Source: Rhizobiales bacterium NRL2
GTDB taxonomy: Bacteria > Pseudomonadota > Alphaproteobacteria > Minwuiales > Minwuiaceae
Reading direction: 5' to 3'
Assembly (NCBI GenBank): GCA_001664005.1
Contig: CP016093.1
Coordinates: 565,001 to 629,000 of the forward strand
DNA length: 64,000 nt
In this document: positions 1 to 64,000 of the stretch, piece after piece
How positions within the stretch are numbered: position 1 is the first letter of the stretch
Layout of the letters: the number at the start of each line of letters is the position of its first letter
The notes under the pieces: generated by a model
The model's database searches: none
Told to the model about the DNA's origin: nothing
The model's input: the letters and a program-made list of their open reading frames with translations, nothing else
Made by a program: the position numbers and the translations under genes

Positions 1-253
1 AGGCGAACATCAGCAGGATGTGGATCGACGGCGGCGCCACGATGCCGCCATAGGGCGTCGACTTCGCGTATTCCTCGTCGAAATAGAGCGGATTGTCCTC
101 GCCGACCTTGCGGGCGTAGTCTTGGATGATCCGCCTGGTCAGGGTCACGGGCCGCGTCTCACGCAGCTCCCCGGGGACGATCATGTCCCAGGTCGCGCGC
201 TCGGTGACCTCCTTCCAGAAGTCGGTCTCGAAATCCTCGCCCATCACGTTCAT
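1..253 (-). CDS. MaoC-like acyl dehydratase, N-terminal part (cut by window edge)
   Basis: Only the first 84 codons are in the window; the rest lies beyond position 1. The translation has the N-terminal hot-dog pattern of MaoC/FAS1-type dehydratases: a stretch reading ...TRRIIQDYARKVGEDNPLYFD, then an acidic turn and YGGIVAPPS. Proteins of this family hydrate or dehydrate CoA thioesters (for example mesaconyl-CoA hydratase types); the substrate cannot be told here. The start is ATG at 253, with GGGAGGAG about 8 nt upstream; an in-frame ATG at 244 is the alternative. The gene diverges from the IclR regulator next door and is its likely target. Confidence 0.7.
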   Translation of the reverse strand, partial: MNVMGEDFETDFWKEVTERATWDMIVPGELRETRPVTLTRRIIQDYARKVGEDNPLYFDEEYAKSTPYGGIVAPPSIHILLMFA

Positions 254-277
254 GGGGCTTCTCCTCCCTGTTCAACC

Positions 278-313
278 TGTTTGATATGCGAACATTGGTT
301 TTCTATACGAACG
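278..313. promoter_or_regulatory. Two adjacent operator-like palindromes for the IclR-type regulator
   Basis: TGTTTGATATGCGAACA (278-294) is an imperfect inverted repeat (TGTTTG/CGAACA). A related element, GGTTTTCTATACGAACG, lies at 297-313. The two are 19 bp apart and share the pattern GTTT-N6/7-CGAAC. They lie in the 150-bp divergent region between the dehydratase start and the IclR start, where such a regulator would bind. IclR proteins bind short palindromes as tetramers; linking these sites to this regulator is an inference. Confidence 0.45.
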
Positions 314-376
314 CTGGAACGCGCCCGCGGCGGGGTCAACCAGGCGGACGGGCCGGCGTGCCGGGACCGGATCATT

Positions 377-393
377 TGTTTGAATAGGAAACA
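377..393. promoter_or_regulatory. Third operator-like palindrome, close to the IclR start
   Basis: TGTTTGAATAGGAAACA has arms TGTTT/AAACA and resembles the element at 278-294. It ends 12 bp before the regulator's ATG, so binding here would give autorepression (inference). Confidence 0.35.
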
Positions 394-405
394 GGGGACG
401 TCGAG

Positions 406-1188
406 ATGGCCGCGCCCGAGCCCTCGAACACCTATGCCCAGAGCTTCGCCCGCGGCCTGGCGGTCATCACCGCCTTCCGGGAAGGTTCACGGGTGCTGAC
501 CCTGACCGAGGTCGCCGCCCGCACGGGCGTGACCCGGGCCACCGCGCGCCGGCTGCTGCACACGCTCGTCGCCCTCGGTTATGCCGCCTCGGACGGCAAG
601 CATTTCTCGCTGACGCCGAAGATTCTCGACCTGGGCTTTGCCTATCTCGCCTCGTCTGAGATCTGGCGCTTCGCCGAACAGGATATCCAGGCCCTTGCCG
701 AGGAGGTCGATGAGAGCAGCTCGATCTCGGTGCTCGACGGTCACGATATCGTCTACGTTCTCCGCGTCCCCACGAAGCGCATTCTGAAAAGCTCGCTCAA
801 TATCGGCAGCCGGGTGCCGGCGCATGCGATCTCGATGGGCCGGATCCAGCTGGCGGCCCTGCCGGAGCGCGATCTCGGCGGCTATCTGGCGTCGGCGAAA
901 CTGGAGGCGTTCACGCCGTGGACGATCACGGATCCGGATGGTCTGCGGACAGCCATCGAGCGTGACCGCGCCCAGGGCTGGTCCATGGTCTACCGCGAGC
1001 TGGAGGAAGGCATCGCTGGCGTCGCCGTGCCGATCCGCGCCGCCACCGGCCGGGTCATCGCGGCGGCGAACATCTCGCTCTCGCCGGCGCGCCTCAGGGA
1101 GCCGGGCAAGAAGGCGCATCTGCTGGACAAGCTCACGGCCGCGGCTGCCGCGATCGAGGCCCGCCTCAGGGAAGGCCGCCGCCGATAG
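406..1188 (+). CDS. IclR-family transcriptional regulator
   Basis: 260 aa, the usual length of the family. Residues about 8-75 form the winged HTH (FARGLAVITAF, then LTEVAARTGVTRATARRLLHTL). The rest is the IclR effector-binding domain (LGFAYLASSEIWRFAE..., DIVYVLRVPTKRI, GRIQLAALP, AGVAVPIRAATGRVIAAANIS). The motifs are closest to the PcaR/PobR-like group, which respond to aromatic acids or their breakdown products. It likely controls the divergent MaoC-type dehydratase and itself. It ends 17 bp from the converging dioxygenase gene. The inducer is not known. Confidence 0.88.
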   Translation: MAAPEPSNTYAQSFARGLAVITAFREGSRVLTLTEVAARTGVTRATARRLLHTLVALGYAASDGKHFSLTPKILDLGFAYLASSEIWRFAEQDIQALAEEVDESSSISVLDGHDIVYVLRVPTKRILKSSLNIGSRVPAHAISMGRIQLAALPERDLGGYLASAKLEAFTPWTITDPDGLRTAIERDRAQGWSMVYRELEEGIAGVAVPIRAATGRVIAAANISLSPARLREPGKKAHLLDKLTAAAAAIEARLREGRRR

Positions 1189-1205
1189 ATCTCCGGCGCT
1201 GCGGC

Positions 1206-2090
1206 TCAGGCCGCCATGGCGGCTTCGGTCGCCGGATCGCCGGCAATGCGGCTGTGCCACATGCGCCGCGCCTGATCGAAGGGCCAGGGGGTGGCCTGGT
1301 GCATCAGCCGCCGGTTGTCCCAGATCACCGCGTCGCCGGGCGCCCACTGGTGGTGGTAGATGCGCGGCGGCTGGCAGGCGAAGTCGACGAGATCCTGCAG
1401 CAGCTTTTCGGACTCCTCCGACGACATGCCGATGATGTCGTAGGCGTGACGGCCGACCAGCAGGTTCTTCCGGCCCGTCTCCGGATGGACCTTGACCAGC
1501 GGCCGGACCGAGACCGGCCCGTCATGCAGGCCGTAGCCGCCGAAGGTCCCGCCGGCGTTCACCTTGCCGTCCTTCACGGGTTTCGTCTTGTGGCCCACCT
1601 TGCCCTGGGAGTGGTGCAGCGAGTGATGCGCCCGCAGGTTCTCGATGCGCGCCTTCATGGCGTCATCGAGTTCGTCATAGGCCGCACGCATGTCGGCGAA
1701 GCCGGTGGCGCCGCCTTCCTGCGGGACGATCTCGGCGGAAAACACCGCGCCCTTGGCCTGCACGGGCATGTAGGTGGAGTCGTGATGCCAGCCCATGTTG
1801 CCGCGGTTGATCTTCATCATCTCGTCGCTGCCGTCGTCGGGCCGGAGCGAGCCGTCGTCGCGCATGTTGCCGATCTCGGCGATCTCGAACTCCAGATCGC
1901 CGAAGCGCCTGGCGAAGGCGATCTGCTCCTCCCTCGTCAGGAACTGCTCCGGCACGATCAGCAGGCCGTATTCCAGCCAGTTGTCATGGAGTTCGCGGAA
2001 CGCCGCATCGTCCATCGCAGTCAGCTTCACGCCGTGCACGCGTGCGCCGAAGGTGGGCCCGCTCAGGGGCTCGAAGGTCATCTGGCTCAT
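1206..2090 (-). CDS. TauD/TfdA-family Fe(II)/2-oxoglutarate dioxygenase
   Basis: 294 aa. Members hydroxylate small substrates (taurine, phenoxyacetates and similar compounds) with Fe(II), O2 and 2-oxoglutarate in the cytoplasm. The iron triad is visible: H102-x-D104 in GWHHDSTY, and the distal H264 in RRLMHQATPW. Arg276 or Arg281 (ARRMWHSRIAG) is the likely 2-oxoglutarate anchor. FGDLEFEIAEIGN and WAPGDAVIWDNR are typical family strands. The ATG at 2090 follows a GGGGAGAG-type ribosome site. The downstream neighbour on the same strand is an MDR oxidoreductase (128 bp gap). The substrate cannot be assigned. Confidence 0.88.
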   Translation of the reverse strand: MSQMTFEPLSGPTFGARVHGVKLTAMDDAAFRELHDNWLEYGLLIVPEQFLTREEQIAFARRFGDLEFEIAEIGNMRDDGSLRPDDGSDEMMKINRGNMGWHHDSTYMPVQAKGAVFSAEIVPQEGGATGFADMRAAYDELDDAMKARIENLRAHHSLHHSQGKVGHKTKPVKDGKVNAGGTFGGYGLHDGPVSVRPLVKVHPETGRKNLLVGRHAYDIIGMSSEESEKLLQDLVDFACQPPRIYHHQWAPGDAVIWDNRRLMHQATPWPFDQARRMWHSRIAGDPATEAAMAA

Positions 2091-2218
2091 GTCGCTCTCC
2101 CCGGTGATCGCAATCTACCGGAGAGTATTGTGCCCGGGCCGGCCGTTTCTGCCAAGCGAGGGACGCGCGGCGTCGCCCTGCATGTGGCGCAGGGGACGCC
2201 GGACGGGGAAGGGAGGCG

Positions 2219-3232
2219 CTATTTGCCCACCCGGATCGCCAGCTTGCCGAAATGGCCGGCGGCGCGCATGGCGCGGTAGGCCCCGGGCGCGTCCTCGAAG
2301 GCGAAATCGTCGTCGATCACCGGTTTCAGGCCGTGGCGCTCGATGGCGCGGTTCATGTCGGCGAACATGGCGCGGCTGCCGACATAGATGCCGCGCACGG
2401 TGATCGACTTGCGCATGAAGTTCGTCGGGTGCACCTGGCCGCCGGCGCCGGTGAGGATGCCGATCAGGCCGATGATGCCGCCGACGCGGGTCGCGTTCAC
2501 GGAGCGGTCGAAGGTGCCCGGCCCGCCGACCTCGACGGCGCGGTCGACGCCGATGCCGCCGGTCATCTCCAGCACCTCCCGGTCCCAGTCCGGGTTGTCG
2601 CGATAGTTGACGGTCCCGTCCGCGCCCAGATCCTTCATGCGGGCGAGCTTGGCGTCCGAGGACGAGGTGACGATGGTCCTGGCGCCCATCATGCGGCAGA
2701 ACTGCTGCGCGAAGACGGAGACGCCGCCGGTGCCGAGCAGCAGCACGGTCTCGCCGGCCAGGATCGGGCGCGGCTGGGTCAGCGCGTGCCAGGCGGTCAG
2801 CGCCGCGCAGGGCAGGGTCGCCGCCTCGGCGTCGGAAAGATGCGCCGGCGTCGGGATCACGCCGCGGGCGGGCAGCACGACCTCCTCGGCCAGCACGCCG
2901 GGCCGCGCACCGCCCAGCGCCGAATTCATGGTTTCCGGGCCGATCTCGCCCGCGTCCCAGTCGGAGAAGAAGCAGGAGGTCACCCGGTCGCCCTCCCGGT
3001 ACGGGGCGCCTTGACCCACGGCCGAGACCACGCCGGCGCCGTCGGAGTTGGGGATGAAGGGCAGTAGCAGGCCGCGGGCGGCGGCGTGCTCCACCGTCAT
3101 CAGATCGCGGTAGTTGATCGAGTTGGCCGTCATCTTCACGCGGACCTCGCCGGGCCCCGGCTCCGGCATCGGCTTCTCGTTCAGTGTCAGGCCGTCGATG
3201 CCCTCGGCCGTCGTGATTTCCCAGGCGCGCAT
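2219..3232 (-). CDS. MDR-family NAD(P)-dependent alcohol dehydrogenase / quinone oxidoreductase
   Basis: 337 aa from the ATG at 3232; longer upstream readings are low-complexity and were not used. It has the N-terminal GroES-like fold (PGPGEVRVKMTANSINYRDLM) and a Rossmann nucleotide site (ILAGETVLLLGTGGVSVFAQQF). SINYRDLM replaces the Cys-containing catalytic zinc motif, and the structural-zinc Cys cluster is absent, so it is closer to zinc-free quinone oxidoreductases than to classical ADH. SSSDAKLARMKDLGADGTVNYR is the dinucleotide-selectivity region. It may act with the dioxygenase 128 bp upstream on the same strand; the substrate is unknown. Confidence 0.85.
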   Translation of the reverse strand: MRAWEITTAEGIDGLTLNEKPMPEPGPGEVRVKMTANSINYRDLMTVEHAAARGLLLPFIPNSDGAGVVSAVGQGAPYREGDRVTSCFFSDWDAGEIGPETMNSALGGARPGVLAEEVVLPARGVIPTPAHLSDAEAATLPCAALTAWHALTQPRPILAGETVLLLGTGGVSVFAQQFCRMMGARTIVTSSSDAKLARMKDLGADGTVNYRDNPDWDREVLEMTGGIGVDRAVEVGGPGTFDRSVNATRVGGIIGLIGILTGAGGQVHPTNFMRKSITVRGIYVGSRAMFADMNRAIERHGLKPVIDDDFAFEDAPGAYRAMRAAGHFGKLAIRVGK

Positions 3233-3561
3233 GTCCGTCTCCCCGTCCGCGAATCTGCGGTTGCAATTGTCGGGGGTAGAGCGCGGCTTGCCAACAGCGC
3301 CCGTGCAGCACGCCTGCCATGCAATGCTGCGGCGCAAAAAGAAACCGCTTGCGCGGCATGCCGAAACATGGTCTGTCCCGCCCATGGATGCCGTTCGTGG
3401 ATGACGACCTGTTCGTCGCGGCATCGGACCGGCGGCGCGTAGGACCTGAGTGAAAGGGCGGCGCGGCCGGGGAGCGCGGTGACGCGCAGTCACTTGAGGA
3501 GCCGTTCCGCGCCAGGCTCGCTACCCTTGAACCGAACAGGCCGCCCCGTGCCGATCACGGC
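3233..3561. other. Divergent intergenic region, no gene seen
   Basis: About 330 bp between the minus-strand oxidoreductase and the plus-strand helicase. It must hold both promoters. A GAGGAG motif near 3495 has no suitable start codon after it. No convincing ORF, tRNA or repeat was found. A long leader ahead of a DEAD-box helicase fits cold-induced genes of this family, but no cold-shock element could be recognised. Confidence 0.4.
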
Positions 3562-4917
3562 ATGGGCGCATGGCCGCATGCAGAAAGTAAGTACTTGACC
3601 CAGTTCAATGAACTCGGCCTCGCCGAGTCCGTCCTTCGCGCTGTGGAAGCCGAAGGCTACACGATTCCCACCCCGATCCAGGCCGAAGTGATTCCGGCCA
3701 TGCTGGCTGGCCGCGACGTGCTCGGGACCGCCCAGACCGGCACCGGCAAGACCGCCGCCTATGTGCTGCCGCTGCTCTCCCGCATCGCGGACGAACGCCG
3801 CGCGCCCAGGCCGAAGACCTGCACGACGCTGATCCTGGCGCCGACGCGTGAGCTGGCCAACCAGATCGTCGAGGCGATCCGCACCTATGGCCGCAAGATC
3901 CGTCCTTCGGTGGCCCTGGTCGTCGGCGGTGTCCGCCCCGGCCCGCAGATCCGGCAGATGGCCGGCGGCGTCGACATCCTGGTCGCGACCCCCGGCCGGC
4001 TGGAGGACCACATGTCCACCGGCGTCATCCGTCTCGACGGCGTCGCCAATATCATCCTCGACGAGGCCGACCAGATGATGGACATGGGCTTCATGCCCGC
4101 CATCCGCCGCATCCTGCAGAAGGTGCCGGCCGATCCGCAGACCATCCTGCTCTCGGCCACCATGCCCAGGCAGATCCGCGCCCTGGCGCAGGATTTCCTG
4201 AACGACCCGGCGGAGATCGCCGTGGCCCAGGCCGACCGGCCGGCGGAGCGCATCGCCCAGGAAGTCGTCTATGTCGACGCCCGCGACAAGCGTCAGCGTC
4301 TGGTGGAGCTGATCGAGGACCGCGAGGTCGGCCGCGCGATCGTCTTCGCGCGCACCAAGCACGGCGCCGAGAAGCTGTCGACCTACCTCGAGAAGGCCGG
4401 CATCGCCTCGACGGCGATCCACGGCAACAAGAACCAGTCCCAGCGGGAGAAGGCGCTTTCGCGCTTCCGTGACGGCAAGGTCGCGGTGCTGGTGGCGACC
4501 GACGTCGCCGCGCGCGGCATCGATGTCGACGGCATCACCCACGTCATCAACTTCGAGCTGCCCAACGTGCCGGAGGCCTATGTCCACCGTATCGGCCGCA
4601 CGGCGCGCGCCGGTGCGAGCGGCATCGCCATCTCCTTCTGCGACGGCGAGGAGCGCGGTCTGCTGAGGGACATCGAGCGGGTCATCGGCGGCACCTTCAA
4701 CGATGCCGGCGAACTGACCGACACGCCGCCCGCGCCGCGCCGCGAGCGCTCCGGCCCGGGCAAGACCCGCAAGCCCGGCGGCCAGCGCGGCGCCAATCAC
4801 CGCAAGGGCGGGCCGCGCCCGCCGCGCGGGGGCCATGACGGCGGCGACCGCCGCGAGTCGCGCGGCGGCGAAGGCCGCCGGCCGGCCCGGCCCCGGCGTC
4901 AGAAGATCAGCGCGTAG
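3562..4917 (+). CDS. DEAD-box ATP-dependent RNA helicase (RhlE-like)
   Basis: 451 aa. All helicase motifs are present in order: Q-motif (YTIPTPIQ), motif I AQTGTGKT, Ia PTRELANQI, TPGRL, DEAD in ILDEADQMMDMGF, SAT, then the C-terminal RecA domain with FARTKHGA, ATDVAARGID and HRIGRTARAG. The last 80 residues are Arg/Gly/Lys-rich and disordered, as in RhlE proteins that unwind RNA in ribosome assembly or RNA decay. Family similarity begins at TQFNELGLAE, so a TTG at 3595 is a possible real start; neither start has a strong ribosome site. Single gene, followed by a hairpin. Confidence 0.92.
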   Translation: MGAWPHAESKYLTQFNELGLAESVLRAVEAEGYTIPTPIQAEVIPAMLAGRDVLGTAQTGTGKTAAYVLPLLSRIADERRAPRPKTCTTLILAPTRELANQIVEAIRTYGRKIRPSVALVVGGVRPGPQIRQMAGGVDILVATPGRLEDHMSTGVIRLDGVANIILDEADQMMDMGFMPAIRRILQKVPADPQTILLSATMPRQIRALAQDFLNDPAEIAVAQADRPAERIAQEVVYVDARDKRQRLVELIEDREVGRAIVFARTKHGAEKLSTYLEKAGIASTAIHGNKNQSQREKALSRFRDGKVAVLVATDVAARGIDVDGITHVINFELPNVPEAYVHRIGRTARAGASGIAISFCDGEERGLLRDIERVIGGTFNDAGELTDTPPAPRRERSGPGKTRKPGGQRGANHRKGGPRPPRGGHDGGDRRESRGGEGRRPARPRRQKISA

Positions 4918-4947
4918 TCAGTTCGCCTGAGGACATCCCCCATCCGG

Positions 4948-4973
4948 CCCTCCCCTTTCTCGAAGGGGGAGGG
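4948..4973. terminator. Hairpin downstream of the helicase gene
   Basis: CCCTCCCCTTTC / GAAGGGGGAGGG form a 12-bp stem with one G-U pair and a 2-nt loop, starting 31 bp after the helicase stop. There is no clear U-tract, so it may be an intergenic palindromic repeat rather than a strict terminator. It sits between converging genes. Confidence 0.5.
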
Positions 4974-5030
4974 CACGGAGGGCGAAGACCGGCCCGGCCG
5001 TGACCGGGCAAGGACGAACACCCTTATTCC

Positions 5031-5477
5031 TTATTCCTTCCCGAACAGCTTCGCGTATTCGCCGTAGCCTTCCTTCTCCAGGTCGGCGACGGGGATGAAG
5101 CGCATCGACGCGGAATTGATGCAGTAGCGCAGCCCCGTCGGCGGCGGTCCGTCGGGGAAGACGTGACCGAGATGCGAATCGCCGTGCTTCGAGCGCACCT
5201 CGGTGCGGATCATGCCGTGGCTGGTGTCCTTGATCTCGACGATGTTGTCGGGCTCCAGCGCCTCGAAATAGCTCGGCCAGCCGCAGGCCGAATCGAACTT
5301 CTGCGACGAGGCGAAGAGCGGCTCCCCGCTGACCACGTCGACATAGATGCCGGCTTCCTTGTGGTCCCAGAACTGGTTGCGGAAGGGCGGTTCGGTCATG
5401 TCCTCCTGGGTGACCGCGTACTGCATGCGGTCGAGCCGGCCGAGCGCCTCGACGGTCTTCTGGTAGGTCCTGCTCAT
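5031..5477 (-). CDS. msrB: Peptide-methionine (R)-S-oxide reductase MsrB
   Basis: 148 aa from the ATG at 5477. It reduces Met-R-sulfoxide in oxidised proteins. The catalytic Cys is C119 in [14 protein letters not shown]; other signatures are [14 protein letters not shown] (C65, possible resolving Cys), the His motif [15 protein letters not shown], and [18 protein letters not shown]. The two CxxC zinc pairs of the zinc-type MsrB are missing ([11 protein letters not shown] and KHGDSHLGH stand in their places), so this is a zinc-free form. AGGAG lies about 12 nt upstream of the start. Longer in-frame reading upstream is not family-like. Confidence 0.93.
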
Positions 5478-5787
5478 CCTTGACTGCTCCTGTCGTTCCT
5501 CAGCCCGAAGATAGGGAGGACGGCCCGCCATGGCGAGGCCCCGCGCCGGGCGGTTCCGCGCGGCGGAAAACCGGGACGCCGTCACGTCCCCGGAATGAGT
5601 TCCGCACGCCGTGCATGGCAGCACCTGAATAAGTGACCTGATTTCTTTACCGGGACTTAAGCCTGCCCGCCTAGGTTGAAAGCCATCGAGCGATTCCGTT
5701 CCCGGATTCCGAAGCAGCAAGTCCGGACCCATGCGTCCGGCCGGCCAACAGTGCGTCGCGGCCGAATCAGCGTAGGAGTGAAACGGC
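5478..5787. other. Divergent intergenic region between msrB and the EAL-like gene, no gene seen
   Basis: 310 bp. It should carry the msrB promoter on the minus strand and the promoter of the 5788 gene on the plus strand. An AT-richer patch (TGATTTCTTTACC... near 5640-5665) is the best promoter region, but no -35/-10 pair was convincing. No ORF or repeat was recognised. Confidence 0.35.
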
Positions 5788-7251
5788 ATGTATCAGGCGG
5801 GCGTATCCGAAACGAAGGAGTCGCTCGCCGACCGCACGGCGAGGTCGCTCCTGCTCGAACTGGACCAGCCCGAGGATGGGGCGTTCACGGTGAAGCGGGC
5901 CGGTCTGGGCGCCATGGTGGTGCGGCCCGGCGCCGGCCGTTCATCCGGTCGCTCGATCCTTCACGAACTTCTGCCGGCGATGGAATCCCATGCCGGCACG
6001 TTCACCGATCACACCTTCCTGCTGGCGCTCGACGGCGTCAAACGTCTCTATCCGAAGGCGGCCGCCGGCATACTCGCGCGGCTGCGCGAGTACCTGAAAC
6101 CCCATGCGCGCGTGCTGGCCGGCGCGCGGGGCAGCCTGTTCTGGATCTCGCCCAGTCTGCTGGTCGTCGTCTGCACGCGGCACGGTGCAGGACGCATCGA
6201 CCGCTTCCGCGCCGATGTCCGCCGCGCCGGCGCCAAGCTGCTCGGCGAGGAGGGGGCGGAGTCCATGGAATGCTACGTTCTGCAGGAGGTCGCCGAGGGG
6301 CGGCTCCGGTTCGAGCCGCTGGCCGGTGCGCCGGCCCTGGCCGGAGAGGCGGCGGCCATTTCTCAGCTCGCGCCGCGGCGGATGTCGGCCGGCCTGGCGT
6401 CGATCGTCCGGCCCGACGCGTGCGCCGAGATGATGGACCAGGGCTTCGACTGGAGCGGTGCCGGCCGGCCCCTGATCTTCAGTCCGACCGCGCGGCCGCC
6501 CGGCGACCTGGAGGCGGAGACGCTGGCGTTCCATACCGTCTATCTGCCGATCTGGGACATGCGCAATCAGGCTGTCGCCGCCTCCGCCGCCCTGCCGGCG
6601 CGGGAGGTCCACGGCAGGTTGCTGGTGGGCGCGCGCTCCATTCCGAGTTCCTGCTTCGAAGACGGGATGGTGACCGACATCTATCTCGACCAACTCATGC
6701 ACGTGAGCATCGGCCTCGAGACGCTGCATGAATCCGGCGGCGCGGGCTTCGTCTCGTTCTCGGTTCCCTATGCCGCGCTGCGCAGTTCCCGCCGGCTGTC
6801 GCGGATGGCGACGGCGATCGGCCGCATGCCGGAGGCGCAGCGGCGCCACCTGCTGCTCACGGTATGGGACATTCCGCCTGACGCGCCCGACGGCCGGCTC
6901 CGGGACGTTGTCCAGACCCTGCGGCGGAACTGCTTCTCCATGACCATGGCGTTCAGCGGTCAGGGCGGCGACTGGCGCAAGGCGTTGAACTACGACGTGG
7001 GCGTGGTCTGCCTGCAGAGCCTCGCCACCGAGACGGCGGGCGATCACGCCGCGCAGTTCGCCCGCGAATGCCGCGCTGGCCGCCGGCGGTCCTTCGTCGG
7101 CCTGGTCGACAACCGCGACGTGGTCCACCACATGCTGAACGCCGACATTGACTTCATCTCCGGGCCGGCGCTGGCCGAGCCGGTGACCCGGCCCCTGCCG
7201 GCGCAGGTCTACGAACGCGACGACTTCCTTTCCGGCCGGCCCATCGTCTAG
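5788..7251 (+). CDS. Degenerate GGDEF/EAL-like protein, function unknown
   Basis: 487 aa, soluble. The N-terminal part (about 60-160) has the secondary-structure pattern of a degenerate diguanylate cyclase ([15 protein letters not shown]... [18 protein letters not shown]) without GGDEF. The C-terminal part (about 265-480) looks like an EAL barrel: [36 protein letters not shown], and a final [15 protein letters not shown] matching the end of EAL domains, but without EAL or metal ligands. It is therefore probably a scaffold or c-di-GMP-insensitive signalling protein. It resembles the product of the gene at 9254-10474, on the other side of the histidine kinase. AGGAGTGAAACGGC precedes the ATG. 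Confidence 0.55.
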
Positions 7252-7290
7252 CGCCTGTCCGGCCCGCTCGGCCGCGACTATGCTGCGCCG

Positions 7291-9243
7291 ATGGCCCGGC
7301 GAATCGGCTTCCCATTGCGACGGCTTTGGCGCGTCCGGATTCCGCATGCGGGACGCGTCACCGGCGCGGTCGCGCTCGCACTGCTGGCGGCGTTGCTGAT
7401 CCATTCGGCGATGCGCATGGACGCGGCCGGGACCCCGGTCGAACCCAGCCTCGCCGTTTCCTATCATGTCGGGCCGCTGGAGACGTCGTCGGCCGACGGC
7501 GTCTGGCGGTCCCCGGCGCAGGCGGAATGGCGCGCGGCGGAGGGCGACGAACTGCATCTCGGTTTCCGCGGCGAGCCGGTCTGGCTCCGCGTCGAGGTGG
7601 CCAACGATGCAGCCAGGCCCTTCGATGGGATGCTGGTCTACAAGTTTCCCTATATCGACCGCATCCTGTTCCACGGCTACGACGATACGGGCGCGCCCGC
7701 CATCCGCCTGCGCGGCGACCGCGCGCCGCTGGACCGCAGCCTGCCGGCCAGCCACTTCCCGGCCTTTCCGGTGGAGGTGGCCGCGGGCGGGACGGCGGTC
7801 TTCCATCTGGAGGTGACGACCACGTCGGTCGTGCTGGCGCCGCTGAAGCTCTATTCGGAGAAGGGCTTCGAGCGGATGGTGCTGGGCGACCACCTGCTGT
7901 TCGGGGCGCTGTTCGGGGCCGTGCTGGCGGTCTGCATGTACGTCTTCACGGTCTACCTGACCGTGCGCGACAAAGCCTATCTGGACTTCATCCCCTTCAG
8001 CCTGGCCTATGCCGGCTATGTCGCGGTCGCCTCGGGCATGGGCCAGATCTGGTTCTGGCCCGGCGGGTGGGAATACGCCAATCCCCTGTTCTTCATGCTG
8101 CAGGGTCTGCTGTTCGCCTCGGGCGTGCGCTTCTTCCAGCGCTATCTCGGCACCCCGGAGCGCCATCCCAAGGTCGACATGATCATGCGCCTGCTGGTGG
8201 TGGTCGGCCTGCTGACCTCGCTGGCGCCGGTGCTGCCGGTCCCGGTCGGCGCGGCGCTGATCGCCTTCGTCGCCGGGCCGGGGGCGATCTTCGTCTTCGG
8301 CCTCGCCGTCTATCTGTCGTTCCGCGGCTCCGACCGCGCCCGCGTCGTCGCCTTCGGCTGGGGCTTCAGCCAGCTGACCGCGGTGTTCCTCTATCTCAGG
8401 GTGCTGGACCTCGCGCCCTACCACCCGATCAACCACTACCTCACCGCCATCGGCTGCGCCGTCGCCACGCTCTACTTCGCCATCGCCCTGGCCCTCGGCC
8501 TGCGCCGCCAGCAGAAGCAGCTCCTGCTCGCCGAGGAACTGAATGACACCCGCAACAGCTTCATGGCCGGGATGAGCCACGAACTGCGCACGCCGCTCAA
8601 CGCCATCATGGGCTTCTCGGAGATGATCTCGAAGGAGATGCTGGGCCCGGTCTCGCCGCCGACCTACCGCGACTATGCCGCCGATATCCACGACAGCAGC
8701 CGCAACATGCTGAAGCTGGTGGACGACGTGCTGGGCATCGCGCGAATCGAGAGCGGCAAGTTCCGCCTCGAGCCCGAACCGCTGGACGCGGGCGAACTGC
8801 TGGCGGAGACGGCAGAGGATTTCGCCGCCGCCGCGGCGCAGGCCGGCGCGCGGGTCGATGTCGCCGCGCCAGAAGGCGACCTGGTCATCGAGGCCGACCG
8901 CGGCGCGCTGCGCCAGGTGCTGCACAACCTGCTGTCCAACGCGGTGAAGTTCAGCCCCGAAGGCGGCGTGGTCACCGCCCGCGCGCAGGGCGACGGGGCC
9001 GGTGTCACGATCGGGATCGCCGATCAGGGACCCGGCATCGCCGAGGCCGACCTGGAGCGCGTGCTGCAGCCCTTCGAGGTGGTGCGCAGCGACGCCCACA
9101 CCGCGAAATCAGGCGCGGGGCTCGGTCTGCCGCTGTCACGCATGCTGGCCGAGCTGCACGGCGGCGCGCTGACCATCCGCGCCGCGCCGGACGAAGGGAC
9201 GACGGTGATCGTGCGCCTGCCGCGCAAGGCAGTCGCCGATTGA
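7291..9243 (+). CDS. Membrane sensor histidine kinase with 7TMR-DISM sensor
   Basis: 650 aa. One N-terminal membrane segment (about 24-41) precedes a periplasmic beta-rich domain (about 50-195) of the 7TMR-DISM extracellular type. Seven membrane helices follow (about 205-410), then the cytoplasmic kinase. HisKA contains FMAGMSHELRTPLNAI with the phospho-acceptor H430. The ATPase boxes are NLLSNAVKFSPEGG (N), IADQGPGIAEADL (G1) and GAGLGLPLSRML (G2). There is no receiver domain and no response regulator gene in the window. Both flanking genes encode related degenerate GGDEF/EAL proteins, which may be its output or partner proteins (inference). The start has no strong ribosome site. Confidence 0.88.
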   Translation: MARRIGFPLRRLWRVRIPHAGRVTGAVALALLAALLIHSAMRMDAAGTPVEPSLAVSYHVGPLETSSADGVWRSPAQAEWRAAEGDELHLGFRGEPVWLRVEVANDAARPFDGMLVYKFPYIDRILFHGYDDTGAPAIRLRGDRAPLDRSLPASHFPAFPVEVAAGGTAVFHLEVTTTSVVLAPLKLYSEKGFERMVLGDHLLFGALFGAVLAVCMYVFTVYLTVRDKAYLDFIPFSLAYAGYVAVASGMGQIWFWPGGWEYANPLFFMLQGLLFASGVRFFQRYLGTPERHPKVDMIMRLLVVVGLLTSLAPVLPVPVGAALIAFVAGPGAIFVFGLAVYLSFRGSDRARVVAFGWGFSQLTAVFLYLRVLDLAPYHPINHYLTAIGCAVATLYFAIALALGLRRQQKQLLLAEELNDTRNSFMAGMSHELRTPLNAIMGFSEMISKEMLGPVSPPTYRDYAADIHDSSRNMLKLVDDVLGIARIESGKFRLEPEPLDAGELLAETAEDFAAAAAQAGARVDVAAPEGDLVIEADRGALRQVLHNLLSNAVKFSPEGGVVTARAQGDGAGVTIGIADQGPGIAEADLERVLQPFEVVRSDAHTAKSGAGLGLPLSRMLAELHGGALTIRAAPDEGTTVIVRLPRKAVAD

Positions 9244-9253
9244 GCGAAAGGGA

Positions 9254-10474
9254 TCAGGCGACGCGGGCGTTGGCGGCCTGCTCCGACAGCAGGGCGTCCA
9301 CATAGCGGCCCTGGAACAGGCTGACGCCGATGGAGCGGCCGAACTCGACGGCGTGGGCGTTGTCGCAGCGGCATAGGATCAGCCGCGTCGGGCCGGCGCG
9401 GCGCACGGCCTCGGCCAGTTCCCTGCGTTCGGCCTCGCCGCCCTGTTCCCAGACGTCGGGCGCCCAGAGGATCTTCTGCATGTCCAGGCCCAGCCGGCGC
9501 TTGTCGACCAGCGGCAGGGTCAGGTGGTTCAGCCCGTCGAGGCAGATGCGGTAGCCCCGGTCGCGCACGAAGTCGCGCGCGAAGGCGAAGCCGGCGACGT
9601 TCTGAAACACGTCGGAAAGCTGCACTTCCAGGATGATGGTCTTCTTCGTCTGGGCGCGCAGTTTCTGGTCGAACTCCAGGAACTGCGGCGACAGGATGGT
9701 CTCGACGTTGATGTTGATCGAGGTCGACAACGGCACCGAGGCTTCCATGTCGGGCAGGGCCTTGAGGATGCGCTGGTCGAGATACTGGGTCAGATAGGCG
9801 AACAGCGCCGAGCTGGCGGCCAGCTGCACGTCGGGCATGACCATGCGCTGCAGATCGCCGATGGAGACGAAGAGCTCGTTGAACACTGGCCGCGCCTCGC
9901 CCTCGGGTGTCAGGGCGCAGACGGGCTGGCGGCGCATCAGCGAGGAGATGTCCATGGAGGCGAGCTGCTCGACCAGCCGGCCGAGATGCTCGGGCTGGAT
10001 CGGGATCTGCTTGCGCTCGCGGCGCGGCGCGCCGGACCGGGCGATCTGCTCGGCCTCGGCCTTGCGCTTCTCCTCGGCCCGGGCGAGCAGGCGGCGCGCA
10101 TGGGCCAGGAAGTCCTCGTAGTCGACGGTGAGGTCGTACCAGTCGCAGAAGCGGTCGCCGTCGGGGCCGGGACGGGTGGCCGGGTCGGCGGCGAAGAGGT
10201 GGCGCAGCTTTTCGACCACCGGCTCGACATCCGGCGTCAGCGCGCCCTTGACCACCAGCACCTGATCGGCGGTCGACAGGCGGAAGAGCTGGCCGTCGAA
10301 GCGCTTGACCAGGTCTTCCAGGCAGTTGGCGGCGATGCGGAGCTGATGCTCCTGGCGGTTGTGCGGCTTCAGGCGGGCGTAGTGCAGGTGGATCGCCAGG
10401 CGGTCCTCGGCATGGCGCGACAGCCGTTCGGCATAGTCGACCAGCCGGATCTCCTGATCGCTGCGAACCTGCAT
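9254..10474 (-). CDS. Degenerate GGDEF/EAL-like protein, paralogue of the 5788 gene product
   Basis: 406 aa from the ATG at 10474, chosen because GGGAG lies about 10 nt upstream; an ATG at 10516 would add 14 residues. The N-terminal part (about 28-110, HLHYARLKPHNRQEHQ... FRLSTADQVLVVKG) has a GGDEF-like fold pattern without the motif. The C-terminal part has EAL-like strands: STSININVETIL, IILEVQLSDVFQNV, RICLDGLNHLTL, LILCRCDN and GVSLFQGRYVDALL, again lacking EAL and the metal ligands. A charged linker (about 115-160) joins them. It converges on the histidine kinase (11 bp gap). Confidence 0.55.
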   Translation of the reverse strand: MQVRSDQEIRLVDYAERLSRHAEDRLAIHLHYARLKPHNRQEHQLRIAANCLEDLVKRFDGQLFRLSTADQVLVVKGALTPDVEPVVEKLRHLFAADPATRPGPDGDRFCDWYDLTVDYEDFLAHARRLLARAEEKRKAEAEQIARSGAPRRERKQIPIQPEHLGRLVEQLASMDISSLMRRQPVCALTPEGEARPVFNELFVSIGDLQRMVMPDVQLAASSALFAYLTQYLDQRILKALPDMEASVPLSTSININVETILSPQFLEFDQKLRAQTKKTIILEVQLSDVFQNVAGFAFARDFVRDRGYRICLDGLNHLTLPLVDKRRLGLDMQKILWAPDVWEQGGEAERRELAEAVRRAGPTRLILCRCDNAHAVEFGRSIGVSLFQGRYVDALLSEQAANARVA

Positions 10475-10643
10475 ACTCGTCTGACTCCCGTGTCCATCCT
10501 CGCCGGACGCGTTCATCCGGCTGTTCGCCGTTCTACCGTGGGGGCTTTGATTTTCGGTTAACGGCCGCGGGCGTGCGCGTGGGGATTGACGTGGACGCCC
10601 AGCGCTCTAAGCCTTGTCGCCGGTCGAGGGCTGAGGGAGCGGC

Positions 10644-11921
10644 ATGCGGGTCCTGTTTCTGCACAACAATTTTCCGGCGCAGTACCGTCATGTGGCGACG
10701 CAGCTCGCCCGGGAAGGCGGCCATCAGCTGGTCTTCGGCACCCAGGCGAAGGCCGGCGAGATCCCCGGCGTGACCAAGGCCTTCTACAAGCCGGCGCGCG
10801 AGGTGCGGGACGCCACGCACCATTATGTCCGCAACCTGGAATCGGCGGTGCTGAACGGCCAGTCCGTCTACCGCATGTGCATGGAGCTGAGGAAACGCGG
10901 CTTCCGGCCCGACCTGGTCTGCGGCCATTCCGGCTGGGGGCCGACGCTCTACGTCAAGGACGCCTTTCCGGAGGCGAAGCTGCTCAGCTATTTCGAGTGG
11001 TACTACCACGCCCACGGCACCGACGCGGACTTCCTGCCCGACAACCAGATCAGCGCCGACGACGAATGCCGCATCCGCACCCGGAACGCCGCCATCCTGC
11101 TCGACCTGGCCAATTGCGACTGGGGCCTCTGCCCGACGGTGTTCCAGCGCGACCAGTTCCCGAAGATATTCCACAACAAGCTGTCGGTGCTGCACGACGG
11201 CGTCGACACGGACTTCTTCAGGCCCGACCCGGATGCGAAGATGAAGGTCGGCGATCTCGATCTCTCCGGTGCGGGCGAGATCGTCACCTACGCCACACGC
11301 GGCATGGAGCCCTATCGCGGCTTCCCGCAGTTCGTCGAGGCGGTGGCGAAGCTGCAGAAGACCCGGCCCAACCTGCAGGCCGTGATCGTCGGCCAGGACC
11401 GCGTCGCCTATGGCCGCAAGCTGCCCGACGGCAAGACCTTCAAGCAGAAGATGCTGGAGGAGACGGACCTCGACCCCAGCCGCATCCACTTCACCGGCCT
11501 GCTGCCCTATGGCGACTATCTGAAGGTGCTGCAGGCGAGCCACGTCCACGTCTACATGACCGTGCCCTTCGTGCTCTCCTGGTCGCTGATCGAGAGCATG
11601 GCGGCGGGCTGCCTGATCGTCTCCTCGGACACAGAACCGGTGCGAGAGGTGATCAGGGACGGCAAGCAGGGTCTGCTGGTGGATTTCTTCGACGTCGACC
11701 AGTTGGCCGACCGCATTGGGGAGGCGCTGGACAACCGCGAAAAGCTGCAGCCGCTGCGCGAGGCCGCCCGCGATGTCGTGCTCAAGACCTACGCGCTGAA
11801 GGACACGCTGCCGAAACACGTCCGGTTGCTGAAGGAGGTCGCGGCGGGCAACCTGCCGCCCATCCTGACCCCGCCGAAGCGCGCCGCAGGCGCCAGGCCG
11901 AAGCGCCGCGGGAAGCGGTGA
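10644..11921 (+). CDS. Glycosyltransferase family 4 (GT-B)
   Basis: 425 aa. It starts MRVLFLHNNFPAQYRHVATQLA, the acceptor-side Rossmann entry of GT-B enzymes. The C-terminal donor domain has YATRGMEPYRGFPQFVEAV, VIVGQDRVAYG, HFTGLLPYGDYLKVLQASHVHVY and LIESMAAGCLIVSSDTEPVREVI, with the family's second E of the E-x7-E motif. It transfers a sugar from a nucleotide-sugar donor to an unknown acceptor in the cytoplasm or at the inner membrane face. The tail is Lys/Arg-rich. Its stop overlaps the start of the HprK-related kinase, and a PqqD-like gene follows, so the three work as one unit. Confidence 0.88.
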   Translation: MRVLFLHNNFPAQYRHVATQLAREGGHQLVFGTQAKAGEIPGVTKAFYKPAREVRDATHHYVRNLESAVLNGQSVYRMCMELRKRGFRPDLVCGHSGWGPTLYVKDAFPEAKLLSYFEWYYHAHGTDADFLPDNQISADDECRIRTRNAAILLDLANCDWGLCPTVFQRDQFPKIFHNKLSVLHDGVDTDFFRPDPDAKMKVGDLDLSGAGEIVTYATRGMEPYRGFPQFVEAVAKLQKTRPNLQAVIVGQDRVAYGRKLPDGKTFKQKMLEETDLDPSRIHFTGLLPYGDYLKVLQASHVHVYMTVPFVLSWSLIESMAAGCLIVSSDTEPVREVIRDGKQGLLVDFFDVDQLADRIGEALDNREKLQPLREAARDVVLKTYALKDTLPKHVRLLKEVAAGNLPPILTPPKRAAGARPKRRGKR

Positions 11922-12778
11922 GCGGGGCCGGGGGCTCTCTCTGGTTCGAGACGCCGACCGGTCCGGTCCGCGTCGAGGGCGCCGCGCCCCTGATCACCGC
12001 GCTGCGCGCCCAGGCGCCCGACTGGCCGGCGGCGGAAAGCGGCCCGGCCGACGCGCCGGCGATCGAGGTCGAGCCGGCCGGCGAGGGCCGGTTTCGCTTC
12101 CGGGCCGAACTCTACGACACGGGCGATCTGATCTTTCCCCCCGGCCTGGTCGGCGGCAACGGCCTGATCGGCGCGTTGATCCACAGCTTCTGCGTCCGTT
12201 CGCCGGACTGGATCTGCCTGCACGCCGGCGCGGTCGAGATCGGCGGCCGGCTGACGGTGCTGGTGGGCGACATGATGGCGGGCAAGAGCACGCTGTCGGT
12301 GGCGCTGGCCGCGCTGGGGCGGCGGCTGTTCACGGACGACCGCCTGCCCGTCGGCAGGACGGCGGCGGGTTTCGAAGGGTTCGCGCTGGCGCTCAGGCCG
12401 AAGCTCAGGGATCCGCTCCCGGCCGATGCGCCCGCCGCCTTCCGCCGTTTCGCCGGCGAACGGGAAGGCCCCCGCGAGAGCGGGATGCGCTATGTCGTGC
12501 TTCATCCGGACGAGCGCGCGCCTTTCGGGACGCGGCTGCCGCTCGAGCGCCTGGTGCTGCTTTCGCGCCGCGACGATGCAGGAGCTCCGGCATTCCGGCC
12601 CGTCAACCTTGGCGAGACGGTGAAGCGCCTGGTGCCGACCGCCTTTGCCGCGCAGCTGCCGCCGGTCGCGCGGTTGGCGCGGCTCCGCGAACTGGCCGAG
12701 TCCGTCGACCGGGCCGAACTGGTCTATGCCGACAGCTTCCAGGCGGCGGAACTGCTGGATCGGGAGGCGCGCACATGA
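11918..12778 (+). CDS. HprK-related (HPr kinase C-domain-like) kinase
   Basis: 286 aa from a GTG at 11918 that overlaps the glycosyltransferase stop (GTGA), so it is translationally coupled; the longer open frame upstream is a shadow of that gene. It has a P-loop GDMMAGKST (117-125) inside a strand-loop-helix typical of HPr kinase folds (LHAGAVEIGGRLTVLVG), then a Walker-B-like FTDDRLPV. There is no HPr, no PTS gene and no regulatory N-domain of true HprK. Such kinases are known beside PqqD-type peptide chaperones, as here. Its phosphorylation target is unknown. Confidence 0.75.
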   Translation: MSGAGGSLWFETPTGPVRVEGAAPLITALRAQAPDWPAAESGPADAPAIEVEPAGEGRFRFRAELYDTGDLIFPPGLVGGNGLIGALIHSFCVRSPDWICLHAGAVEIGGRLTVLVGDMMAGKSTLSVALAALGRRLFTDDRLPVGRTAAGFEGFALALRPKLRDPLPADAPAAFRRFAGEREGPRESGMRYVVLHPDERAPFGTRLPLERLVLLSRRDDAGAPAFRPVNLGETVKRLVPTAFAAQLPPVARLARLRELAESVDRAELVYADSFQAAELLDREART

Positions 12779-13062
12779 GCGGACTTCGCCGGGCGGAAGG
12801 GGTCGTCGAATCCGAGATGGAGGGCGACCTTTTCCTCGTCCGCCCCGACGACGGCGAGATCTACCATCTCGACCGCATGGCCGCGGGGGTCTGGAACCTG
12901 CTGGCCGAGCCGATGTCGCGCGCCGAGGTGCTCGCCATCTTCCGCGAGGCGTTCCCCGAGGTCGGCCCAGAGCGTATCGCTGCCGACCTCGACGCCGCGC
13001 TCGACGAGATGCTGCGCGACCGGCTGATTACGGAGCTCGAGAACGATCTTCGGGTAGACTGA
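12775..13062 (+). CDS. PqqD-like protein (RRE fold)
   Basis: 95 aa, starting 4 nt inside the end of the kinase gene. The sequence fits PqqD/RRE domains: EMEGDLFLVRPDDGEIYHLDRMAAGVWNLLAEPMSRAEV, then a helical half (AIFREAFPEVGPERIAADLDAALDEMLRDRLI). In RiPP pathways PqqD binds the precursor's leader peptide and hands it to modifying enzymes. No radical SAM enzyme, asparagine synthetase or obvious precursor peptide lies nearby. It may present a peptide or protein substrate to the linked kinase and glycosyltransferase (inference). Confidence 0.8.
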   Translation: MSGLRRAEGVVESEMEGDLFLVRPDDGEIYHLDRMAAGVWNLLAEPMSRAEVLAIFREAFPEVGPERIAADLDAALDEMLRDRLITELENDLRVD

Positions 13063-13072
13063 ATCTGTTGAA

Positions 13073-13095
13073 GTCTTCGGGCTTGACCCGAAGAC
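13073..13095. terminator. Hairpin after the PqqD-like gene
   Basis: GTCTTCGGG / CCCGAAGAC, a perfect 9-bp stem with a 5-nt loop, 10 nt after the PqqD stop. It has no U-tract. It lies between converging genes and could stop transcription from both sides. Confidence 0.55.
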
Positions 13096-13122
13096 CAGCG
13101 TCGTGGCGCGGATGGATGCACA

Positions 13123-13147
13123 GGCCCTCGGATCGAGTCCGAGGGCC
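13123..13147. terminator. Second hairpin between converging genes
   Basis: GGCCCTCGGA / TCCGAGGGCC, a perfect 10-bp stem with a 5-nt loop, 36 bp before the stop of the converging crotonase gene. Together with 13073-13095 it forms a double barrier between the two units. Confidence 0.55.
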
Positions 13148-13183
13148 GCAGTTTCAGGCGGTTCGATCAAACACTGGAACGAT

Positions 13184-13966
13184 CTACCGGAACTTCGGCT
13201 GGCGCTTGTTGAGGAAGGCGTCGATCGCCTCCTTGTGCTCCGGGCTTTCATAGGCCTGTTTCAGCAGCGCCTGCTCCCGGTCCTGCACCAGCCGGAGGTC
13301 CGTCTCCGAGCCGTTCTGCGTCAGCAACTCCTTGGCCCAGCGCAGGTGCCGGTCGGGATTGGCGGCGATCGTCTTCGCCATCTTCCGCGCCGTGGGCATC
13401 AGGTCGGCGTCGCCCACCACCCGGTCCACCAGGCCCGCCTGCTCGGCCTCGGTAGCGTCGAGAAAGCGGCCGGTAAGCGCGAACTCGCTCGCCCGGCCGA
13501 AGCCCATGCGCTGCACCAGGAAGTGCGAGCTGGCCAGTTCCGGCACCACGCCGACCTTGACGAAGGGGGCGGCCATCCGCGCCGAACGGGCGGCGATGAT
13601 GACGTCGAAGGACAGGACCTGGCTCAGGCCCACGCCGACCGCCACGCCGTTGATGGCGGCGATCAGCGGCTTGGATTCGCGGACGAACTTCACCCAGTCG
13701 ATGCCGCCGGCGACGTCCTTGCCCTTGACGTCCCTGCCTTCGGCCTGCGCCTTGAAGGTGTCCTCGATGTCAGCGCCCGCACAGAAGCCGCGGCCTGCCC
13801 CGGTGACGATGATCGCCCCGATTGCCGGATCGTCGTTCGCCTTGGAGATGGCGTCGTGCATCTCCCGGCGCATCTGGTAGGTCCAGGCGTTGAGCTTCTC
13901 GGGCCGGTTCAGCGTCACGGTGGCTACCGCGTCCTCGCTCTCGACGGTGATCTGTTCATAGTCCAT
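13184..13966 (-). CDS. Enoyl-CoA hydratase/isomerase family protein (crotonase fold)
   Basis: 260 aa, full family length. Signatures: VATVTLNRPEKLNAW, the first oxyanion-hole strand AIIVTGAGRGFCAGADIEDTF, and KPLIAAINGVAVGVGLSQVLSFDVIIAARSARMAAPFVKVGVVPEL, where Glu of VPEL is at a usual catalytic position. Crotonases hydrate, isomerise or hydrolyse acyl-CoA esters; the exact substrate is not predictable. Single gene on the minus strand with its own upstream region (13967-14078), shared with the DUF2336 gene. Confidence 0.88.
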   Translation of the reverse strand: MDYEQITVESEDAVATVTLNRPEKLNAWTYQMRREMHDAISKANDDPAIGAIIVTGAGRGFCAGADIEDTFKAQAEGRDVKGKDVAGGIDWVKFVRESKPLIAAINGVAVGVGLSQVLSFDVIIAARSARMAAPFVKVGVVPELASSHFLVQRMGFGRASEFALTGRFLDATEAEQAGLVDRVVGDADLMPTARKMAKTIAANPDRHLRWAKELLTQNGSETDLRLVQDREQALLKQAYESPEHKEAIDAFLNKRQPKFR

Positions 13967-14078
13967 GGCGACTCTCTCCCCTGTGCGGGCGGCATTGGAA
14001 CATGGCCCGGTGACGTCGTTAAGCGGGGATTAACACGCATCTGGCATGAGTGAAGCCTGTTCAGGAGTACCGCGAGCC

Positions 14079-15224
14079 ATGAGCGAAAAGATCTCGGAAG
14101 GCGACGTCCAGGCGCTGGTCGGCGCGCTGTCGGAGGACCAGAAGGGCGCCATCTCGGCCCAGCTCGGACGTTTCATGCAGCGCTCGGGCCTCGACAAGCG
14201 CGAACTCACGATCGCGCTGGAAATGATCGACCGCCTGATCGCGGACTCGGTGGAATCCGTGCGCAAGGGGCTGGCCGAGCACATCGCCGAATCGCCCTGG
14301 CTGCCTCGGCCCATGGTCGAGCGGCTGCTGGCCGATGTCGAGCAGGTCGCGCTGCCCATCGTCAGTTTCTCCTCTCTGCTCGGCGACCGCGACCTTCTGG
14401 TCCAGATCGAGCGCGGCGGCAATTTCCAGGAGGCCGTCGCCGGACGCCGCGCCGTCAGCGCGCCGGTGGCCGAGAAGCTGGTCGAGAAGGGCACCGAAAA
14501 GGCGGTCGGCATCCTGATCCGCAACCCCGGCGCCGAGGTGAGCGAGCGCGTGCTGGACCGCGCGGTGGACCGCTTTCAGGACAGCACCGACGTCATGGGT
14601 GCGGTGGCCTCGCGGCCGGGCCTACCGCTGGAAGTGGCCGAGCGGCTGGTTTCGCTCACCGTCACCGAGCAGTGCGTGAAATCGGTCGCCGACCTGATGA
14701 TGCAGACGCTGATCCGCCGCCACGACCTGCCCGCCGTTCTGGCCGAGGATCTCGTCGTCCATGGCCGGGAGCGTTCCATCGTGCAGCTCGCCAGGGGCGC
14801 CGACAACTGGCAGGCCGTCGAGGACCTGGCGAAACGCATGCACGCCGCCGGCCGGCTGTCGACCAGCCTGATGCTGCGCGTGCTGGCCAGCGGCGACCAC
14901 CAGTTCTTCATTGCGGGCATGGCGCAACTCACCCGCTGGCCCCGCGACAAGGTCGAGGCGGCGGTGGATGCCGCCGGCGTCGATTCGTTCCGGCGCCTGT
15001 TCGAGCAGAGCGGGCTGGAGCCCCTGCTGTTCCACGCCTTCCGCGTTGCCCGCGACGAGATGCGCGCCGCCCGCGGCCGGCAGCGGCCCGCCGCCGATGA
15101 GGACTTCATCGAACGCGTGGTCGGCCGCATCGCCGAGGAATACCGCAACATCAATCCCGCGGGGCTGGAGCAGGTTCTCTCCCGTCTCCGCGCCAAGGCG
15201 AACCGGGACCGCAAGCCGGCCTGA
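14079..15224 (+). CDS. DUF2336 protein (alpha-helical, HEAT-like repeats)
   Basis: 381 aa from the ATG at 14079 (AGGAG 11 nt upstream; an ATG at 14046 adds 11 residues). It is all-helical, with repeated helix pairs such as VRKGLAEHIAESPWLPRPMVERLL, FQEAVAGRRAVSAPVAEKLVEKG and VMGAVASRPGLPLEVAERLV, the pattern of DUF2336 proteins. The family is largely alphaproteobacterial and of unknown function; the repeats suggest a protein-interaction scaffold, sometimes found near motility or signalling genes. No membrane segment or signal peptide. Confidence 0.75.
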   Translation: MSEKISEGDVQALVGALSEDQKGAISAQLGRFMQRSGLDKRELTIALEMIDRLIADSVESVRKGLAEHIAESPWLPRPMVERLLADVEQVALPIVSFSSLLGDRDLLVQIERGGNFQEAVAGRRAVSAPVAEKLVEKGTEKAVGILIRNPGAEVSERVLDRAVDRFQDSTDVMGAVASRPGLPLEVAERLVSLTVTEQCVKSVADLMMQTLIRRHDLPAVLAEDLVVHGRERSIVQLARGADNWQAVEDLAKRMHAAGRLSTSLMLRVLASGDHQFFIAGMAQLTRWPRDKVEAAVDAAGVDSFRRLFEQSGLEPLLFHAFRVARDEMRAARGRQRPAADEDFIERVVGRIAEEYRNINPAGLEQVLSRLRAKANRDRKPA

Positions 15225-15255
15225 CAGCCGTCCCTTCAGGCTGTACCGTCACCCG

Positions 15256-15729
15256 ATGCAACGGCACATCACCGGGTACGGCCTGGACGACAAGGGCGAA
15301 CGCTTCGCCTGGCTCGACTGCGGGCACCGCCAGCACGTCCGGCACCGCCCGCCTTTCGTCGAACGGCCCTGGGCCGAGAGCGAGGCCGGCCGCGCGTCCA
15401 TGTTGGGCGAGACGCTTGGCTGCCTGCGCTGCGACCGTCTGAAAATGCCCGATGACGTCACCCCGTATCGGGAAACGCCGGTCTTCGACCAGGCGACGGT
15501 CCCGGCGGGATTGCTGAAGGATCACGAGACGAAGCCCGGAACCTGGGGCCGGCTGGAGGTGCTGGCGGGGGGGATGCGGTGCGTCTTCGCCGATCCGGTC
15601 GGCCGCGCCGTCGACCTGGGTGCGGGCGAAAGCTCGCCGATCCCGCCGGAAGTGCTGCACCATGTGCAACTGCACGACGGCGCCCGCTTCCGCGTGGTGT
15701 TCCTGCGCGTGGAGCGGGACGGCGGGTAG
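15256..15729 (+). CDS. DUF3565-DUF1971 fusion protein
   Basis: 157 aa. Residues 1-65 match DUF3565: a short strand, then LDCGHRQHVRHRPPFVERPW and CLRCDRL, a Cys/His set (CGHxxH, CxxC) likely to bind metal. Residues about 70-157 match DUF1971, the small cupin found at one end of TehB-type tellurite-resistance proteins (PVFDQATVPAGLLKDHETKPGTWGRLEVL, then IPPEVLHHVQLHDGARFRVVF). Each domain usually occurs alone or in other pairings. A role in metal or oxyanion stress is a guess from the domain names. 31 bp after the DUF2336 gene. Confidence 0.72.
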   Translation: MQRHITGYGLDDKGERFAWLDCGHRQHVRHRPPFVERPWAESEAGRASMLGETLGCLRCDRLKMPDDVTPYRETPVFDQATVPAGLLKDHETKPGTWGRLEVLAGGMRCVFADPVGRAVDLGAGESSPIPPEVLHHVQLHDGARFRVVFLRVERDGG

Positions 15730-15799
15730 GTGATTGTTCCGGGCACGAGCGGAAGGCGCGCGGGGCCGGCCGGTTAGCCATGCCCCGCGCGCCAAACGG

Positions 15800-18376
<2,577 letters not shown>

Positions 18377-18582
18377 GAAATCCCTCTCTTCTTCCCGGCC
18401 CGCCACCAGACGTCCCCTTGCCGGGGCCCGCCGCCAGCGGCCGAAGATGGGTTGCTGCACACTACACAGGGTCCCCTCAGGCAACCCTGCCCCCGATATG
18501 TTGTCATTCAGTCACGGTGACGCAAGATCGCGACAGGCGGATTCTTGATTTCGATCCGCCGCCGGCACAAGCTGCGCGCGCC

Positions 18583-19332
18583 ATGGCCGAGATCGTGCAA
18601 ATCCTGCGTTTTCCCGTAAAGGGCCTGTCGGGCCAGGAACTCGACTCCGTCGAGGTGTCCCCCGCCGGGGGCATGCCGCTCGACCGCATGTTCGCCATTG
18701 CCCGGGGCTCCGCCATGGCGGGCGGCAAGGCGATTGCCGATCTGGGCTGGAAGGACTGCCTGCAACTCAAGAACTGTCCGAAACTGGCCTCGCTTTCCGC
18801 CGAATTCGACGCCGACGAGACGCTGCTCACGCTGAAGCGCCAGGGCCGCCAGGTGGCCCGGGGGAACCTCTCGCAGCCGGTCGGGCGGCAGCTCATCGAG
18901 CAGTTCCTTTCCGCCTTTCTGGCCGACGAGATCAATTCGCCGCCGAAGATCGTCAGCGAGGAGGGCCAGATCTTCTCCGATGCCCGCGCGCCGAAGCTTT
19001 CGATCATCAACCTGGAGACGCTGCGCGACATCGAGCGGGTGCTGCGCCGGCCGCTCGAGCCACGGCGCTTCCGGGGCAATTTCTATATCGACGGCCTGCC
19101 GCCCTGGGCGGAATTCGACTGGATCGGCAGCGAACTCGACGCGGGCGGCGCGCGGTTGCGCATCACCCAGCGGATCGACCGCTGCGCGGCGACCAATGTC
19201 GACCCGGACACGGGCGAAAGCGACATGCAGATTCCGAAAGTGCTGCAGTCGGGATTCGGCCACATGGACTGCGGCGTGTTCGCCGAGGTGCTTTCGGCAG
19301 GCAGCATCCGGCGCGGCGACGCCATCGGCTGA
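18583..19332 (+). CDS. MOSC-domain protein (molybdenum cofactor sulfurase C-terminal type)
   Basis: 249 aa from the ATG at 18583. It has the N-terminal beta-barrel of MOSC proteins (QILRFPVKGLSGQELDSVEVSPAGGMPLDRMFAI), then the MOSC core ending in RLRITQRIDRCAATNVDPDTGESDMQIPKVL, where C201 is the conserved persulfide-carrying Cys. MOSC proteins handle sulfur for the molybdenum cofactor or reduce N-hydroxylated compounds with it (YiiM/mARC-like). The partner is not in the window. Divergent from clpB with a 206-bp spacer. Confidence 0.82.
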   Translation: MAEIVQILRFPVKGLSGQELDSVEVSPAGGMPLDRMFAIARGSAMAGGKAIADLGWKDCLQLKNCPKLASLSAEFDADETLLTLKRQGRQVARGNLSQPVGRQLIEQFLSAFLADEINSPPKIVSEEGQIFSDARAPKLSIINLETLRDIERVLRRPLEPRRFRGNFYIDGLPPWAEFDWIGSELDAGGARLRITQRIDRCAATNVDPDTGESDMQIPKVLQSGFGHMDCGVFAEVLSAGSIRRGDAIG

Positions 19333-19451
19333 GCCGGGGGCAGACAATCTCGGGCGCTCCGCTTGATTGCGTCCGGGGGCGCACGTATGTAACGCCACTC
19401 CGGCCCGAGAGAGGCCGGCTCCAATTCCCCCGCAACCGAAAGGGTCTGATC

Positions 19452-20474
19452 ATGGGCTATCGCGTCGCCGTCGTGGGCGCCACGGGCAATGTGGGCCACG
19501 AGATGCTGAACATCCTGGATGAGCGGATGTTCCCTGCCGACGAGGTCGCCGCTGTCGCCAGCCGCAAGTCGAAGGGCAAGGCGGTGTCCTTCGGCGACCG
19601 CACCCTGAAGACCCATGCGCTGGAAGAGTTCGATTTCGCCGGCTACGACATGGCGCTGTTCTCCGCCGGCGGTGATGTTGCCCGGGAATGGGCGCCGAGG
19701 GCGGCGGCCAAGGGCTGCGTCGTCATCGACAACAGCTCCGCATTCCGCATGGATCCGGACGTGCCGCTGGTGGTGCCGGAGGTCAACGCCGACGCCCTGG
19801 CCGGGTACTCGAAGAAGAACATCGTCGCCAATCCGAACTGCTCTACGGCGCAGCTCGTGGTGGCGCTGAAGCCGATCCACGACCGGGCGCGGATCCGCCG
19901 CGTCGTCGTCTCCACCTACCAGTCGACCTCCGGCGCGGGCAAGGCGGCGATGGACGAACTGTTCAACCAGACCAAGGGTATCTACGTGAACCAGTCGCCC
20001 GAGCCGGCGGAGTTCACCAAGCAGATCGCCTTCAACGTCATTCCCCATATCGACATCTTCCTGGAGGACGGGTCGACCAGGGAGGAGTGGAAGATGACGG
20101 TCGAGACCAAGAAGATCCTCGACCCGAAGATCCGGCTGACGGCGACCTGCGTCCGGGTGCCGACCTTTGTCGGCCATGCCGAGGCGATCAACCTGGAACT
20201 GGAAGAGCCGCTTTCGGCCGACGAGTGCCGCGAATTGCTGCGCGAGGCGCCGGGCTGCATGGTGGTCGACAGGCCCGAGGACGACCAGTACATCACGCCG
20301 GTCGACTGCGTCGGCGACTACGCGACCTTCATCAGCCGCATCCGCGAGGACGGGACGATCGAGAATGGTCTGAACCTGTGGGTGGTCTCCGACAACCTGC
20401 GCAAGGGCGCGGCGCTGAACACCGTGCAGATCGCCGAAACCCTTGGCAGCCGCTTCCTGCGCAAGGCCGCCTGA
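19452..20474 (+). CDS. asd: Aspartate-semialdehyde dehydrogenase
   Basis: 340 aa. It reduces aspartyl phosphate to aspartate semialdehyde with NADPH, the branch point to lysine/diaminopimelate, threonine and methionine. The N-terminal Rossmann site is VAVVGATGNVGHEMLNIL. The catalytic Cys is C130 in NIVANPNCSTAQLV. Substrate-binding stretches are STYQSTSGAGKAAMDEL, VPTFVGHAEAINLELE and GLNLWVVSDNLRKGAALNTVQIAE. GAAAGGGTCTGATC precedes the ATG. Single gene followed by a strong hairpin. Confidence 0.96.
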   Translation: MGYRVAVVGATGNVGHEMLNILDERMFPADEVAAVASRKSKGKAVSFGDRTLKTHALEEFDFAGYDMALFSAGGDVAREWAPRAAAKGCVVIDNSSAFRMDPDVPLVVPEVNADALAGYSKKNIVANPNCSTAQLVVALKPIHDRARIRRVVVSTYQSTSGAGKAAMDELFNQTKGIYVNQSPEPAEFTKQIAFNVIPHIDIFLEDGSTREEWKMTVETKKILDPKIRLTATCVRVPTFVGHAEAINLELEEPLSADECRELLREAPGCMVVDRPEDDQYITPVDCVGDYATFISRIREDGTIENGLNLWVVSDNLRKGAALNTVQIAETLGSRFLRKAA

Positions 20475-20503
20475 GCCTCTTGGCGGACCGCAGGCCAACG
20501 AAA

Positions 20504-20533
20504 AAGGCCGCGGCGTTGAAACGCCGCGGCCTT
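20504..20533. terminator. Bidirectional intrinsic terminator between asd and the repeat protein gene
   Basis: AAGGCCGCGGCGTT / AACGCCGCGGCCTT, a 14-bp perfect stem with a 2-nt loop. On the minus strand the stem runs into TTTTT, a good U-tract for the gene at 20556; on the plus strand it is followed by CGTCTTT for asd. Confidence 0.85.
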
Positions 20534-20555
20534 CGTCTTTCAGGGTCCGGCAGGA

Positions 20556-20906
20556 TTACTGGCCGGCGGGATCGTTGACCGCCTCGCCGGTTTCCTCGGC
20601 GGCCTCGTCCATGGCGTCGCCGGTTTCCTCGGCTGCCTGATCGATGGCGTCGCCGGTCTCCTCGGCGGCTTCGCCGAGCGCGTCGCCGGTCTCCTCTGCC
20701 GCCTCGTCCAGGGCCTGGCCGCTCTCCTGGATATCGGTCTCGACGGCCACATCGTCGCCATCGCCGGTGTACATGACCACGGCGAAGATCGCGACGACCG
20801 CGATGACCGCGACCGCCAGGACCGCAGCGATGCCGCCGCCCTTGCCGTGCTTCGCGCCGCGGCGTTCGGCGGGATCGGTTGTTTCGTTATCGTGCTTGTC
20901 AGCCAT
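20556..20906 (-). CDS. Small single-span membrane protein with 11-residue amphipathic repeats
   Basis: 116 aa, not assigned to a family. A charged N-terminus precedes one membrane helix (about 26-46, IAAVLAVAVIAVVAIFAVVMY). The rest lies outside the membrane, most likely in the periplasm. Residues 68-111 are four near-identical 11-residue units (E/Q-AAEETG-D/E-A-x-x), with a weaker unit before them. Eleven-residue repeats of this composition form amphipathic helices in apolipoprotein- and LEA-like proteins, so membrane-surface binding or stress protection is possible (inference). A strong terminator follows. The next gene upstream is a DUF1328 protein 54 bp away. Confidence 0.7.
   Translation of the reverse strand: MADKHDNETTDPAERRGAKHGKGGGIAAVLAVAVIAVVAIFAVVMYTGDGDDVAVETDIQESGQALDEAAEETGDALGEAAEETGDAIDQAAEETGDAMDEAAEETGEAVNDPAGQ
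20574..20705. repeat. Four 33-bp in-frame tandem repeats
   Basis: 132 bp made of four 33-bp units encoding the 11-residue repeats of the membrane protein. Unit ends vary at the codons for the last two residues. Such repeats can change copy number by slippage. Confidence 0.8.
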
Positions 20907-20960
20907 TGCGGATTCTCCGTTCTTGTTGTCGTTCGTCGGCTGTCGGGATCATCACGGCCG

Positions 20961-21134
20961 TCAACGGGGCCTTCGCCCGCGCACGACGCCGAAGATCAGC
21001 GACAGGATGAACAGGATCACGAAGATCACGAACAGGATCTGCGCGATGCCGGCGGACGCGGATGCGATGCCGCCGAAACCAAACACGGCCGCGATGATCG
21101 CGATGATGAAGAAGAGCAGGGCCCAGCCCAACAT
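20961..21134 (-). CDS. DUF1328 / YtjA-family small membrane protein
   Basis: 57 aa. It starts [22 protein letters not shown], continues with a small-residue stretch ([10 protein letters not shown]) and ends with a second helix ([19 protein letters not shown]) and RGRRPR. This two-helix pattern is typical of DUF1328/YtjA proteins, whose function is unknown but which are often stress-induced. Same strand as the repeat protein at 20556, so possibly co-transcribed. The coordinates come from direct translation. Confidence 0.82.
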
Positions 21135-21260
21135 GAGTTCGCCTCATTTCTGTTCTTGTACGTCGTCGTTCCCGGCGCCGAGGCCGGGTTTATCCGAAAG
21201 GTGGGGAGTCGCGGCCGCAGCCGCAGTGCCATCAATTGTCGCAGCGATCGCGGCGCGCCA

Positions 21261-21845
21261 TCAGAGCGGGGCGGGCTGGCCCGGCACACCCCTGCCGATA
21301 TCGACCCAGGCCGCGTTGATCGCCCTTATCCGGTCCATCGAGATCCGTTCGATATCGCGAACAGGCTCCAGATAATCGGCGTGATGGATGGTGTACTCGA
21401 TCTCCCCGGCCTCGTTGCGCAGCGGCAGGCCGAAGGATTCGAGGCGGTCCCGGTCGCGCTCCGATCCTTCCTTGCCCAGCACCGCGAGCAGGCCGCAGGG
21501 GTGACGGACGATTGTGAACAGGCGCTGCCGCGTGGCTTCGCGCTGGTCCGGGGGGATGAGCTCCAGATAGCTCTGTCCGGTCATTTCCCGGTCGAAGGTG
21601 GTGAAGAAGTCGGTGCCGGCGAGGCGGAACCGGATCGTCTCCGGCTCGGCGTATTGCAGGATCACGATGTTGGGCAGCACCTTGACCAGCCGCGCGGGAT
21701 CGATGTCCCGGCGCGCCGGCGCGATCCTGTCGCCGGCGAAATCGAGCCATGCGCCCGCCAGAATGCGGGAGCCGGCGGTCCGGAACGGCAGCGAAACCAT
21801 GGCGTCGCGCCGCCGCCCGACCTGGCTCTGGGTCAGTTCGCCCAC
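21261..21845 (-). CDS. PAS-domain protein (PAS_5 type)
   Basis: 194 aa from a GTG at 21845, chosen for the GGGGGAG site just upstream; the open frame extends further to 21941 without an ATG. The sequence has the alphaproteobacterial single-PAS pattern: DFAGDRIAPARRDIDPARLVKVLPNIVILQYA, then FRLAGTDFFTTFDREMTGQSYLELIP and IEYTIHHADYLEPV. These stand-alone PAS proteins have no output domain; their role is unknown and they may sense a ligand and act through partners. No clear operon partner. Confidence 0.7.
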   Translation of the reverse strand: MGELTQSQVGRRRDAMVSLPFRTAGSRILAGAWLDFAGDRIAPARRDIDPARLVKVLPNIVILQYAEPETIRFRLAGTDFFTTFDREMTGQSYLELIPPDQREATRQRLFTIVRHPCGLLAVLGKEGSERDRDRLESFGLPLRNEAGEIEYTIHHADYLEPVRDIERISMDRIRAINAAWVDIGRGVPGQPAPL

Positions 21846-21960
21846 GTGATGTCCGTCTCCCCCGGAGTCGTTTCCGCTTCGGGAGCCGGCAATAGCGACT
21901 GGTCCGGGGGGTTGTCCACGGATTATCCGCCGCACCCGCAACGGTACGGCCGCGCGTCCG

Positions 21961-22986
21961 TCAGCCGCCCAGGGCGACCGCCCGGCGCATCAGGCGTTCG
22001 AAGGATTCGGCCAGTACTTCCCAGGCCGGATCGTGGCGCCGGCCCTTGCGGTGGAGTTCGTAGTAGTAGGCCGTCAGACAGCCCAGACGGTAGCCGGCCT
22101 GGGCGCGGTACCAGTCGATGTCGGCGATCAGGCCGCCGGCGGCTGCGTACCGTTCGAGGAAGAATGCCGGCGGCGGGCACCAGTGCATGTGCGCGCGCCG
22201 CGCCGGGCCCCAGCATTCCGGGTCGTACATCATGCACAGCCAGCCGAGATCGAGCAGACGCGGGCCCAGGCTGACGCTCTCCCAGTCCACGATCCCGGTC
22301 AGCCGGCCTTCGTGAAACAGCCAGTTGTTCGAATAGTAGTCGCCGTGCAGCAGCCCCGGTTCGGGGTCGGCCGGCGCGTTGGCGTGCAGCGCGTCGCGCG
22401 CCCGTTTCCCCTGCGCGATCCAGTCAGGATCGCTCGTCTTCTCCAGAATCGGGATCCAGTGATCGATCTCGTCGCGGATCAGGCGCGGCGGCTCCCAGTC
22501 CGCCAGCGCCGACGCGGCGTCGATGCGGTGCATGCGCTGGAGCGCCCCGACCGCCTGCCCGAACAGCCTTTCGGCGGCCGCGGCGTCGGGCACTGCGCCG
22601 TTCGCCGGGTCGAACACGTCGCCGGGCGGGCGGCCGGCGAGACGGCTCATCATCAGGTAGGGCACGGAGAACCACACCGTCTCTCCGCCCCAGTAGCGCG
22701 CCCTCGGCGCCGGTACGCCATGTTGCTCCAGTAGCCGCAGCACCGGCACCTGGCGCAGGACGTCCTGGTTGTTCTTCTGACGCACGCCGGGCGGCGGCAC
22801 GCGGATGACGAGGCGTTCGGCGGTCTCGGCGCCGGCCAGCACGTCGAAACCGTAGAGCAGGCCCGAATGGCCGGGCATGCGGGTGACGTTGGCCGCCACC
22901 TTGTCCGCGCCCAGGTGCGTCTCGACCCAGCCCTGCAAGCAGGCGGCCATGCCGTCGGTGCCGCGAATGTCGGGCGTCCGTTCCAA
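21961..22986 (-). CDS. APH-family phosphotransferase / kinase-like protein
   Basis: About 341 aa from a TTG at 22986 (GGAGAG site 7 nt upstream); an ATG at 22950 is the other candidate. Kinase-like motifs: LLHGDYYSNNWLF (catalytic loop, HGD...N) and GIVDWESVSLGPRLLDLGWL (metal-binding D), as in aminoglycoside phosphotransferases and ACAD10-type kinases. The homologues beside acyl-CoA enzymes probably phosphorylate hydroxy-acyl or sterol-like substrates rather than antibiotics. It diverges from a TetR gene, with the double operator between them, followed there by a DUF7064-type protein and a crotonase. Resistance is not implied. Confidence 0.78.
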   Translation of the reverse strand: MERTPDIRGTDGMAACLQGWVETHLGADKVAANVTRMPGHSGLLYGFDVLAGAETAERLVIRVPPPGVRQKNNQDVLRQVPVLRLLEQHGVPAPRARYWGGETVWFSVPYLMMSRLAGRPPGDVFDPANGAVPDAAAAERLFGQAVGALQRMHRIDAASALADWEPPRLIRDEIDHWIPILEKTSDPDWIAQGKRARDALHANAPADPEPGLLHGDYYSNNWLFHEGRLTGIVDWESVSLGPRLLDLGWLCMMYDPECWGPARRAHMHWCPPPAFFLERYAAAGGLIADIDWYRAQAGYRLGCLTAYYYELHRKGRRHDPAWEVLAESFERLMRRAVALGG

Positions 22987-23030
22987 CCGCGCTCTCTCCA
23001 CTGTTGCCGAAATCGCTTGCGGGCCCTTCA

Positions 23031-23062
23031 ATAACAGTGTTATGTGAGAATAACAATGTTAT
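23031..23062. promoter_or_regulatory. Double palindromic operator for the TetR regulator
   Basis: Two 13-bp perfect-arm palindromes, ATAACAGTGTTAT (23031-23043) and ATAACAATGTTAT (23050-23062), lie with centres 19 bp apart in the divergent region. Sequence and placement (20 bp before the TetR ATG) fit TetR-dimer sites that shut off both directions. Confidence 0.75.
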
Positions 23063-23081
23063 TTGACTGTGGAGCGCGCGG

Positions 23082-23714
23082 ATGGGCGACAGCCTGGAAT
23101 CGGAACGGCGGCAGGCGCTGGCGCAGTTCCGCCGCGACCTGATCCTGGACGCGGCGCGGGCGGTATTCACCGAGCACGGCATCGCCGGCGCGTCACTGCG
23201 GAAGATCGCGCAGGCCGCCGGCGCGACCACGGGCGGCATCTACAGCCACTATGAATCCAGGCAGGCGCTCTACGCCGATGTGCTGTGGGATTCGATGGCG
23301 ACCCTGACAGAGCGTCTGGAGGCGGCGCGCGGCGCGGCGGCGGCGGGCGCGCGTCTCGCGGCGGTTCTGGAGACGGTCTTCGCGTTCTACCGGGAGCGGC
23401 CGAACGATTTCGATCTCAGCTTCTACCTGTTCGGCGGCGGCGGACCGGGCAGCCTGGGCAAGGACCTTGACCGGCGGCTGAACGACCAGATGCGCGGCGT
23501 CATCGAACTGGTGGCCGAAGTCATGGTGGCGGAGGGTTACGCCCCGCAGGCGGACGCCTTTCCGCGCGCCGTGGCGACGATGACGCACATGTTCGGCCTG
23601 GTGCTGATGTTCAAGACCGGCCGTCTGAAGGCCCTGAAACAGGATCCGCGGGCGCTGCTCGCCATCCATATCCGCGACCTGGAGCGGGCCCGCAGCGGGC
23701 AAGGGGAGGACTGA
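23082..23714 (+). CDS. TetR-family transcriptional repressor
   Basis: 210 aa. The N-terminal HTH is textbook: RRDLILDAARAVFTEHGIAGASLRKIAQAAGATTGGIYSHYESRQALYADVL (about 17-70). The C-terminal helical domain binds an unknown ligand. It likely represses itself, the downstream genes to 25797 and the divergent kinase gene through the double palindrome. The genes around it handle CoA esters and hydrophobic substrates, so a lipid- or sterol-derived CoA ester is the likely inducer (inference). The following gene starts 3 bp after the stop. Confidence 0.92.
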   Translation: MGDSLESERRQALAQFRRDLILDAARAVFTEHGIAGASLRKIAQAAGATTGGIYSHYESRQALYADVLWDSMATLTERLEAARGAAAAGARLAAVLETVFAFYRERPNDFDLSFYLFGGGGPGSLGKDLDRRLNDQMRGVIELVAEVMVAEGYAPQADAFPRAVATMTHMFGLVLMFKTGRLKALKQDPRALLAIHIRDLERARSGQGED

Positions 23715-23717
23715 TCC

Positions 23718-24836
23718 ATGCAGCTCAGCGACTATGACGACCTGCCGTTCCATCAGGCGCCGACGCCGATCGCCACGCCGGCGACCTCCGACGTTCATTT
23801 CAACGACGGCTACATCTTCGCCGCCTATGCCGACGACTACTACCTGCTGGCGGGCCTGCGCCTGCACCCGAACATGAACGTGATGGACGGCTTCGCGGTG
23901 CTGGCCCATGGCGGCGAGCAGCGCTGCGCCCGCTTCTCCCGCGCGCTCAGGCCGGCGAGCGCCTATCTCTCGGTCGGACCGCTCCGCGTCGACCCGGCCG
24001 AGCCGATGAAGCGCCTGCGCGTCTCGCTGTCGGAGTCGCCGGTCGACCTCGCCTTCGACCTGGAATTCGAGACCGTCGGGCGGCCCTTCGCGGAGACGCC
24101 CTACCGCCACTACCGCCACGGCCATCTGGTCAACGACCTGATGCGCTATACGGTGGCCGTGCGGGCCAGCGGGAGCATGACGGTCGATGGCCGGCACGTG
24201 ACGGTCGACCGCTGGCACGGCATGCGCGATCACAGCTGGGGCGTGCGGGCGAACATGGGGCCGCGCACCTATCACGGCGGCGCCGAACATCACCCCTCCG
24301 AAGTCGACCACCGGCGTTTCCGCCTCTGGGTGCCCTTCGAGGTGGCGGGGCACAGCGGCTTCTTCCACATCCATGAGGACGAACACGGGCGGCCCATCGA
24401 CTGCGAAGGCGAACTGGCCTTCGACGACGGCGCAATCGTGCCCGTCGCCGCCGCCGAGCACGAGCTGGAATACGCCCCCGGCACGCGCAATCCGGTCAGG
24501 GGCCGTTTCACCCTGACCGATACTGAAGGCGTGCGGCGCGACTACGCGATCGAGCTGGCTGGTACGCCCGCAGACGTCCAGGGCTTCGGCTATTACGGCG
24601 GCTGGCAGGATGGCGGCGCGCCCGGCGTCTGGCGCGGCGTCGGCCCGGTGGCCGAATCCGACCGCTATCCCGCTGGCCCGGACATCGCCGATTCCGGCCC
24701 GCCCGCGCTGCCGGCGGGGAAACGTCTCGGCCCGACCGAGTTTCCCGTCCGCATCACCGGTCCCGATGGCGCGAAGGGCATGGGCCATTTCGAACACACG
24801 GTCATGGGCTGCTACCGGCCCTATGGCTTCGATTGA
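23718..24836 (+). CDS. DUF7064/DUF7065-like beta-barrel protein
   Basis: 372 aa. It is rich in beta strands with the pattern of the tocopherol-cyclase / hydroxyneurosporene-synthase-like group: DRWHGMRDHSWGVR (about 163-176) is the usual conserved centre, followed by RTYHGGAEH and SGFFHIHEDEHGRPIDCEGEL. Several His/Asp clusters could form an active site. Members are found near sterol and aromatic breakdown genes, but their reaction is not known. It is 3 bp after the TetR stop and 37 bp before a crotonase gene, so it is in the same operon. Confidence 0.6.
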   Translation: MQLSDYDDLPFHQAPTPIATPATSDVHFNDGYIFAAYADDYYLLAGLRLHPNMNVMDGFAVLAHGGEQRCARFSRALRPASAYLSVGPLRVDPAEPMKRLRVSLSESPVDLAFDLEFETVGRPFAETPYRHYRHGHLVNDLMRYTVAVRASGSMTVDGRHVTVDRWHGMRDHSWGVRANMGPRTYHGGAEHHPSEVDHRRFRLWVPFEVAGHSGFFHIHEDEHGRPIDCEGELAFDDGAIVPVAAAEHELEYAPGTRNPVRGRFTLTDTEGVRRDYAIELAGTPADVQGFGYYGGWQDGGAPGVWRGVGPVAESDRYPAGPDIADSGPPALPAGKRLGPTEFPVRITGPDGAKGMGHFEHTVMGCYRPYGFD

Positions 24837-24873
24837 GCCGCAGAAGACGAAATCAGCGGAAAGGACTGTCACG

Positions 24874-25797
24874 ATGTATCAGATGATCGACTACGAGGTG
24901 GATGGCGCCACCGCCATCGTCACCCTCGACCGGCCGCAGGACCACAACACCTTCGTCCCGCCCATCCTGGACGAGATGCACAGCGCCGTCTCCAGGGCGA
25001 TCCGCGACAAGGCGGTGAAGGTGATCGTGCTGCAGGGCGCGGGGCGCTCCTTTTCCGGCGGCTTCAACTTTGCCGGCGGCTTCCACCACTGGGACGACGA
25101 GATCACCACCGAGGGCCGGTGGGACCCGGGCCGCGACCTGATCAAGGTCAACTCCGACGAGACCGGCTGGGTCGCGCGCTTCATGTCGCTGTGGAACAGC
25201 CCCAAGCCGGTGATCGCCCAGGTGCATGGCTGGTGCGTCGGCGGCGCGAGCGAGCTGGCGCTTTGCGGGGACATCGTCATCGCCGCCGAGGACGCCCAGA
25301 TCGGCACGCCCTATTCGCGCATGTGGGGCTGTCACCACGCCGGCATGTGGATCTACCGGCTCGGCATGGCCAAGGCGAAGGAGCTGGCGCTCACCGGCCG
25401 GCCCGTCTCGGGCAAGGAGGCGGTCGAGATCGGCCTGATCAACAAGGCGGTGCCCTTCGCCGACCTGCAGAAGGAGGTGCGCGCCCTGGCCGACCAGCTC
25501 GCCACCATCCCCGCCAGTCAGCTCGCCTCGATGAAGATGGTGGTAAACAACGCCTACGAGATGATGGGCCTGCGCTCGACCCAGGCGTACGGCTCGGCGA
25601 TGGACAGCATGATGCGCAACACCCCCGAGGCGCTGGACTTCATCGATCTGGTCGAGCGCGAGGGCGTGCGCGCCGGTATCGAACAGCGCGACGGTCCCTT
25701 CGGCGATTACAGCCAGGGCAAGGTGGGCGTGAACAAGCCCGACCCCGACAATGTCATCGTCGCCGGATCCCTGAAGAAACAGGCGGCAGGCGGCTGA
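24874..25797 (+). CDS. Enoyl-CoA hydratase/isomerase-family protein
   Basis: 307 aa from the ATG at 24874 (AAAGGA site); longer than the usual 260 because of a C-terminal extension ending in DNVIVAGSLKKQ. Crotonase motifs: GATAIVTLDRPQDHNTF, VIVLQGAGRSFSGGFNF, KPVIAQVHGWCVGGASELALCGDIVIAAEDAQIGTPYSRMWG. SGGFNFAGGFHHWDD replaces the common AGGDL stretch. Last gene of the TetR operon; probably acts on the same pathway's CoA ester. Confidence 0.86.
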   Translation: MYQMIDYEVDGATAIVTLDRPQDHNTFVPPILDEMHSAVSRAIRDKAVKVIVLQGAGRSFSGGFNFAGGFHHWDDEITTEGRWDPGRDLIKVNSDETGWVARFMSLWNSPKPVIAQVHGWCVGGASELALCGDIVIAAEDAQIGTPYSRMWGCHHAGMWIYRLGMAKAKELALTGRPVSGKEAVEIGLINKAVPFADLQKEVRALADQLATIPASQLASMKMVVNNAYEMMGLRSTQAYGSAMDSMMRNTPEALDFIDLVEREGVRAGIEQRDGPFGDYSQGKVGVNKPDPDNVIVAGSLKKQAAGG

Positions 25798-25803
25798 AAC
25801 CGC

Positions 25804-26595
25804 TCAGCCGGTTTCGCCCAGCGGCCAGGTGAAGCGGATATTGCCCTTCTCCAGACCCGCCAGGACGATGTCGATGCCGCCGGATTTCATCATCCACTCC
25901 AGCCGGTGATCGCGGTATTCGCGCCGGATCGTGCCCGACTCCAGCCGTCCTGGGGCGCCTTCCATTGCCGATGCTGCCTGGTCGAACTCCGCGAAGGTCG
26001 CCTGAACCGACGGACGCTCCGCCAGGCGCGCGCGCCATTCGGCGAGGGGGCCGTCGCGCCAGTCACCCAGTTCCCAGTGGAAGGAGCGGTTGAAATAGGG
26101 CGCGACGGAGAGATCGGCCCAGCCGAAGTTCTCGCCGCCGAACCACCGCATTCCGCCGAGCTTGCCGGCCAGCCAGCGGTGCAGTTCGGCCGTCTGGCGG
26201 GCCGCCGTCGCCAGCATCGCCTCCCGCTTCTCCCCCTCGGCGCGGCGGAACCAGACAATCTCGCCGATGCCCCAGTTCACCGCTTCGTAGAGTGTGTCGC
26301 AGACGTCCTCGATCATCCGCGCCTCGGCCCGGGCCGCCGGGTCCGCCGGCAGCAAGGGCGGTTCGGGAAACCGGTCCTCGAGATATTCGAGGATGATCGT
26401 CGAATCGAAGACGCTGAAGTCCCCGTCGATCAGCGTCGGCACCTCCAGCCGCGGGCTGGCCTCGGCGAAACGGCCGCCGGAGCGGCCGGAACCGAGCACC
26501 TCCGGCACTTCCCTGTCAAAGGCCACGCCCTTCTCGCGCAGTGCGATCTTCACCTTCTGGGCGTAGGACGACAGCGGATGTTCGTAGAGCAGCAT
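25804..26595 (-). CDS. Glutathione S-transferase family protein
   Basis: 263 aa from the ATG at 26595 (GAGAGGAA site). The thioredoxin-like N-domain starts MLLYEHPLSSYAQKVKIALREKG and has the cis-Pro/GSH-binding stretch LEVPTLIDGDFSVFDSTIILEYLEDRFPEPPLLP. The all-helical C-domain has FGWADLSVAPYF. A C-terminal extension of about 30 residues (EWMMKSGGIDIVLAGLEKGN) is unusual for simple GSTs. It converges on the TetR operon with a 6-bp gap. The substrate is unknown. Confidence 0.86.
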   Translation of the reverse strand: MLLYEHPLSSYAQKVKIALREKGVAFDREVPEVLGSGRSGGRFAEASPRLEVPTLIDGDFSVFDSTIILEYLEDRFPEPPLLPADPAARAEARMIEDVCDTLYEAVNWGIGEIVWFRRAEGEKREAMLATAARQTAELHRWLAGKLGGMRWFGGENFGWADLSVAPYFNRSFHWELGDWRDGPLAEWRARLAERPSVQATFAEFDQAASAMEGAPGRLESGTIRREYRDHRLEWMMKSGGIDIVLAGLEKGNIRFTWPLGETG

Positions 26596-26691
26596 GAGTT
26601 CCTCTCCCCGGCTCGACGGAGCCCGCGGCAATCGTCGCCTGCCGGGAGGGCGGCTGCAATATCCGCCCGAAGCAAGCGGCCGACAGGGGTG

Positions 26692-27900
26692 TCACCCGCC
26701 GGCTGTCCGCCGCCGTGTGGTCAGCGCGCGGCCGTAGAGCAGGGCGAAGCCCAGGAACGCCACCGCCCAGCCCAAGGCGGAGACGCTGAACAGCAGGATC
26801 GCCTGTTCCGGCAGCAGCGCCGCGGCGACGCGGCTCAGTCCGGCGGCGAGGACGGCGGCGTAGAGCAGGGCGGTGCCCCGGCCGGCCTGCAGGCCGCGGC
26901 CGGTGTGGCCCAGCGTCGCGCGGGTCATGACCGCGAGGGTCATCGCCCCCACCGCGCCGGCGCCAAAGGCATGGACGGCGGCGGTTCCCGGCACGAACGA
27001 GGGCAGGGCGGCGGCGAGACCCAGCAGTGCGAGGCCCGCCGGAATCCACGCATAGGCGAGGTGGAGGACGGCCACCAGCGGCTCGGTCCGGGTGGCCATT
27101 CCGCGCCAGCGCGCCAGCCTGAATGCCTGGGCGGCGGCCGCGGCGAAGGCGGCGGCAGCGACCACCGGCCCTTCAGGCACGATGACGAAGGCGGCGAGCG
27201 CGAGCAGGGTCAGGATCATCGCCGCCCGGTCGACGGTCCCGAAGGATGCGGGCAGGCGCGCCGCGCCCCGCTTGACCAGCCAGTTGCGGGTGAAGCTCGG
27301 CACGATGCGCCCGCCGACCAGGGTGATCAGGGCCACCGGGACCGCAAGGCCGAGCCGCGCGCCCGCGCCGTCCGTGCCAGGCCAGCCCGCGGCTTCCAGG
27401 TGCATCAGGACGTTGCCGGCCGTGAACGCCGTCAGCGCGGCGACCATGGGCAGGTTGCGCCAGTTCCGGCCGGCCACGATCTCCCTGAGCACGACGGCGA
27501 TGAAGACCGCAGGAAAGCCGAGGTCGAGGGCCATTGCCGCGCCCGCGCCGATCGCGCCCGAGCACCACACCGCCACGCGCCCGAGAGCCCAGAGCGCGAC
27601 GAGGCCGAGCAGCGGCAGGCCCTGCAGCGGCATCCGGCCGGTCCAGTTGGGGATGGCGGTCAGCAGGAAGCCGGCGATCACGGCCATGGTGAAGCCGTAG
27701 AGCATCTCGTGGGCGTGCCAGGCGACGGCGTCGAACGCGGTCGCCGGCGCGAAGCCGCCGTGCAGCATCGCCGTCCAGACCAGCAGCACGCCGCCGCCAT
27801 AGAGGCCGGCCAGCAGGAAGAAGGGCCGGAAGCCCTGCGCCAGCACCGCCGGCGCGCGGGTCGGACGGTAGCGGGGGATCGCGGTGCGTGCTTCGGTCAT
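26692..27900 (-). CDS. nnrS: NnrS family heme/copper membrane protein
   Basis: 402 aa with about 12 hydrophobic helices. NnrS signatures: LAQGFRPFFLLAGLYGG, WHAHEMLYGFTMAVIAGFLLTAIPNWTGR (conserved His pair) and VGGRIVPSFTRNWLVKRG. NnrS is a heme- and copper-containing inner-membrane protein linked to NO stress and denitrification in alphaproteobacteria. It is translationally coupled (ATGA overlap at 27897-27900) to the DUF1858 gene and sits behind an Fnr-type box. The long open reading upstream in the same frame is a shadow and was left out. Confidence 0.9.
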   Translation of the reverse strand: MTEARTAIPRYRPTRAPAVLAQGFRPFFLLAGLYGGGVLLVWTAMLHGGFAPATAFDAVAWHAHEMLYGFTMAVIAGFLLTAIPNWTGRMPLQGLPLLGLVALWALGRVAVWCSGAIGAGAAMALDLGFPAVFIAVVLREIVAGRNWRNLPMVAALTAFTAGNVLMHLEAAGWPGTDGAGARLGLAVPVALITLVGGRIVPSFTRNWLVKRGAARLPASFGTVDRAAMILTLLALAAFVIVPEGPVVAAAAFAAAAAQAFRLARWRGMATRTEPLVAVLHLAYAWIPAGLALLGLAAALPSFVPGTAAVHAFGAGAVGAMTLAVMTRATLGHTGRGLQAGRGTALLYAAVLAAGLSRVAAALLPEQAILLFSVSALGWAVAFLGFALLYGRALTTRRRTAGG

Positions 27901-28115
27901 TGCAGGGCCTCCTCCGCCTCGATGGCGCGGATCAGATCCCGCTTCAGGGCCTCGGCGTCGATCTGATACTCCCCGGCCGCGTCGTCGACGGTCATGAACG
28001 GCGCCATCAGGCAGCCGGGGCAGGACATGCGGTGGAGCAGGAAGACGCGGGCCGTCCCGGGCGCGCGCCGGATCAGCTCCGCGATGGGCAGGGTCTCGAT
28101 CTCCCCAGGTGTCAT
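27897..28115 (-). CDS. DUF1858-domain small protein
   Basis: 72 aa. It has the DUF1858/ScdA-N-like pattern LPIAELIRRAPGTARVFLLHRMSCPGCLMAPFMTV with a CxGC-type pair (CPGC) that may hold a metal or persulfide. These proteins often accompany hybrid-cluster or nitrosative-stress genes. Its stop overlaps the nnrS start, making a two-gene operon, with a TTG-N8-CAA box 67 bp upstream of its start. Confidence 0.82.
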   Translation of the reverse strand: MTPGEIETLPIAELIRRAPGTARVFLLHRMSCPGCLMAPFMTVDDAAGEYQIDAEALKRDLIRAIEAEEALQ

Positions 28116-28175
28116 GGCGTCTCGTCCTCCGAGGGGGTGCGGAGAGGAGAATAGAGACTGGCGGGCGGGCGCGAT

Positions 28176-28189
28176 TTGCGCCGGCGCAA
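28176..28189. promoter_or_regulatory. Crp/Fnr-type box (TTG-N8-CAA) for the DUF1858-nnrS operon
   Basis: TTGCGCCGGCGCAA is a perfect 14-bp palindrome matching the NnrR/Dnr/Fnr half-sites TTG...CAA. It lies 61-74 bp before the DUF1858 ATG and just after the end of the Crp/Fnr gene. A related box precedes nirK, so the local regulator probably controls both (inference). Confidence 0.7.
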
Positions 28190-28196
28190 GTCCGGC

Positions 28197-28895
28197 TCAG
28201 GCGTGGCCGGCGATCTCGACCAGGCGGTGCGGCTGGCGGATGACCAGATGGCTCGAGCGGCGGGAGTCCACCACGCCCTCCTGATCCCAGGCGGAGAGCG
28301 TGCGGCTGACCGTGTGCAGGGTCGTCGCGGTCATCTCCGCCAGATCCTGGCGCGACAGCGCGAAGGGAATCTCGACGCCCGCATCCGTCTTCCTGCCGGC
28401 CTGATTGGCCAGGCGGAGCAGGGTCGCGGCGATGCGCTGCTCCACGCGCTGTGTGGCGACCTCCTGCAGCCGGCTCTGCAATTCCTCGATGCGGCCGCCG
28501 ACGGCGGCGATGGCGTTCTGTGCGATGGGTGGATAGGCCGCCATCAGTTCGGCGAAGCGGCCCGCGCTCCAGCCCAGCGCCATGCAGTCCTCCAGTGCGA
28601 CCGGCGTCGCCGGGAAGGGCATGCGCCGGAACACCGCGACCATGCCGACCATCTCCCCCGGCCCCAGATGCCGGATGACGATGTTCTGGCCCTCCGCTGT
28701 CACCTGGTCCAGGCGGACCCGGCCCCAGGCCAGGACATAGCCGTGGGTCGCCTCGTCGCCCTGCTGAAACATGGCCTCCCCGCGCGCCACCACATGCTCG
28801 CGTGCGGCTTCCGCCAGAGCCGTCAGCGCCGCGCCATCCAGGCCGCGGAACAGCCCGACGGGTTTCAGCAGGCCGACCCGCGTCTCCGTATCCAT
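28197..28895 (-). CDS. Crp/Fnr-family regulator of NO/nitrite genes (NnrR/Dnr-like)
   Basis: 232 aa. Cyclic-nucleotide-fold sensor at about 10-120 (ARGEAMFQQGDEATHGYVLAWGRVRL, LGPGEMVGMVAVF), dimer helix (QNAIAAVGGRIEELQSRLQEVATQRVEQRI), then the winged HTH FALSRQDLAEMTATTLHTVSRTLSAW. The N-terminal Cys cluster of oxygen-sensing Fnr is absent, so it is of the Dnr/NnrR group that senses NO through heme. Its neighbours (nnrS, nirK, pseudoazurin, nnrU) fit that role. The first 23 codons are duplicated, in damaged form, in front of nirK. Confidence 0.86.
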   Translation of the reverse strand: MDTETRVGLLKPVGLFRGLDGAALTALAEAAREHVVARGEAMFQQGDEATHGYVLAWGRVRLDQVTAEGQNIVIRHLGPGEMVGMVAVFRRMPFPATPVALEDCMALGWSAGRFAELMAAYPPIAQNAIAAVGGRIEELQSRLQEVATQRVEQRIAATLLRLANQAGRKTDAGVEIPFALSRQDLAEMTATTLHTVSRTLSAWDQEGVVDSRRSSHLVIRQPHRLVEIAGHA

Positions 28896-28909
28896 GGCCC
28901 TTCGCCTCC
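28828..28909. repeat. Direct repeat, copy 1: 5' end of the Crp/Fnr gene
   Basis: About 82 bp covering the start region of the Crp/Fnr gene recurs in the same orientation at 30325-30408. The copies differ at roughly one base in six, and copy 2 has one extra C. The two copies bracket the cfa gene. Confidence 0.8.
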
Positions 28910-28951
28910 TTTTCGGCGTTCGCCAGGCGCCCGCCCGTCGTCTCCGCCCGA

Positions 28952-30205
28952 TCAGTCCGAGCGGGCGGACCAGGAGCGGGACAGCGGCGCGCGCTCCGAC
29001 TCGGACTTCGCCGCGATCCGGCGTTCCTCATCCACCATGTAGTCGCGCGTCAGGGGAACGGCATCCAGGCGCCGCGTCAACTGCATCTGGAAGACCATGT
29101 TCGTGCGGCGGCGGAATCCGATCTCGCAGAGCGCAAGGTAGAACTCCCACATGCGGAAGAAGCGCTCGTCGTAGAGCGCCTCGACCTCGGCCCGTTGCGC
29201 GACGAAACGCTCGCGCCAGTGGCGAAGGGTCTCCGCGTAGTGCAGACGCAGGATCTCGACGTCGGTAACCCACAGTCCGGTCTGCTCCACCGCCGGGAAC
29301 ACCTCCGACAGCGATGGCAGGTCCGCCCCGGGGAAGATGTACTTCCGGATGAAGGGATTGATCGGCGCCGGAGAATCGGAATAGCCGATCGAGTGGATCA
29401 GCGCGACGCCGTCATCTGTCAGAAGCTTTCGGATGCGGCCAAAGAACTCCGCATAGTTCCGTTTGCCGACGTGCTCGAACATGCCCACCGAAACGATCCG
29501 GTCGAAGCCGCCTTCCAGTTCGCGGTAGTCCTGCAGCTCGAAGCGCACGCGGTCGCTGGCCGGCGAGCGTTCGGCGCGTCTTGTGCTCAGGCTGTGCTGC
29601 TCGGTGCTGAGGGTAACGCCCGTGACATCGGCGCCGAAGGTTTCGGCGAGATACAGGCCGAGCCCGCCCCATCCCGAACCGATGTCGAGAACCTTCAGTC
29701 CCGGCCTGTCCAGGCAAAGCTTGGCCGCGATATGGCGCTTCTTGTTCTCCTGCGCCGTCTCCAGGCTGTCGTCGGGCGACGTGAAGTAGGCGCAGGAATA
29801 CTGCCGGTCGGCGTCGAGGAAGATGTCGTAGAGCGCGGAGGACAGGTCATAGTGGTGCGCGACGTTGGCCCGTGCGCGCCCGATCGGATTGGCCTGCTTC
29901 AGGCCATTGCCGAGCCGTCCGAGGAGATCGAGCCACCAGTGGCGCCCGGATGCGCCGTAGTTCGACGCGAGCATGTCGAGGAAGTCGTAGATGCCGCCTT
30001 CCTCGAAGACCAGACGGCCGTCCACATAGGACTCGCCGAGTGACAGCGCGGGGTTGAGCGCAAGGGTGTACTCGCTCCTCCGGGATGACAGGCGCAGCGT
30101 GACGGACGGTTCAGTGCCGTCGCCGATCAGATGCCGGCTGCCGGACGAGTCGATGACGCAAAGGCTGCCCTTGCGGACGAAGGATCTGAGTATCGTCAGG
30201 AACAT
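28952..30205 (-). CDS. cfa: Cyclopropane-fatty-acyl-phospholipid synthase family methyltransferase
   Basis: 417 aa from the ATG at 30205. N-terminal lipid-binding part to about 110, then the SAM methyltransferase core: VLDIGSGWGGLGLYLAETFGADVTGVTLS (SAM loop), VSVGMFEHVG and IHSIGYSD, and C-terminal YIFPGADLPSLSEV, the usual Cfa pattern. HHYDLSSALYDIFLD and YSCAYF are conserved in the active-site cap. It adds a methylene bridge to unsaturated phospholipid acyl chains, often in stationary or acid stress. It sits inside the nitrite gene cluster between two copies of the crp 5' end. A 20-bp palindrome lies 73 bp upstream. Confidence 0.9.
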   Translation of the reverse strand: MFLTILRSFVRKGSLCVIDSSGSRHLIGDGTEPSVTLRLSSRRSEYTLALNPALSLGESYVDGRLVFEEGGIYDFLDMLASNYGASGRHWWLDLLGRLGNGLKQANPIGRARANVAHHYDLSSALYDIFLDADRQYSCAYFTSPDDSLETAQENKKRHIAAKLCLDRPGLKVLDIGSGWGGLGLYLAETFGADVTGVTLSTEQHSLSTRRAERSPASDRVRFELQDYRELEGGFDRIVSVGMFEHVGKRNYAEFFGRIRKLLTDDGVALIHSIGYSDSPAPINPFIRKYIFPGADLPSLSEVFPAVEQTGLWVTDVEILRLHYAETLRHWRERFVAQRAEVEALYDERFFRMWEFYLALCEIGFRRRTNMVFQMQLTRRLDAVPLTRDYMVDEERRIAAKSESERAPLSRSWSARSD

Positions 30206-30277
30206 CGTGCGGATTATACAGAGTCCAGTTCTGCCGGAAGGGCGACGTTTCGCCCGGCTCCGCTGCAGGCCGCAGCC

Positions 30278-30297
30278 CACCCATGCCGGCATGGGTG
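30278..30297. promoter_or_regulatory. 20-bp perfect palindrome upstream of cfa
   Basis: CACCCATGCCGGCATGGGTG is its own reverse complement over all 20 bases. It lies 73 bp before the cfa start and 150 bp before the nirK Fnr box. It could be an operator or part of an RNA hairpin; no U-tract follows. Confidence 0.4.
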
Positions 30298-30324
30298 CCG
30301 CGGCTGAACGGTTTGAACCAGAAC

Positions 30325-30393
30325 GCCGCGCCGCCCCTGCCGCGGAACAGCCCGACGGGCTTCGGCAGGCCCGACCCGCGTCTCCGTGTCCAT
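30325..30393 (-). pseudogene. Remnant of a second Crp/Fnr gene (5' end only)
   Basis: The reverse strand repeats the beginning of the regulator at 28895: ATG at 30393, then MDTETRVG, where an extra C shifts the frame; the next frame continues LPKPVGLFRGRGGAA, matching LLKPVGLFRGLDGAA of the intact gene. Similarity then fades. It is a damaged duplicate or leftover of a regulator gene that once stood divergent to nirK. The TTG-N8-CAA box lies 49 bp beyond the old start. Confidence 0.8.
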
Positions 30394-30441
30394 GGCCCTT
30401 CGTCTCCGTTCCCGCCTTCGATCGGCAAACCCCGCCGAAGT

Positions 30442-30455
30442 TTGTTGCAGCGCAA
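30442..30455. promoter_or_regulatory. Crp/Fnr-type box (TTG-N8-CAA) upstream of nirK
   Basis: TTGTTGCAGCGCAA matches TTG-N8-CAA and is related to the box at 28176. Its centre is 76 bp before the nirK ATG, which suits activation at about -41 with a start site near 30490. NO-responsive Dnr/NnrR control of nirK is well known; the link to the regulator at 28197 is inferred. Confidence 0.7.
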
Positions 30456-30524
30456 ATCGGCCTCCGGTCGTGACGCCTAGGTTGGCCGCGTTGTCACCAA
30501 CCAAAAGCGTCAAGGAGAACGCAA

Positions 30525-31580
30525 ATGAGCACGTTTCGTAATGCTCTTCTCGGCACCGCCAGCATGATCGCGGTCGTTGCCGGGCTTTCCCTCGGCGCCG
30601 ACGCCGCTGCCGCCGACAAGGCGACCGACGCCGACGCTATCAACCCGGCGGCCATTGCGCTGGATCCGGCCGCTCTGCCCGGCCCGATCGCCCGCGACCA
30701 TGCGGAGACCGTGAAGGTCGAACTGGTCACGGTCGAACTCGAGGCCGAACTGGCCGACGGCACGACCTTCCGCTACTGGACGTTCAACGGCAAGGTCCCC
30801 GGTCCCTTCGTCCGTGTCCGCGCCGGCGACACCGTGGAGGTGACGCTGAAGAACGCCGAGGACAGCATGATGATGCACTCGGTGGACTTCCACGCCGTGA
30901 CAGGCCCCGGCGGCGGCGCCGTCGCCACCCAGACCGCGCCCGGCGACGAGACCGGCTTCACCTTCAAGGCGATGAAACCCGGCATCTACGTCTACCACTG
31001 CGCCACGCCGATGGTCGCCGACCACATCCAGGCCGGCATGTACGGCATGATCCTGGTGGAACCCGCCGAAAGCCTGCCGAAGGTCGATCGGGAACTCTAC
31101 GTCATGCAGGGCGAGATCTACACCGATCTGGCCCCCGGCCAGGCGGGCGTGGCGATGACCGACTACGACAAGCTGCTGGACGAGGATCCGGAATACTACG
31201 TCTTCAACGGCGCCGCCGGGGCGCTGACCGGCGCCAACGCCATGAAGGCGAAGGTCGGCGAGACCGTCCGCATCTACTTCGGCGTCGGCGGTCCCAACAA
31301 GACCTCCAGCTTCCATGTGATCGGCGAGATCATGGACCGGGTCTACGATTACGGCTCGCTCAACACGGCGCCGATCACCGATGTACAGACCGTGTCTGTC
31401 GCGCCCGGCGGAGCGACCGTCGCCGACGTGACCTTCGACGTTCCCGGCCGCTATCTGCTGGTCGACCACGCCCTCTCGCGGCTGGAGCGCGGCCTGGTCG
31501 CGGAGATCGAGGTCGAGGGTCCGAAGAACCCGGAGATCTACGACACCGGTGAAATGAAGCTCAGCATGGCCGGTCACTGA
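30525..31580 (+). CDS. nirK: Copper-containing nitrite reductase, NO-forming (class II type)
   Basis: 351 aa with a signal peptide (about 1-29, ending ADAAAA). It reduces nitrite to NO in the periplasm as a trimer of two-cupredoxin subunits. All copper ligands are present: type 1 H118, C159, H167, M172; type 2 H123, H158, H315; the proton-relay Asp121 and His264 (SSFHVIGEI) are in place. The short loop [18 protein letters not shown] marks the class II (AniA-like) group. AAGGAG precedes the ATG. Pseudoazurin, its likely electron donor, follows at 91 bp. No nitric oxide reductase is in the window. Confidence 0.96.
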
Positions 31581-31671
31581 CCGGCTGCGCCCCGGCGGTC
31601 CCGCATACCCCCCTCGCTCCCGCGGGGCCGCCGCCCCTTCCCCCAAGACATCTGACGAAAGGAACCCCGAG

Positions 31672-32133
31672 ATGAAACGCACCCTGATCGCCGCCGCCAT
31701 GCTGGGCGGTCTCCTCGCCGCCGCCATACAGCCGGCCGCGGCCGCCGATTTCGAGGTCAAGATGCTCAACCGCGGCGCGGACGGCATGATGGTGTTCGAA
31801 CCCGCCTACCTGGAAATCCAGCCTGGTGACACCGTGACCTTCCTGCCCACTGACAAGGGCCACAACGCGGAAACCATCAAGTCCATGCTTCCCGCCAACG
31901 CCGAGGCCTTCAAGGGCCGGATGAACAAGCCGGTCACGGTGACCTTCACCGAGGAGGGCGTCTACGGCTACAAGTGTCTGCCCCACTACGGCATGGGCAT
32001 GGTCGGCGTGGTAGTCGTCGGCGACGCCGAGGCGAACCTGGAAGCCGCCCGTGGCGCAAAGCATCCGGGCCGCGCAAAGCAGCGTATGGCCGCGCTGGTG
32101 GATCAGATGGACGACCGGCTGGCCTCGCGCTGA
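31672..32133 (+). CDS. Pseudoazurin (blue copper electron carrier)
   Basis: 153 aa with a signal peptide (about 1-25, ending QPAAAA). The mature cupredoxin has the type 1 copper ligands H64 (DKGHNAET), C102, H105 and M110 ([13 protein letters not shown]). Pseudoazurin passes electrons from the bc1 chain to NirK in the periplasm, and its place directly after nirK fits that. The C-terminal 30 residues ([23 protein letters not shown]) form the usual helical tail. AAAGGA precedes the ATG. Confidence 0.94.
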
Positions 32134-32223
32134 GCCGGTCCATGACGGAGACGGGGCCGGGGGCGGTGACGCCCGCCGGCCCCGATGCTTAGAGGGCGCG
32201 CAATGACAGAGGAAGGCGGAGCG

Positions 32224-32817
32224 ATGACGAACCTCGCGGCGGCGCTGGCGCTGCTGTTTCTGACCCACGCCGTGCCTTCCCTGCCGACGGTGCGCGCGCG
32301 CCTGCTGGAACGGTTCGGCGCGACGCCCTTCCGGATCGTCTACAGCCTCGTCTCGCTCGCTGCGGTCGCCTGGGTGATCCAGGCCTATGCCGGGGCCGCT
32401 GACAGCCCCTGGGTCTGGACGCCGCCAATCTGGGCCCGGTGGGCCGCGGTGCTGGCGATGCCGCTGGCGCTCTGGCTCGTCGCGGTCCGCCTGATGCACC
32501 CGCCGGGCAGGGGCGCGGCGCGGCTCTATCGACGGGTCCCGGCCCCGGCCAGCGCCGGCATCCTGCTCTGGGCGCTGCTCCACCTCGCAAATGTCGGGCA
32601 GGCGCGGGCGCTGCTGCTGTTCGCCGTTTTCGCCGCGATCGCGCTCTTTGCGCTGGTCAAGAACATGCTCACCGCCGCGCCGGTCGCCGGAAGCGCCCCG
32701 GACCGCGTCGGCTACCGGCCGGCAGCGGCGGCGCTGGCCGTCTGGGCGGCCTTGCTGGCGCTGCATCCGCTGGTCATCGGCCCTGACCCGCTCGCATGGC
32801 TTGCGCTGACTGGCTGA
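32224..32817 (+). CDS. nnrU: NnrU family membrane protein
   Basis: 197 aa from the ATG at 32224 (GGAAGGCGGAG just upstream; an ATG at 32203 is possible). About six membrane helices, starting LAAALALLFLTHAVPSLPTVRARLLERFGATPFRIVYSLVSLAAVAWVI, with the NnrU pattern HLANVGQARALLLFAVFAAIALFALVKNM and conserved His residues that may bind heme. NnrU is needed for nitrite/NO respiration in some alphaproteobacteria and is related to the phycocyanobilin-isomerising fold of Z-ISO. Third gene of the nirK unit. Its last 44 bp overlap the end of the converging hydrolase gene. Confidence 0.87.
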   Translation: MTNLAAALALLFLTHAVPSLPTVRARLLERFGATPFRIVYSLVSLAAVAWVIQAYAGAADSPWVWTPPIWARWAAVLAMPLALWLVAVRLMHPPGRGAARLYRRVPAPASAGILLWALLHLANVGQARALLLFAVFAAIALFALVKNMLTAAPVAGSAPDRVGYRPAAAALAVWAALLALHPLVIGPDPLAWLALTG

Positions 32818-33754
32818 CCGGCTCCCGGCGCAGGCCGTCCAGGAAATCGAGAACCTCCGCGTTCGACCGCCGCGTCACCTCCCTGTTCTTCTGGATGGTG
32901 TAGCCCTGCGAACTGACATGGGTGGCCAGGAACAGCAGACGGCTCAGGGGGCCGTCGATCTTCCGTCCCGATTCCTCAACGCGCAGTTCGCCGTCGGGCT
33001 GCAGTTGGACGTGGCAATGACGCAGGTGGAAGCCGAAACGCCGCGGCTCCGCATCGTCGCCGTCCCACTGGTGGTAGCAGTCGAAGACCTTCAGCCGCAC
33101 GTCCGACCCGCCGCGGCGCAGGTCGTCGGCGATCTCCTGCGTGCGTTCGACCGAAACGTTCCGATCCCGCTCGCCGATCATGATCAGCACCGGCGCGCCG
33201 GTGGTCTCGGGTTCCTTCATGCGCACGATGCTGCAACTGTAGTAGGCGACGTGGGCAGCGAAGCCCCCGCCCTCGGGTTGGTACAGAGCCCTGATCGGCT
33301 CGAATGCGGCCACCTGGGAAACCATGCCGCCATAGGAGTAGCCCTTTATGGCCACCCGCTCGCCGTCGATTTCCGGACGGCTTCCCAGATAGGCCAGCGC
33401 GCCGAAAGCGTCGGCGAGGACCATCGCCGTCGTGAGCCTGAGCGCCTTCCAGGTCTCCGGGCCGCGGATGTTCCGGGAGGCGTAGCTGTCCAGCACCAGG
33501 GTCGCGTGGCCCTGCTCGGCCAGCCAGCGGCCATAGGCCATCTCCCTGTTTCGCATCGGCCCGCCCAGACCCTGCGCAATGACAACGCCCGGCCAGCCGC
33601 CGGCCGGCGGTTCGCCCGCCGGAAGATAGAGCGTGCCCTGTGCCTCGATCGGCCGGTCCCGCGCGCCTTCGGCCATGTCCCGGGGCGTGTAGGGGTTCCA
33701 GCTCCGGAAGCCGACCGTGCGGCCGTCGCGCGTGTTCTGACGGGTCTCAGCCAT
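32774..33754 (-). CDS. Dienelactone-hydrolase-like alpha/beta hydrolase
   Basis: 326 aa from the ATG at 33754. It has the alpha/beta-hydrolase core: GWPGVVIAQGLGGPMRNREMAYGRWLAEQGHATLVLDSYASRNI, the nucleophile elbow GYSYGG, and a late APVLIMIGERDRNVSVERTQEI (acid) with FDCYHQWDGDD (His). Dienelactone hydrolases open lactones in aromatic breakdown, but many relatives hydrolyse other esters. It starts 8 bp inside the end of the penicillin acylase gene, so it is coupled to it. The substrate is unknown. Confidence 0.8.
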   Translation of the reverse strand: MAETRQNTRDGRTVGFRSWNPYTPRDMAEGARDRPIEAQGTLYLPAGEPPAGGWPGVVIAQGLGGPMRNREMAYGRWLAEQGHATLVLDSYASRNIRGPETWKALRLTTAMVLADAFGALAYLGSRPEIDGERVAIKGYSYGGMVSQVAAFEPIRALYQPEGGGFAAHVAYYSCSIVRMKEPETTGAPVLIMIGERDRNVSVERTQEIADDLRRGGSDVRLKVFDCYHQWDGDDAEPRRFGFHLRHCHVQLQPDGELRVEESGRKIDGPLSRLLFLATHVSSQGYTIQKNREVTRRSNAEVLDFLDGLRREPVSQSAQAMRAGQGR

Positions 33755-36023
33755 GGCGATGCTCCCTGTGTCCGGCGCCGGCTGGCGAGAGCGTGACCAC
33801 ATGGCGGAACTCGCGGGCCACCGAGGAGCGCGACATCGGCACGCGGACATAGCGTCCGTCCCGCCAGAGCGCGTACTGGTCATTGAAGCTGTCGGACCCG
33901 ATCCAGCCGTCCTGGCCACCCAGCAGGCAGAAGTCGTTCGCGTCCGGGTCGGACAGGTCGGAGACGTGGCGCGCCACCTGGCCCAGTCCGACGCGGTGCG
34001 TGTCACGCGCCACGCCGTGAGCGGTCTTCATCAATGTCTCGTTGCCGCCGCCGATGGCGTCGTCGCTGAAGCGGTAGCTCCTGCCGATGACCGGCACCCG
34101 GGCGAAGGGATGCTCCAGGCGCATGCGGTGGATCGCGCCCCATGTACGATGACGCCGGAAATCGGCCTGTGCGTCCCGCGCGGCCCTGGTTGCCGCCTTC
34201 TCGAGACGCGGGCGGGGCAGTTCCTCGAGATCACGCGCCAGTTGGGCGGTCAGATCCCATGCCGCCAGGTAGAGCGCCAGTTCATAGGCTGCATGAAGAT
34301 GGCGCAGCAGATGATGGACCATCAGCTCATAGGCCAGCGCGCCGCGCGAGTCGGCTTCATGCCGGCCGTTCCACGAGGCCAGCGCCCCCACGACGCCGGG
34401 CGTATCGGCCGCCTGGGTGTCCAGTACTGCCAGCATTCCCCTGCGGATCCGTTCCGACGAAGGCATGGCGACGTCGCGCTGCAGCGCCTTCAGGTCATCC
34501 GGCCCGCCTTCGCTCAAGCCGTCGAGCAGCCGGCTCATCCGGTCCACCCGGTCGTTCGAGGAGAAGAAGAAGCCGACCGGCACGTCCGAAGGCGGCGGCC
34601 GGTTGTTGGCGGAGGCGACATAGCCGCGCTCGGGCGCGAACTCTGCGGGGAAGTCGCTGCCGACGACGATTTCCCGCCAGTGGTCGAGAAACTCGCGCTT
34701 GCGGACGATGTCGGCCGGCGGCCCCGCGCCGCGGCGCGGCAGGTGCGCGGCGATCGCCTTGCCCACCCGGCCCCTGGTGTCGGCAAAGACCATGGTCTGG
34801 GCGGGCGCCGCGAAACCGTCCAGAGCGCTGCGGAACTCGTCCCAGTCGCGGGCGCGCTGGACGCCCAGCATGGCGCTGATCTCGTCATTCGGATCATGGC
34901 CGATCCAGCGCATCGCCAGCGGCCGGTCCTTTGGCAGGCCCAGCATGGGCGCGTCGGAGATGATCGGGCCGTAGGCGCATTCGCGGATCGTGACCCGGCC
35001 CTCGCCGCCCCAGCGCACGGGGATGGTCTCCTCGCGCGTTGCGATTTCCCCGTCCGGCAGATCGGTGACATCGAACAGGTCGCTGCTGGCCGCATGCAGG
35101 CTGGTGCCGCCCCAGGCGATGTGTTCGTTGCGGCCCAGCGCCATCACGGGAACGCCGGGGATCATCAGGCCCACGGCGTGAATGCCGGGCGCGCGCATGC
35201 CGGCGATCAGCCACAGATTGGGCAGCATGACGCCCAGATGCGGATCGCTGGCGATCATCGCCGCGCCGCTTTTCGTGCGTTCGCCGGCCACGGCGAGGGA
35301 ATTACTGCCGCCCCGGCCGAAGGCGGCCAGGAAGTCTTCGGGTCCCGGGTTCCGGCCATTCCCGGCATAGGACGGCACCGGCGAGCCGCCTTCCGCGATC
35401 AGCCTTTCCCAGACTGCCGGCCAGTACTCGTGGTCGCTGTGCGGCAACAGCCGGCGCAGCACCTTCCAGGAAAAGTCGCTGGCGGCGACGCGCCCGATGG
35501 CGACAAGGTCGCCCAGGGTCCAGGGCTCGGGTGCGGCGCCCAGAAGGCGGAACTCTTCCGGATGCTCGTCCGCCGATTCGATGACCGCGTTGACGCCGTC
35601 GCGGAAGCCGGCAAGCCATTCCCGCGTTTCCTCCGGCAGTCCCTGCCGGATTTCCTCGACGGCGCGGGAGAAGCCGACGATGCGCAGGCTGCGGTCCACG
35701 TCGAGCGCCACCGGACCCAGCAGCCCGGCCATGCGGCCGCGCGCCAGCCGGCGCATGATTTCCATCTGGAACAGCCGGAGATGGCCGTGGACGACGCCCA
35801 GGCCGACGGCGAGGTCGCGCTGGCCGGCGGCCTCCACGAAGGGGACGTGGCGGTCGTTCCAGCGAATCTCGACCCCGGCATCCAGCGGCAGGCCCTGGCG
35901 CGGCAACGCCGCCAGGCGGTCCTCCAGGCTCCAGCGCCGCCGGCGGGGTTCGCGGGCGCGGAAGGCCGTGTAGCGCGCGGTCAGCATCGCCGCACCTTTC
36001 CAGGAGCGCGCCGTGGTGATCAT
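33747..36023 (-). CDS. Penicillin acylase family (Ntn hydrolase)
   Basis: 758 aa from the ATG at 36023, which overlaps the YciB-like stop (ATGA). Single-chain precursors of this family cut themselves before a Ser that becomes the catalytic N-terminus; here that is S240 in GRGGSNSLAVAGERT. Other conserved parts: ASDPHLGVMLPNLWL, GVPVMALGRNEHIAWGGTSLHAASSDLF and YVASANNRPPP. Relatives cleave N-acyl bonds of amides, including acyl-homoserine lactones and cephalosporin side chains. No signal peptide is visible at this start, which is unusual, since most relatives are periplasmic. Confidence 0.88.
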   Translation of the reverse strand: MITTARSWKGAAMLTARYTAFRAREPRRRRWSLEDRLAALPRQGLPLDAGVEIRWNDRHVPFVEAAGQRDLAVGLGVVHGHLRLFQMEIMRRLARGRMAGLLGPVALDVDRSLRIVGFSRAVEEIRQGLPEETREWLAGFRDGVNAVIESADEHPEEFRLLGAAPEPWTLGDLVAIGRVAASDFSWKVLRRLLPHSDHEYWPAVWERLIAEGGSPVPSYAGNGRNPGPEDFLAAFGRGGSNSLAVAGERTKSGAAMIASDPHLGVMLPNLWLIAGMRAPGIHAVGLMIPGVPVMALGRNEHIAWGGTSLHAASSDLFDVTDLPDGEIATREETIPVRWGGEGRVTIRECAYGPIISDAPMLGLPKDRPLAMRWIGHDPNDEISAMLGVQRARDWDEFRSALDGFAAPAQTMVFADTRGRVGKAIAAHLPRRGAGPPADIVRKREFLDHWREIVVGSDFPAEFAPERGYVASANNRPPPSDVPVGFFFSSNDRVDRMSRLLDGLSEGGPDDLKALQRDVAMPSSERIRRGMLAVLDTQAADTPGVVGALASWNGRHEADSRGALAYELMVHHLLRHLHAAYELALYLAAWDLTAQLARDLEELPRPRLEKAATRAARDAQADFRRHRTWGAIHRMRLEHPFARVPVIGRSYRFSDDAIGGGNETLMKTAHGVARDTHRVGLGQVARHVSDLSDPDANDFCLLGGQDGWIGSDSFNDQYALWRDGRYVRVPMSRSSVAREFRHVVTLSPAGAGHREHRHG

Positions 36024-36631
36024 GCCGTCTCCCCTTCCTGCCTGCGCGCCGCTTCGGCGGCCCGCCGCTCGCGGCGGAACATGGGCCACAGGCTGGCCGC
36101 GAACAGCGCGTCCAGTGGCAGAACGCAGAAGACCTTGAAGAAGACCCAGGCCTCGGTGCTGAAGGACTGCCGGACGATTTCGTTGAGCACGGCAAGGCAG
36201 ATCAGAAAGCCGCCCGCGCGCAGCGCCAGATTGCGCCAGGCCTCGTCGCGCATGGTCAGTTCGTCGCCGAAGGCGCGCTTCAGGAAGTTGATGCCGATCA
36301 GCGGTCCGCCCAGCACCATGGCGCCGAACAGGGCGTTGCCGACGGTGGGCTGGATCTTGATGAACATGGCCTCGCCCAGCCAGAGCGTGAGACCCCCGAA
36401 CACCAGCACCATTACCAGCCCCATCAGGGGAAAGGTCGGGAGGGTGCGTTTCGCCGAATATGTGCAGGCGACCGAGACGATCATGGCGGCCATGAACGCC
36501 GCCGTGCCGACGAAGATGTCCCCGAACATGAAGGCGACGAAGAAGACCAGCAGCGGCCCGGCCTCCAGAGCCAGCTTGCCCAGGAGCTTCGATGTTCTGT
36601 TCAGCGGAATTTCAGCCGCCATCTCGCTCAT
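36020..36631 (-). CDS. YciB-like septation/membrane protein A
   Basis: 203 aa from the ATG at 36631; the earlier in-frame stretch is not membrane-like. About five membrane helices: LALEAGPLLVFFVAFMFGDIFVGTAAFMAAMIVSVA opens, then FPLMGLVMVLVFGGLTLWLG and IKIQPTVGNALFGAMVLGGPLIG, the YciB/IspZ signature. C-terminal tail is Arg/Glu-rich. YciB is an inner-membrane protein tied to envelope integrity and septation. First gene of the three-gene unit to 32774. Confidence 0.86.
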   Translation of the reverse strand: MSEMAAEIPLNRTSKLLGKLALEAGPLLVFFVAFMFGDIFVGTAAFMAAMIVSVACTYSAKRTLPTFPLMGLVMVLVFGGLTLWLGEAMFIKIQPTVGNALFGAMVLGGPLIGINFLKRAFGDELTMRDEAWRNLALRAGGFLICLAVLNEIVRQSFSTEAWVFFKVFCVLPLDALFAASLWPMFRRERRAAEAARRQEGETA

Positions 36632-36743
36632 CGGCCGATCCTCCTTCGGACGCACGCCGAAGTGCGGCGGGCCCTCGAGGAGGCGGGCCGCGGCGGAACC
36701 GGCAGGCGGGGCGGGATGTGCCCCCCGCAAGCAGAGTCGAACT

Positions 36744-36866
36744 TCAGATCTTCAGGCACTTTGCGCGCTCGTTTGCTTTTTCTTCTGTCCAGAACGTGGT
36801 GAGCGCGCCGCCGTCTGGAACCGCGTCGATTTGCCCGACGCGCGGAACCGCCTGTGCCGTAACCAC
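36744..36866 (-). CDS. Possible small ORF downstream of larC (uncertain)
   Basis: 40 codons from a GTG at 36866 to a TGA at 36744: VVTAQAVPRVGQIDAVPDGG, ALTTFWTEEKANERAKCLKI. The composition looks protein-like (balanced charged and hydrophobic residues, unlike the Arg/Ala-rich shadow frames nearby), but there is no clear ribosome site and no family was recognised. It may be a real small gene, the end of a decayed gene or chance. It lies 47 bp after the larC stop on the same strand. Confidence 0.25.
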   Translation of the reverse strand: MVTAQAVPRVGQIDAVPDGGALTTFWTEEKANERAKCLKI

Positions 36867-36913
36867 CTGAATGGTGGTCCGGCCGTGCCGCCGCCGCGGT
36901 GCGGTGCGGCGGC

Positions 36914-37666
36914 TCAGCCGGCGCTTTCGGGCCCATCCGAGCGCGGGCCGAACGCGAAGATCGCGCCGTTGGCGACGCCGGGTAGCACCCGCGTGCCGTA
37001 GACCAGCGCCCGCCGGCGCACGATCATCGCAGGCCAGCCGCCGAACTCGGCGTCCAGCGCTTTCAGCAGCGAGATCGCGGTCGGCGTGACCGTCTCGCCG
37101 GAGGAGGCGAGGCCGCGCACCGGCACCCCTTCCAGCATGTCGAGAACGGCCGGCGCAGGCGCGGGCAGCAGGCCGTGGGCGCAGCGCACCGTGCCGTCGC
37201 AGAGGGGCAGCGGCCCGCAGACCAGCCGCGGTTGGCCCAGCCGGTCGTAGAGCGCTGCCACGAGGCAGGTGTCGAGAATGCTGTCGAGTGCGCCGACCTC
37301 GTGGAAGGTGACCTTCTCCGGCGGGATGCCGTGCACGCGGCCCTCGGCCGCCGCCAGGATGGCGAACGCCTTCTCCGCCAGCGCCCGTGCGGCTTCGCCG
37401 AGCGCGCTTGCGGCAATGATCCGTGTCACGTCGTCCAGGCTGCGGTGATGGTGTTCGCGGGGCAGGGACACGCGGGCGCGCCAGCCGCCGATCTGGTTCA
37501 CGGCCGTTTCCTCCAGCATGACGCAGCCTTCCGGCAGGCCGAGGCTGAGGGCGATTTCGCCGAGTTCCGCGTTCGTGGCCTGCGCCATGCGCGCGAAGCC
37601 GGCCAGCAGCATGTCGCCGGAAAGGCCGCTGTTGGGACGGACGACCAGACAGGCGTCGCCGGTCAT
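36914..37666 (-). CDS. larC: LarC-type nickel-insertion protein, N-terminal (LarC1) form
   Basis: 250 aa. LarC puts Ni into the pincer-nucleotide precursor using CTP. Family signatures: RPNSGLSGDMLLAGFARM, PREHHHRSLDDVTRII (His cluster), GIPPEKVTFHEVGALDSILDT, GPLPLCDGTVRCAHGLLPAPAPAV and SGETVTPTAISLL. It ends where LarC1 ends; the C-terminal LarC2 domain of about 150 residues, which binds CTP in studied LarC, is absent and was not found downstream in any frame. ATGA overlap with larB (37663-37666) shows coupling. Last clear gene of the operon. Confidence 0.85.
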   Translation of the reverse strand: MTGDACLVVRPNSGLSGDMLLAGFARMAQATNAELGEIALSLGLPEGCVMLEETAVNQIGGWRARVSLPREHHHRSLDDVTRIIAASALGEAARALAEKAFAILAAAEGRVHGIPPEKVTFHEVGALDSILDTCLVAALYDRLGQPRLVCGPLPLCDGTVRCAHGLLPAPAPAVLDMLEGVPVRGLASSGETVTPTAISLLKALDAEFGGWPAMIVRRRALVYGTRVLPGVANGAIFAFGPRSDGPESAG

Positions 37667-38310
37667 GCCGGCCCCAGAATGCGCGCGGCGGCGCAGGCGG
37701 CGCCATAGCCGTTGTCGACGTTGAGCACCGCGACGCCCGGGGCGCAGCTGACCAGCATGCTTTGGATCGCGGCGAGACCGTCCTGCGCCATGCCGTAGCC
37801 GACCGAAGTCGGCACCGCGAGCACGGGCTTCGGCGTGAGCGCCCCCAGGACCGACGCCAGCGCCGCGTCGAGTCCGGCGACCACGATCACCACGTCCGCC
37901 TCGTTGATCGCCTCCAGCCGGTCGACCAGCCGCCAGAGCCCGGCCACGCCGCAATCCTCGAACACGGTGCTGGCGATGCCGAGATAGGTCAGCGTCCGCG
38001 CGGCTTCCCAGGTCACGCGGCCGTCCGCGGTCCCGGCGGAAACCACAGCGACCTGGCCCGGACGGGCCGGCATCGTGGCGCGCCAGGCCGTGCGCGACAG
38101 CGGGTGATAGTCGATCCTCGAAGACGCCTCCCCCGGCAGCGCCGCCAGCACCGACGGGTCCAGCCGGGTGAAGAGCACGGGCTGCACGTCGGGTTCGGCG
38201 AACTCCTTCAGCAGCGACAGCACCGTTTCGACCGGCTTGCCCTCGCACAGGACCGCTTCCGGCAGACCGATGCGGGCGGCGCGGCCATAGTCGAACAGGA
38301 CCTCTTTCAT
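37663..38310 (-). CDS. larB: LarB, pyridinium-3,5-biscarboxylate synthase (NaAD carboxylase/hydrolase)
   Basis: 215 aa. LarB carboxylates the pyridine ring of nicotinic acid adenine dinucleotide and releases AMP, the first step to the nickel-pincer nucleotide. The C-terminal two-thirds is the PurE-like domain: AVVSAGTADGRVTWEAARTLTYLG, VVIVVAGLDAALASVLGALTPKPVLAVPTSVGYGMAQDGLAAIQSML, and VAVLNVDNGYGAA. The N-terminal lead (FDYGRAARIGLPEAVLCEGK) is also family-typical. Overlaps both larE and larC by 4 bp. Its substrate is the product of the two nad-like genes at the head of the cluster. Confidence 0.93.
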   Translation of the reverse strand: MKEVLFDYGRAARIGLPEAVLCEGKPVETVLSLLKEFAEPDVQPVLFTRLDPSVLAALPGEASSRIDYHPLSRTAWRATMPARPGQVAVVSAGTADGRVTWEAARTLTYLGIASTVFEDCGVAGLWRLVDRLEAINEADVVIVVAGLDAALASVLGALTPKPVLAVPTSVGYGMAQDGLAAIQSMLVSCAPGVAVLNVDNGYGAACAAARILGPA

Positions 38311-39164
38311 GCGCCTCCGCTCGCGTCACGCGGCGCGGCGCCCTCGCCGTGCAGGAAGGCGGAGCCGCGGCGGTACGGCCGGACGCCGAGAAAGCGGCGG
38401 GCTTCGGCGGCGCAGTCGGCGGCGGCCATCGCGCGCATCTCGGCGAAGCGTCCGGCCAGGGCCTCGTCGGCCTCGACCGCGACGCCGGCGGCGGTGATCC
38501 GGCAGCGGATCGTCCGGTTCTCGCCGAAGCGCCGGCGAAGCAGGGTCTCGACCCGGTCGATGAAGGCGAGATCCGCGGACTCGATGGCGATGCCGGTCTC
38601 GACCCGGCTGGCGAGGCAGGGCTGCGCGGGCAGCTCCGCGATGTCGTCCAGTCCGTAGCGCCGGGCGAGGGCGCGAATGTCGGCCTTGCCGATCCCGGCC
38701 TCGACATAGGGGTGGACCACGTCGCGCTCCGCCGCGGCCGTCAGGCCGGGCCGGTAGTCGCCCAGGTCGTCGACATTGGCGCCCGAGGCGATCGCGCCCG
38801 CCGCGAGCCCGGCGAGGCGATCGTACAGATTGGTCTTGCAGAAATAGCAGCGGTTGACCGGGTTCTTGAGATAATCCGGGTCGGCGAACTCGCCGGCCTC
38901 GACCACGTGCAGGTCCCAGCCTTCCCGCGCCGCGTAGGCGCGGACGCGCGCCGTCGCCGCCGGCGGCACCGCGGGCGAGACGGCATGCGCCATCCGCACG
39001 GGCCGTTCGCCCAGGCGATGGGCGACATGGGCCAGCGTCATGCTGTCGATCCCGCCGCTGACCGCGACGGTCAGGCCCTCATGGGCGCGCAGGACGGCCA
39101 GCAGACGGCCTTCGGCCGCCGCCGCCTCTTCGCCCCATGATGGCGCTCCCGAACCGTCAGGCAT
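38307..39164 (-). CDS. larE: LarE-type PP-loop sulfur transferase
   Basis: 285 aa. LarE activates the pincer precursor with ATP and puts sulfur on its two carboxylates. The PP-loop is AVSGGIDSMTLAHV (35-48). Cys106 and Cys109 (NRCYFCKTNLY) plus Cys183 (AQPCLASRVETGI) are present; C183 lies at the place of the sacrificial Cys of Lactobacillus LarE. Some LarE enzymes instead hold a [4Fe-4S] cluster on three Cys and act catalytically, and this three-Cys pattern allows that (inference). Overlaps the MoCF-domain gene (8 bp) and larB (4 bp). Confidence 0.9.
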   Translation of the reverse strand: MPDGSGAPSWGEEAAAAEGRLLAVLRAHEGLTVAVSGGIDSMTLAHVAHRLGERPVRMAHAVSPAVPPAATARVRAYAAREGWDLHVVEAGEFADPDYLKNPVNRCYFCKTNLYDRLAGLAAGAIASGANVDDLGDYRPGLTAAAERDVVHPYVEAGIGKADIRALARRYGLDDIAELPAQPCLASRVETGIAIESADLAFIDRVETLLRRRFGENRTIRCRITAAGVAVEADEALAGRFAEMRAMAAADCAAEARRFLGVRPYRRGSAFLHGEGAAPRDASGGA

Positions 39165-40056
39165 GGGCGTGGGCCTTCTCCTTCAGCCGCTTGCGCAGCA
39201 CGTCGGCGATGCGCTCGGCGATGGCCGCGTCCGACAGCCCCGGCTCGCCCAGCGCCCGGACCAGGGCGTCGAGGCCGAGCAGCACTTCGTCCGTCGGCCC
39301 AGGCAGGGCGACGATCATCGTGTCCAGCACGCGGCCGACGGCGATACGGACGCTGTTCTTGTGGACGTGCCGGCCGACGCCGAGTTCATATTTCACGATC
39401 TCCGGCGTGGCCGCCTCCGGGTCGGCCCTCAGAAACGCCTCGATGGTGCAGTCCTTGACCTCGGCGCCCACGCCGCCGGTGGTCACGATCATGCCGAAGC
39501 CCTCCTCGGCGCGTTCGCGCAGCGCGGCGGCGATGTGGTACTCGTTGTCCTTCAGCGGCATGCCCTGGCTGACCGCATAGCCGTTCACGCTCAGCTTCTC
39601 GCGGATGGCCGGGCTGTTGGTGTCCTTCACCTGGCCGTTGGCGAGTTCCGTGCCGGTGGGGAAGACCACCACCGTCTTCGCCAGCTTGTCACGGATCTCC
39701 GCCATCTGCCGCTCGGCCGCTTCGAGGGACTGAAGGGCCTCCTCGCCGCTGGCCGCCACCCAGCTCAGCAGGCCGCGGGATTCGACCCGCGCGTCCGCGG
39801 ACACGCCGACGCCCTCGACCGAGGCCACGGCGTCGAGCAGTTCGCGCTCCTTGCCGACGATGTTCTTCGCATCCAGCCCGCGCCGCAGGATGTCGAGCAC
39901 GATGTTGTCGTCGCGGACATCGGTCACGAGGATCTCCGTGCGGTCGAGCACCAGAACCCGCGCGACCGCATCGGCGACGGCCGTCAGGTCCGCATCGGCC
40001 AGCGCGAGGCCGGTGATGCTGAGCTCGGTCTTGCCCATCATGTCGTATTCGACCAC
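39157..40056 (-). CDS. MoCF-domain (molybdopterin-binding fold) protein of the lar cluster
   Basis: 299 aa. Residues about 127-290 form a MogA/MoeA/CinA-type domain: VVVFPTGTELANGQVKDTNSPAI (TGxE...D motif), MIVTTGGVGAEVKDCTIEAFL and IVALPGPTDEVLLGLDALV. In molybdenum-cofactor enzymes this fold binds or adenylylates molybdopterin; CinA uses it on pyridine or ADP-ribose compounds. Residues 1-110 (LTAVADAVARVLVLDRTEILVTDVRDDNIVLDILRRGL...) are an unrecognised domain. Within this operon a nucleotide-like pincer precursor is a reasonable ligand (inference). Acidic, soluble, no signal peptide. Confidence 0.7.
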   Translation of the reverse strand: MVEYDMMGKTELSITGLALADADLTAVADAVARVLVLDRTEILVTDVRDDNIVLDILRRGLDAKNIVGKERELLDAVASVEGVGVSADARVESRGLLSWVAASGEEALQSLEAAERQMAEIRDKLAKTVVVFPTGTELANGQVKDTNSPAIREKLSVNGYAVSQGMPLKDNEYHIAAALRERAEEGFGMIVTTGGVGAEVKDCTIEAFLRADPEAATPEIVKYELGVGRHVHKNSVRIAVGRVLDTMIVALPGPTDEVLLGLDALVRALGEPGLSDAAIAERIADVLRKRLKEKAHAHA

Positions 40057-40174
40057 GACGTTCTCCCAGGTTGTTCGATGCGCGTTACGCGCCCCTATAT
40101 GCGCCGCCGAGCCGGGTCCGGCCGCTTGGCCCCGACATCAACCGACATGCGCAGGCATGCCGCGGCCCCTGCGT

Positions 40175-41620
40175 TCAGAGCGCCTCGGACGGGTCGAAGC
40201 CGCGCTGGCGCATCCACTTGGGCATAAGCTCCTCCTCGACCCGCCGGTCGGCGACCGGCGCGCGTTCGATCAGGTGCTCGGCCAGCTTCTCGTTGCACGT
40301 CAGCATGCCGTAGGCGCCGTCGAAGACGACCAGGTTGTCGGTGTTGGCGAGCCGCTTGGCGAACCTGACGGCGGACGGCAGGTCGTGGGCGGTGACGCAG
40401 TTCTTGATCATCTCGATGTTCATGCAGTCTTCCTCGACCAGCTTCGCCATCTCCTGGCCGACGAGGACCATGGGACAGGACGTGGCCAGCTCCATCTGCG
40501 GCACGCCGGTCCAGAAATGGTTCATCACCAGCCCCTTGACGGCGGGGTTCACCGGCTTCGCCTTCGGCTGGTCCGGCGGCGGCTGCCACAGGCCGAAGCC
40601 CAGGCTGACCGGTATGGTGTCGAGGTCGAAGAGGTCGAGTTCCGCCTCGGTCAGATTGCCGAAGGTGGTGCCGCCGCCGACCATGTAACGGGGCTCCCCC
40701 GTGCCGTCGATGATCGCGATGCAGTCGCCGATCTCGTTGAACAGTTCGCGCAGCTTGCCGTAGGACTTGAAGGCCAGCAGCGCCAGCTTTCGGTCGATCG
40801 GCATCAGGTCGTTGCCGGACTCGATCCCCGTCACCCCCTGCGGCGAGGCCGCCATGAACACGCCGAAGGCCCACTTCTTCTGGACGAAGTCGGATTCGAA
40901 GACCAGCCGCGGGATCAGGTTGGACGACCGCGGCCCGAAATTCATGTGGTGGACCGAACGCGTCTCGAAACGGGCGTAGGACATTGAGAACGGCTTCATC
41001 GTGCGGCTGATCATGCGGTGCATGTCCAGTTCGCGCAGCTCGCCATGATGGCAGTGGATGATGAAGTCGGCGTCGTAGATCCGCTTGATGCCCATCAGCG
41101 TGCCGACCGGGGTTTCGATCTCGACGCCCTGGTCGATGTAGAGCGCCGGCAGCGCCCGGCCGTCGAACATCTCGTCCAGGCCGAAATGCTTGATCACCTC
41201 CTCCGGCTCTTTCAGGCGGAAGCCGGTGGCGACACGCAGCCGGACACGCCTGCAGCCCGTGCGCTGTTCGACCACTTCCTTGATCGTACGGATGACCTCG
41301 CGATAGGCGTAGCCGCCCATGATCATGAAGCCGTACTGCGAGGCCAGGATGTTGACCGTCGACTTCTCCTTGATCATCGACATGTCGACGTCCTTCAGCG
41401 ACTCCGCGGTGGCGCGGCGGAGCGGCTCCAGATCGTCGCCCTCGACATAGATCGCCTTCGGCACGTCGGGGAACAGTTCGGAAATCGGCAGGCCCACCAT
41501 GCCCGGCAGGTCGGCGGCGCGCATTGCGGGCATGCCGGTGGCCGTCTGCGGGCCGTACTGGGATGTGCGGATTGCGGCCGGCGTCGGGCGGGGCAGTTCC
41601 GAGACGGCGAGATGTGTCAT
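40175..41620 (-). CDS. Diverged LarA-like protein, probable nickel-pincer-dependent enzyme of unknown substrate
   Basis: 481 aa. It follows the LarA (lactate racemase) layout: STVNILASQYGFMIMGGYAYREVI (87-110) at the place of the DxTRPTP strand, RLRVATGFRLKEPEEVIKHFG (127-147) at the place of ATGTHRP, and ETPVGTLMGIKRIYDADFIIHCHHGE (169-194) at the place of the xxTP-V-N...ADLVI strand. The hallmark residues TRPTP and GTHRP are not conserved; a His-rich HCHHGE stretch and K209 may substitute. Assignment rests on this weak pattern plus four lar-type neighbours. Racemase or epimerase chemistry on a hydroxy-acid-like substrate is the natural guess. Confidence 0.5.
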   Translation of the reverse strand: MTHLAVSELPRPTPAAIRTSQYGPQTATGMPAMRAADLPGMVGLPISELFPDVPKAIYVEGDDLEPLRRATAESLKDVDMSMIKEKSTVNILASQYGFMIMGGYAYREVIRTIKEVVEQRTGCRRVRLRVATGFRLKEPEEVIKHFGLDEMFDGRALPALYIDQGVEIETPVGTLMGIKRIYDADFIIHCHHGELRELDMHRMISRTMKPFSMSYARFETRSVHHMNFGPRSSNLIPRLVFESDFVQKKWAFGVFMAASPQGVTGIESGNDLMPIDRKLALLAFKSYGKLRELFNEIGDCIAIIDGTGEPRYMVGGGTTFGNLTEAELDLFDLDTIPVSLGFGLWQPPPDQPKAKPVNPAVKGLVMNHFWTGVPQMELATSCPMVLVGQEMAKLVEEDCMNIEMIKNCVTAHDLPSAVRFAKRLANTDNLVVFDGAYGMLTCNEKLAEHLIERAPVADRRVEEELMPKWMRQRGFDPSEAL

Positions 41621-41678
41621 GGCGCGAACCTTTCGGTCTTGATCGGGCCGGCCCGGGGCCGGCAGCGGCTGCTGCGGG

Positions 41679-42257
41679 TCAGAACTTGCGGAAGACGTCC
41701 TTGTCCTCTTCCAGGAAATAGCCCGCGTACTTGTCGATCACCTCCTGCGGTACGTCCCACAGGCTCTGGGTGGTCGGGTACCAGCGCCACTTCTCGGGTT
41801 TCTCCAGCTTGTGGCCCGCCGCCTCCAGCAGGCGCATCGACATCATCTGGCAGTACACGGTGCAGCCCGACCGCGTGCCGGTGTCGAGCGCGATCTGCTC
41901 TGGCGTGATCGCGCCCTGCAGCACCGCGGCGGCGGCTTCCTGCACCCGGGTCTGGGTACACAGGCAGTGCCACTGCTTGGGATGCATGTTGGCCTTGCGG
42001 CAGAGGTCGTGGATGTCCTCGATGGGCACGTCCTCGATGGCGACGCGCACTTCCCTAGGCTCGTCGCGCTCGACCCGGGTGATCGCGTCGTCGGGACAGA
42101 TGCCGTGGCAGTTCGGGCAGGCGACGCAGAGGTCGTCGTTGATGATGGCGATGTTGTCTTTCATGTGGATCGCCTCGGTCGGGCAGACCCAGACGCATTT
42201 CTTGCAGCCGGTGCAGTTCTCGTCGATCACCGCCGCCTGGTACTTCAGCGTTACCAC
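41679..42257 (-). CDS. Two-cluster ferredoxin fused to a BFD-like [2Fe-2S] domain
   Basis: 192 aa from a GTG at 42257 with GGGGAGGAA 3 nt upstream; longer upstream reading is Arg-rich and not used. Two [4Fe-4S] motifs: C15-x2-C-x2-C-x3-C (CTGCKKCVWVCP) and C44-x2-C-x2-C-x3-C (CVACPNCHGICP). Residues about 85-140 follow the bacterioferritin-associated-ferredoxin pattern (C98-x-C100 ... C132-x3-C136, with LQGAITPEQIALDTGTRSGC between). It is a soluble electron carrier or cluster donor. The LarA-like gene follows 58 bp downstream; possible partners are that protein or LarE. Confidence 0.82.
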   Translation of the reverse strand: MVTLKYQAAVIDENCTGCKKCVWVCPTEAIHMKDNIAIINDDLCVACPNCHGICPDDAITRVERDEPREVRVAIEDVPIEDIHDLCRKANMHPKQWHCLCTQTRVQEAAAAVLQGAITPEQIALDTGTRSGCTVYCQMMSMRLLEAAGHKLEKPEKWRWYPTTQSLWDVPQEVIDKYAGYFLEEDKDVFRKF

Positions 42258-42496
42258 ATCTTCCTCCCCGCCGGCGGATGCCGGACTTCGAACGTCGCGG
42301 ATTCGCCGCCGCCCCATCTCCGGACAGGGCCGGAAGCAAGGGCCGCGCACGGTCTCGCAGCTGCTTCGGAACGCATAGGTGCGGCGCCTCCCCTGGTCTC
42401 CGCAATGGCCGCCCGTTGCGAGACGTCTGGCCTCTGGGCCGTTCGGCGCACGCACAAGGCGCGGGCCGGACGGTTCTGACGGGCCGGTTTGTTTTC
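42258..42496 (-). other. Long 5' leader of the ferredoxin/LarA-like unit
   Basis: About 230 nt of GC-rich leader between the putative promoter and the ferredoxin GTG. It can form several stems (for example GGGGAGGCGCC with GGCGCC-like partners), but no known riboswitch consensus was recognised by eye. No ORF in it looks real. Confidence 0.35.
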
Positions 42497-42526
42497 ATAC
42501 TAGTGCGTCGCAACCGCGGCGGTCAA
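42497..42526 (-). promoter_or_regulatory. Sigma-70-like promoter for the ferredoxin-LarA-like-lar operon
   Basis: On the minus strand TTGACC (42526-42521) and TAGTAT (42502-42497) are separated by 18 bp, a good match to TTGACA/TATAAT in otherwise GC-rich DNA. Transcription would start near 42490, giving a 230-nt leader before the GTG at 42257. This separates the downstream unit from the nadC-nadD pair, which could also read through. Confidence 0.6.
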
Positions 42527-42616
42527 GGCGCCTGCGGGCCGCCGCTGCTTGGAGATTCGGCAGAAATATCAATCATTTCAGTTCATTAGAGGAATTTCGC
42601 CCGATCGGTCGGCGAA

Positions 42617-43441
42617 TCACCCGGTGGGCTGCAGGTCGGGATCGGCGACGACGTCGAACTTCACGTCCACGCCGGGCGCATCGATGACGGCGCGGCCGAT
42701 ATCCAGGATATCCACATCGTGCGCCGCGATGGCGGGGATGTCCTCCAGGGCGATGTCGCCGGAGAAGGCGATCTCCGTCGTCTCCCGCCGGCCCGCCGCC
42801 CGCACCATCGACGCGACGCGGTCGAGGTCGGCCAGGTTCCCGGTATCGACCATCAGGATCTCCGCGCCCATCTCGATCGCCGCCCGGGCCTCGTCCTCCA
42901 GCGGCTCGACCAGGCCGCGGAGCTGGATGCAGCGCGTGTGACCCTCCAGAACCGAGACGGCTTCCAGGGTCCGGCGCACGCCGCCGAACATGCGGACATA
43001 GTTCTTGTCCAGATAGACGAAGGGCAGCGGGGCGATCCGGCCGCTGCCGCCGCCCTGGTGGATGGCGCGCCGGACCTGCGGCTTGATCTCGATCGGCATC
43101 TTCTTGGCGGCGCCGGAGACGATGCGCACGCGGCCGCCGGCGATCTGCTGCGCGCGGCGGGCGGCGCGGGCGATGCCGGAGGGCTTGGCGATGGCGCCGG
43201 GCAGTGTGTCCTCGGCGATGGCGATTTCCTTCGCCGGCGCGCGGATGATCAGGACCGGCGCGTCCGCGTCCGCCTCCTCGGCGTCGCGCATGGCGTGCAG
43301 CACCTCGCAGCCCAGGTCCAGCGCCTTGGCGGCCGCGTCTTCCACGCCGCAGATCACGCCGGCGGTGGCGACCCGCAGCTCGGCGGTGAAGCGCCGCCCG
43401 CCGAGGGAGCGGAAGATGTCGTCGCGCAGATCGTAGGTCAT
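42617..43441 (-). CDS. NadC-like quinolinate (nicotinate-nucleotide) phosphoribosyltransferase
   Basis: 274 aa, coupled to the NadD-like gene by an ATGA overlap (43438-43441). It has the QPRTase plan: an N-terminal alpha/beta sandwich (ELRVATAGVICGVEDAAAKALDLG... LIIRAPAKEI) and a C-terminal barrel with EARAAIEMGAEILMVDTGNLADLDRVASMV, TTEIAFSGDIALEDIPAIAAHDVDILDIGRAVID, which matches the end of NadC. The canonical RKT/HR motifs of housekeeping NadC are altered (AKPSGIARAARR). Normal role: quinolinate plus PRPP to nicotinate mononucleotide. Here it probably feeds NadD and LarB. Confidence 0.72.
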   Translation of the reverse strand: MTYDLRDDIFRSLGGRRFTAELRVATAGVICGVEDAAAKALDLGCEVLHAMRDAEEADADAPVLIIRAPAKEIAIAEDTLPGAIAKPSGIARAARRAQQIAGGRVRIVSGAAKKMPIEIKPQVRRAIHQGGGSGRIAPLPFVYLDKNYVRMFGGVRRTLEAVSVLEGHTRCIQLRGLVEPLEDEARAAIEMGAEILMVDTGNLADLDRVASMVRAAGRRETTEIAFSGDIALEDIPAIAAHDVDILDIGRAVIDAPGVDVKFDVVADPDLQPTG

Positions 43442-44142
43442 GCAATGCTCCCCGTCCGGCCGCTCCCGCCGGCGGGCGGCCAGACCGGATCGATCTCCAC
43501 CCGCCGCGCCGCCATGCGCCGGGCCACGGCGTCGGGCACAAGATGCCCGAAGTCGCCGCCGGCGCGCCAGACCTCGCGGATCATGGTCGAACTGATCGCG
43601 ACCGGCGGCAGGTCGAGCAGGATGGCGTGGCGTCCCGGCGCGATCTCCCAGGCGGCGGGACAGCCCGGCGGCGGCGGCGCGGGCCGGGCGTCGGGCCAGG
43701 CGGCCAGCAGCGCGGCCTCGAAGGTCTCGGCATCGAAGTCGCCGCGCGGGGCGACCGCCAGGTGCGTGGCGTGCGCGATGTCGCGGCCGTTGACCCATTT
43801 GTGCAGGCGCAGGAACTCGCGCTGGCCGAGGGCGAAGTACAGGCCGGCGCCGGGCTCGGCCTCGCGCAGCGCCGCGACGGTCCGCCAGGTCAGCGACGGT
43901 TTCGGCAGATCGGCCTCGATCGCGTTCACGGCCATGCCTTCGGCCCCGGCGATCGCCCGGCCGATCAGATCGCAGCGGAGCCCGAAGGGCAGCAGGTCGT
44001 CCGCCGCCCTGTGGAAGGGGGTGTGGCAGGGCACGAAGTCGACCCGCGCCACGCCGAGCGCGGCCGCCGCGCCTTCCGCCAGCGCCAGATGGCCGCGATG
44101 AACGGGATTGAAGGTGCCGCCGATGATCAGCCGGGCGGTCAT
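43438..44142 (-). CDS. NadD-like nicotinate-nucleotide adenylyltransferase
   Basis: 234 aa from the ATG at 44142. It forms nicotinic acid adenine dinucleotide from the mononucleotide and ATP. The nucleotidyltransferase signature is GGTFNPVHRGH (8-18), with VDFVPCHTPFHR, the binding loop ALGQREFLRLHKWVNG, and the C-terminal ISSTMIREVW. It is not next to the rsfS/proA genes where housekeeping nadD usually sits, so it may be a second, dedicated copy; LarB in the same cluster uses its product. Upstream lies the phytanoyl-CoA-type dioxygenase, same strand, 100 bp away. Confidence 0.85.
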   Translation of the reverse strand: MTARLIIGGTFNPVHRGHLALAEGAAAALGVARVDFVPCHTPFHRAADDLLPFGLRCDLIGRAIAGAEGMAVNAIEADLPKPSLTWRTVAALREAEPGAGLYFALGQREFLRLHKWVNGRDIAHATHLAVAPRGDFDAETFEAALLAAWPDARPAPPPPGCPAAWEIAPGRHAILLDLPPVAISSTMIREVWRAGGDFGHLVPDAVARRMAARRVEIDPVWPPAGGSGRTGSIA

Positions 44143-44242
44143 GGGAGCCTCGCTGTTGGCCTCAGTTCTTGAAACAGTGTTCGCGATGCCATCCGAGGTG
44201 CACGGGCTGCGCCGTTGCGTATCGCATCCCGGCCCCCGGGGT

Positions 44243-45139
44243 TCAGTCCCGGCCGTCGTTGGGCGTGTCGCCGAGGTACAGGGGCTTGATGGCGCGGCTG
44301 CGGGCCGTGATCGCCGCACCGCCGGTGCGATCCATGTCGCGCGGCAGGGCGGGGTCGGCGAGGGTGAGCGGGTGACCCGTCTCGACGAAGCCCAGATAGG
44401 GGCCGCCGAAGTCGTAGCCGATCAGCTTCAGCACCTCGTGCGGGATATCCTTCGCCTTGTCCGGCGGGATCGAGAGGTACTGGTTCTCCTCCTGGCGCAG
44501 CCAGCCGAGATTGTAGTGAAGCCCCATGCCGCGGCGGTTGCCGTTCGACCGGTTGGCGCCGCCGCCGTGAATGAGGTTGCTGGTGTAGAGCAGCACCGAA
44601 CCGGCCGGCATCTCCGCATTGACCACCTCGTCGGCTGTGGGTTGGCGGTCATGGGCCCAGCGGTGGCTGCCGGGCACCAGCCGGGTGCCGCCATTCTCGG
44701 CAGTGAAGTCGTTGCACGCCCACATGGTGGCCAGCGTCATGGGGATGGAAGGCAGGCGCACGGGATAGATCCCGCCGTCGCGGTGCAGTTCCTGGGCCGT
44801 CTCGCCGGGCTGCAGATCCACCAGCAAGGTGACATGGAGGTGATAGCGCGCGCAGTGGGGCAGCAGAACGCGGTCGCAGACGCTCATGATCGTGGGGTGG
44901 ACGGCGAGCTCCCGGCAGGCCGCGGACTTGGCGATCAGATTGTTGATGCGTTTGGTCCTGTGGCCGGCGAAGTCGGTCCTGCCCAGCTGCACCGCGTCGA
45001 CATGGGGCTCGAAATCGGCGTTGAGACGCGACACGGTCGCGGCATCGGCCAGTTCGCGCACGATGGCGTAGCCGTGCTCGTCAAGGGCATCGGCGACTGC
45101 CTCGGGGCTTGCGTCGCGCTCGAATTCTGGCCTGGGCAT
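44243..45139 (-). CDS. Phytanoyl-CoA dioxygenase (PhyH) family protein
   Basis: 298 aa from the ATG at 45139 (GAGGAG site). Fe(II)/2-oxoglutarate dioxygenase with an HxD motif in TAQELHRDGGIYP and the distal His in TSNLIHGGGANRSNGNRRGMGLHYN, plus an Arg (RSNGNRRG) for 2-oxoglutarate. Relatives hydroxylate lipids, small acids or natural-product scaffolds. It lies upstream of the nadD-like gene on the same strand and may be co-transcribed with it, but a role in the pincer pathway is not shown. Confidence 0.85.
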   Translation of the reverse strand: MPRPEFERDASPEAVADALDEHGYAIVRELADAATVSRLNADFEPHVDAVQLGRTDFAGHRTKRINNLIAKSAACRELAVHPTIMSVCDRVLLPHCARYHLHVTLLVDLQPGETAQELHRDGGIYPVRLPSIPMTLATMWACNDFTAENGGTRLVPGSHRWAHDRQPTADEVVNAEMPAGSVLLYTSNLIHGGGANRSNGNRRGMGLHYNLGWLRQEENQYLSIPPDKAKDIPHEVLKLIGYDFGGPYLGFVETGHPLTLADPALPRDMDRTGGAAITARSRAIKPLYLGDTPNDGRD

Positions 45140-45286
45140 CCGCTGTTGGCTCCTCTGCCGGGTCTGAGGACCATTCCAGCGGCGCGGCCGCTTCGATGCA
45201 AGATGCCTCGTCGGCGGCGCGGCGGCGACGGCCGCGCCCGCGCGTGCCGGCGCGCCGTTCCGTCGGTTCGATTTCAATGAAGCAAG

Positions 45287-45319
45287 TGGCGGAGGGAAAG
45301 GGACTGGAATCCAACGTTC
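45287..45319. other. tRNA-Ser 3'-end-like fragment, possible att site
   Basis: The reverse complement reads GGATTCCAGTCCC then TTTCCCTCCGCCA, resembling the T-arm and acceptor end of tRNA-Ser (...TTCGAATCCC...CTCCGCCA), but degenerate; no tRNA body is attached. It sits where base composition drops and island genes begin. Remnants like this mark insertion at tRNA 3' ends. No integrase is visible. Confidence 0.3.
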
Positions 45320-45352
45320 TCTGACTGATCCACCTCACGAATCGCCTGCTTT

Positions 45353-46630
45353 TCAGATCATAAACACCGGAGCGAACCCGCCCCCAGGAGTCCTGAAATT
45401 CGTGGTCTGGCCTTGATAGAGGCGCGCAGCTACCAAAAGAACCTGACCGTCATAAGTGTAGAGCCGAACGTCCATCTTGCGCACCTGTAGTGCTTCGTCG
45501 ATCTTGATCATGCGCTCGCTCGGCCGGACCAAAGTCTGAGCAACGTAGCCCCCTCGCTCGATTTCTGCCCAGACGCCTTTCGTCACCTTGTCACCACGGT
45601 AGACCGCCTTTCCGCCATGTCCGCCCGTTGGCTTGAAGAACAGGTCCTTACGCGACTTCCACAGTTCGTCGGCGATTTCGGGAGTGACAACGACAGTACG
45701 CGGGACGGATTTGAGTTGGGCCAGAAGTCTTGGCTCCAGACCCCAGGCCTCGAGCGTTGCCGGATCCGAGAGCAGCGAAAGGGCGCGCTTGTCGGCGAGA
45801 AGGGCGTGGTTGTGCGGATTTGGCGTCACGACCACCGCGCCCTCCCGGTAGGCATCTCTTAGCGCCCTGTGTTCCGGCTGATCGAACGCGAAGTCGGTGA
45901 CCCTGTTGTAGACGAGGTCGATCGGCTTCCCCTCGACGCTGAGCCGACCGGCTTCATGGCGAAGATGGCTGGCGTCCGCGATAACGGCATCGACGCCACG
46001 TGCGGCCATCGCCTGCCGCACAAGGACGAACTCGGGATAGAGATACTGTTCCTCCGGCCTGTCGTCGACGATGGCAATTCGGCCTGCGGAACCGCTTCCC
46101 CGCTGGCGCTCCCATTCGTCCTGGAACATGCGAAATGCCACATCCTCGAAGGCGTGCGGCTTCAAGGGCATGTCCATTTCGGCACAACAGGCGCGCTGAG
46201 CCCTTGCAAGAAGGGCGTTGAGGAATGCCCCGCCGGCGTTGGTATTGATCTCGATGAGCCGGAGGCCGTCTTCGCCGAGATGGAAATCGTAGCCCATCAA
46301 CGCACCAACAGGGCCGTGATCCTTTTGCGAGATTTCCGGCGCCCAGGAGAGGACGGCGGCCTTGTATGCGGCGAGCCGCGCCGTCGCCTCGATCGCGGCG
46401 ACCACCTCCTGCATCTCGGCCACCTGGCTGGCCGAGAGGAACACAGGCACATTCGAGAACAAATGCGCCTTGGGTCGGATGAAGGTCTCGCAGAACTCCG
46501 GGTCGCCAGCCTCGCGCTCAAGCGCCTCGCACAGCAACGGGCGGTCGAGGGTAATGCAGAAGCAATTCTGGTTCAGCCGCTCCGAGAGAGTCTGAACTGG
46601 ACCCGTGGACGTGGGGCCTGGATCGCTCAT
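45353..46630 (-). CDS. ATP-grasp-like protein of unknown function
   Basis: 425 aa from the ATG at 46630. The C-terminal half has an ATP-grasp pattern: DLFFKPTGGHGGKAVYRGDKVTKGVW (Gly-rich ATP loop), YVAQTLVRPSERM, and MDVRLYTYDGQVLLVAARLYQGQTTNFRTPGGGFAPV (metal and phosphate residues). The N-terminal half contains GYDFHLGEDGLRLIEINTNAGGAFLNAL, which recalls glutathionylspermidine-synthase-like proteins. ATP-grasp enzymes ligate a carboxylate to an amine through an acyl phosphate; the substrates are unknown. Type II GAPDH lies 73 bp upstream on the same strand. Confidence 0.65.
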   Translation of the reverse strand: MSDPGPTSTGPVQTLSERLNQNCFCITLDRPLLCEALEREAGDPEFCETFIRPKAHLFSNVPVFLSASQVAEMQEVVAAIEATARLAAYKAAVLSWAPEISQKDHGPVGALMGYDFHLGEDGLRLIEINTNAGGAFLNALLARAQRACCAEMDMPLKPHAFEDVAFRMFQDEWERQRGSGSAGRIAIVDDRPEEQYLYPEFVLVRQAMAARGVDAVIADASHLRHEAGRLSVEGKPIDLVYNRVTDFAFDQPEHRALRDAYREGAVVVTPNPHNHALLADKRALSLLSDPATLEAWGLEPRLLAQLKSVPRTVVVTPEIADELWKSRKDLFFKPTGGHGGKAVYRGDKVTKGVWAEIERGGYVAQTLVRPSERMIKIDEALQVRKMDVRLYTYDGQVLLVAARLYQGQTTNFRTPGGGFAPVFMI

Positions 46631-46703
46631 CGCCCCCAAAGCCCTGGCTGTCCCCAGGCCGGACGCGCGTCAGGCCCGATGCGGGCATCGAAAAGTCTTG
46701 GAA

Positions 46704-47759
46704 TCATCGTTGCCCCAGTGTTTCGGTCAGCAGGCCGATCCCGAGTGCCGCATCCGTCTTTGCGATGGAGTCTTCGGCGCTCGCGATCACTCCGCACAGT
46801 GCCCGGATCGCGTCGATCGTCTCTGGAATGACGATGGCCTGGTTGTCCACCATGTAGGCGTAGAACAGTTCGTCTCCCTGGACCTTCAGCATGTCCGACC
46901 ACAGCGCCACCTCGTAGAGGTTGTCATGTGGCCGGCCCAGGTCGGCCATGAGCTCCTTGACCGCGTTGATCGCCGTCAATCCGGCATCCATGCGGATCAG
47001 GGCAATCCGGGACGATGCTGCAAAAGCGTCGAGCACCTCTTCCCTTGAGGCCGGGCGGGTCAACTGCACCGACCAGTAGTGCAGATGCGCCAGGGTCTCT
47101 GGCACCTTGACCGCCATCGTGACGACATCGAGATCGGGGTCGACGCTCTGCGCATCCGGCCCCTGATGGCTGGGAATCTCGGGCTCGGGGACGAGCGTGT
47201 TCATGATCCCGCCAAGGTGACTTTCCCAGGGGTCCGTCGCCCGGCGCAGCAGCGTCCCGCGCGCGCGACGCAGCAGGCCTCCCTGCTTCAATGCCGTAAG
47301 GGTTCTCACGATCGAGGTGGTGTTGCAGGAGACGACGCGCGTGCTGTCCCGGTCCAGCGCACTCGCATAGGTAGATTCCGCAACGAAGGAGTGTCCGGTC
47401 ACCTCGTGATTCTCGCCACCCTGGACGATGAACTTGATGCCCCTTTGTCGATAGATGTCGACGTTCACCGCCGCGATCCGTTTCGGCGTGCAGTCCACCA
47501 CCAGGTCGCTCGCCTCAAGCAGATCATCGAGGTTCCCGGCGACATCGAGTCCGGTGTTCCGCATCGCCTCTGCATGGTCACTGGTGGCTGCGAAAAGGCG
47601 GTAACCCTTCTGCGTCGCCATGCGTGGCCGCCAGTCGGCGCTGATATCCGCAACCCCGGCCAGTTCCATATCGTCCTGCAGCGCAACGGCGTCGGCGACA
47701 CGCTTTCCGATCACGCCGTAGCCGTTCACGGCGACGCGGATCTTTTTCGTTGGGGTCAT
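46704..47759 (-). CDS. Type II (archaeal-type) glyceraldehyde-3-phosphate dehydrogenase
   Basis: 351 aa. Start KIRVAVNGYGVIGKRVADAVALQ is the Rossmann site; the catalytic Cys lies in TRVVSCNTTSIVRTL. ADISADWRPRMATQKGYRLF, FIVQGGENHEVTGHSFVAESTYA and PEPEIPSHQGPDAQSV are typical of type II GAPDH rather than the usual bacterial GapA. It interconverts glyceraldehyde 3-phosphate and 1,3-bisphosphoglycerate with NAD(P). Phosphoketolase at 56164 makes glyceraldehyde 3-phosphate, which links the two ends of the island. The ATP-grasp-like gene follows. Confidence 0.88.
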   Translation of the reverse strand: MTPTKKIRVAVNGYGVIGKRVADAVALQDDMELAGVADISADWRPRMATQKGYRLFAATSDHAEAMRNTGLDVAGNLDDLLEASDLVVDCTPKRIAAVNVDIYRQRGIKFIVQGGENHEVTGHSFVAESTYASALDRDSTRVVSCNTTSIVRTLTALKQGGLLRRARGTLLRRATDPWESHLGGIMNTLVPEPEIPSHQGPDAQSVDPDLDVVTMAVKVPETLAHLHYWSVQLTRPASREEVLDAFAASSRIALIRMDAGLTAINAVKELMADLGRPHDNLYEVALWSDMLKVQGDELFYAYMVDNQAIVIPETIDAIRALCGVIASAEDSIAKTDAALGIGLLTETLGQR

Positions 47760-47945
47760 CGGCTTCTCCTCGCGTTGGTAGCGCGCGTCCGTGATGTGCC
47801 GCTGTCTGTTTGCCGAAATCCTTCCAACTATTCCACGAAAGCGACTGAGTTACTGCCCCCAAACCACCCTGACTGGCGAATTTCTCCGAGCGGCGTCCGC
47901 TTCATCATGGCATCGTCAATGCTATCCTCGTTTACGCTGGCGCCG

Positions 47946-48824
47946 TCAGGATGAAGCGGCGCGCCGCTGCACCAGCAAGATACCGATCAGCACCAGGACG
48001 ACACCCACGGCCTGGACTACCTCGAGCCGTTCGCCGAAGAAGGCCGCGCCAATCATCAGCCCGAAGACCGGCACCAGAAACGTGAAAGCGTTGGCCCGAT
48101 TGAGCGTAACTTGCTCCAGCACCTCGAACCAGAGCCAGAATGCGAGCGATGATCCGAGGACCGCAAGCGCCACGAGGACGAGAATGAACTCCGGCGACCA
48201 CGCCAGCAACGAGACATCTTCCGTCAACATGGACAGCAGAGCCAGCGGTGCCGCACCGATGAGCAACTGGAAACCCATCGCCATGATGGGGTCGGCCTGG
48301 CCGGTGAGGCGCTTGATGGCAACATTGCCGATGGAAACACCGGTGGCGGCGAGCAGGACATAGGCGATGCCTTGGGAGTAGCCGCGGGCGCTGTCTCCGG
48401 CGAGACCCGGCCAAGCGATCACCGCGATGCCGGCCAGGCCAACCGCCAGCCCGATCCTTCCAGTCGCCTTGAGGCGTTCCCCCAGGAAGACATACGCGAG
48501 AACCGCGGCGACGATCGGCTGTACGTTCGCGATGACGGTCGCGAGTCCCGGCGAAACGAACTCGGCCGCATGGAACATGCCGAGGAAACCCATACTTGTC
48601 GCCCCCAACCCGACCACGACGATCAGAAACCAGGGCCGCGCGCCGACGGGCACCGGACGATGGCAAAGGACTCCGAGTGCAATCAGGCAAAGGCCTGCCA
48701 GCGCGGCTCGCAGGGCCGCAAAGGCAAGATGCGGCGCAAGGTCCAGGCCAATGGTGATGAGGGGAAAGCAGGCGGCCCAAAGCACCATGACCACCAGAAG
48801 GCGGAAGGCAGCGCCAATGGTCAT
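47946..48824 (-). CDS. EamA/DMT-family exporter
   Basis: 292 aa with ten membrane helices in two EamA repeats: LLVVMVLWAACFPLITIGLDLAPHLAFAALRAALAGLCL opens the first, and GIAYVLLAATGVSIGNVAIKRLTGQADPIMAMGFQLLIGAAPLALLSML the second. These inner-membrane carriers export amino acids, purines or other metabolites. The substrate is unknown. Within the island it lies between GAPDH and the copper cassette, divergent from the latter. Confidence 0.85.
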   Translation of the reverse strand: MTIGAAFRLLVVMVLWAACFPLITIGLDLAPHLAFAALRAALAGLCLIALGVLCHRPVPVGARPWFLIVVVGLGATSMGFLGMFHAAEFVSPGLATVIANVQPIVAAVLAYVFLGERLKATGRIGLAVGLAGIAVIAWPGLAGDSARGYSQGIAYVLLAATGVSIGNVAIKRLTGQADPIMAMGFQLLIGAAPLALLSMLTEDVSLLAWSPEFILVLVALAVLGSSLAFWLWFEVLEQVTLNRANAFTFLVPVFGLMIGAAFFGERLEVVQAVGVVLVLIGILLVQRRAASS

Positions 48825-48982
48825 TGCCGATGTGCCAAGCTTTGCCCGATGCAGAGAACTGGCGGTTTCATTGGAGCGTAATCCGTTCTATCATTGCATA
48901 TTGATCCAGATCAGTGCGGACGCGGCGACCCCACCCTACATGGAGAATCGAAGCAAGTCCGTTGGAGAGGGCAAGGAAGCGC

Positions 48983-49387
48983 ATGTCGCAGGCAATTACT
49001 TGGCAGCGCAGAAAGGATCCGTATCGTTTGACACGGGGCGTGAAGCATTGGCTGGCGCTGCTGCTTGTACTTGCCTTTTCAACGTCAGGTCTTGCCCATG
49101 TTTCGATGGGCGACCATGCCGCGTCGGCAACCTCGTTTTCGCATGAGGTTGCATCCAGTGGTCAGGACGTGGCGGCGGAACCGGATTGCGGCAGCCGTGG
49201 CGATGAATCCCACGGCCGAACCTGTTGCACCGGCAGCGTCTGTTCCTTTTTCGTCCCGCCGGTCTCGGCGGGAGGCACGAGCATGGCGACGGTCGCTGAA
49301 GTTGTAGCACGCCTTCCCGACGAAGTTCATCCCGGCCGCGCGCCGTCGCCCGGTTTGCGACCTCCGAGTCTCTCCGCGAACGGCTGA
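48983..49387 (+). CDS. Small exported Cys/His-rich protein of the copper cassette
   Basis: 134 aa from the ATG at 48983 (AAGGAAG site); an in-frame ATG at 48914 exists. One hydrophobic segment near the N-terminus (HWLALLLVLAFSTSGLAHV) acts as signal or anchor. Behind it lie a His/Met region (HVSMGDHAAS) and CGSRGDESHGRTCCTGSVCSF, where five Cys/His are close enough to bind a metal, as in DUF2946-like copper-linked proteins. Alternatives are an unrelated secreted protein. First gene of the plus-strand metal cassette. Confidence 0.55.
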   Translation: MSQAITWQRRKDPYRLTRGVKHWLALLLVLAFSTSGLAHVSMGDHAASATSFSHEVASSGQDVAAEPDCGSRGDESHGRTCCTGSVCSFFVPPVSAGGTSMATVAEVVARLPDEVHPGRAPSPGLRPPSLSANG

Positions 49388-49471
49388 GCCCGCGCGCCTC
49401 TCCCGGCGTGTCGGGCTGATCCGACCGGTCCCGCCGGTCCGGCCCTGCAACGTTCCCGAGAGAGTTTCGTC

Positions 49472-49588
49472 ATGTACCATCCATCATATCGCCAGTTTCT
49501 GGCATTCACCGACACCGCAGGCATGATCGGCGCGGCTTCTTCGCTGCTGTTTTCAAAGTGCCCCCGTCACGAGGGCGCAGGGTCATGA
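49472..49588 (+). CDS. Tiny ORF coupled to the DUF2933 gene (uncertain)
   Basis: 38 codons, MYHPSYRQFLAFTDTAGMIG, then AASSLLFSKCPRHEGAGS; it stops in an ATGA overlap with the DUF2933 start at 49585. GAGAGAG lies upstream. No family was recognised. It may be a leader peptide that couples translation, or chance. Confidence 0.35.
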   Translation: MYHPSYRQFLAFTDTAGMIGAASSLLFSKCPRHEGAGS

Positions 49589-49842
49589 CCCATCACGATC
49601 ACTCACCCGCCGAGCCAAAGGCAGACGAAGATCGGCGCCAGCCGTTTCTGAAAACACCGGCCGGACTCGCGCTCTGCGTGTTTCTCGCCGTTGTCGGCGT
49701 CCTTCTTGTTTTCGAGCACAGGGTTCACCTTCTGGGAGCCTGGCCGCTCCTGTTCCTGCTGGTCTGCGGCGGCATGCACTTCTTCATGCATCGAGGTCAC
49801 GGTGGCCATGGTGGCCACGGCGGCGGCAGCGATGAACGGTGA
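49585..49842 (+). CDS. DUF2933-type His-rich small membrane protein
   Basis: 85 aa. An N-terminal His patch (MTHHDHS), one or two membrane helices (PAGLALCVFLAVVGVLLVFEHRVHLLGAWPLLFLLVCGGMHFFMH) and a tail RGHGGHGGHGGG. DUF2933 proteins occur in copper/silver cassettes and probably help handle metal at the inner membrane. It overlaps the methyltransferase gene that follows by 11 bp. Confidence 0.82.
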   Translation: MTHHDHSPAEPKADEDRRQPFLKTPAGLALCVFLAVVGVLLVFEHRVHLLGAWPLLFLLVCGGMHFFMHRGHGGHGGHGGGSDER

Positions 49843-50488
49843 TGTTCCCGCCTATGGCCTGTGGTTTCTGGCGGCCCTGAATGCGGGCATCTTCATCCTG
49901 TTCGCCTTCAGCTTCTTCAAGCCGAACACGACGCGCGACTGGCGCTCGCTCGGGGCCTTTTCGGCCTTCATCGTTGCCCTGTTCGCCGAGATGTACGGGT
50001 TCCCGCTGACGCTCTACGTGCTGGCAGGCTGGCTCGGCAGCACCGTTCCGGCTTTCGATCCGCTCTCGCACGATGCTGGCCACCTTTGGCCCGCCCTGTT
50101 CGGCTGGTCGATGAATCCGCATTTCAGCCCGTTCCATCTGCTGAGCTACGTCTTCATTGGCGGCGGTTTCATGCTGATCGCCGCCGCGTGGCGGGTGCTG
50201 CACGAGGCGCAGAAGAAGGGAATTCTCGCGACGACCGGCCCTTATGCCCGCATGCGGCATCCGCAGTATGTCGGCTTCGCGCTGATCATGATCGGATTTT
50301 TCCTGCAGTGGCCGACACTGGTGACGGGCCTGATGCTGCCAGTGCTGCTGGTCATGTATTGGCGGCTCGCAAGGACCGAAGAGCGCGAAGTGGAAGCGGC
50401 CTTCGGTGACCAATACCGCCGCTATGCCAGTGCGGTTCCTGCTTTCCTGCCGCGCCCCACCAATCTGCTTCGTTCGAGCAGGGGGTGA
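49832..50488 (+). CDS. Isoprenylcysteine carboxyl methyltransferase-like membrane protein
   Basis: 218 aa from the ATG at 49832. About five membrane helices, then the cytosolic SAM-binding motif of the ICMT/phospholipid methyltransferase group: TTGPYARMRHPQYVGFALIMIGFFLQWPTLVTGLMLPVLLVMYWRLARTEEREVEAAFGDQYRRYASAVPAF. Such proteins commonly travel with copper ATPases; the substrate is unknown. It overlaps the DUF2933 gene and is 43 bp from the Met-rich protein. Confidence 0.85.
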   Translation: MNGDVPAYGLWFLAALNAGIFILFAFSFFKPNTTRDWRSLGAFSAFIVALFAEMYGFPLTLYVLAGWLGSTVPAFDPLSHDAGHLWPALFGWSMNPHFSPFHLLSYVFIGGGFMLIAAAWRVLHEAQKKGILATTGPYARMRHPQYVGFALIMIGFFLQWPTLVTGLMLPVLLVMYWRLARTEEREVEAAFGDQYRRYASAVPAFLPRPTNLLRSSRG

Positions 50489-50530
50489 CTGTGGCGATTT
50501 TTCCTTCTCATCAACCAAGGAGTACGAAAC

Positions 50531-51187
50531 GTGAGAACACGAAACCTTCAGGCGGCCCTGTTCGCGGGTTTGCTACTTATCGGGACCGCAGCATCGGTCG
50601 CAGCCCAAACCAGCGCACAGCCACAGGACGAACACCACCCGGAAGAAACCCAGGACGCTCCGCCAGCGAGCCCGGCGCCCGGTGACGCGCCCTCAGCAGC
50701 CGCACCCGGAAGCATGCCCGGCATGGGCATGATGACGCCGGAGATGATGCAGATGATGCAGCGCATGATGAGTCAGGGTGCAATGACCGGGATGATGATG
50801 GGCGAAATGGCAGGCCAGGGCATGGCCGAGGGTGGCGCGGTTCCAGGCATGGCCGGTCAGATGCCCATGGCAGGCATGATGGCGTGCCCGATGATGCGAA
50901 TGATGATGAACGGCCAGGCAGGAATGGGCATGCCCGGCATGATGGGTGGTCAGGGCATCCTCCTCGGAACGCCGAACGGCACACCGGAGGAGATGACGGA
51001 GGATCGCGTCCGCGCCTTGCTCGAGCAGCAGTTGACCAATCTTGGCAATCCCCGTCTGAGGCTCGGCGAGATCGGCACTGCGCCTGACGGGAGCATCACT
51101 GCAGAGATCGTTACCGTGGACGGCTCGCTGGTGCAGAAGCTCGCCTTCAACCGCTATCCCGGTCTGGTCCGGCAGATAGCCGAATAG
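50531..51187 (+). CDS. Met-rich periplasmic protein, probable copper binder
   Basis: 218 aa with a signal peptide (about 1-25, ending VAAQ). Residues about 60-145 contain many MxM and MMxM clusters (MPGMGMMTPEMMQMMQRMMSQ; GMMACPMMRMMMNG), a composition that binds Cu(I) in periplasmic copper proteins. The C-terminal domain (TEDRVRALLEQQLTNLGNPRLRLGEIGTAPDGSITAEIVTVDGSLVQKLAFNR) is a small fold found in similar proteins. It lies between the ICMT-like gene and the copper ATPase. Confidence 0.78.
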   Translation: MRTRNLQAALFAGLLLIGTAASVAAQTSAQPQDEHHPEETQDAPPASPAPGDAPSAAAPGSMPGMGMMTPEMMQMMQRMMSQGAMTGMMMGEMAGQGMAEGGAVPGMAGQMPMAGMMACPMMRMMMNGQAGMGMPGMMGGQGILLGTPNGTPEEMTEDRVRALLEQQLTNLGNPRLRLGEIGTAPDGSITAEIVTVDGSLVQKLAFNRYPGLVRQIAE

Positions 51188-51236
51188 GCGCGCGGACTTG
51201 TGACACCGGTACTGGCGCCCGCCTAAGGAGAACACG

Positions 51237-53516
51237 ATGAAAACAATCGCAATCGACGTCGGCGACTTGCTGACAGCCTTGGGCCCGGACGAAGTGGGAC
51301 GGCGGATCGGCGAGGTGCCGGGCGTCGAAAGCGTCTCCGTGGATCACGCGTCGCAAAACGCCACGGTCGAATACGACGAGACCCGCATAAAGGTCGCCGA
51401 CATCAAATCCTTGGTTCGGCGGCCTGGTCCCGGCGTCGATGCGCCGCCTGCCGCTTCGACCGGCAGGGGGCACGAAAGCCACGCGATGGCCGGAGCATCA
51501 CCAGAGAGTCCAGGACCGGCATCGGGCCATTCAGGACACCGGGACCATGACAAGCACGCGGGCCACTCGCCCGCGATGTTTCGGGACCGCTTCTGGCTTT
51601 CGCTTGCCCTGACGGTTCCGGTGGTCATCTGGTCGGCCCACATCCAGGACCTTCTCGGCTACCGGGCCCCCGCGTTTCCCGGATCGGACTGGATCGGTCC
51701 CGTGCTCTCCACGGTCGTCTTCCTCTACGGCGGTCTGGTCTTCCTGCAGGGGGCCTGGCGGGAAATGCGGTCCCGACTGCCGGGGATGATGACCCTCATC
51801 TCGCTCGCGATCTCCGTCGCCTTCCTGTTTTCTTGGGTGGTTCAGCTCGGCCTGATCGACGCGAGTGCCCTGTGGTGGGAACTGGCCACGCTGGTCACGA
51901 TCATGCTCCTCGGCCACTGGATCGAGATGCGGTCCATCAATCAGGCCGAGGGGGCACTGAAGGAACTGGCGAAGCTCCTTCCGGATACCGCGACGCGGAT
52001 CACCGACGGGGGCGAGGAGAAGGTGGCCGTCAGCGCGTTGCAGAACGGTGACCTGGTGCTGGTTCGGCCGGGCGAGAGCATTCCGGCAGACGGAACCGTG
52101 CGAAAGGGAGAGAGCGACGTCAACGAGGCCATGATCACCGGCGAGTCCCGGCCGGTGAAGAAGCGGGAAGGCGACGAGGTGATCGCCGCCACGATCAACG
52201 GAGAGGGATCTCTCCGCGTCGAGGTTACCGGTACCGGAGAGAAAACCAAGCTTTCCGGCATCATGCGGCTCGTGGCCGATGCCCAGAAGTCCAAGTCCAG
52301 AGCGCAGCACCTTGCAGATCGTGCGGCCCGGCTTCTCACGGTTGTCGCGATCGTCGCGGCCGCCATCACCATCGCGGTGTGGCAGTCTGTCGGCGCAGCG
52401 ATCGACTTTTCCGTGGTGCGGATGGTGACGGTGCTGGTGATCGCCTGCCCGCACGCTCTTGGATTGGCCGTGCCGCTGGTGGTGGCCATCTCGACGACGC
52501 TGGGCGCCCGCAATGGGCTTCTGGTGCGCGACCGGCGGGGACTCGAAGAGGCGAGGAACCTCGACACCGTGATCTTCGACAAGACCGGCACCTTGACACT
52601 CGGCGAGTTCCGGGTCGTGGCGATGTCCGTCGCGGATGGGCTGGCCGAGGACGAGGCGCTTCGGATCGCATCCGGCATCGAAGCCGAATCCGAGCACCCG
52701 ATCGCCCGGGGCATCGTGAAGACCGCACAGGACAAGGGCATAGACGTGCCCGTCGCCGAAGGCTTCCGCGCAATCACCGGCAAGGGCGTGGCGGCGACGA
52801 TCGCCGGCACGGAATACCACATGGGTGGCCCGGCTCTTCTCAAGGCCGAAAATGTGCAGGTACCGCCGGTGCTGCTGGAGGCGGCGAAGGCGGCGGCCGA
52901 CCGCGGGCAGGCTGCCATTTATCTCGTCCGCGAAGGCAAGGCCCTGGCCGTGTACACCGTGGCGGACGCGATCCGGGAGGAGAGCCGCGAAGCAATCGTG
53001 GCGCTGCATGAACGGGGGATCGAAGTTGCCATGCTGACCGGCGACGCGCAGGCCGTGGCCGATGCCGTCGCCAGGGAGCTGGGCATCGATACCGTGTTCG
53101 CGGAAGTGCTGCCCGAGGACAAGGCCTCGAAGGTCCGCGAGCTTCAGGCTCAGGGCAAGAAGGTCGCAATGATCGGCGATGGCGTCAACGACGCCCCAGC
53201 CCTGGCCACGGCCGATATCGGGATCGCGATCGGTGCGGGCGCGGATGTCGCCGTCGAGGCCGGGCATATCGTGCTGGTGCGATCCGATCCCCGCGACATC
53301 CCGCGGATCATCACCCTGAGCCGCGCCACATACCGCAAGATGATCCAGAATCTCTGGTGGGCGGCGGGTTACAACATCTTCGCGATCCCCCTTGCCGCCG
53401 GCGTTCTGGCGCCTTGGGGCATACTGCTGACGCCCGCGGTGGGCGCGGTCCTGATGTCCGCGAGCACGGTAGTTGTGGCCATCAACGCGCAACTGTTGAA
53501 GCGCGCAAAACTATGA
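51237..53516 (+). CDS. Copper/silver P1B-type ATPase, CPH (CopB-like) type
   Basis: 759 aa. Metal-site motif C404-P-H406 (VIACPHALGLAVP) in place of the usual CPC marks the CopB-like group, which exports Cu or Ag. D448 (DKTGTLT) is the phosphorylated Asp; TGES, MLTGD and GDGVNDAPAL are present. The N-terminal region has an HMA-like fold without the CxxC pair, followed by a His-rich linker (about 78-112, HESHAMAG...HSGHRDHDKHAGH), which likely binds metal. Eight membrane helices. Its stop overlaps the start of the permease gene. GGAG precedes the ATG. Confidence 0.93.
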   Translation: MKTIAIDVGDLLTALGPDEVGRRIGEVPGVESVSVDHASQNATVEYDETRIKVADIKSLVRRPGPGVDAPPAASTGRGHESHAMAGASPESPGPASGHSGHRDHDKHAGHSPAMFRDRFWLSLALTVPVVIWSAHIQDLLGYRAPAFPGSDWIGPVLSTVVFLYGGLVFLQGAWREMRSRLPGMMTLISLAISVAFLFSWVVQLGLIDASALWWELATLVTIMLLGHWIEMRSINQAEGALKELAKLLPDTATRITDGGEEKVAVSALQNGDLVLVRPGESIPADGTVRKGESDVNEAMITGESRPVKKREGDEVIAATINGEGSLRVEVTGTGEKTKLSGIMRLVADAQKSKSRAQHLADRAARLLTVVAIVAAAITIAVWQSVGAAIDFSVVRMVTVLVIACPHALGLAVPLVVAISTTLGARNGLLVRDRRGLEEARNLDTVIFDKTGTLTLGEFRVVAMSVADGLAEDEALRIASGIEAESEHPIARGIVKTAQDKGIDVPVAEGFRAITGKGVAATIAGTEYHMGGPALLKAENVQVPPVLLEAAKAAADRGQAAIYLVREGKALAVYTVADAIREESREAIVALHERGIEVAMLTGDAQAVADAVARELGIDTVFAEVLPEDKASKVRELQAQGKKVAMIGDGVNDAPALATADIGIAIGAGADVAVEAGHIVLVRSDPRDIPRIITLSRATYRKMIQNLWWAAGYNIFAIPLAAGVLAPWGILLTPAVGAVLMSASTVVVAINAQLLKRAKL

Positions 53517-54871
53517 CTCCGTCGACGGGCCAGCCCCGAATGCAAGGGCAGTACAAGGAAAACAGCATCACCTTGCACGGTGCGGTCGCGATGGGCACGG
53601 GCGTGATGATCGGCGCCGGCATCTTTGCCCTGACCGGTCAGATCGCCGAACTGGCGGGACCCTGGTTTCCGCTGTCCTTCATCGTCGGCGCCATCGTGAC
53701 CGCGCTCAGCGCCTACAGCTACATCAAGATGTCGAACGCCTGGCCCTCCTCGGGCGGAATCGCGATGATCCTGCAGAAGTGCTATGGGCGGGGAGCGGTC
53801 ACCGCCGGTGCGGCGCTGCTGATGGCGCTCAGCATGGTCATCGCCGAAAGCCTGGTGGCGCGCACCTTCGCGACCTATGTGCTGCGACCGTTCGACATAA
53901 CGGGCGGGCCGCTCGTGCCGATCCTCGCAGTTGCGGTGATCCTGTTCGCGTTCCTCGTCAACATTGCCGGCAACCGGTCGGTCGGGCTGTTCTCGCTGGT
54001 CATGGCCACGCTCAAGATCGGCGGCATCGCGCTCTTCGGGATCGCGGCGTTGTGGGCGAGCGGATTTTCCTTCGCCGCCGCCTCTGAGACCGGCCGGGAC
54101 TTCACCGCGACCGGCTTCGTCGCTTCTGTGGCGCTGGCCATACTCGCCTTCAAGGGCTTCACCACGATCACCAACAGCGGCGCCGAGATCACCGAACCGA
54201 ACCGCAACGTCGGCCGGGCCATCATGATCTCCATCGCGCTCTGCGTCGTCGTCTATCTGCTTGTGGCTTTCGGCGTCGGATCGAGCCTCACCATCGACCG
54301 GATCATCGCAGCGCGCGACTATTCGCTGGCCGAGGCCGCCGAGCCCGCCCTGGGCCAGGCGGGGTTCCTCTTGACCGTGCTTCTCGCGGCGGTGGCCACC
54401 GCTTCGGGACTGCTGGCCAGTGTCTTCGCGGTGTCGCGGATGCTGGCAATGCTCACCGACATGAAGCTGATCCCGCACAGCCATTTCGGCATGTCGGGTC
54501 CGATCCAGCGCCACACGCTGATCTACACTGTCGTCATCGCTTCGGCGCTGGCCGTATTCTTTGATCTGGGCCGCATCGCGTCGCTGGGCGCATTTTTCTA
54601 CCTGATCATGGACATGACCATCCATTGGGGCGTGTTCCGGTACCGACGGCAAGAGATCGGTGCCGCGGGCGCTGTGCTGCTGGCGGCGATTGGCTCCGAC
54701 GCGGCGGTGCTCGCGGCCTTCACTGCGATGAAGCTGCAAAGCGATCCCGCCATCGTCCTCTACGCCGCGATCGCGATCGGCGCGGTTTTCGGTTTCCAGC
54801 GCATCTACCTGGGTCGATGGACCGCAATGCGTGGCGATGGCCATGCGGAGCACAAGGCCGGTGGATCATGA
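53513..54871 (+). CDS. APC-family amino acid permease
   Basis: 452 aa, coupled to the ATPase (ATGA). About twelve membrane helices: TLHGAVAMGTGVMIGAGIFALTGQIAELAGPWFPLSFIVGAIVTALSAYSYIKM is the APC start with GAGIF, and FKGFTTITNSGAEITEPNRNVGRAIMISIALCVVVYLLVAFGV its conserved helix 6-7 region. It imports or exchanges amino acids or related compounds; the substrate is unknown. Members of this island class often carry such a permease before acetate kinase. A 22-codon ORF (54868-54936) overlaps its stop and the next start. Confidence 0.87.
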   Translation: MTPSTGQPRMQGQYKENSITLHGAVAMGTGVMIGAGIFALTGQIAELAGPWFPLSFIVGAIVTALSAYSYIKMSNAWPSSGGIAMILQKCYGRGAVTAGAALLMALSMVIAESLVARTFATYVLRPFDITGGPLVPILAVAVILFAFLVNIAGNRSVGLFSLVMATLKIGGIALFGIAALWASGFSFAAASETGRDFTATGFVASVALAILAFKGFTTITNSGAEITEPNRNVGRAIMISIALCVVVYLLVAFGVGSSLTIDRIIAARDYSLAEAAEPALGQAGFLLTVLLAAVATASGLLASVFAVSRMLAMLTDMKLIPHSHFGMSGPIQRHTLIYTVVIASALAVFFDLGRIASLGAFFYLIMDMTIHWGVFRYRRQEIGAAGAVLLAAIGSDAAVLAAFTAMKLQSDPAIVLYAAIAIGAVFGFQRIYLGRWTAMRGDGHAEHKAGGS

Positions 54872-54935
54872 ATTCGATGCATTTGGCATCGCCGACGACA
54901 AGCGCAAGTCGCCATGCGCAAGAGGGGTCCGACTG

Positions 54936-56159
54936 ATGTCACCTGGCGCGTGCATCCTGACGATCAACGGGGGCTCGTCGAGCATCAAGTTCGCGTTGTT
55001 TGAGATGGGCGGCGCCCAGCCCCAGAAGAGCCTGCGCGGCAAGATCGACCGCATCGGCCTGCAAGGAACCCATTTCACTTTCTATGACCCCACCTGGGAG
55101 CGGCAGGATGATCGCGGCATTGGTGATCTCGATCATCGTTCGGCGGCATATTTCCTGCTCGACTGGCTCGACAATGAGGTCGGCCTTGCGTCGATCACGG
55201 CGGTGGGCCATCGGGTCGTCAACGGCGGTGCCAACTACCGCGAGCCGCATCGCGTCACCGGGGAACTGCTGGATGAACTTCGCCGTATCAGCGCGTACGC
55301 TCCGGAGCATCTGCCTTCCGAGATCGATCTGATTGATCTGATCAGCGAGCGGGTGCCAGGCCTGCTGCAGGTGGCGTGTTTCGACACGGCCTTTCACCGG
55401 GATATGCCGCGGGTCGCCAGAATCCTTCCCATTCCCCGTCGCTTCGCGACGAAGGGGGTCGAACGCTACGGCTTTCACGGCCTGTCCTATGAGTTTCTCA
55501 TGGAAGAGCTCGCGCGCTTGGCCGGCGTTGAAACTGCGAAGGGGCGGGTGATCCTGTGCCACCTTGGAAATGGGTCGAGCCTCGCGGCGGTCCGCAACGG
55601 CAAGAGCGTTGACACTAGCATGGGCTTTACCCCAGCGGCGGGCGTGCCGATGGGCACCCGTTCCGGTGACCTGGATCCTGGGCTGGTCTGGTACCTGGCG
55701 CAAACCGAGCGAATGACCGCGCAGCAGTTTCACCAGATGGTGAATCAGGAATCCGGGTTGCTGGGTGTGTCGGAAACGAGCTCCGACCTACGGGATTTGC
55801 TGGGCCGCGAGGCGAGCGACGTTCGGGCTGCCGAAGCAGTTGAATTATTTTGCTACCAGGTGAGGAAGTGGATCGGTGCCTTTGCCGCCGCGCTTGGCGG
55901 ACTGGACACGCTCGTCTTCTCGGGCGGCATCGGCGAGAACGCACCCGCGATCCGGGCACGCATCTGCGAGGGTCTCGGCTTTCTCGGCGTCCAACTTGAC
56001 GAGAACCAGAACGCTGCCGGCGAGCCAGTCATCTCGGCCGATCTGGGCAACGTCCAGGTGCGCGTCATTCGCACCGACGAAGATGTAATCATCGCAAGGG
56101 CAGTTTTCGGAATGCTTTCCGGCGCCGAAACCGGCCAGCACGCCCATCTGGAGGAGTAG
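54936..56159 (+). CDS. ackA: Acetate kinase
   Basis: 407 aa from the ATG at 54936. It makes ATP and acetate from acetyl phosphate. Motifs: [41 protein letters not shown] (active site), [11 protein letters not shown]-like [37 protein letters not shown] and [14 protein letters not shown]. Phosphoketolase follows 4 bp after the stop and supplies acetyl phosphate, so the pair conserves one ATP per sugar split. Confidence 0.94.
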
Positions 56160-56163
56160 GACC

Positions 56164-58524
56164 ATGAACAAGTCGCTTTCGTCCGACCTCATCCAGAAGA
56201 TGGACGCCTACTGGCGAGCGGCCAACTATCTCTCGGTCGGCCAGATCTATCTTTATGATAATCCGTTGCTCAAAATTCCCTTGCGTCTCGAGCACGTGAA
56301 GCCCCGACTGCTTGGCCACTGGGGCACCACACCGGGACTGAATTTCATCTACGTGCATTTGAACCGCGTCATCAGCGAGCATGACTTGAACGTGATCTAT
56401 GTCGCCGGCCCCGGGCACGGCGGCCCGGGCCTGGTGGCCAACACCTATCTCGAGGGAACCTATAGCGAGGTCTACCCGGACATCTCGCAGGACGAACAGG
56501 GGATGAAAAAGCTGTTCACGCAGTTTTCCTTTCCCGGCGGCATCCCGAGTCATGTCGCGCCGGAAACCCCGGGCTCCATCAATGAGGGCGGTGAACTCGG
56601 CTATTGCCTGTCACATGCCTACGGCGCGGCCTTCGACAATCCCGACCTTCTCGTCACCTGCGTCGTGGGCGATGGCGAGGCTGAAACGGCTCCACTCGCC
56701 ACCAGCTGGCACTCGAACAAGTTCCTCAATCCGGTGCACGACGGAGCGGTCCTGCCAATCCTGCATCTGAACGGCTACAAGATTGCGGGTCCCACGGTGC
56801 TCGCCCGCATTCCCCGTGACGAGCTCGACTCCCTGTTTCGCGGCTACGGCTATACGCCACACTTCGTCGAGGGCGACGACCCGGTGGAGATGCATCAGCT
56901 CATGGCTGCGACGCTCGATACCGTGGTCGAGAGCATCCGCCATATCCAGCACGACGCCCGCGCCAACGGGTTCAAGCAGCGTCCGCTCTGGCCCATGATC
57001 ATCCTGCGCTCGCCGAAGGGCTGGACGGGCCCGAAGGAGGTTGACGGCAAACAGACCGAGGGCACGTTTCGCTCGCACCAGGTGCCGATGGGTGACATGA
57101 ACCACCCGGGACATGTCAGGATTCTGGAAGAGTGGCTTGAGAGTTATCGTCCCCGCGAACTCTTCGACGAGACCGGCAGGCTACGTCCCGAGCTCGCGGA
57201 ACTGGCCCCGAGCGGCACGCGCCGCATGGGCGCCAACCCGCACGCTAATGGCGGTCTCCTGTTGCGCGACCTGCACCTGCCCGATTTCCGCGACTACGCG
57301 GTGACAATACCGAAGCCGGGCCGCGTGAGTGCCGAGGCCACACGGATCCAGGGCGAATTGATCCGCGATGTGGTGAGGCTGAATCCCGAGACTTTCCGGG
57401 TCTTCAGCCCGGACGAAACCGCGTCGAACCGCTGGGGTGCGGTGTTCGAGGTGACGAACCGGTGCTCGACCGCGGAAATCATTCCAGGCGATGACCACGT
57501 CGCCCCGGACGGCCGGGTGATGGAAGTGTTGAGTGAGCACCAATGCGAAGGTTGGCTTGAAGGTTATCTGCTCACAGGCCGCCATGGCTTTTTCTCATGC
57601 TACGAAGCCTTCATCCACATCATCGATTCGATGTTCAATCAGCACGCCAAATGGCTCGATGTTGCAAACCATGTTCCATGGCGACGGCCGATTGCATCTC
57701 TGAACTACCTGCTTTCGTCTCACGTATGGCGGCAGGACCACAACGGTTTCAGCCATCAAGACCCCGGCTTCATTGACCATGTCATGAGCAAGAAGGCCGA
57801 GGTTATCCGGGTCTATCTTCCGCCCGACGCCAATACCTTGCTCTCCGTGACGGATCACTGCCTGCGCAGCCGCAATTACGTGAACGTCATTGTCGCCGGC
57901 AAGCAGCCGTCGCCGCAATGGCTCGATATGGACGCAGCCATCAAGCACTGCACCGCCGGGCTGGGCATCTGGGAGTGGGCCAGCAACGACGAAGGCAGCG
58001 AGCCTGACGTGGTGATGGCCTGTGCCGGGGATGTGCCGACCATGGAGACGCTGGCTGCGGTGGAGTTGCTGCGACAGCATTTTCCTGCCCTCAAGATCCG
58101 GGTCATCAACGTGGTCGATCTGATGACGTTGCAGTCGCAGAGCCAGCATCCGCACGGGATCAGCGACGAGGGATTTGATGCCCTGTTCACCAGGGACAAA
58201 CCCATCATCTTTGCCTACCACGGGTACCCCTTGTTGATTCACAAGCTGACGTATCGTCGGACCAACCATCACAATCTGCACGTTCACGGGTTCAAGGAAG
58301 AGGGAACGACCACGACACCTTTCGACATGGTCGTGCTCAACGAACTGGACCGGTTCCATCTGGCCAGGGCCGTCATTGACCGGGTGCCGGGATTGGGTCC
58401 GGGCGCCACCAATTTCGAACAGCTCATCGAAAGCAAACTCATCGATCACCAGCGCTACATCCGGCAACACGGCGAGGACATGCCGGAGATCCGCAATTGG
58501 AAATGGGGAGCGAACGAAGGGTGA
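56164..58524 (+). CDS. xfp: Xylulose-5-phosphate/fructose-6-phosphate phosphoketolase
   Basis: 786 aa, full length. Thiamine-diphosphate enzyme splitting xylulose 5-P (or fructose 6-P) with phosphate to acetyl phosphate and glyceraldehyde 3-P (or erythrose 4-P). Family stretches: [86 protein letters not shown] and [20 protein letters not shown]. It is directly behind acetate kinase and ahead of a short MITE-like element and the PRPP synthetase gene. Confidence 0.96.
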
Positions 58525-58541
58525 CCTGGAATTTTACGGGC

Positions 58542-58650
58542 GGCACTAGTGGTTCGTTTCAGACGGAAGAGTCCGGCCAAAAGCGCGCATTTCCAAGCTT
58601 CAATGGCCGCTTCAAGGGTTCCATCCGTCTGAATCCATCCACTAGGGGCT
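58542..58650. mobile_element. MITE-like element (inverted-repeat ends, no transposase)
   Basis: About 109 bp with 26-bp imperfect inverted ends: CACTAGTGGTTCG, TTCAGACGGA on the left (58544-58567) and, inverted, TCCGTCTGAA...CCACTAG on the right (58624-58645), differing at about six positions. The core (about 55 bp) codes for nothing evident. No clear target-site duplication. It lies between phosphoketolase and PRPP synthetase and ends 28 bp before the latter's ATG, so it may supply or disturb its promoter. Confidence 0.55.
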
Positions 58651-58677
58651 CCCTGTATAAACTGAAAGAGTATTGAC

Positions 58678-59676
58678 ATGCGGCTGATACTGCCTTTGCC
58701 CGGCAACGAAACCTTCGCCCGTCATCTTGCTGAAGCCGGAGGATGGGAGCTTGGGCACATCGAAATCCGGCGTTTCCCCGATGACGAGAGTTATGTCCGC
58801 ATTCTTTCGGATGTCGCCGATCGGCCGGTGGATTTGGTCTGCACGCTTGCACGGCCGGACGATGGCTTCCTCCGCCTTGCATTCGCCGCCGACGCCGCCC
58901 GCGCGCTTGGCGCGAATGAGGTGACGCTGATCGCGCCCTACCTCTCTTATATGCGACAGGACCGACGCTTCCAACCGGGCGAGGCTATAACGTCGAAGAC
59001 ATTCGCGCGGCTCCTATCTTCGACCTTCGACCGGCTGGTGACAGTCGACCCCCACCTGCACCGGTATCCTGCGCTCTCCGCGCTCTACACGATCCCGACC
59101 CATACCCTACACGCGGCACCTTTGCTGGCAGACTGGATCGCCGCGGAGGTCGACCAACCGCTGATCATCGGCCCGGATGAGGAGAGCGAACAGTGGGTGT
59201 CGGCAATTGCCCAGCGCATCAGCGCTCCCTATGCCGTCCTGCGCAAGATCCGGCACGGCGACCGCAACGTCGATGTCGAACTTCCCGACCTCTCGGAATG
59301 GACGGCCCACTGTCCGGTCCTCGTCGACGATATCGCCTCGTCCGGGCAAACGCTTATCGAAGCGGCAAAGAAGCTGCCGCTCCAGGGCTTCCGGAGACCT
59401 GTCTGCGCGGTTGTCCACGGTGTATTCGCTGAAGATTCCTATGCGCGCCTGAGGGTGCTCACCGACAGAATAGTTTCCAGCGACTCCATTCCACATGAGA
59501 GCAACGCCATTCGGCTTGCGCCGCTGATCGCTGCGATGATCGCGTCCGCCAAGGAGGCTCCGGACGACAAAATTCGGCACCGTCGTCCGCCCGAACCTTA
59601 CGACGAGGTCGAACAGGCAGGCATGGATTCGTTTCCCGCCAGCGATGCGCCGCCCTGTACAGGCGGCGTCGAATGA
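58678..59676 (+). CDS. prs: Ribose-phosphate pyrophosphokinase-like (PRPP synthetase, archaeal-like)
   Basis: 332 aa. Two phosphoribosyltransferase-fold halves with FPDDESYVRILSDV, IAPYLSYMRQDRRFQPGEAITSKTFARLL, TVDPHLHRYPALSAL, IIGPDEESEQWVSAIA and the PRPP loop VLVDDIASSGQTLIEAA (usual DDIIDTGGT). The PDEESEQW form is closer to archaeal (class III) enzymes than to housekeeping PrsA. The last 25 residues (DEVEQAGMDSFPASDAPPCT) add a motif also seen at the ends of unrelated alphaproteobacterial stress proteins. It sits ahead of an RNase and a nucleotide phosphorylase. Confidence 0.82.
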   Translation: MRLILPLPGNETFARHLAEAGGWELGHIEIRRFPDDESYVRILSDVADRPVDLVCTLARPDDGFLRLAFAADAARALGANEVTLIAPYLSYMRQDRRFQPGEAITSKTFARLLSSTFDRLVTVDPHLHRYPALSALYTIPTHTLHAAPLLADWIAAEVDQPLIIGPDEESEQWVSAIAQRISAPYAVLRKIRHGDRNVDVELPDLSEWTAHCPVLVDDIASSGQTLIEAAKKLPLQGFRRPVCAVVHGVFAEDSYARLRVLTDRIVSSDSIPHESNAIRLAPLIAAMIASAKEAPDDKIRHRRPPEPYDEVEQAGMDSFPASDAPPCTGGVE

Positions 59677-59731
59677 GCGGCGAACTCCGACAGTTGGCGA
59701 CCAGGCACATGAATTCGACCAGGAGGCAGTC

Positions 59732-61090
59732 ATGCTAAAATTCACATCCCTCGGCGGCGCTGGCACTGTCACCGGTTCGAAACATCTCCTCGACCACGAC
59801 GGCAAGCGGATTCTGATCGACTGCGGCTTGTTCCAAGGCCTAAAGAACCTGCGCGAGTTGAATTGGCAGCCACTGCCGATAGCCCCTTCGAGTATTAATG
59901 CCGTCGTTCTGACCCATGCGCATCTCGACCATTCGGGTTATTTACCCAAACTTGTGAAGGACGGATTCCACGGTGAAATTTTCGCGACGGACGCGACCCG
60001 CGACGTTGCAGAGCTGATCCTCAAGGACAGCGGTTACCTCCAGGAGAAAGATGCCGAATACGCGAACCGGAAGGGGTTCTCCAAGCACAAGCCCGCCCTG
60101 CCGCTCTACGGTCTTCACGATGCGGAACACGCCCTCGAACGCTTCTCGTCAATTCCGTTCGACAAGGCTGTTCAGCTTCCCGCCGGGGCGACCCTGATGT
60201 TCAGGCATGCCGGCCACATCCTGGGTGCTGCCACCGCCGATATCGTATGGGGCGGCAAGCGGATCATATTTTCGGGTGATCTCGGCCGCTATGGCGATCC
60301 CGTCATGCCTGATCCGGTTCCTGTCCCGGAGGCCGACTATATCGTTATTGAATCCACTTACGGCAACCGCATCCATGAAACGGGCGATCCAACCGAGATG
60401 CTGAGTTCCGTCATCGAGCGCACGGTTCAGCGCGGCGGGACCGTGGTGATTCCGGCATTCGCCGTTGGCCGGGCGCAGTCGCTGCTCTATCACCTCTGGC
60501 AATTGAAGCAGGCTGGTCGCCTGGCATCCATCCCGATTTTCCTCGACAGTCCGATGGCGATCAGCGCCACGGACCTGCTCCACGCCCATCGCGAGGATCA
60601 TCGCCTTTCACCGGAGGATTGCGACACGGTCTGCGGCCTCGCCACCTACACGAGGGACGTCGAAGGATCCAAGGCAATTACCGCGAGCCCCTATCCCAAG
60701 GTGGTGATCTCTGCCAGTGGCATGGCAACCGGTGGCCGCATTCTCCACCATCTCAAGGCCTTTGCACCCGATCAGAAGAACACCATTCTGTTCTCGGGCT
60801 TTCAGGCTGCTGGAACCCGTGGACGGGCCATGCTGCAGGGCGCCCGCGAGATCAAGATCCACGGACAGTGGATACCGGTCAAGGCAGAGATCGCCGATCT
60901 GCCCGCACTCTCGGCGCACGCAGACTCTGATGAGTTGATGCGCTGGCTTTCCGGCTTCAATCATGCGCCGGCCCGCACCTTCATCGTTCATGGTGAGGCC
61001 GAAGCTGCCGAGGCACTGCGCGTCCGCATCGGCAAGGACCTCGGATGGAATGCGACCGTTCCCCGCCAGGATCAGGCGTTCGACCTATGA
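59732..61090 (+). CDS. Beta-CASP metallo-beta-lactamase-fold ribonuclease
   Basis: 452 aa from the ATG at 59732. Metal motif VLTHAHLDHSGYLPKLVKDGF (HxHxDH), then RHAGHILGAATADIV and SGDLGRYGDPVMP; the beta-CASP insertion follows, with VVIPAFAVGRAQSLLYHLWQLK, IPIFLDSPMAISATDLL, VVISASGMATGGRILHHLK and IVHGEAEAAEALRVRI near the end. Such enzymes process or degrade RNA with Zn. It overlaps the phosphorylase gene (ATGA at 61087-61090), which suggests that RNA breakdown products feed that enzyme (inference). Confidence 0.9.
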   Translation: MLKFTSLGGAGTVTGSKHLLDHDGKRILIDCGLFQGLKNLRELNWQPLPIAPSSINAVVLTHAHLDHSGYLPKLVKDGFHGEIFATDATRDVAELILKDSGYLQEKDAEYANRKGFSKHKPALPLYGLHDAEHALERFSSIPFDKAVQLPAGATLMFRHAGHILGAATADIVWGGKRIIFSGDLGRYGDPVMPDPVPVPEADYIVIESTYGNRIHETGDPTEMLSSVIERTVQRGGTVVIPAFAVGRAQSLLYHLWQLKQAGRLASIPIFLDSPMAISATDLLHAHREDHRLSPEDCDTVCGLATYTRDVEGSKAITASPYPKVVISASGMATGGRILHHLKAFAPDQKNTILFSGFQAAGTRGRAMLQGAREIKIHGQWIPVKAEIADLPALSAHADSDELMRWLSGFNHAPARTFIVHGEAEAAEALRVRIGKDLGWNATVPRQDQAFDL

Positions 61091-62619
61091 ACCAAGGTGA
61101 CGCCGAACTCCCCGCTACACCGAAGCTTCGCGCCACCCGCTTTCGCCTGCACACACAGCACCAGGCGGTGGTCATCATGCGGACCGACTGCCATGTCTGC
61201 CGCGCGGAAGGTCTGGCGTCCAGGTCGCAGGTGGTGGTTTCGTCTGGCGGTCGGGAGGTGCAGGCGACCCTGTTCCAGGTCGAGGGGGACGATCTGCTCG
61301 CCATCGATCAGATTGCCCTCACAGAAACAGCGTGGCAGATCTTGTGCGTCGAAGAAGGCACGGAAGTCACCGTCACGCATGCGCCAGCACTCGAATCCCT
61401 CGCCAGTGTCCGCCGCCGGATCTACGGGAACCGGCTCGACGCGCGTGCCGTTGGGTCGATCGTCAGGGACGTCGCGGCACGCCGCTACACTGATGTGCAT
61501 CTGGCGGCCTTCCTGACGGCGAGCGCGGCTCTTCCTCTCGACGAGCAGGAGACCGTCGATCTGACCGGCGCCATGGTCGAGGTCGGCGAGCGCTTGCGAT
61601 GGGATTCCCTGATCGTAGTCGACAAGCATTGCATCGGCGGGCTCCCTGGCAACCGTACCACCCCGATCGTCGTCGCGATTGTTGCTGCCCAAGGGCTCGT
61701 CATCCCCAAGACCTCGTCGCGCGCAATCACATCGCCTGCAGGTACTGCGGATACCATGGAGACACTTGCTCCGGTTGACCTTGATATCGCAACGCTCCGA
61801 CGCGTCGTGGAAGCCGAGGGCGGCTGCATCGCCTGGGGCGGGGCGATGCATCTGAGCCCCGCCGACGATATTTTCGTCCGCATAGAGCGTGAGCTCGATG
61901 TCGATACCGAGGGACAACTCATCGCGTCTGTCCTGTCGAAGAAGATTGCAGCCGGCTCGACGCACGTCGTCATCGATATCCCGGTCGGACCTACCGCCAA
62001 GGTCCGCAGCGAGGCGTCGGCGCGTCACCTCGCGGAACGGATCAACTCCGTTTCAGCGCGTTTCGGACTCTCGGCCACTTGCATCCTGACCGACGGGTCG
62101 CAACCGGTCGGTCGCGGAATTGGCCCGGCCCTGGAAGCGCTCGATGTCCTCGCGGTTCTCCGTGGTGCGCCCGATGCACCGGATGACCTGCGCCGACGCG
62201 CAACGGCATTGGCTGGCGCCGCCCTGGAGATTGGCGGGAAGGCCGCCAAGGGGGAAGGAGCAGCTGATGCGCTTGCGATCCTTGCGGACGGGCGAGCCTG
62301 GCAGAAGTTCCAGGCCATCTGCGCGGCGCAAGGAGGTATGCGCACGCCGCCGCGGGCGTCCCACGTTCATCCGCTGATCGCACCGCGTGCCGGTCGCATC
62401 GTTCATATCAACAATCGCAAGCTCGCAAGGCTCGCCAAGCTCGCCGGCGCGCCGGAAGCCAAGGCAGCGGGCGTCTACTTGAACGTGAGCCTCGGCCAAG
62501 AGATCGACAATGGCCAAGCGCTGCTCGACATCCACGCGGAAACCGCGGGCGAACTGGCCTATGCGCTGGAATACGCGCAAAGGAGTCCGGACATCATCGA
62601 AGTTGAGCTTTCGTCGTAA
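61087..62619 (+). CDS. AMP phosphorylase / thymidine-phosphorylase family protein
   Basis: 510 aa. The long N-terminal domain (about 80 residues before LASVRRRIYGNRLD) and the motifs VVDKHCIGGLPGNRTTPIVVAIVAAQG, KTSSRAITSPAGTADTMETLAPVDLD, CIAWGGAMHLSPADDIFVRIERELDVD and LTDGSQPVGRGIGPALEALDVL match archaeal AMP phosphorylases better than classical thymidine phosphorylase. AMP phosphorylase turns NMPs into base and ribose 1,5-bisphosphate; thymidine phosphorylase acts on deoxynucleosides. No ribose-1,5-bisphosphate isomerase or RuBisCO is in the window. Confidence 0.85.
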   Translation: MNQGDAELPATPKLRATRFRLHTQHQAVVIMRTDCHVCRAEGLASRSQVVVSSGGREVQATLFQVEGDDLLAIDQIALTETAWQILCVEEGTEVTVTHAPALESLASVRRRIYGNRLDARAVGSIVRDVAARRYTDVHLAAFLTASAALPLDEQETVDLTGAMVEVGERLRWDSLIVVDKHCIGGLPGNRTTPIVVAIVAAQGLVIPKTSSRAITSPAGTADTMETLAPVDLDIATLRRVVEAEGGCIAWGGAMHLSPADDIFVRIERELDVDTEGQLIASVLSKKIAAGSTHVVIDIPVGPTAKVRSEASARHLAERINSVSARFGLSATCILTDGSQPVGRGIGPALEALDVLAVLRGAPDAPDDLRRRATALAGAALEIGGKAAKGEGAADALAILADGRAWQKFQAICAAQGGMRTPPRASHVHPLIAPRAGRIVHINNRKLARLAKLAGAPEAKAAGVYLNVSLGQEIDNGQALLDIHAETAGELAYALEYAQRSPDIIEVELSS

Positions 62620-63071
62620 TGGTCGCTGTCGAGCTTGGATGGCTGAACGCTCTGCGACGCTACCTGATCGCCATGGCGATTGGGAATCTGATCTGGGAGT
62701 TCGCCCATATGCCGCTTTACACGCTGTGGGAAACCGGCACTCCACGCGAGATAGCCTTCTCTGCACTTCACTGCACCGGAGGCGATGTCCTGATTGCGAC
62801 GAGCGCTCTCCTGGCCGCGCTGGTCCTGTTCGGAAGCAGCCACTGGCCGGAGACAAACTATCGTCGTGTGGGGCTTGCCACCGTCCTGATAGGTCTCGGA
62901 TACACCGTCTTCAGCGAGTGGCTCAACATCGAGGTTCGGGAAGCCTGGGCCTATCGTGACCTGATGCCGGTTATCCCGGTAATCAACGCCGGCCTCTCGC
63001 CCATTGCGCAATGGATCGTCCTACCAATCATCGCTTTCTGGTGGGCGGGACCTCGGAAAGAAGCACCATGA
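62619..63071 (+). CDS. Small multi-span membrane protein, function unknown
   Basis: 150 aa starting at the last base of the phosphorylase stop. About four membrane helices (YLIAMAIGNLIWEFAHM, DVLIATSALLAALVLFG, GLATVLIGLGYTVFSEWLN, QWIVLPIIAFWWAG). No family was recognised; relatives seem common near heavy-metal genes. The close packing with genes on both sides marks it as part of the operon. Confidence 0.7.
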   Translation: MVAVELGWLNALRRYLIAMAIGNLIWEFAHMPLYTLWETGTPREIAFSALHCTGGDVLIATSALLAALVLFGSSHWPETNYRRVGLATVLIGLGYTVFSEWLNIEVREAWAYRDLMPVIPVINAGLSPIAQWIVLPIIAFWWAGPRKEAP

Positions 63072-63973
63072 CTCGTTTAACGTCCTTCACCATCTTCCTG
63101 TTTGCTTCTGTCGTTCTTCTCATTATCTCGCCGCTTACCGCTCACGCCCAATCCGGTGTGCCCCTCGCCGACCTGTTGCGATCCACGCATATTCACGGGC
63201 TAGCGGTCGATCGCCCTGACAGCGGTCGTCTGCTTATCGCCACTCATCATGGTTTGCATGCCTTGCGACTTGATACTGGAATGGTCGATCTCGTTTCCGA
63301 GAGGCAGGACGACTTCATGGGTTTCACACCGCACCCGACCGATGCGCCAACGCTTTATGCGAGCGGCCATCCGGCGCGCGGCGGAAACCTCGGTTTCATT
63401 ATCTCGAGAGATGGCGGCCGGTCCTGGTCCAAGCTCGCTGATGGCGTCGACGGTCCGGTCGACTTCCACCAGATGGACGTTAGCAAGGCCGATCCGTCTG
63501 TCATCTACGGCATCTTCGGCAATCTGCAGAAGAGCGCCGACGGCGGGCGTAGCTGGCGCCGGATCGGTCCCGCCCCAGAAGGAATCATTGCTCTCGCGGC
63601 CTCGAGCAAGGCCCCGGACCGGATCTATGCCGCCACGCAACGCGGTCTGGTACTCAGTACTGATGGCGGCCGTCGCTGGCAGCCAGCGCACGAGGCGCGG
63701 CAGGCAGCAACCATGGTGCATGTGACCCCGGACGGTACTATCTACGCCTTCATCGCCGGCACCGGCCTAGTACGCGCCGAGGAGCCGGAGCTCGACTGGA
63801 CGACCCTGGGCGACGGGTTCGATGACGAATTCGTGCTCCACGTCGCAGTCGGTGGAGGAAGAGAGCGCCCAACTCTATACGCCGTGGCCGTCAATCCGAA
63901 AACGCGAATCCAGTCTCTCCATGTGAGCCGTGACGGGGGACAAAGCTGGGCCCCGCTGACAAAGGATAAGTAG
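63068..63973 (+). CDS. Exported BNR/sortilin-repeat protein (F510_1955-like)
   Basis: 301 aa from the ATG at 63068 (4-bp overlap with the preceding gene). Signal peptide about 1-27 (ending AHAQ). The body contains Asp-box (BNR) turns: ISRDGGRSWSKL, KSADGGRSWRRI, LSTDGGRRWQPA and VSRDGGQSWAPL, giving a beta-propeller. It is probably periplasmic or surface-bound; relatives are called glycosyl-hydrolase-like without proof of activity. It completes this plus-strand run in the window. Confidence 0.75.
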   Translation: MTRLTSFTIFLFASVVLLIISPLTAHAQSGVPLADLLRSTHIHGLAVDRPDSGRLLIATHHGLHALRLDTGMVDLVSERQDDFMGFTPHPTDAPTLYASGHPARGGNLGFIISRDGGRSWSKLADGVDGPVDFHQMDVSKADPSVIYGIFGNLQKSADGGRSWRRIGPAPEGIIALAASSKAPDRIYAATQRGLVLSTDGGRRWQPAHEARQAATMVHVTPDGTIYAFIAGTGLVRAEEPELDWTTLGDGFDDEFVLHVAVGGGRERPTLYAVAVNPKTRIQSLHVSRDGGQSWAPLTKDK

Positions 63974-63978
63974 AGGAC

Positions 63979-64000
63979 ATGGCGTGTTTCGTCGCCCGCA
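63979..64000 (+). CDS. Possible start of a further gene, cut by the window end
   Basis: An ATG at 63979 follows the BNR gene stop by 5 bp and reads MACFVAR to the end of the window. Too little is present to name it. Confidence 0.2.

Follow-up and report, generated by a model that had tools for sequence, protein, structure and literature searches.

The nickel-pincer nucleotide (NPN) is among the very few organometallic cofactors. The closest described systems are the larBCE/larA systems, represented by L. plantarum LarA and the LarA/DUF2088 superfamily. LarA-family enzymes with an assigned activity are racemases or epimerases of 2-hydroxyacids (PMC11770544, PMC7583248), and LarA_Bw and LarA_Sp occur in a context of carbohydrate metabolism (PMC12611868). 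Full-text searches of the literature retrieved no paper on a linkage of nadC or other nad genes with nickel-pincer (lar) genes.

Investigation of open reading frames in the window (the whole 64,000-nucleotide stretch of Rhizobiales bacterium NRL2 analysed here) confirmed eight genes, all on the minus strand and spanning 36914-44142, exactly where the original prediction had placed an eight-gene cluster. Read along the minus strand, the order is nadD-like, nadC-like, Fe-S, gA, MoCF, larE, larB and larC, and four junctions (nadD/nadC, MoCF/larE, larE/larB and larB/larC) overlap by 4 or 8 bases each. The features are:

43438..44142, minus strand: NadD-like nicotinate-mononucleotide adenylyltransferase, 234 aa, the second copy in the genome (TIGR00482, PF01467)
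42617..43441, minus strand: NadC-like protein of phosphoribosyltransferase fold, a new subfamily, 274 aa (PF01729 and PF02749)
41679..42254, minus strand: Fe-S protein, 191 aa (Pfam Fer4 and Fer2_BFD)
40175..41620, minus strand: gA, protein with a predicted LarA fold and proposed NPN client enzyme, 481 aa (AlphaFold and fold comparison)
39157..40056, minus strand: MoCF (MogA/MoeA/CinA-type) domain protein, 299 aa (PF00994)
38307..39164, minus strand: larE, sulphur transferase of the CXXC-C ([4Fe-4S]) type, 285 aa (TIGR00268)
37663..38310, minus strand: larB, 215 aa (NF033503)
36914..37666, minus strand: larC, LarC1 half, 250 aa (TIGR00299, PF01969)

Regarding cofactor assembly, the operon apparently encodes the greater part of the machinery for building the nickel-pincer cofactor. 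In profile searches LarB (NF033503, 238.6 bits, cut-off 175), LarE (TIGR00268, 248.8 bits, cut-off 150) and LarC1 (TIGR00299, 162.8 bits, cut-off 90) all scored above the cut-offs. The larB gene encodes the only true LarB of the genome, the other match reaching 20 bits, and a true LarB was detected in one of the seven genomes of the genus, namely NRL2 itself, and in the genomes of all six relatives. LarE has the cysteines of CYFC and that of PCLASR, giving the CXXC-C motif assigned to cluster-binding LarE (PMC9283937). The earlier view that larC, larB and larE are clear holds for LarB and LarE, which exceed curated cut-offs, while LarC is real but comprises the N-terminal half alone: it ends at 250 aa and matches PF01969 at model positions 2-228 of 375, the LarC2 part is missing, and no full-length LarC with LarC2 was found in the operon. 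LarC is also short in three syntenic relatives (251, 248 and 237 aa); the unlinked LarCs are full length. Because the operon lacks LarC2, its description as a self-sufficient cofactor unit is not supported.

The MoCF protein combines a PF00994 domain (72.2 bits) with an N-terminal domain of about 125 aa, its motifs TTGGVGAE-KD and LPGP are invariant in eight relatives, and no known MoCF equivalog model passes its cut-off. It was found alongside full-length LarC in G391 and G394, which weakens a strict replacement of LarC2 by MoCF. The N-terminal domain was also considered as a hidden LarC2; it shows no resemblance to LarC2 and this assignment found no support.

The NadC-like protein is the sole PF01729 match in the complete NRL2 genome and, with 80.5 bits for TIGR00078, fails the NadC cut-off of 198.4; its counterparts in relatives score 80.7-109.7, and a canonical NadC used as a control (L023) scores 305. 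In human QPRT numbering, R102 is replaced by D or E, H160 is lost in a gap, K171 is replaced by D and E201 by R or K in all eight comparable relatives, R138 is replaced by K, and the motif LIKDNH is replaced by YLDKNYV, a conserved change. R102, R138, H160 and K171 are all retained by the canonical NadCs aligned alongside. Judged by its score and these residues, the protein is not NadC, most of the quinolinate pocket being gone, and nicotinate or another pyridine base is a likelier substrate than quinolinate.

The NadD-like protein contains PF01467 and reaches 110.5 bits for TIGR00482 (cut-off 112.45), and the NadD of four relatives passes this model with 118-128 bits. A housekeeping nadD lies elsewhere in the genome in the context proA-nadD-rsfS (G000:C1:720700). 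Concerning second copies, the answer is mixed: nadD is duplicated, and nadC is single, yet not a true NadC. Profile searches detected none of NadA, PncB/NadV (PF04095) or a true NadC in the genus, and NadA was likewise not detected in the NRL2 genome, so that no known route to NaMN was detected in the host.

These observations bear on the explanation that ordinary NadC and NadD feed standard NaAD to LarB, making the operon self-sufficient from quinolinate. The protein does carry both PF01729 and PF02749, retains the equivalents of K139, R161 and D222, and is encoded in a 4-base overlap with nadD, but the score of 80 bits against a cut-off of 198, the change of R102, H160, K171 and E201 in 8/8 comparable relatives, the lack of NadA in the genus and the coexistence of the NadC-like protein with a canonical NadC in G390, G391 and G392 make this explanation quite improbable. 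In these three genomes a simple supply of NaAD would be redundant because a canonical NadC is already there. The starting point in quinolinate given by the original prediction is consequently unsupported, since the protein fails the NadC cut-off and has lost the pocket residues R102, H160, K171 and E201, and NadA is absent.

A rather unlikely alternative is that the NadC-like protein takes a different aromatic base, leading to a chemically distinct pincer nucleotide used by the gA family alone. Its retention beside canonical NadC, the conserved rebuilding of the pocket (YLDKNYV) and its tracking of gA even at about 40% identity are in keeping with this; however, LarB, LarE and LarC1 exceed the standard-pathway cut-offs by a wide margin, suggesting a substrate similar to the standard one, and NadD relatives pass the nicotinate-adenylyltransferase cut-off.

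Comparative analysis of six related loci, all from MAGs, revealed a divergent NadC-like protein in all six relatives (66-72% identity in five, 42% in one). It was also detected in G437, and hence in all seven other genomes with gA, and same-genus genomes without gA contain no TIGR00078 match. Four of the six relatives likewise have nadD and nadC as a pair, L011 has the same order as the window (nadD-nadC-FeS-gA-MoCF), and the NadC-like gene is found in the diverged clusters L046, L063 and L066 as well; nadD is unlinked in G391, G392 and G437. The predicted association of nad and lar genes is borne out by the NadC-like gene in every gA genome found, by the recurring pair and by the L011 order. 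Their spacing gives a mixed picture, the genes being adjacent in some relatives but roughly 11-16 kb away (L006, L007) or on other contigs (G393, G392) in others. The latter arrangements would fit nad-like genes that travel next to a lar operon but have no part in it, which is nevertheless very improbable given that 7/7 other gA genomes carry the divergent NadC-like gene, that same-genus genomes without gA do not, and that the window order is repeated in L011 and the gene kept in the diverged clusters.

Regarding the client enzyme, neither the NRL2 genome nor its genus contains a PF09861 LarA in profile searches, which leaves gA as the one NPN client encountered. gA itself has no match in Pfam, PF09861 (Lar_N) included, and matches NCBIfam at chance level only, so its assignment to LarA rests on fold comparison; by sequence alone the similarity is not significant (score 23.1, shuffles reaching 23.7). 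An AlphaFold model built with seven seq­uences gave a pLDDT of 47, which rose to 79 when paralogues from G391 and G437 were added (pLDDT 78.9, pTM 0.84). The model matches LarA with a Foldseek E of 6.7e-8 (prob 1.00), and in VIA, LarA-family entries fill the 12 best rows (Z 13.9-17.8), the next fold reaching 6.8; the top-ranked structure is 9q3k (Z 17.8), with several LarAs tied within 1. As modelled, gA has the LarA fold and seems to be a strongly diverged LarA relative of a family that is undescribed and missed by standard profiles. gA was not found in plasmid and viral collections.

In a marginal profile match, K209 and H225 of gA align with K184 and H200 of LarA (the NPN lysine and the Ni ligand); the two residues lie 16 apart, as in LarA, and do not vary among 12 homologues. 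Most of the cofactor loop (197-233) in the model falls below a pLDDT of 50. By alignment only, the position of LarA H108 corresponds to R135 in gA, the counterpart of H174 may be the invariant H201 or H189, and the two catalytic histidines of the LarA racemase/epimerase are thus not both present. Since in this alignment one catalytic histidine is missing though the spacing of NPN lysine and nickel histidine is kept, gA probably uses NPN, yet is unlikely to be a racemase of the usual kind.

The adjacent Fe-S protein has two [4Fe-4S] ferredoxin motifs and a BFD-like [2Fe-2S] domain (Pfam Fer4, Fer2_BFD), with 13 cysteines invariant across 11 relatives, and its gene is the direct neighbour of gA at all loci readable on that side, including L063 and L064, where no lar gene is near. 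It is possible, though rather unlikely, that gA simply racemises or epimerises its substrate as a diverged NPN enzyme, with the Fe-S protein acting in maturation or repair. Such a role would agree with the characterised activities of the LarA family (PMC11770544, PMC7583248) and with the Fe-S type of the operon LarE, but R135 at the H108 position implies that the two-histidine mechanism is not intact in gA, and the pairing of Fe-S and gA genes in L063 and L064 occurs without a nearby lar gene.

We therefore prefer, with moderate confidence, to read the operon as a mobile, horizontally spread NPN module that brings along its precursor genes and provides the cofactor to gA, a proposed LarA-fold oxidoreductase of catabolism. 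From the genes, their conservation and co-occurrence, the LarA fold of gA, the loss of the quinolinate pocket and the truncation of LarC, we infer every chemical step, the substrate of gA and the redox coupling as follows. The NadC-like protein would couple a pyridine carboxylate (nicotinate most likely, rather than quinolinate) to phosphoribose, and adenylylation of the resulting nucleotide by the NadD-like protein would yield NaAD or something closely similar. LarB would then carboxylate and cleave this NaAD-type product, LarE insert two sulphurs and LarC1 insert nickel, with MoCF perhaps performing the nucleotide activation of the missing LarC2. The finished cofactor would be tethered to gA, in which just one catalytic histidine of the pair is kept. 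gA would then work not as a racemase but as an oxidoreductase that abstracts a hydride from the substrate and passes the electrons on to the neighbouring Fe-S protein. The pathway may be the breakdown of organic acids or CoA thioesters; neighbouring genes in relatives encode CoA transferases, MaoC, thioesterase, Ptb, an E1/E2/E3 complex, MhpD/E/F and UbiD, and literature searches for a link to anaerobic degradation found nothing. The analysis suggests that the cofactor is also used in further breakdown pathways. An unlikely variant, which would amount to a second and so far unseen branch of pincer-nucleotide biology, combines a variant nucleotide started from a base that is neither quinolinate nor nicotinate, replacement of LarC2 by MoCF in metal insertion, and Fe-S-coupled redox chemistry by an undescribed LarA-fold family, of which some bacteria have several paralogues in one genome.

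If a LarA-fold family does operate with an Fe-S carrier and its own precursor genes, NPN would be extended from hidden to open redox chemistry, and the cofactor could be gained as a single package by a host in which no NaMN route is detected.

Compared with the larBCE/larA systems, the operon shares homologues of LarB, LarE and LarC1, the predicted LarA fold of gA and, by alignment, the Lys/His spacing of the cofactor site, but gA lacks PF09861, H108 and R75, LarC2 is missing, and the NadC-like, NadD-like, Fe-S and MoCF genes are additional. LarA_Bw and LarA_Sp (PMC12611868, PDB 9q3k/9q3j) also lack one catalytic histidine; in these enzymes it is the equivalent of H174 and in gA that of H108, and they are recognised as DUF2088 whereas gA is not. 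The NadC-like protein belongs to the same two-domain Pfam family as human QPRT (5ayx) and 3gnn, with K139, R161 and D222 shared, but differs in the quinolinate pocket replaced in all relatives, the score below the cut-off and a shorter N-terminus. The operon MoCF shares the PF00994 domain and the TGG-G and LPGP motifs with the molybdopterin-binding proteins MogA, MoeA and CinA, and differs from them in its N-terminal domain and its place in a pincer-cofactor operon.

The eight-gene cluster of the original prediction was confirmed at window positions 36914-44142, with all genes on the minus strand and four junctions overlapping by 4 or 8 bases. Six relative loci (L006-L011) emerged from scanning genome contigs; they carry gA, the LarA-like gene of the window (481 aa) and proposed client of the nickel-pincer nucleotide (NPN). 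Gene orders are:

Window, 36914-44142, minus strand: nadD-like, nadC-like, Fe-S, gA, MoCF, larE, larB, larC
L006, L007, L010: Fe-S, gA, MoCF, larE, larB, larC
L008, L011: Fe-S, gA, MoCF
L009: locus interrupted by the end of the contig

The window LarB, LarE and LarC1 (N-terminal half of LarC) pass curated NCBIfam cut-offs, the NadD-like protein scores slightly under its own, and LarE has the CXXC-C cysteine pattern, which is tied to a [4Fe-4S] cluster (PMC9283937). The predicted larC is a real LarC gene, but encodes the first half only, its 250 aa product reaching only to position 228 of the 375-position nickel-insertion model. Since LarCs of three other syntenic operons are also short (251, 248, and 237 aa) while G391, G392, and G394 encode full-length LarCs at sites away from gA, the absence of LarC2, the other half, is a trait of this operon type and not a local break. 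Elsewhere in the window were found:

44243-47759, minus strand, upstream of the operon: PhyH-type dioxygenase, circularly permuted ATP-grasp-like protein and divergent GAPDH-like dehydrogenase with weak Pfam scores
51237-58524, plus strand: heavy-metal P-type ATPase, acetate kinase and phosphoketolase (XFP) in one stretch, possibly an acetyl-phosphate pathway
28952-32766: cyclopropane-synthase-type methyltransferase, then two ORFs >400 aa with no Pfam match at E 1e-6

The main new element is the proposed client, gA, an undescribed LarA-fold family paired with an Fe-S protein. No Pfam match was detected in gA; its AlphaFold model with 12 homologues (pLDDT 78.9, pTM 0.84) matched three entries in Foldseek with E no higher than 0.001, each of them a LarA-family racemase (lowest E 6.7e-8), and in a second look with VIA the best 12 entries were all LarA-family (Z 13.9-17.8; next Z 6.8). 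The predicted structure thus has the LarA fold, and the LarA-like label holds at that level.

The Fe-S protein combines a pair of [4Fe-4S] motifs with a BFD-like [2Fe-2S] domain, and 13 of its cysteines are invariant across 11 relatives. Its gene adjoins gA in every locus readable on that side, including L063 and L064, which have no lar gene nearby; these domains and the constant adjacency suggest a role in electron transfer. In L006, a MAG locus, the Fe-S gene (9401-9975) has an apparent frame break near 9599, either an assembly error or real. Neighboring genes in relatives encode CoA transferases, MaoC hydratase and thioesterase, Ptb with an acetate-kinase-family kinase, an E1/E2/E3 2-oxoacid dehydrogenase complex, MhpD/MhpE/MhpF-type proteins, a molybdenum hydroxylase and UbiD; this mixture points to gA being a catabolic enzyme with substrates differing between clusters. 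A creatinase/prolidase-family gene lies immediately downstream of gA in two diverged G391 clusters (L046:2718-3821, L063:9991-10359).

Regarding the nad genes, the predicted linkage with lar genes is real and recurrent among relatives, while the proposed start from quinolinate was not supported. All six relatives' genomes have one LarB above cut-off and a divergent NadC-like protein (66-72% identical to that of the window in five, 42% in G391). A nadD-nadC pair lies directly upstream of Fe-S and gA in L011, as in the window, on the same contig as the Fe-S gene at a distance of about 11-16 kb in L006 and L007, and on a different contig in G393. As to the random spacing named as a refuting outcome, distances do vary, yet linkage and co-occurrence recur. 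A profile search showed G391 to have four gA genes and G437 to have additional copies; a NadC-like gene is near Fe-S and gA in three diverged clusters (L046, L063, and L066), and MoCF is also present in L046 and L066. Between gA and MoCF, L010 carries a NadC-like paralogue with 32% identity (7954-8859); it is decayed, has lost nearly all phosphoribosyltransferase residues and is perhaps a non-catalytic subunit. No paper linking nadC with nickel-pincer systems was found among the open-licence papers searched.

The host genome is complete (4.70 Mb). The search for second copies revealed a housekeeping nadD, flanked by proA and rsfS, but no further nadC, the window gene being the only PF01729 match. 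NadA (PF02445) and the PncB/NadV family (PF04095) were not found in any of the seven genomes of the host genus, nor was NadC in the other six, leaving the cluster's NadC-like gene as the exception, with the housekeeping nadD kept in the host. Real LarB occurs only in the host among these seven genomes, none of which has a PF09861 LarA, and gA was not detected in the six same-genus genomes or in any other of 385 class genomes. Given this patchiness and the absences of NadA, PncB/NadV, and NadC, the cluster looks to have been acquired as a unit by a host without a detected known route to nicotinate mononucleotide (NaMN).

The window NadC-like protein scores 80.5 against the NCBIfam NadC cut-off of 198.4. 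In an alignment to human quinolinate phosphoribosyltransferase (QPRT; residue numbering confirmed on sequence), the eight relatives that can be compared carry D/E in place of R102, K in place of R138, D in place of K171 and R/K in place of E201, with H160 deleted, while K139, R161, and D222 are kept; canonical NadCs of G390, G391, and G392 in that alignment retain all these residues. The quinolinate-binding residues of QPRT include R102, R138, H160, and K171. Together with a conserved YLDKNYV motif in place of LIKDNH, these exchanges mark the family as a distinct subfamily by sequence, and with the low score and a genus without NadA they leave quinolinate unsupported as starting point. A nicotinate-type base is favored, as NadD, LarB, and LarE look standard, other NaMN routes were undetected in the host and the nicotinate phosphoribosyltransferase model matches weakly (49.8 bits). 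In three genomes, however, the protein is kept although a canonical NadC is also encoded; this argues for a more special role, and the protein may serve a variant cofactor.

Regarding the active site of gA, the relation to LarA is not significant by sequence alone (hhalign score 23.1; across 100 column shuffles the 95th percentile was 22.0 and the highest score 23.7). In this non-significant alignment, to a LarA sequence identical to PDB 5huq, K209 of gA aligns with K184, the NPN tether, and H225 with the nickel ligand H200, 16 residues apart in both proteins; K209 and H225, invariant in 12 homologues, are a candidate NPN tether and a candidate nickel ligand. These assignments are alignment-based because the loop holding both residues is a low-confidence part of the model. 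The LarA H108 position is matched by R135, and the DHTRP motif with R75 is missing from gA. It has been suggested that LarA homologues with altered active-site residues might catalyze another hydride-mediated reaction (PMC7583248). Homologues without one catalytic histidine are known (PMC12611868); in gA, however, it is by alignment the other catalytic histidine that is missing.
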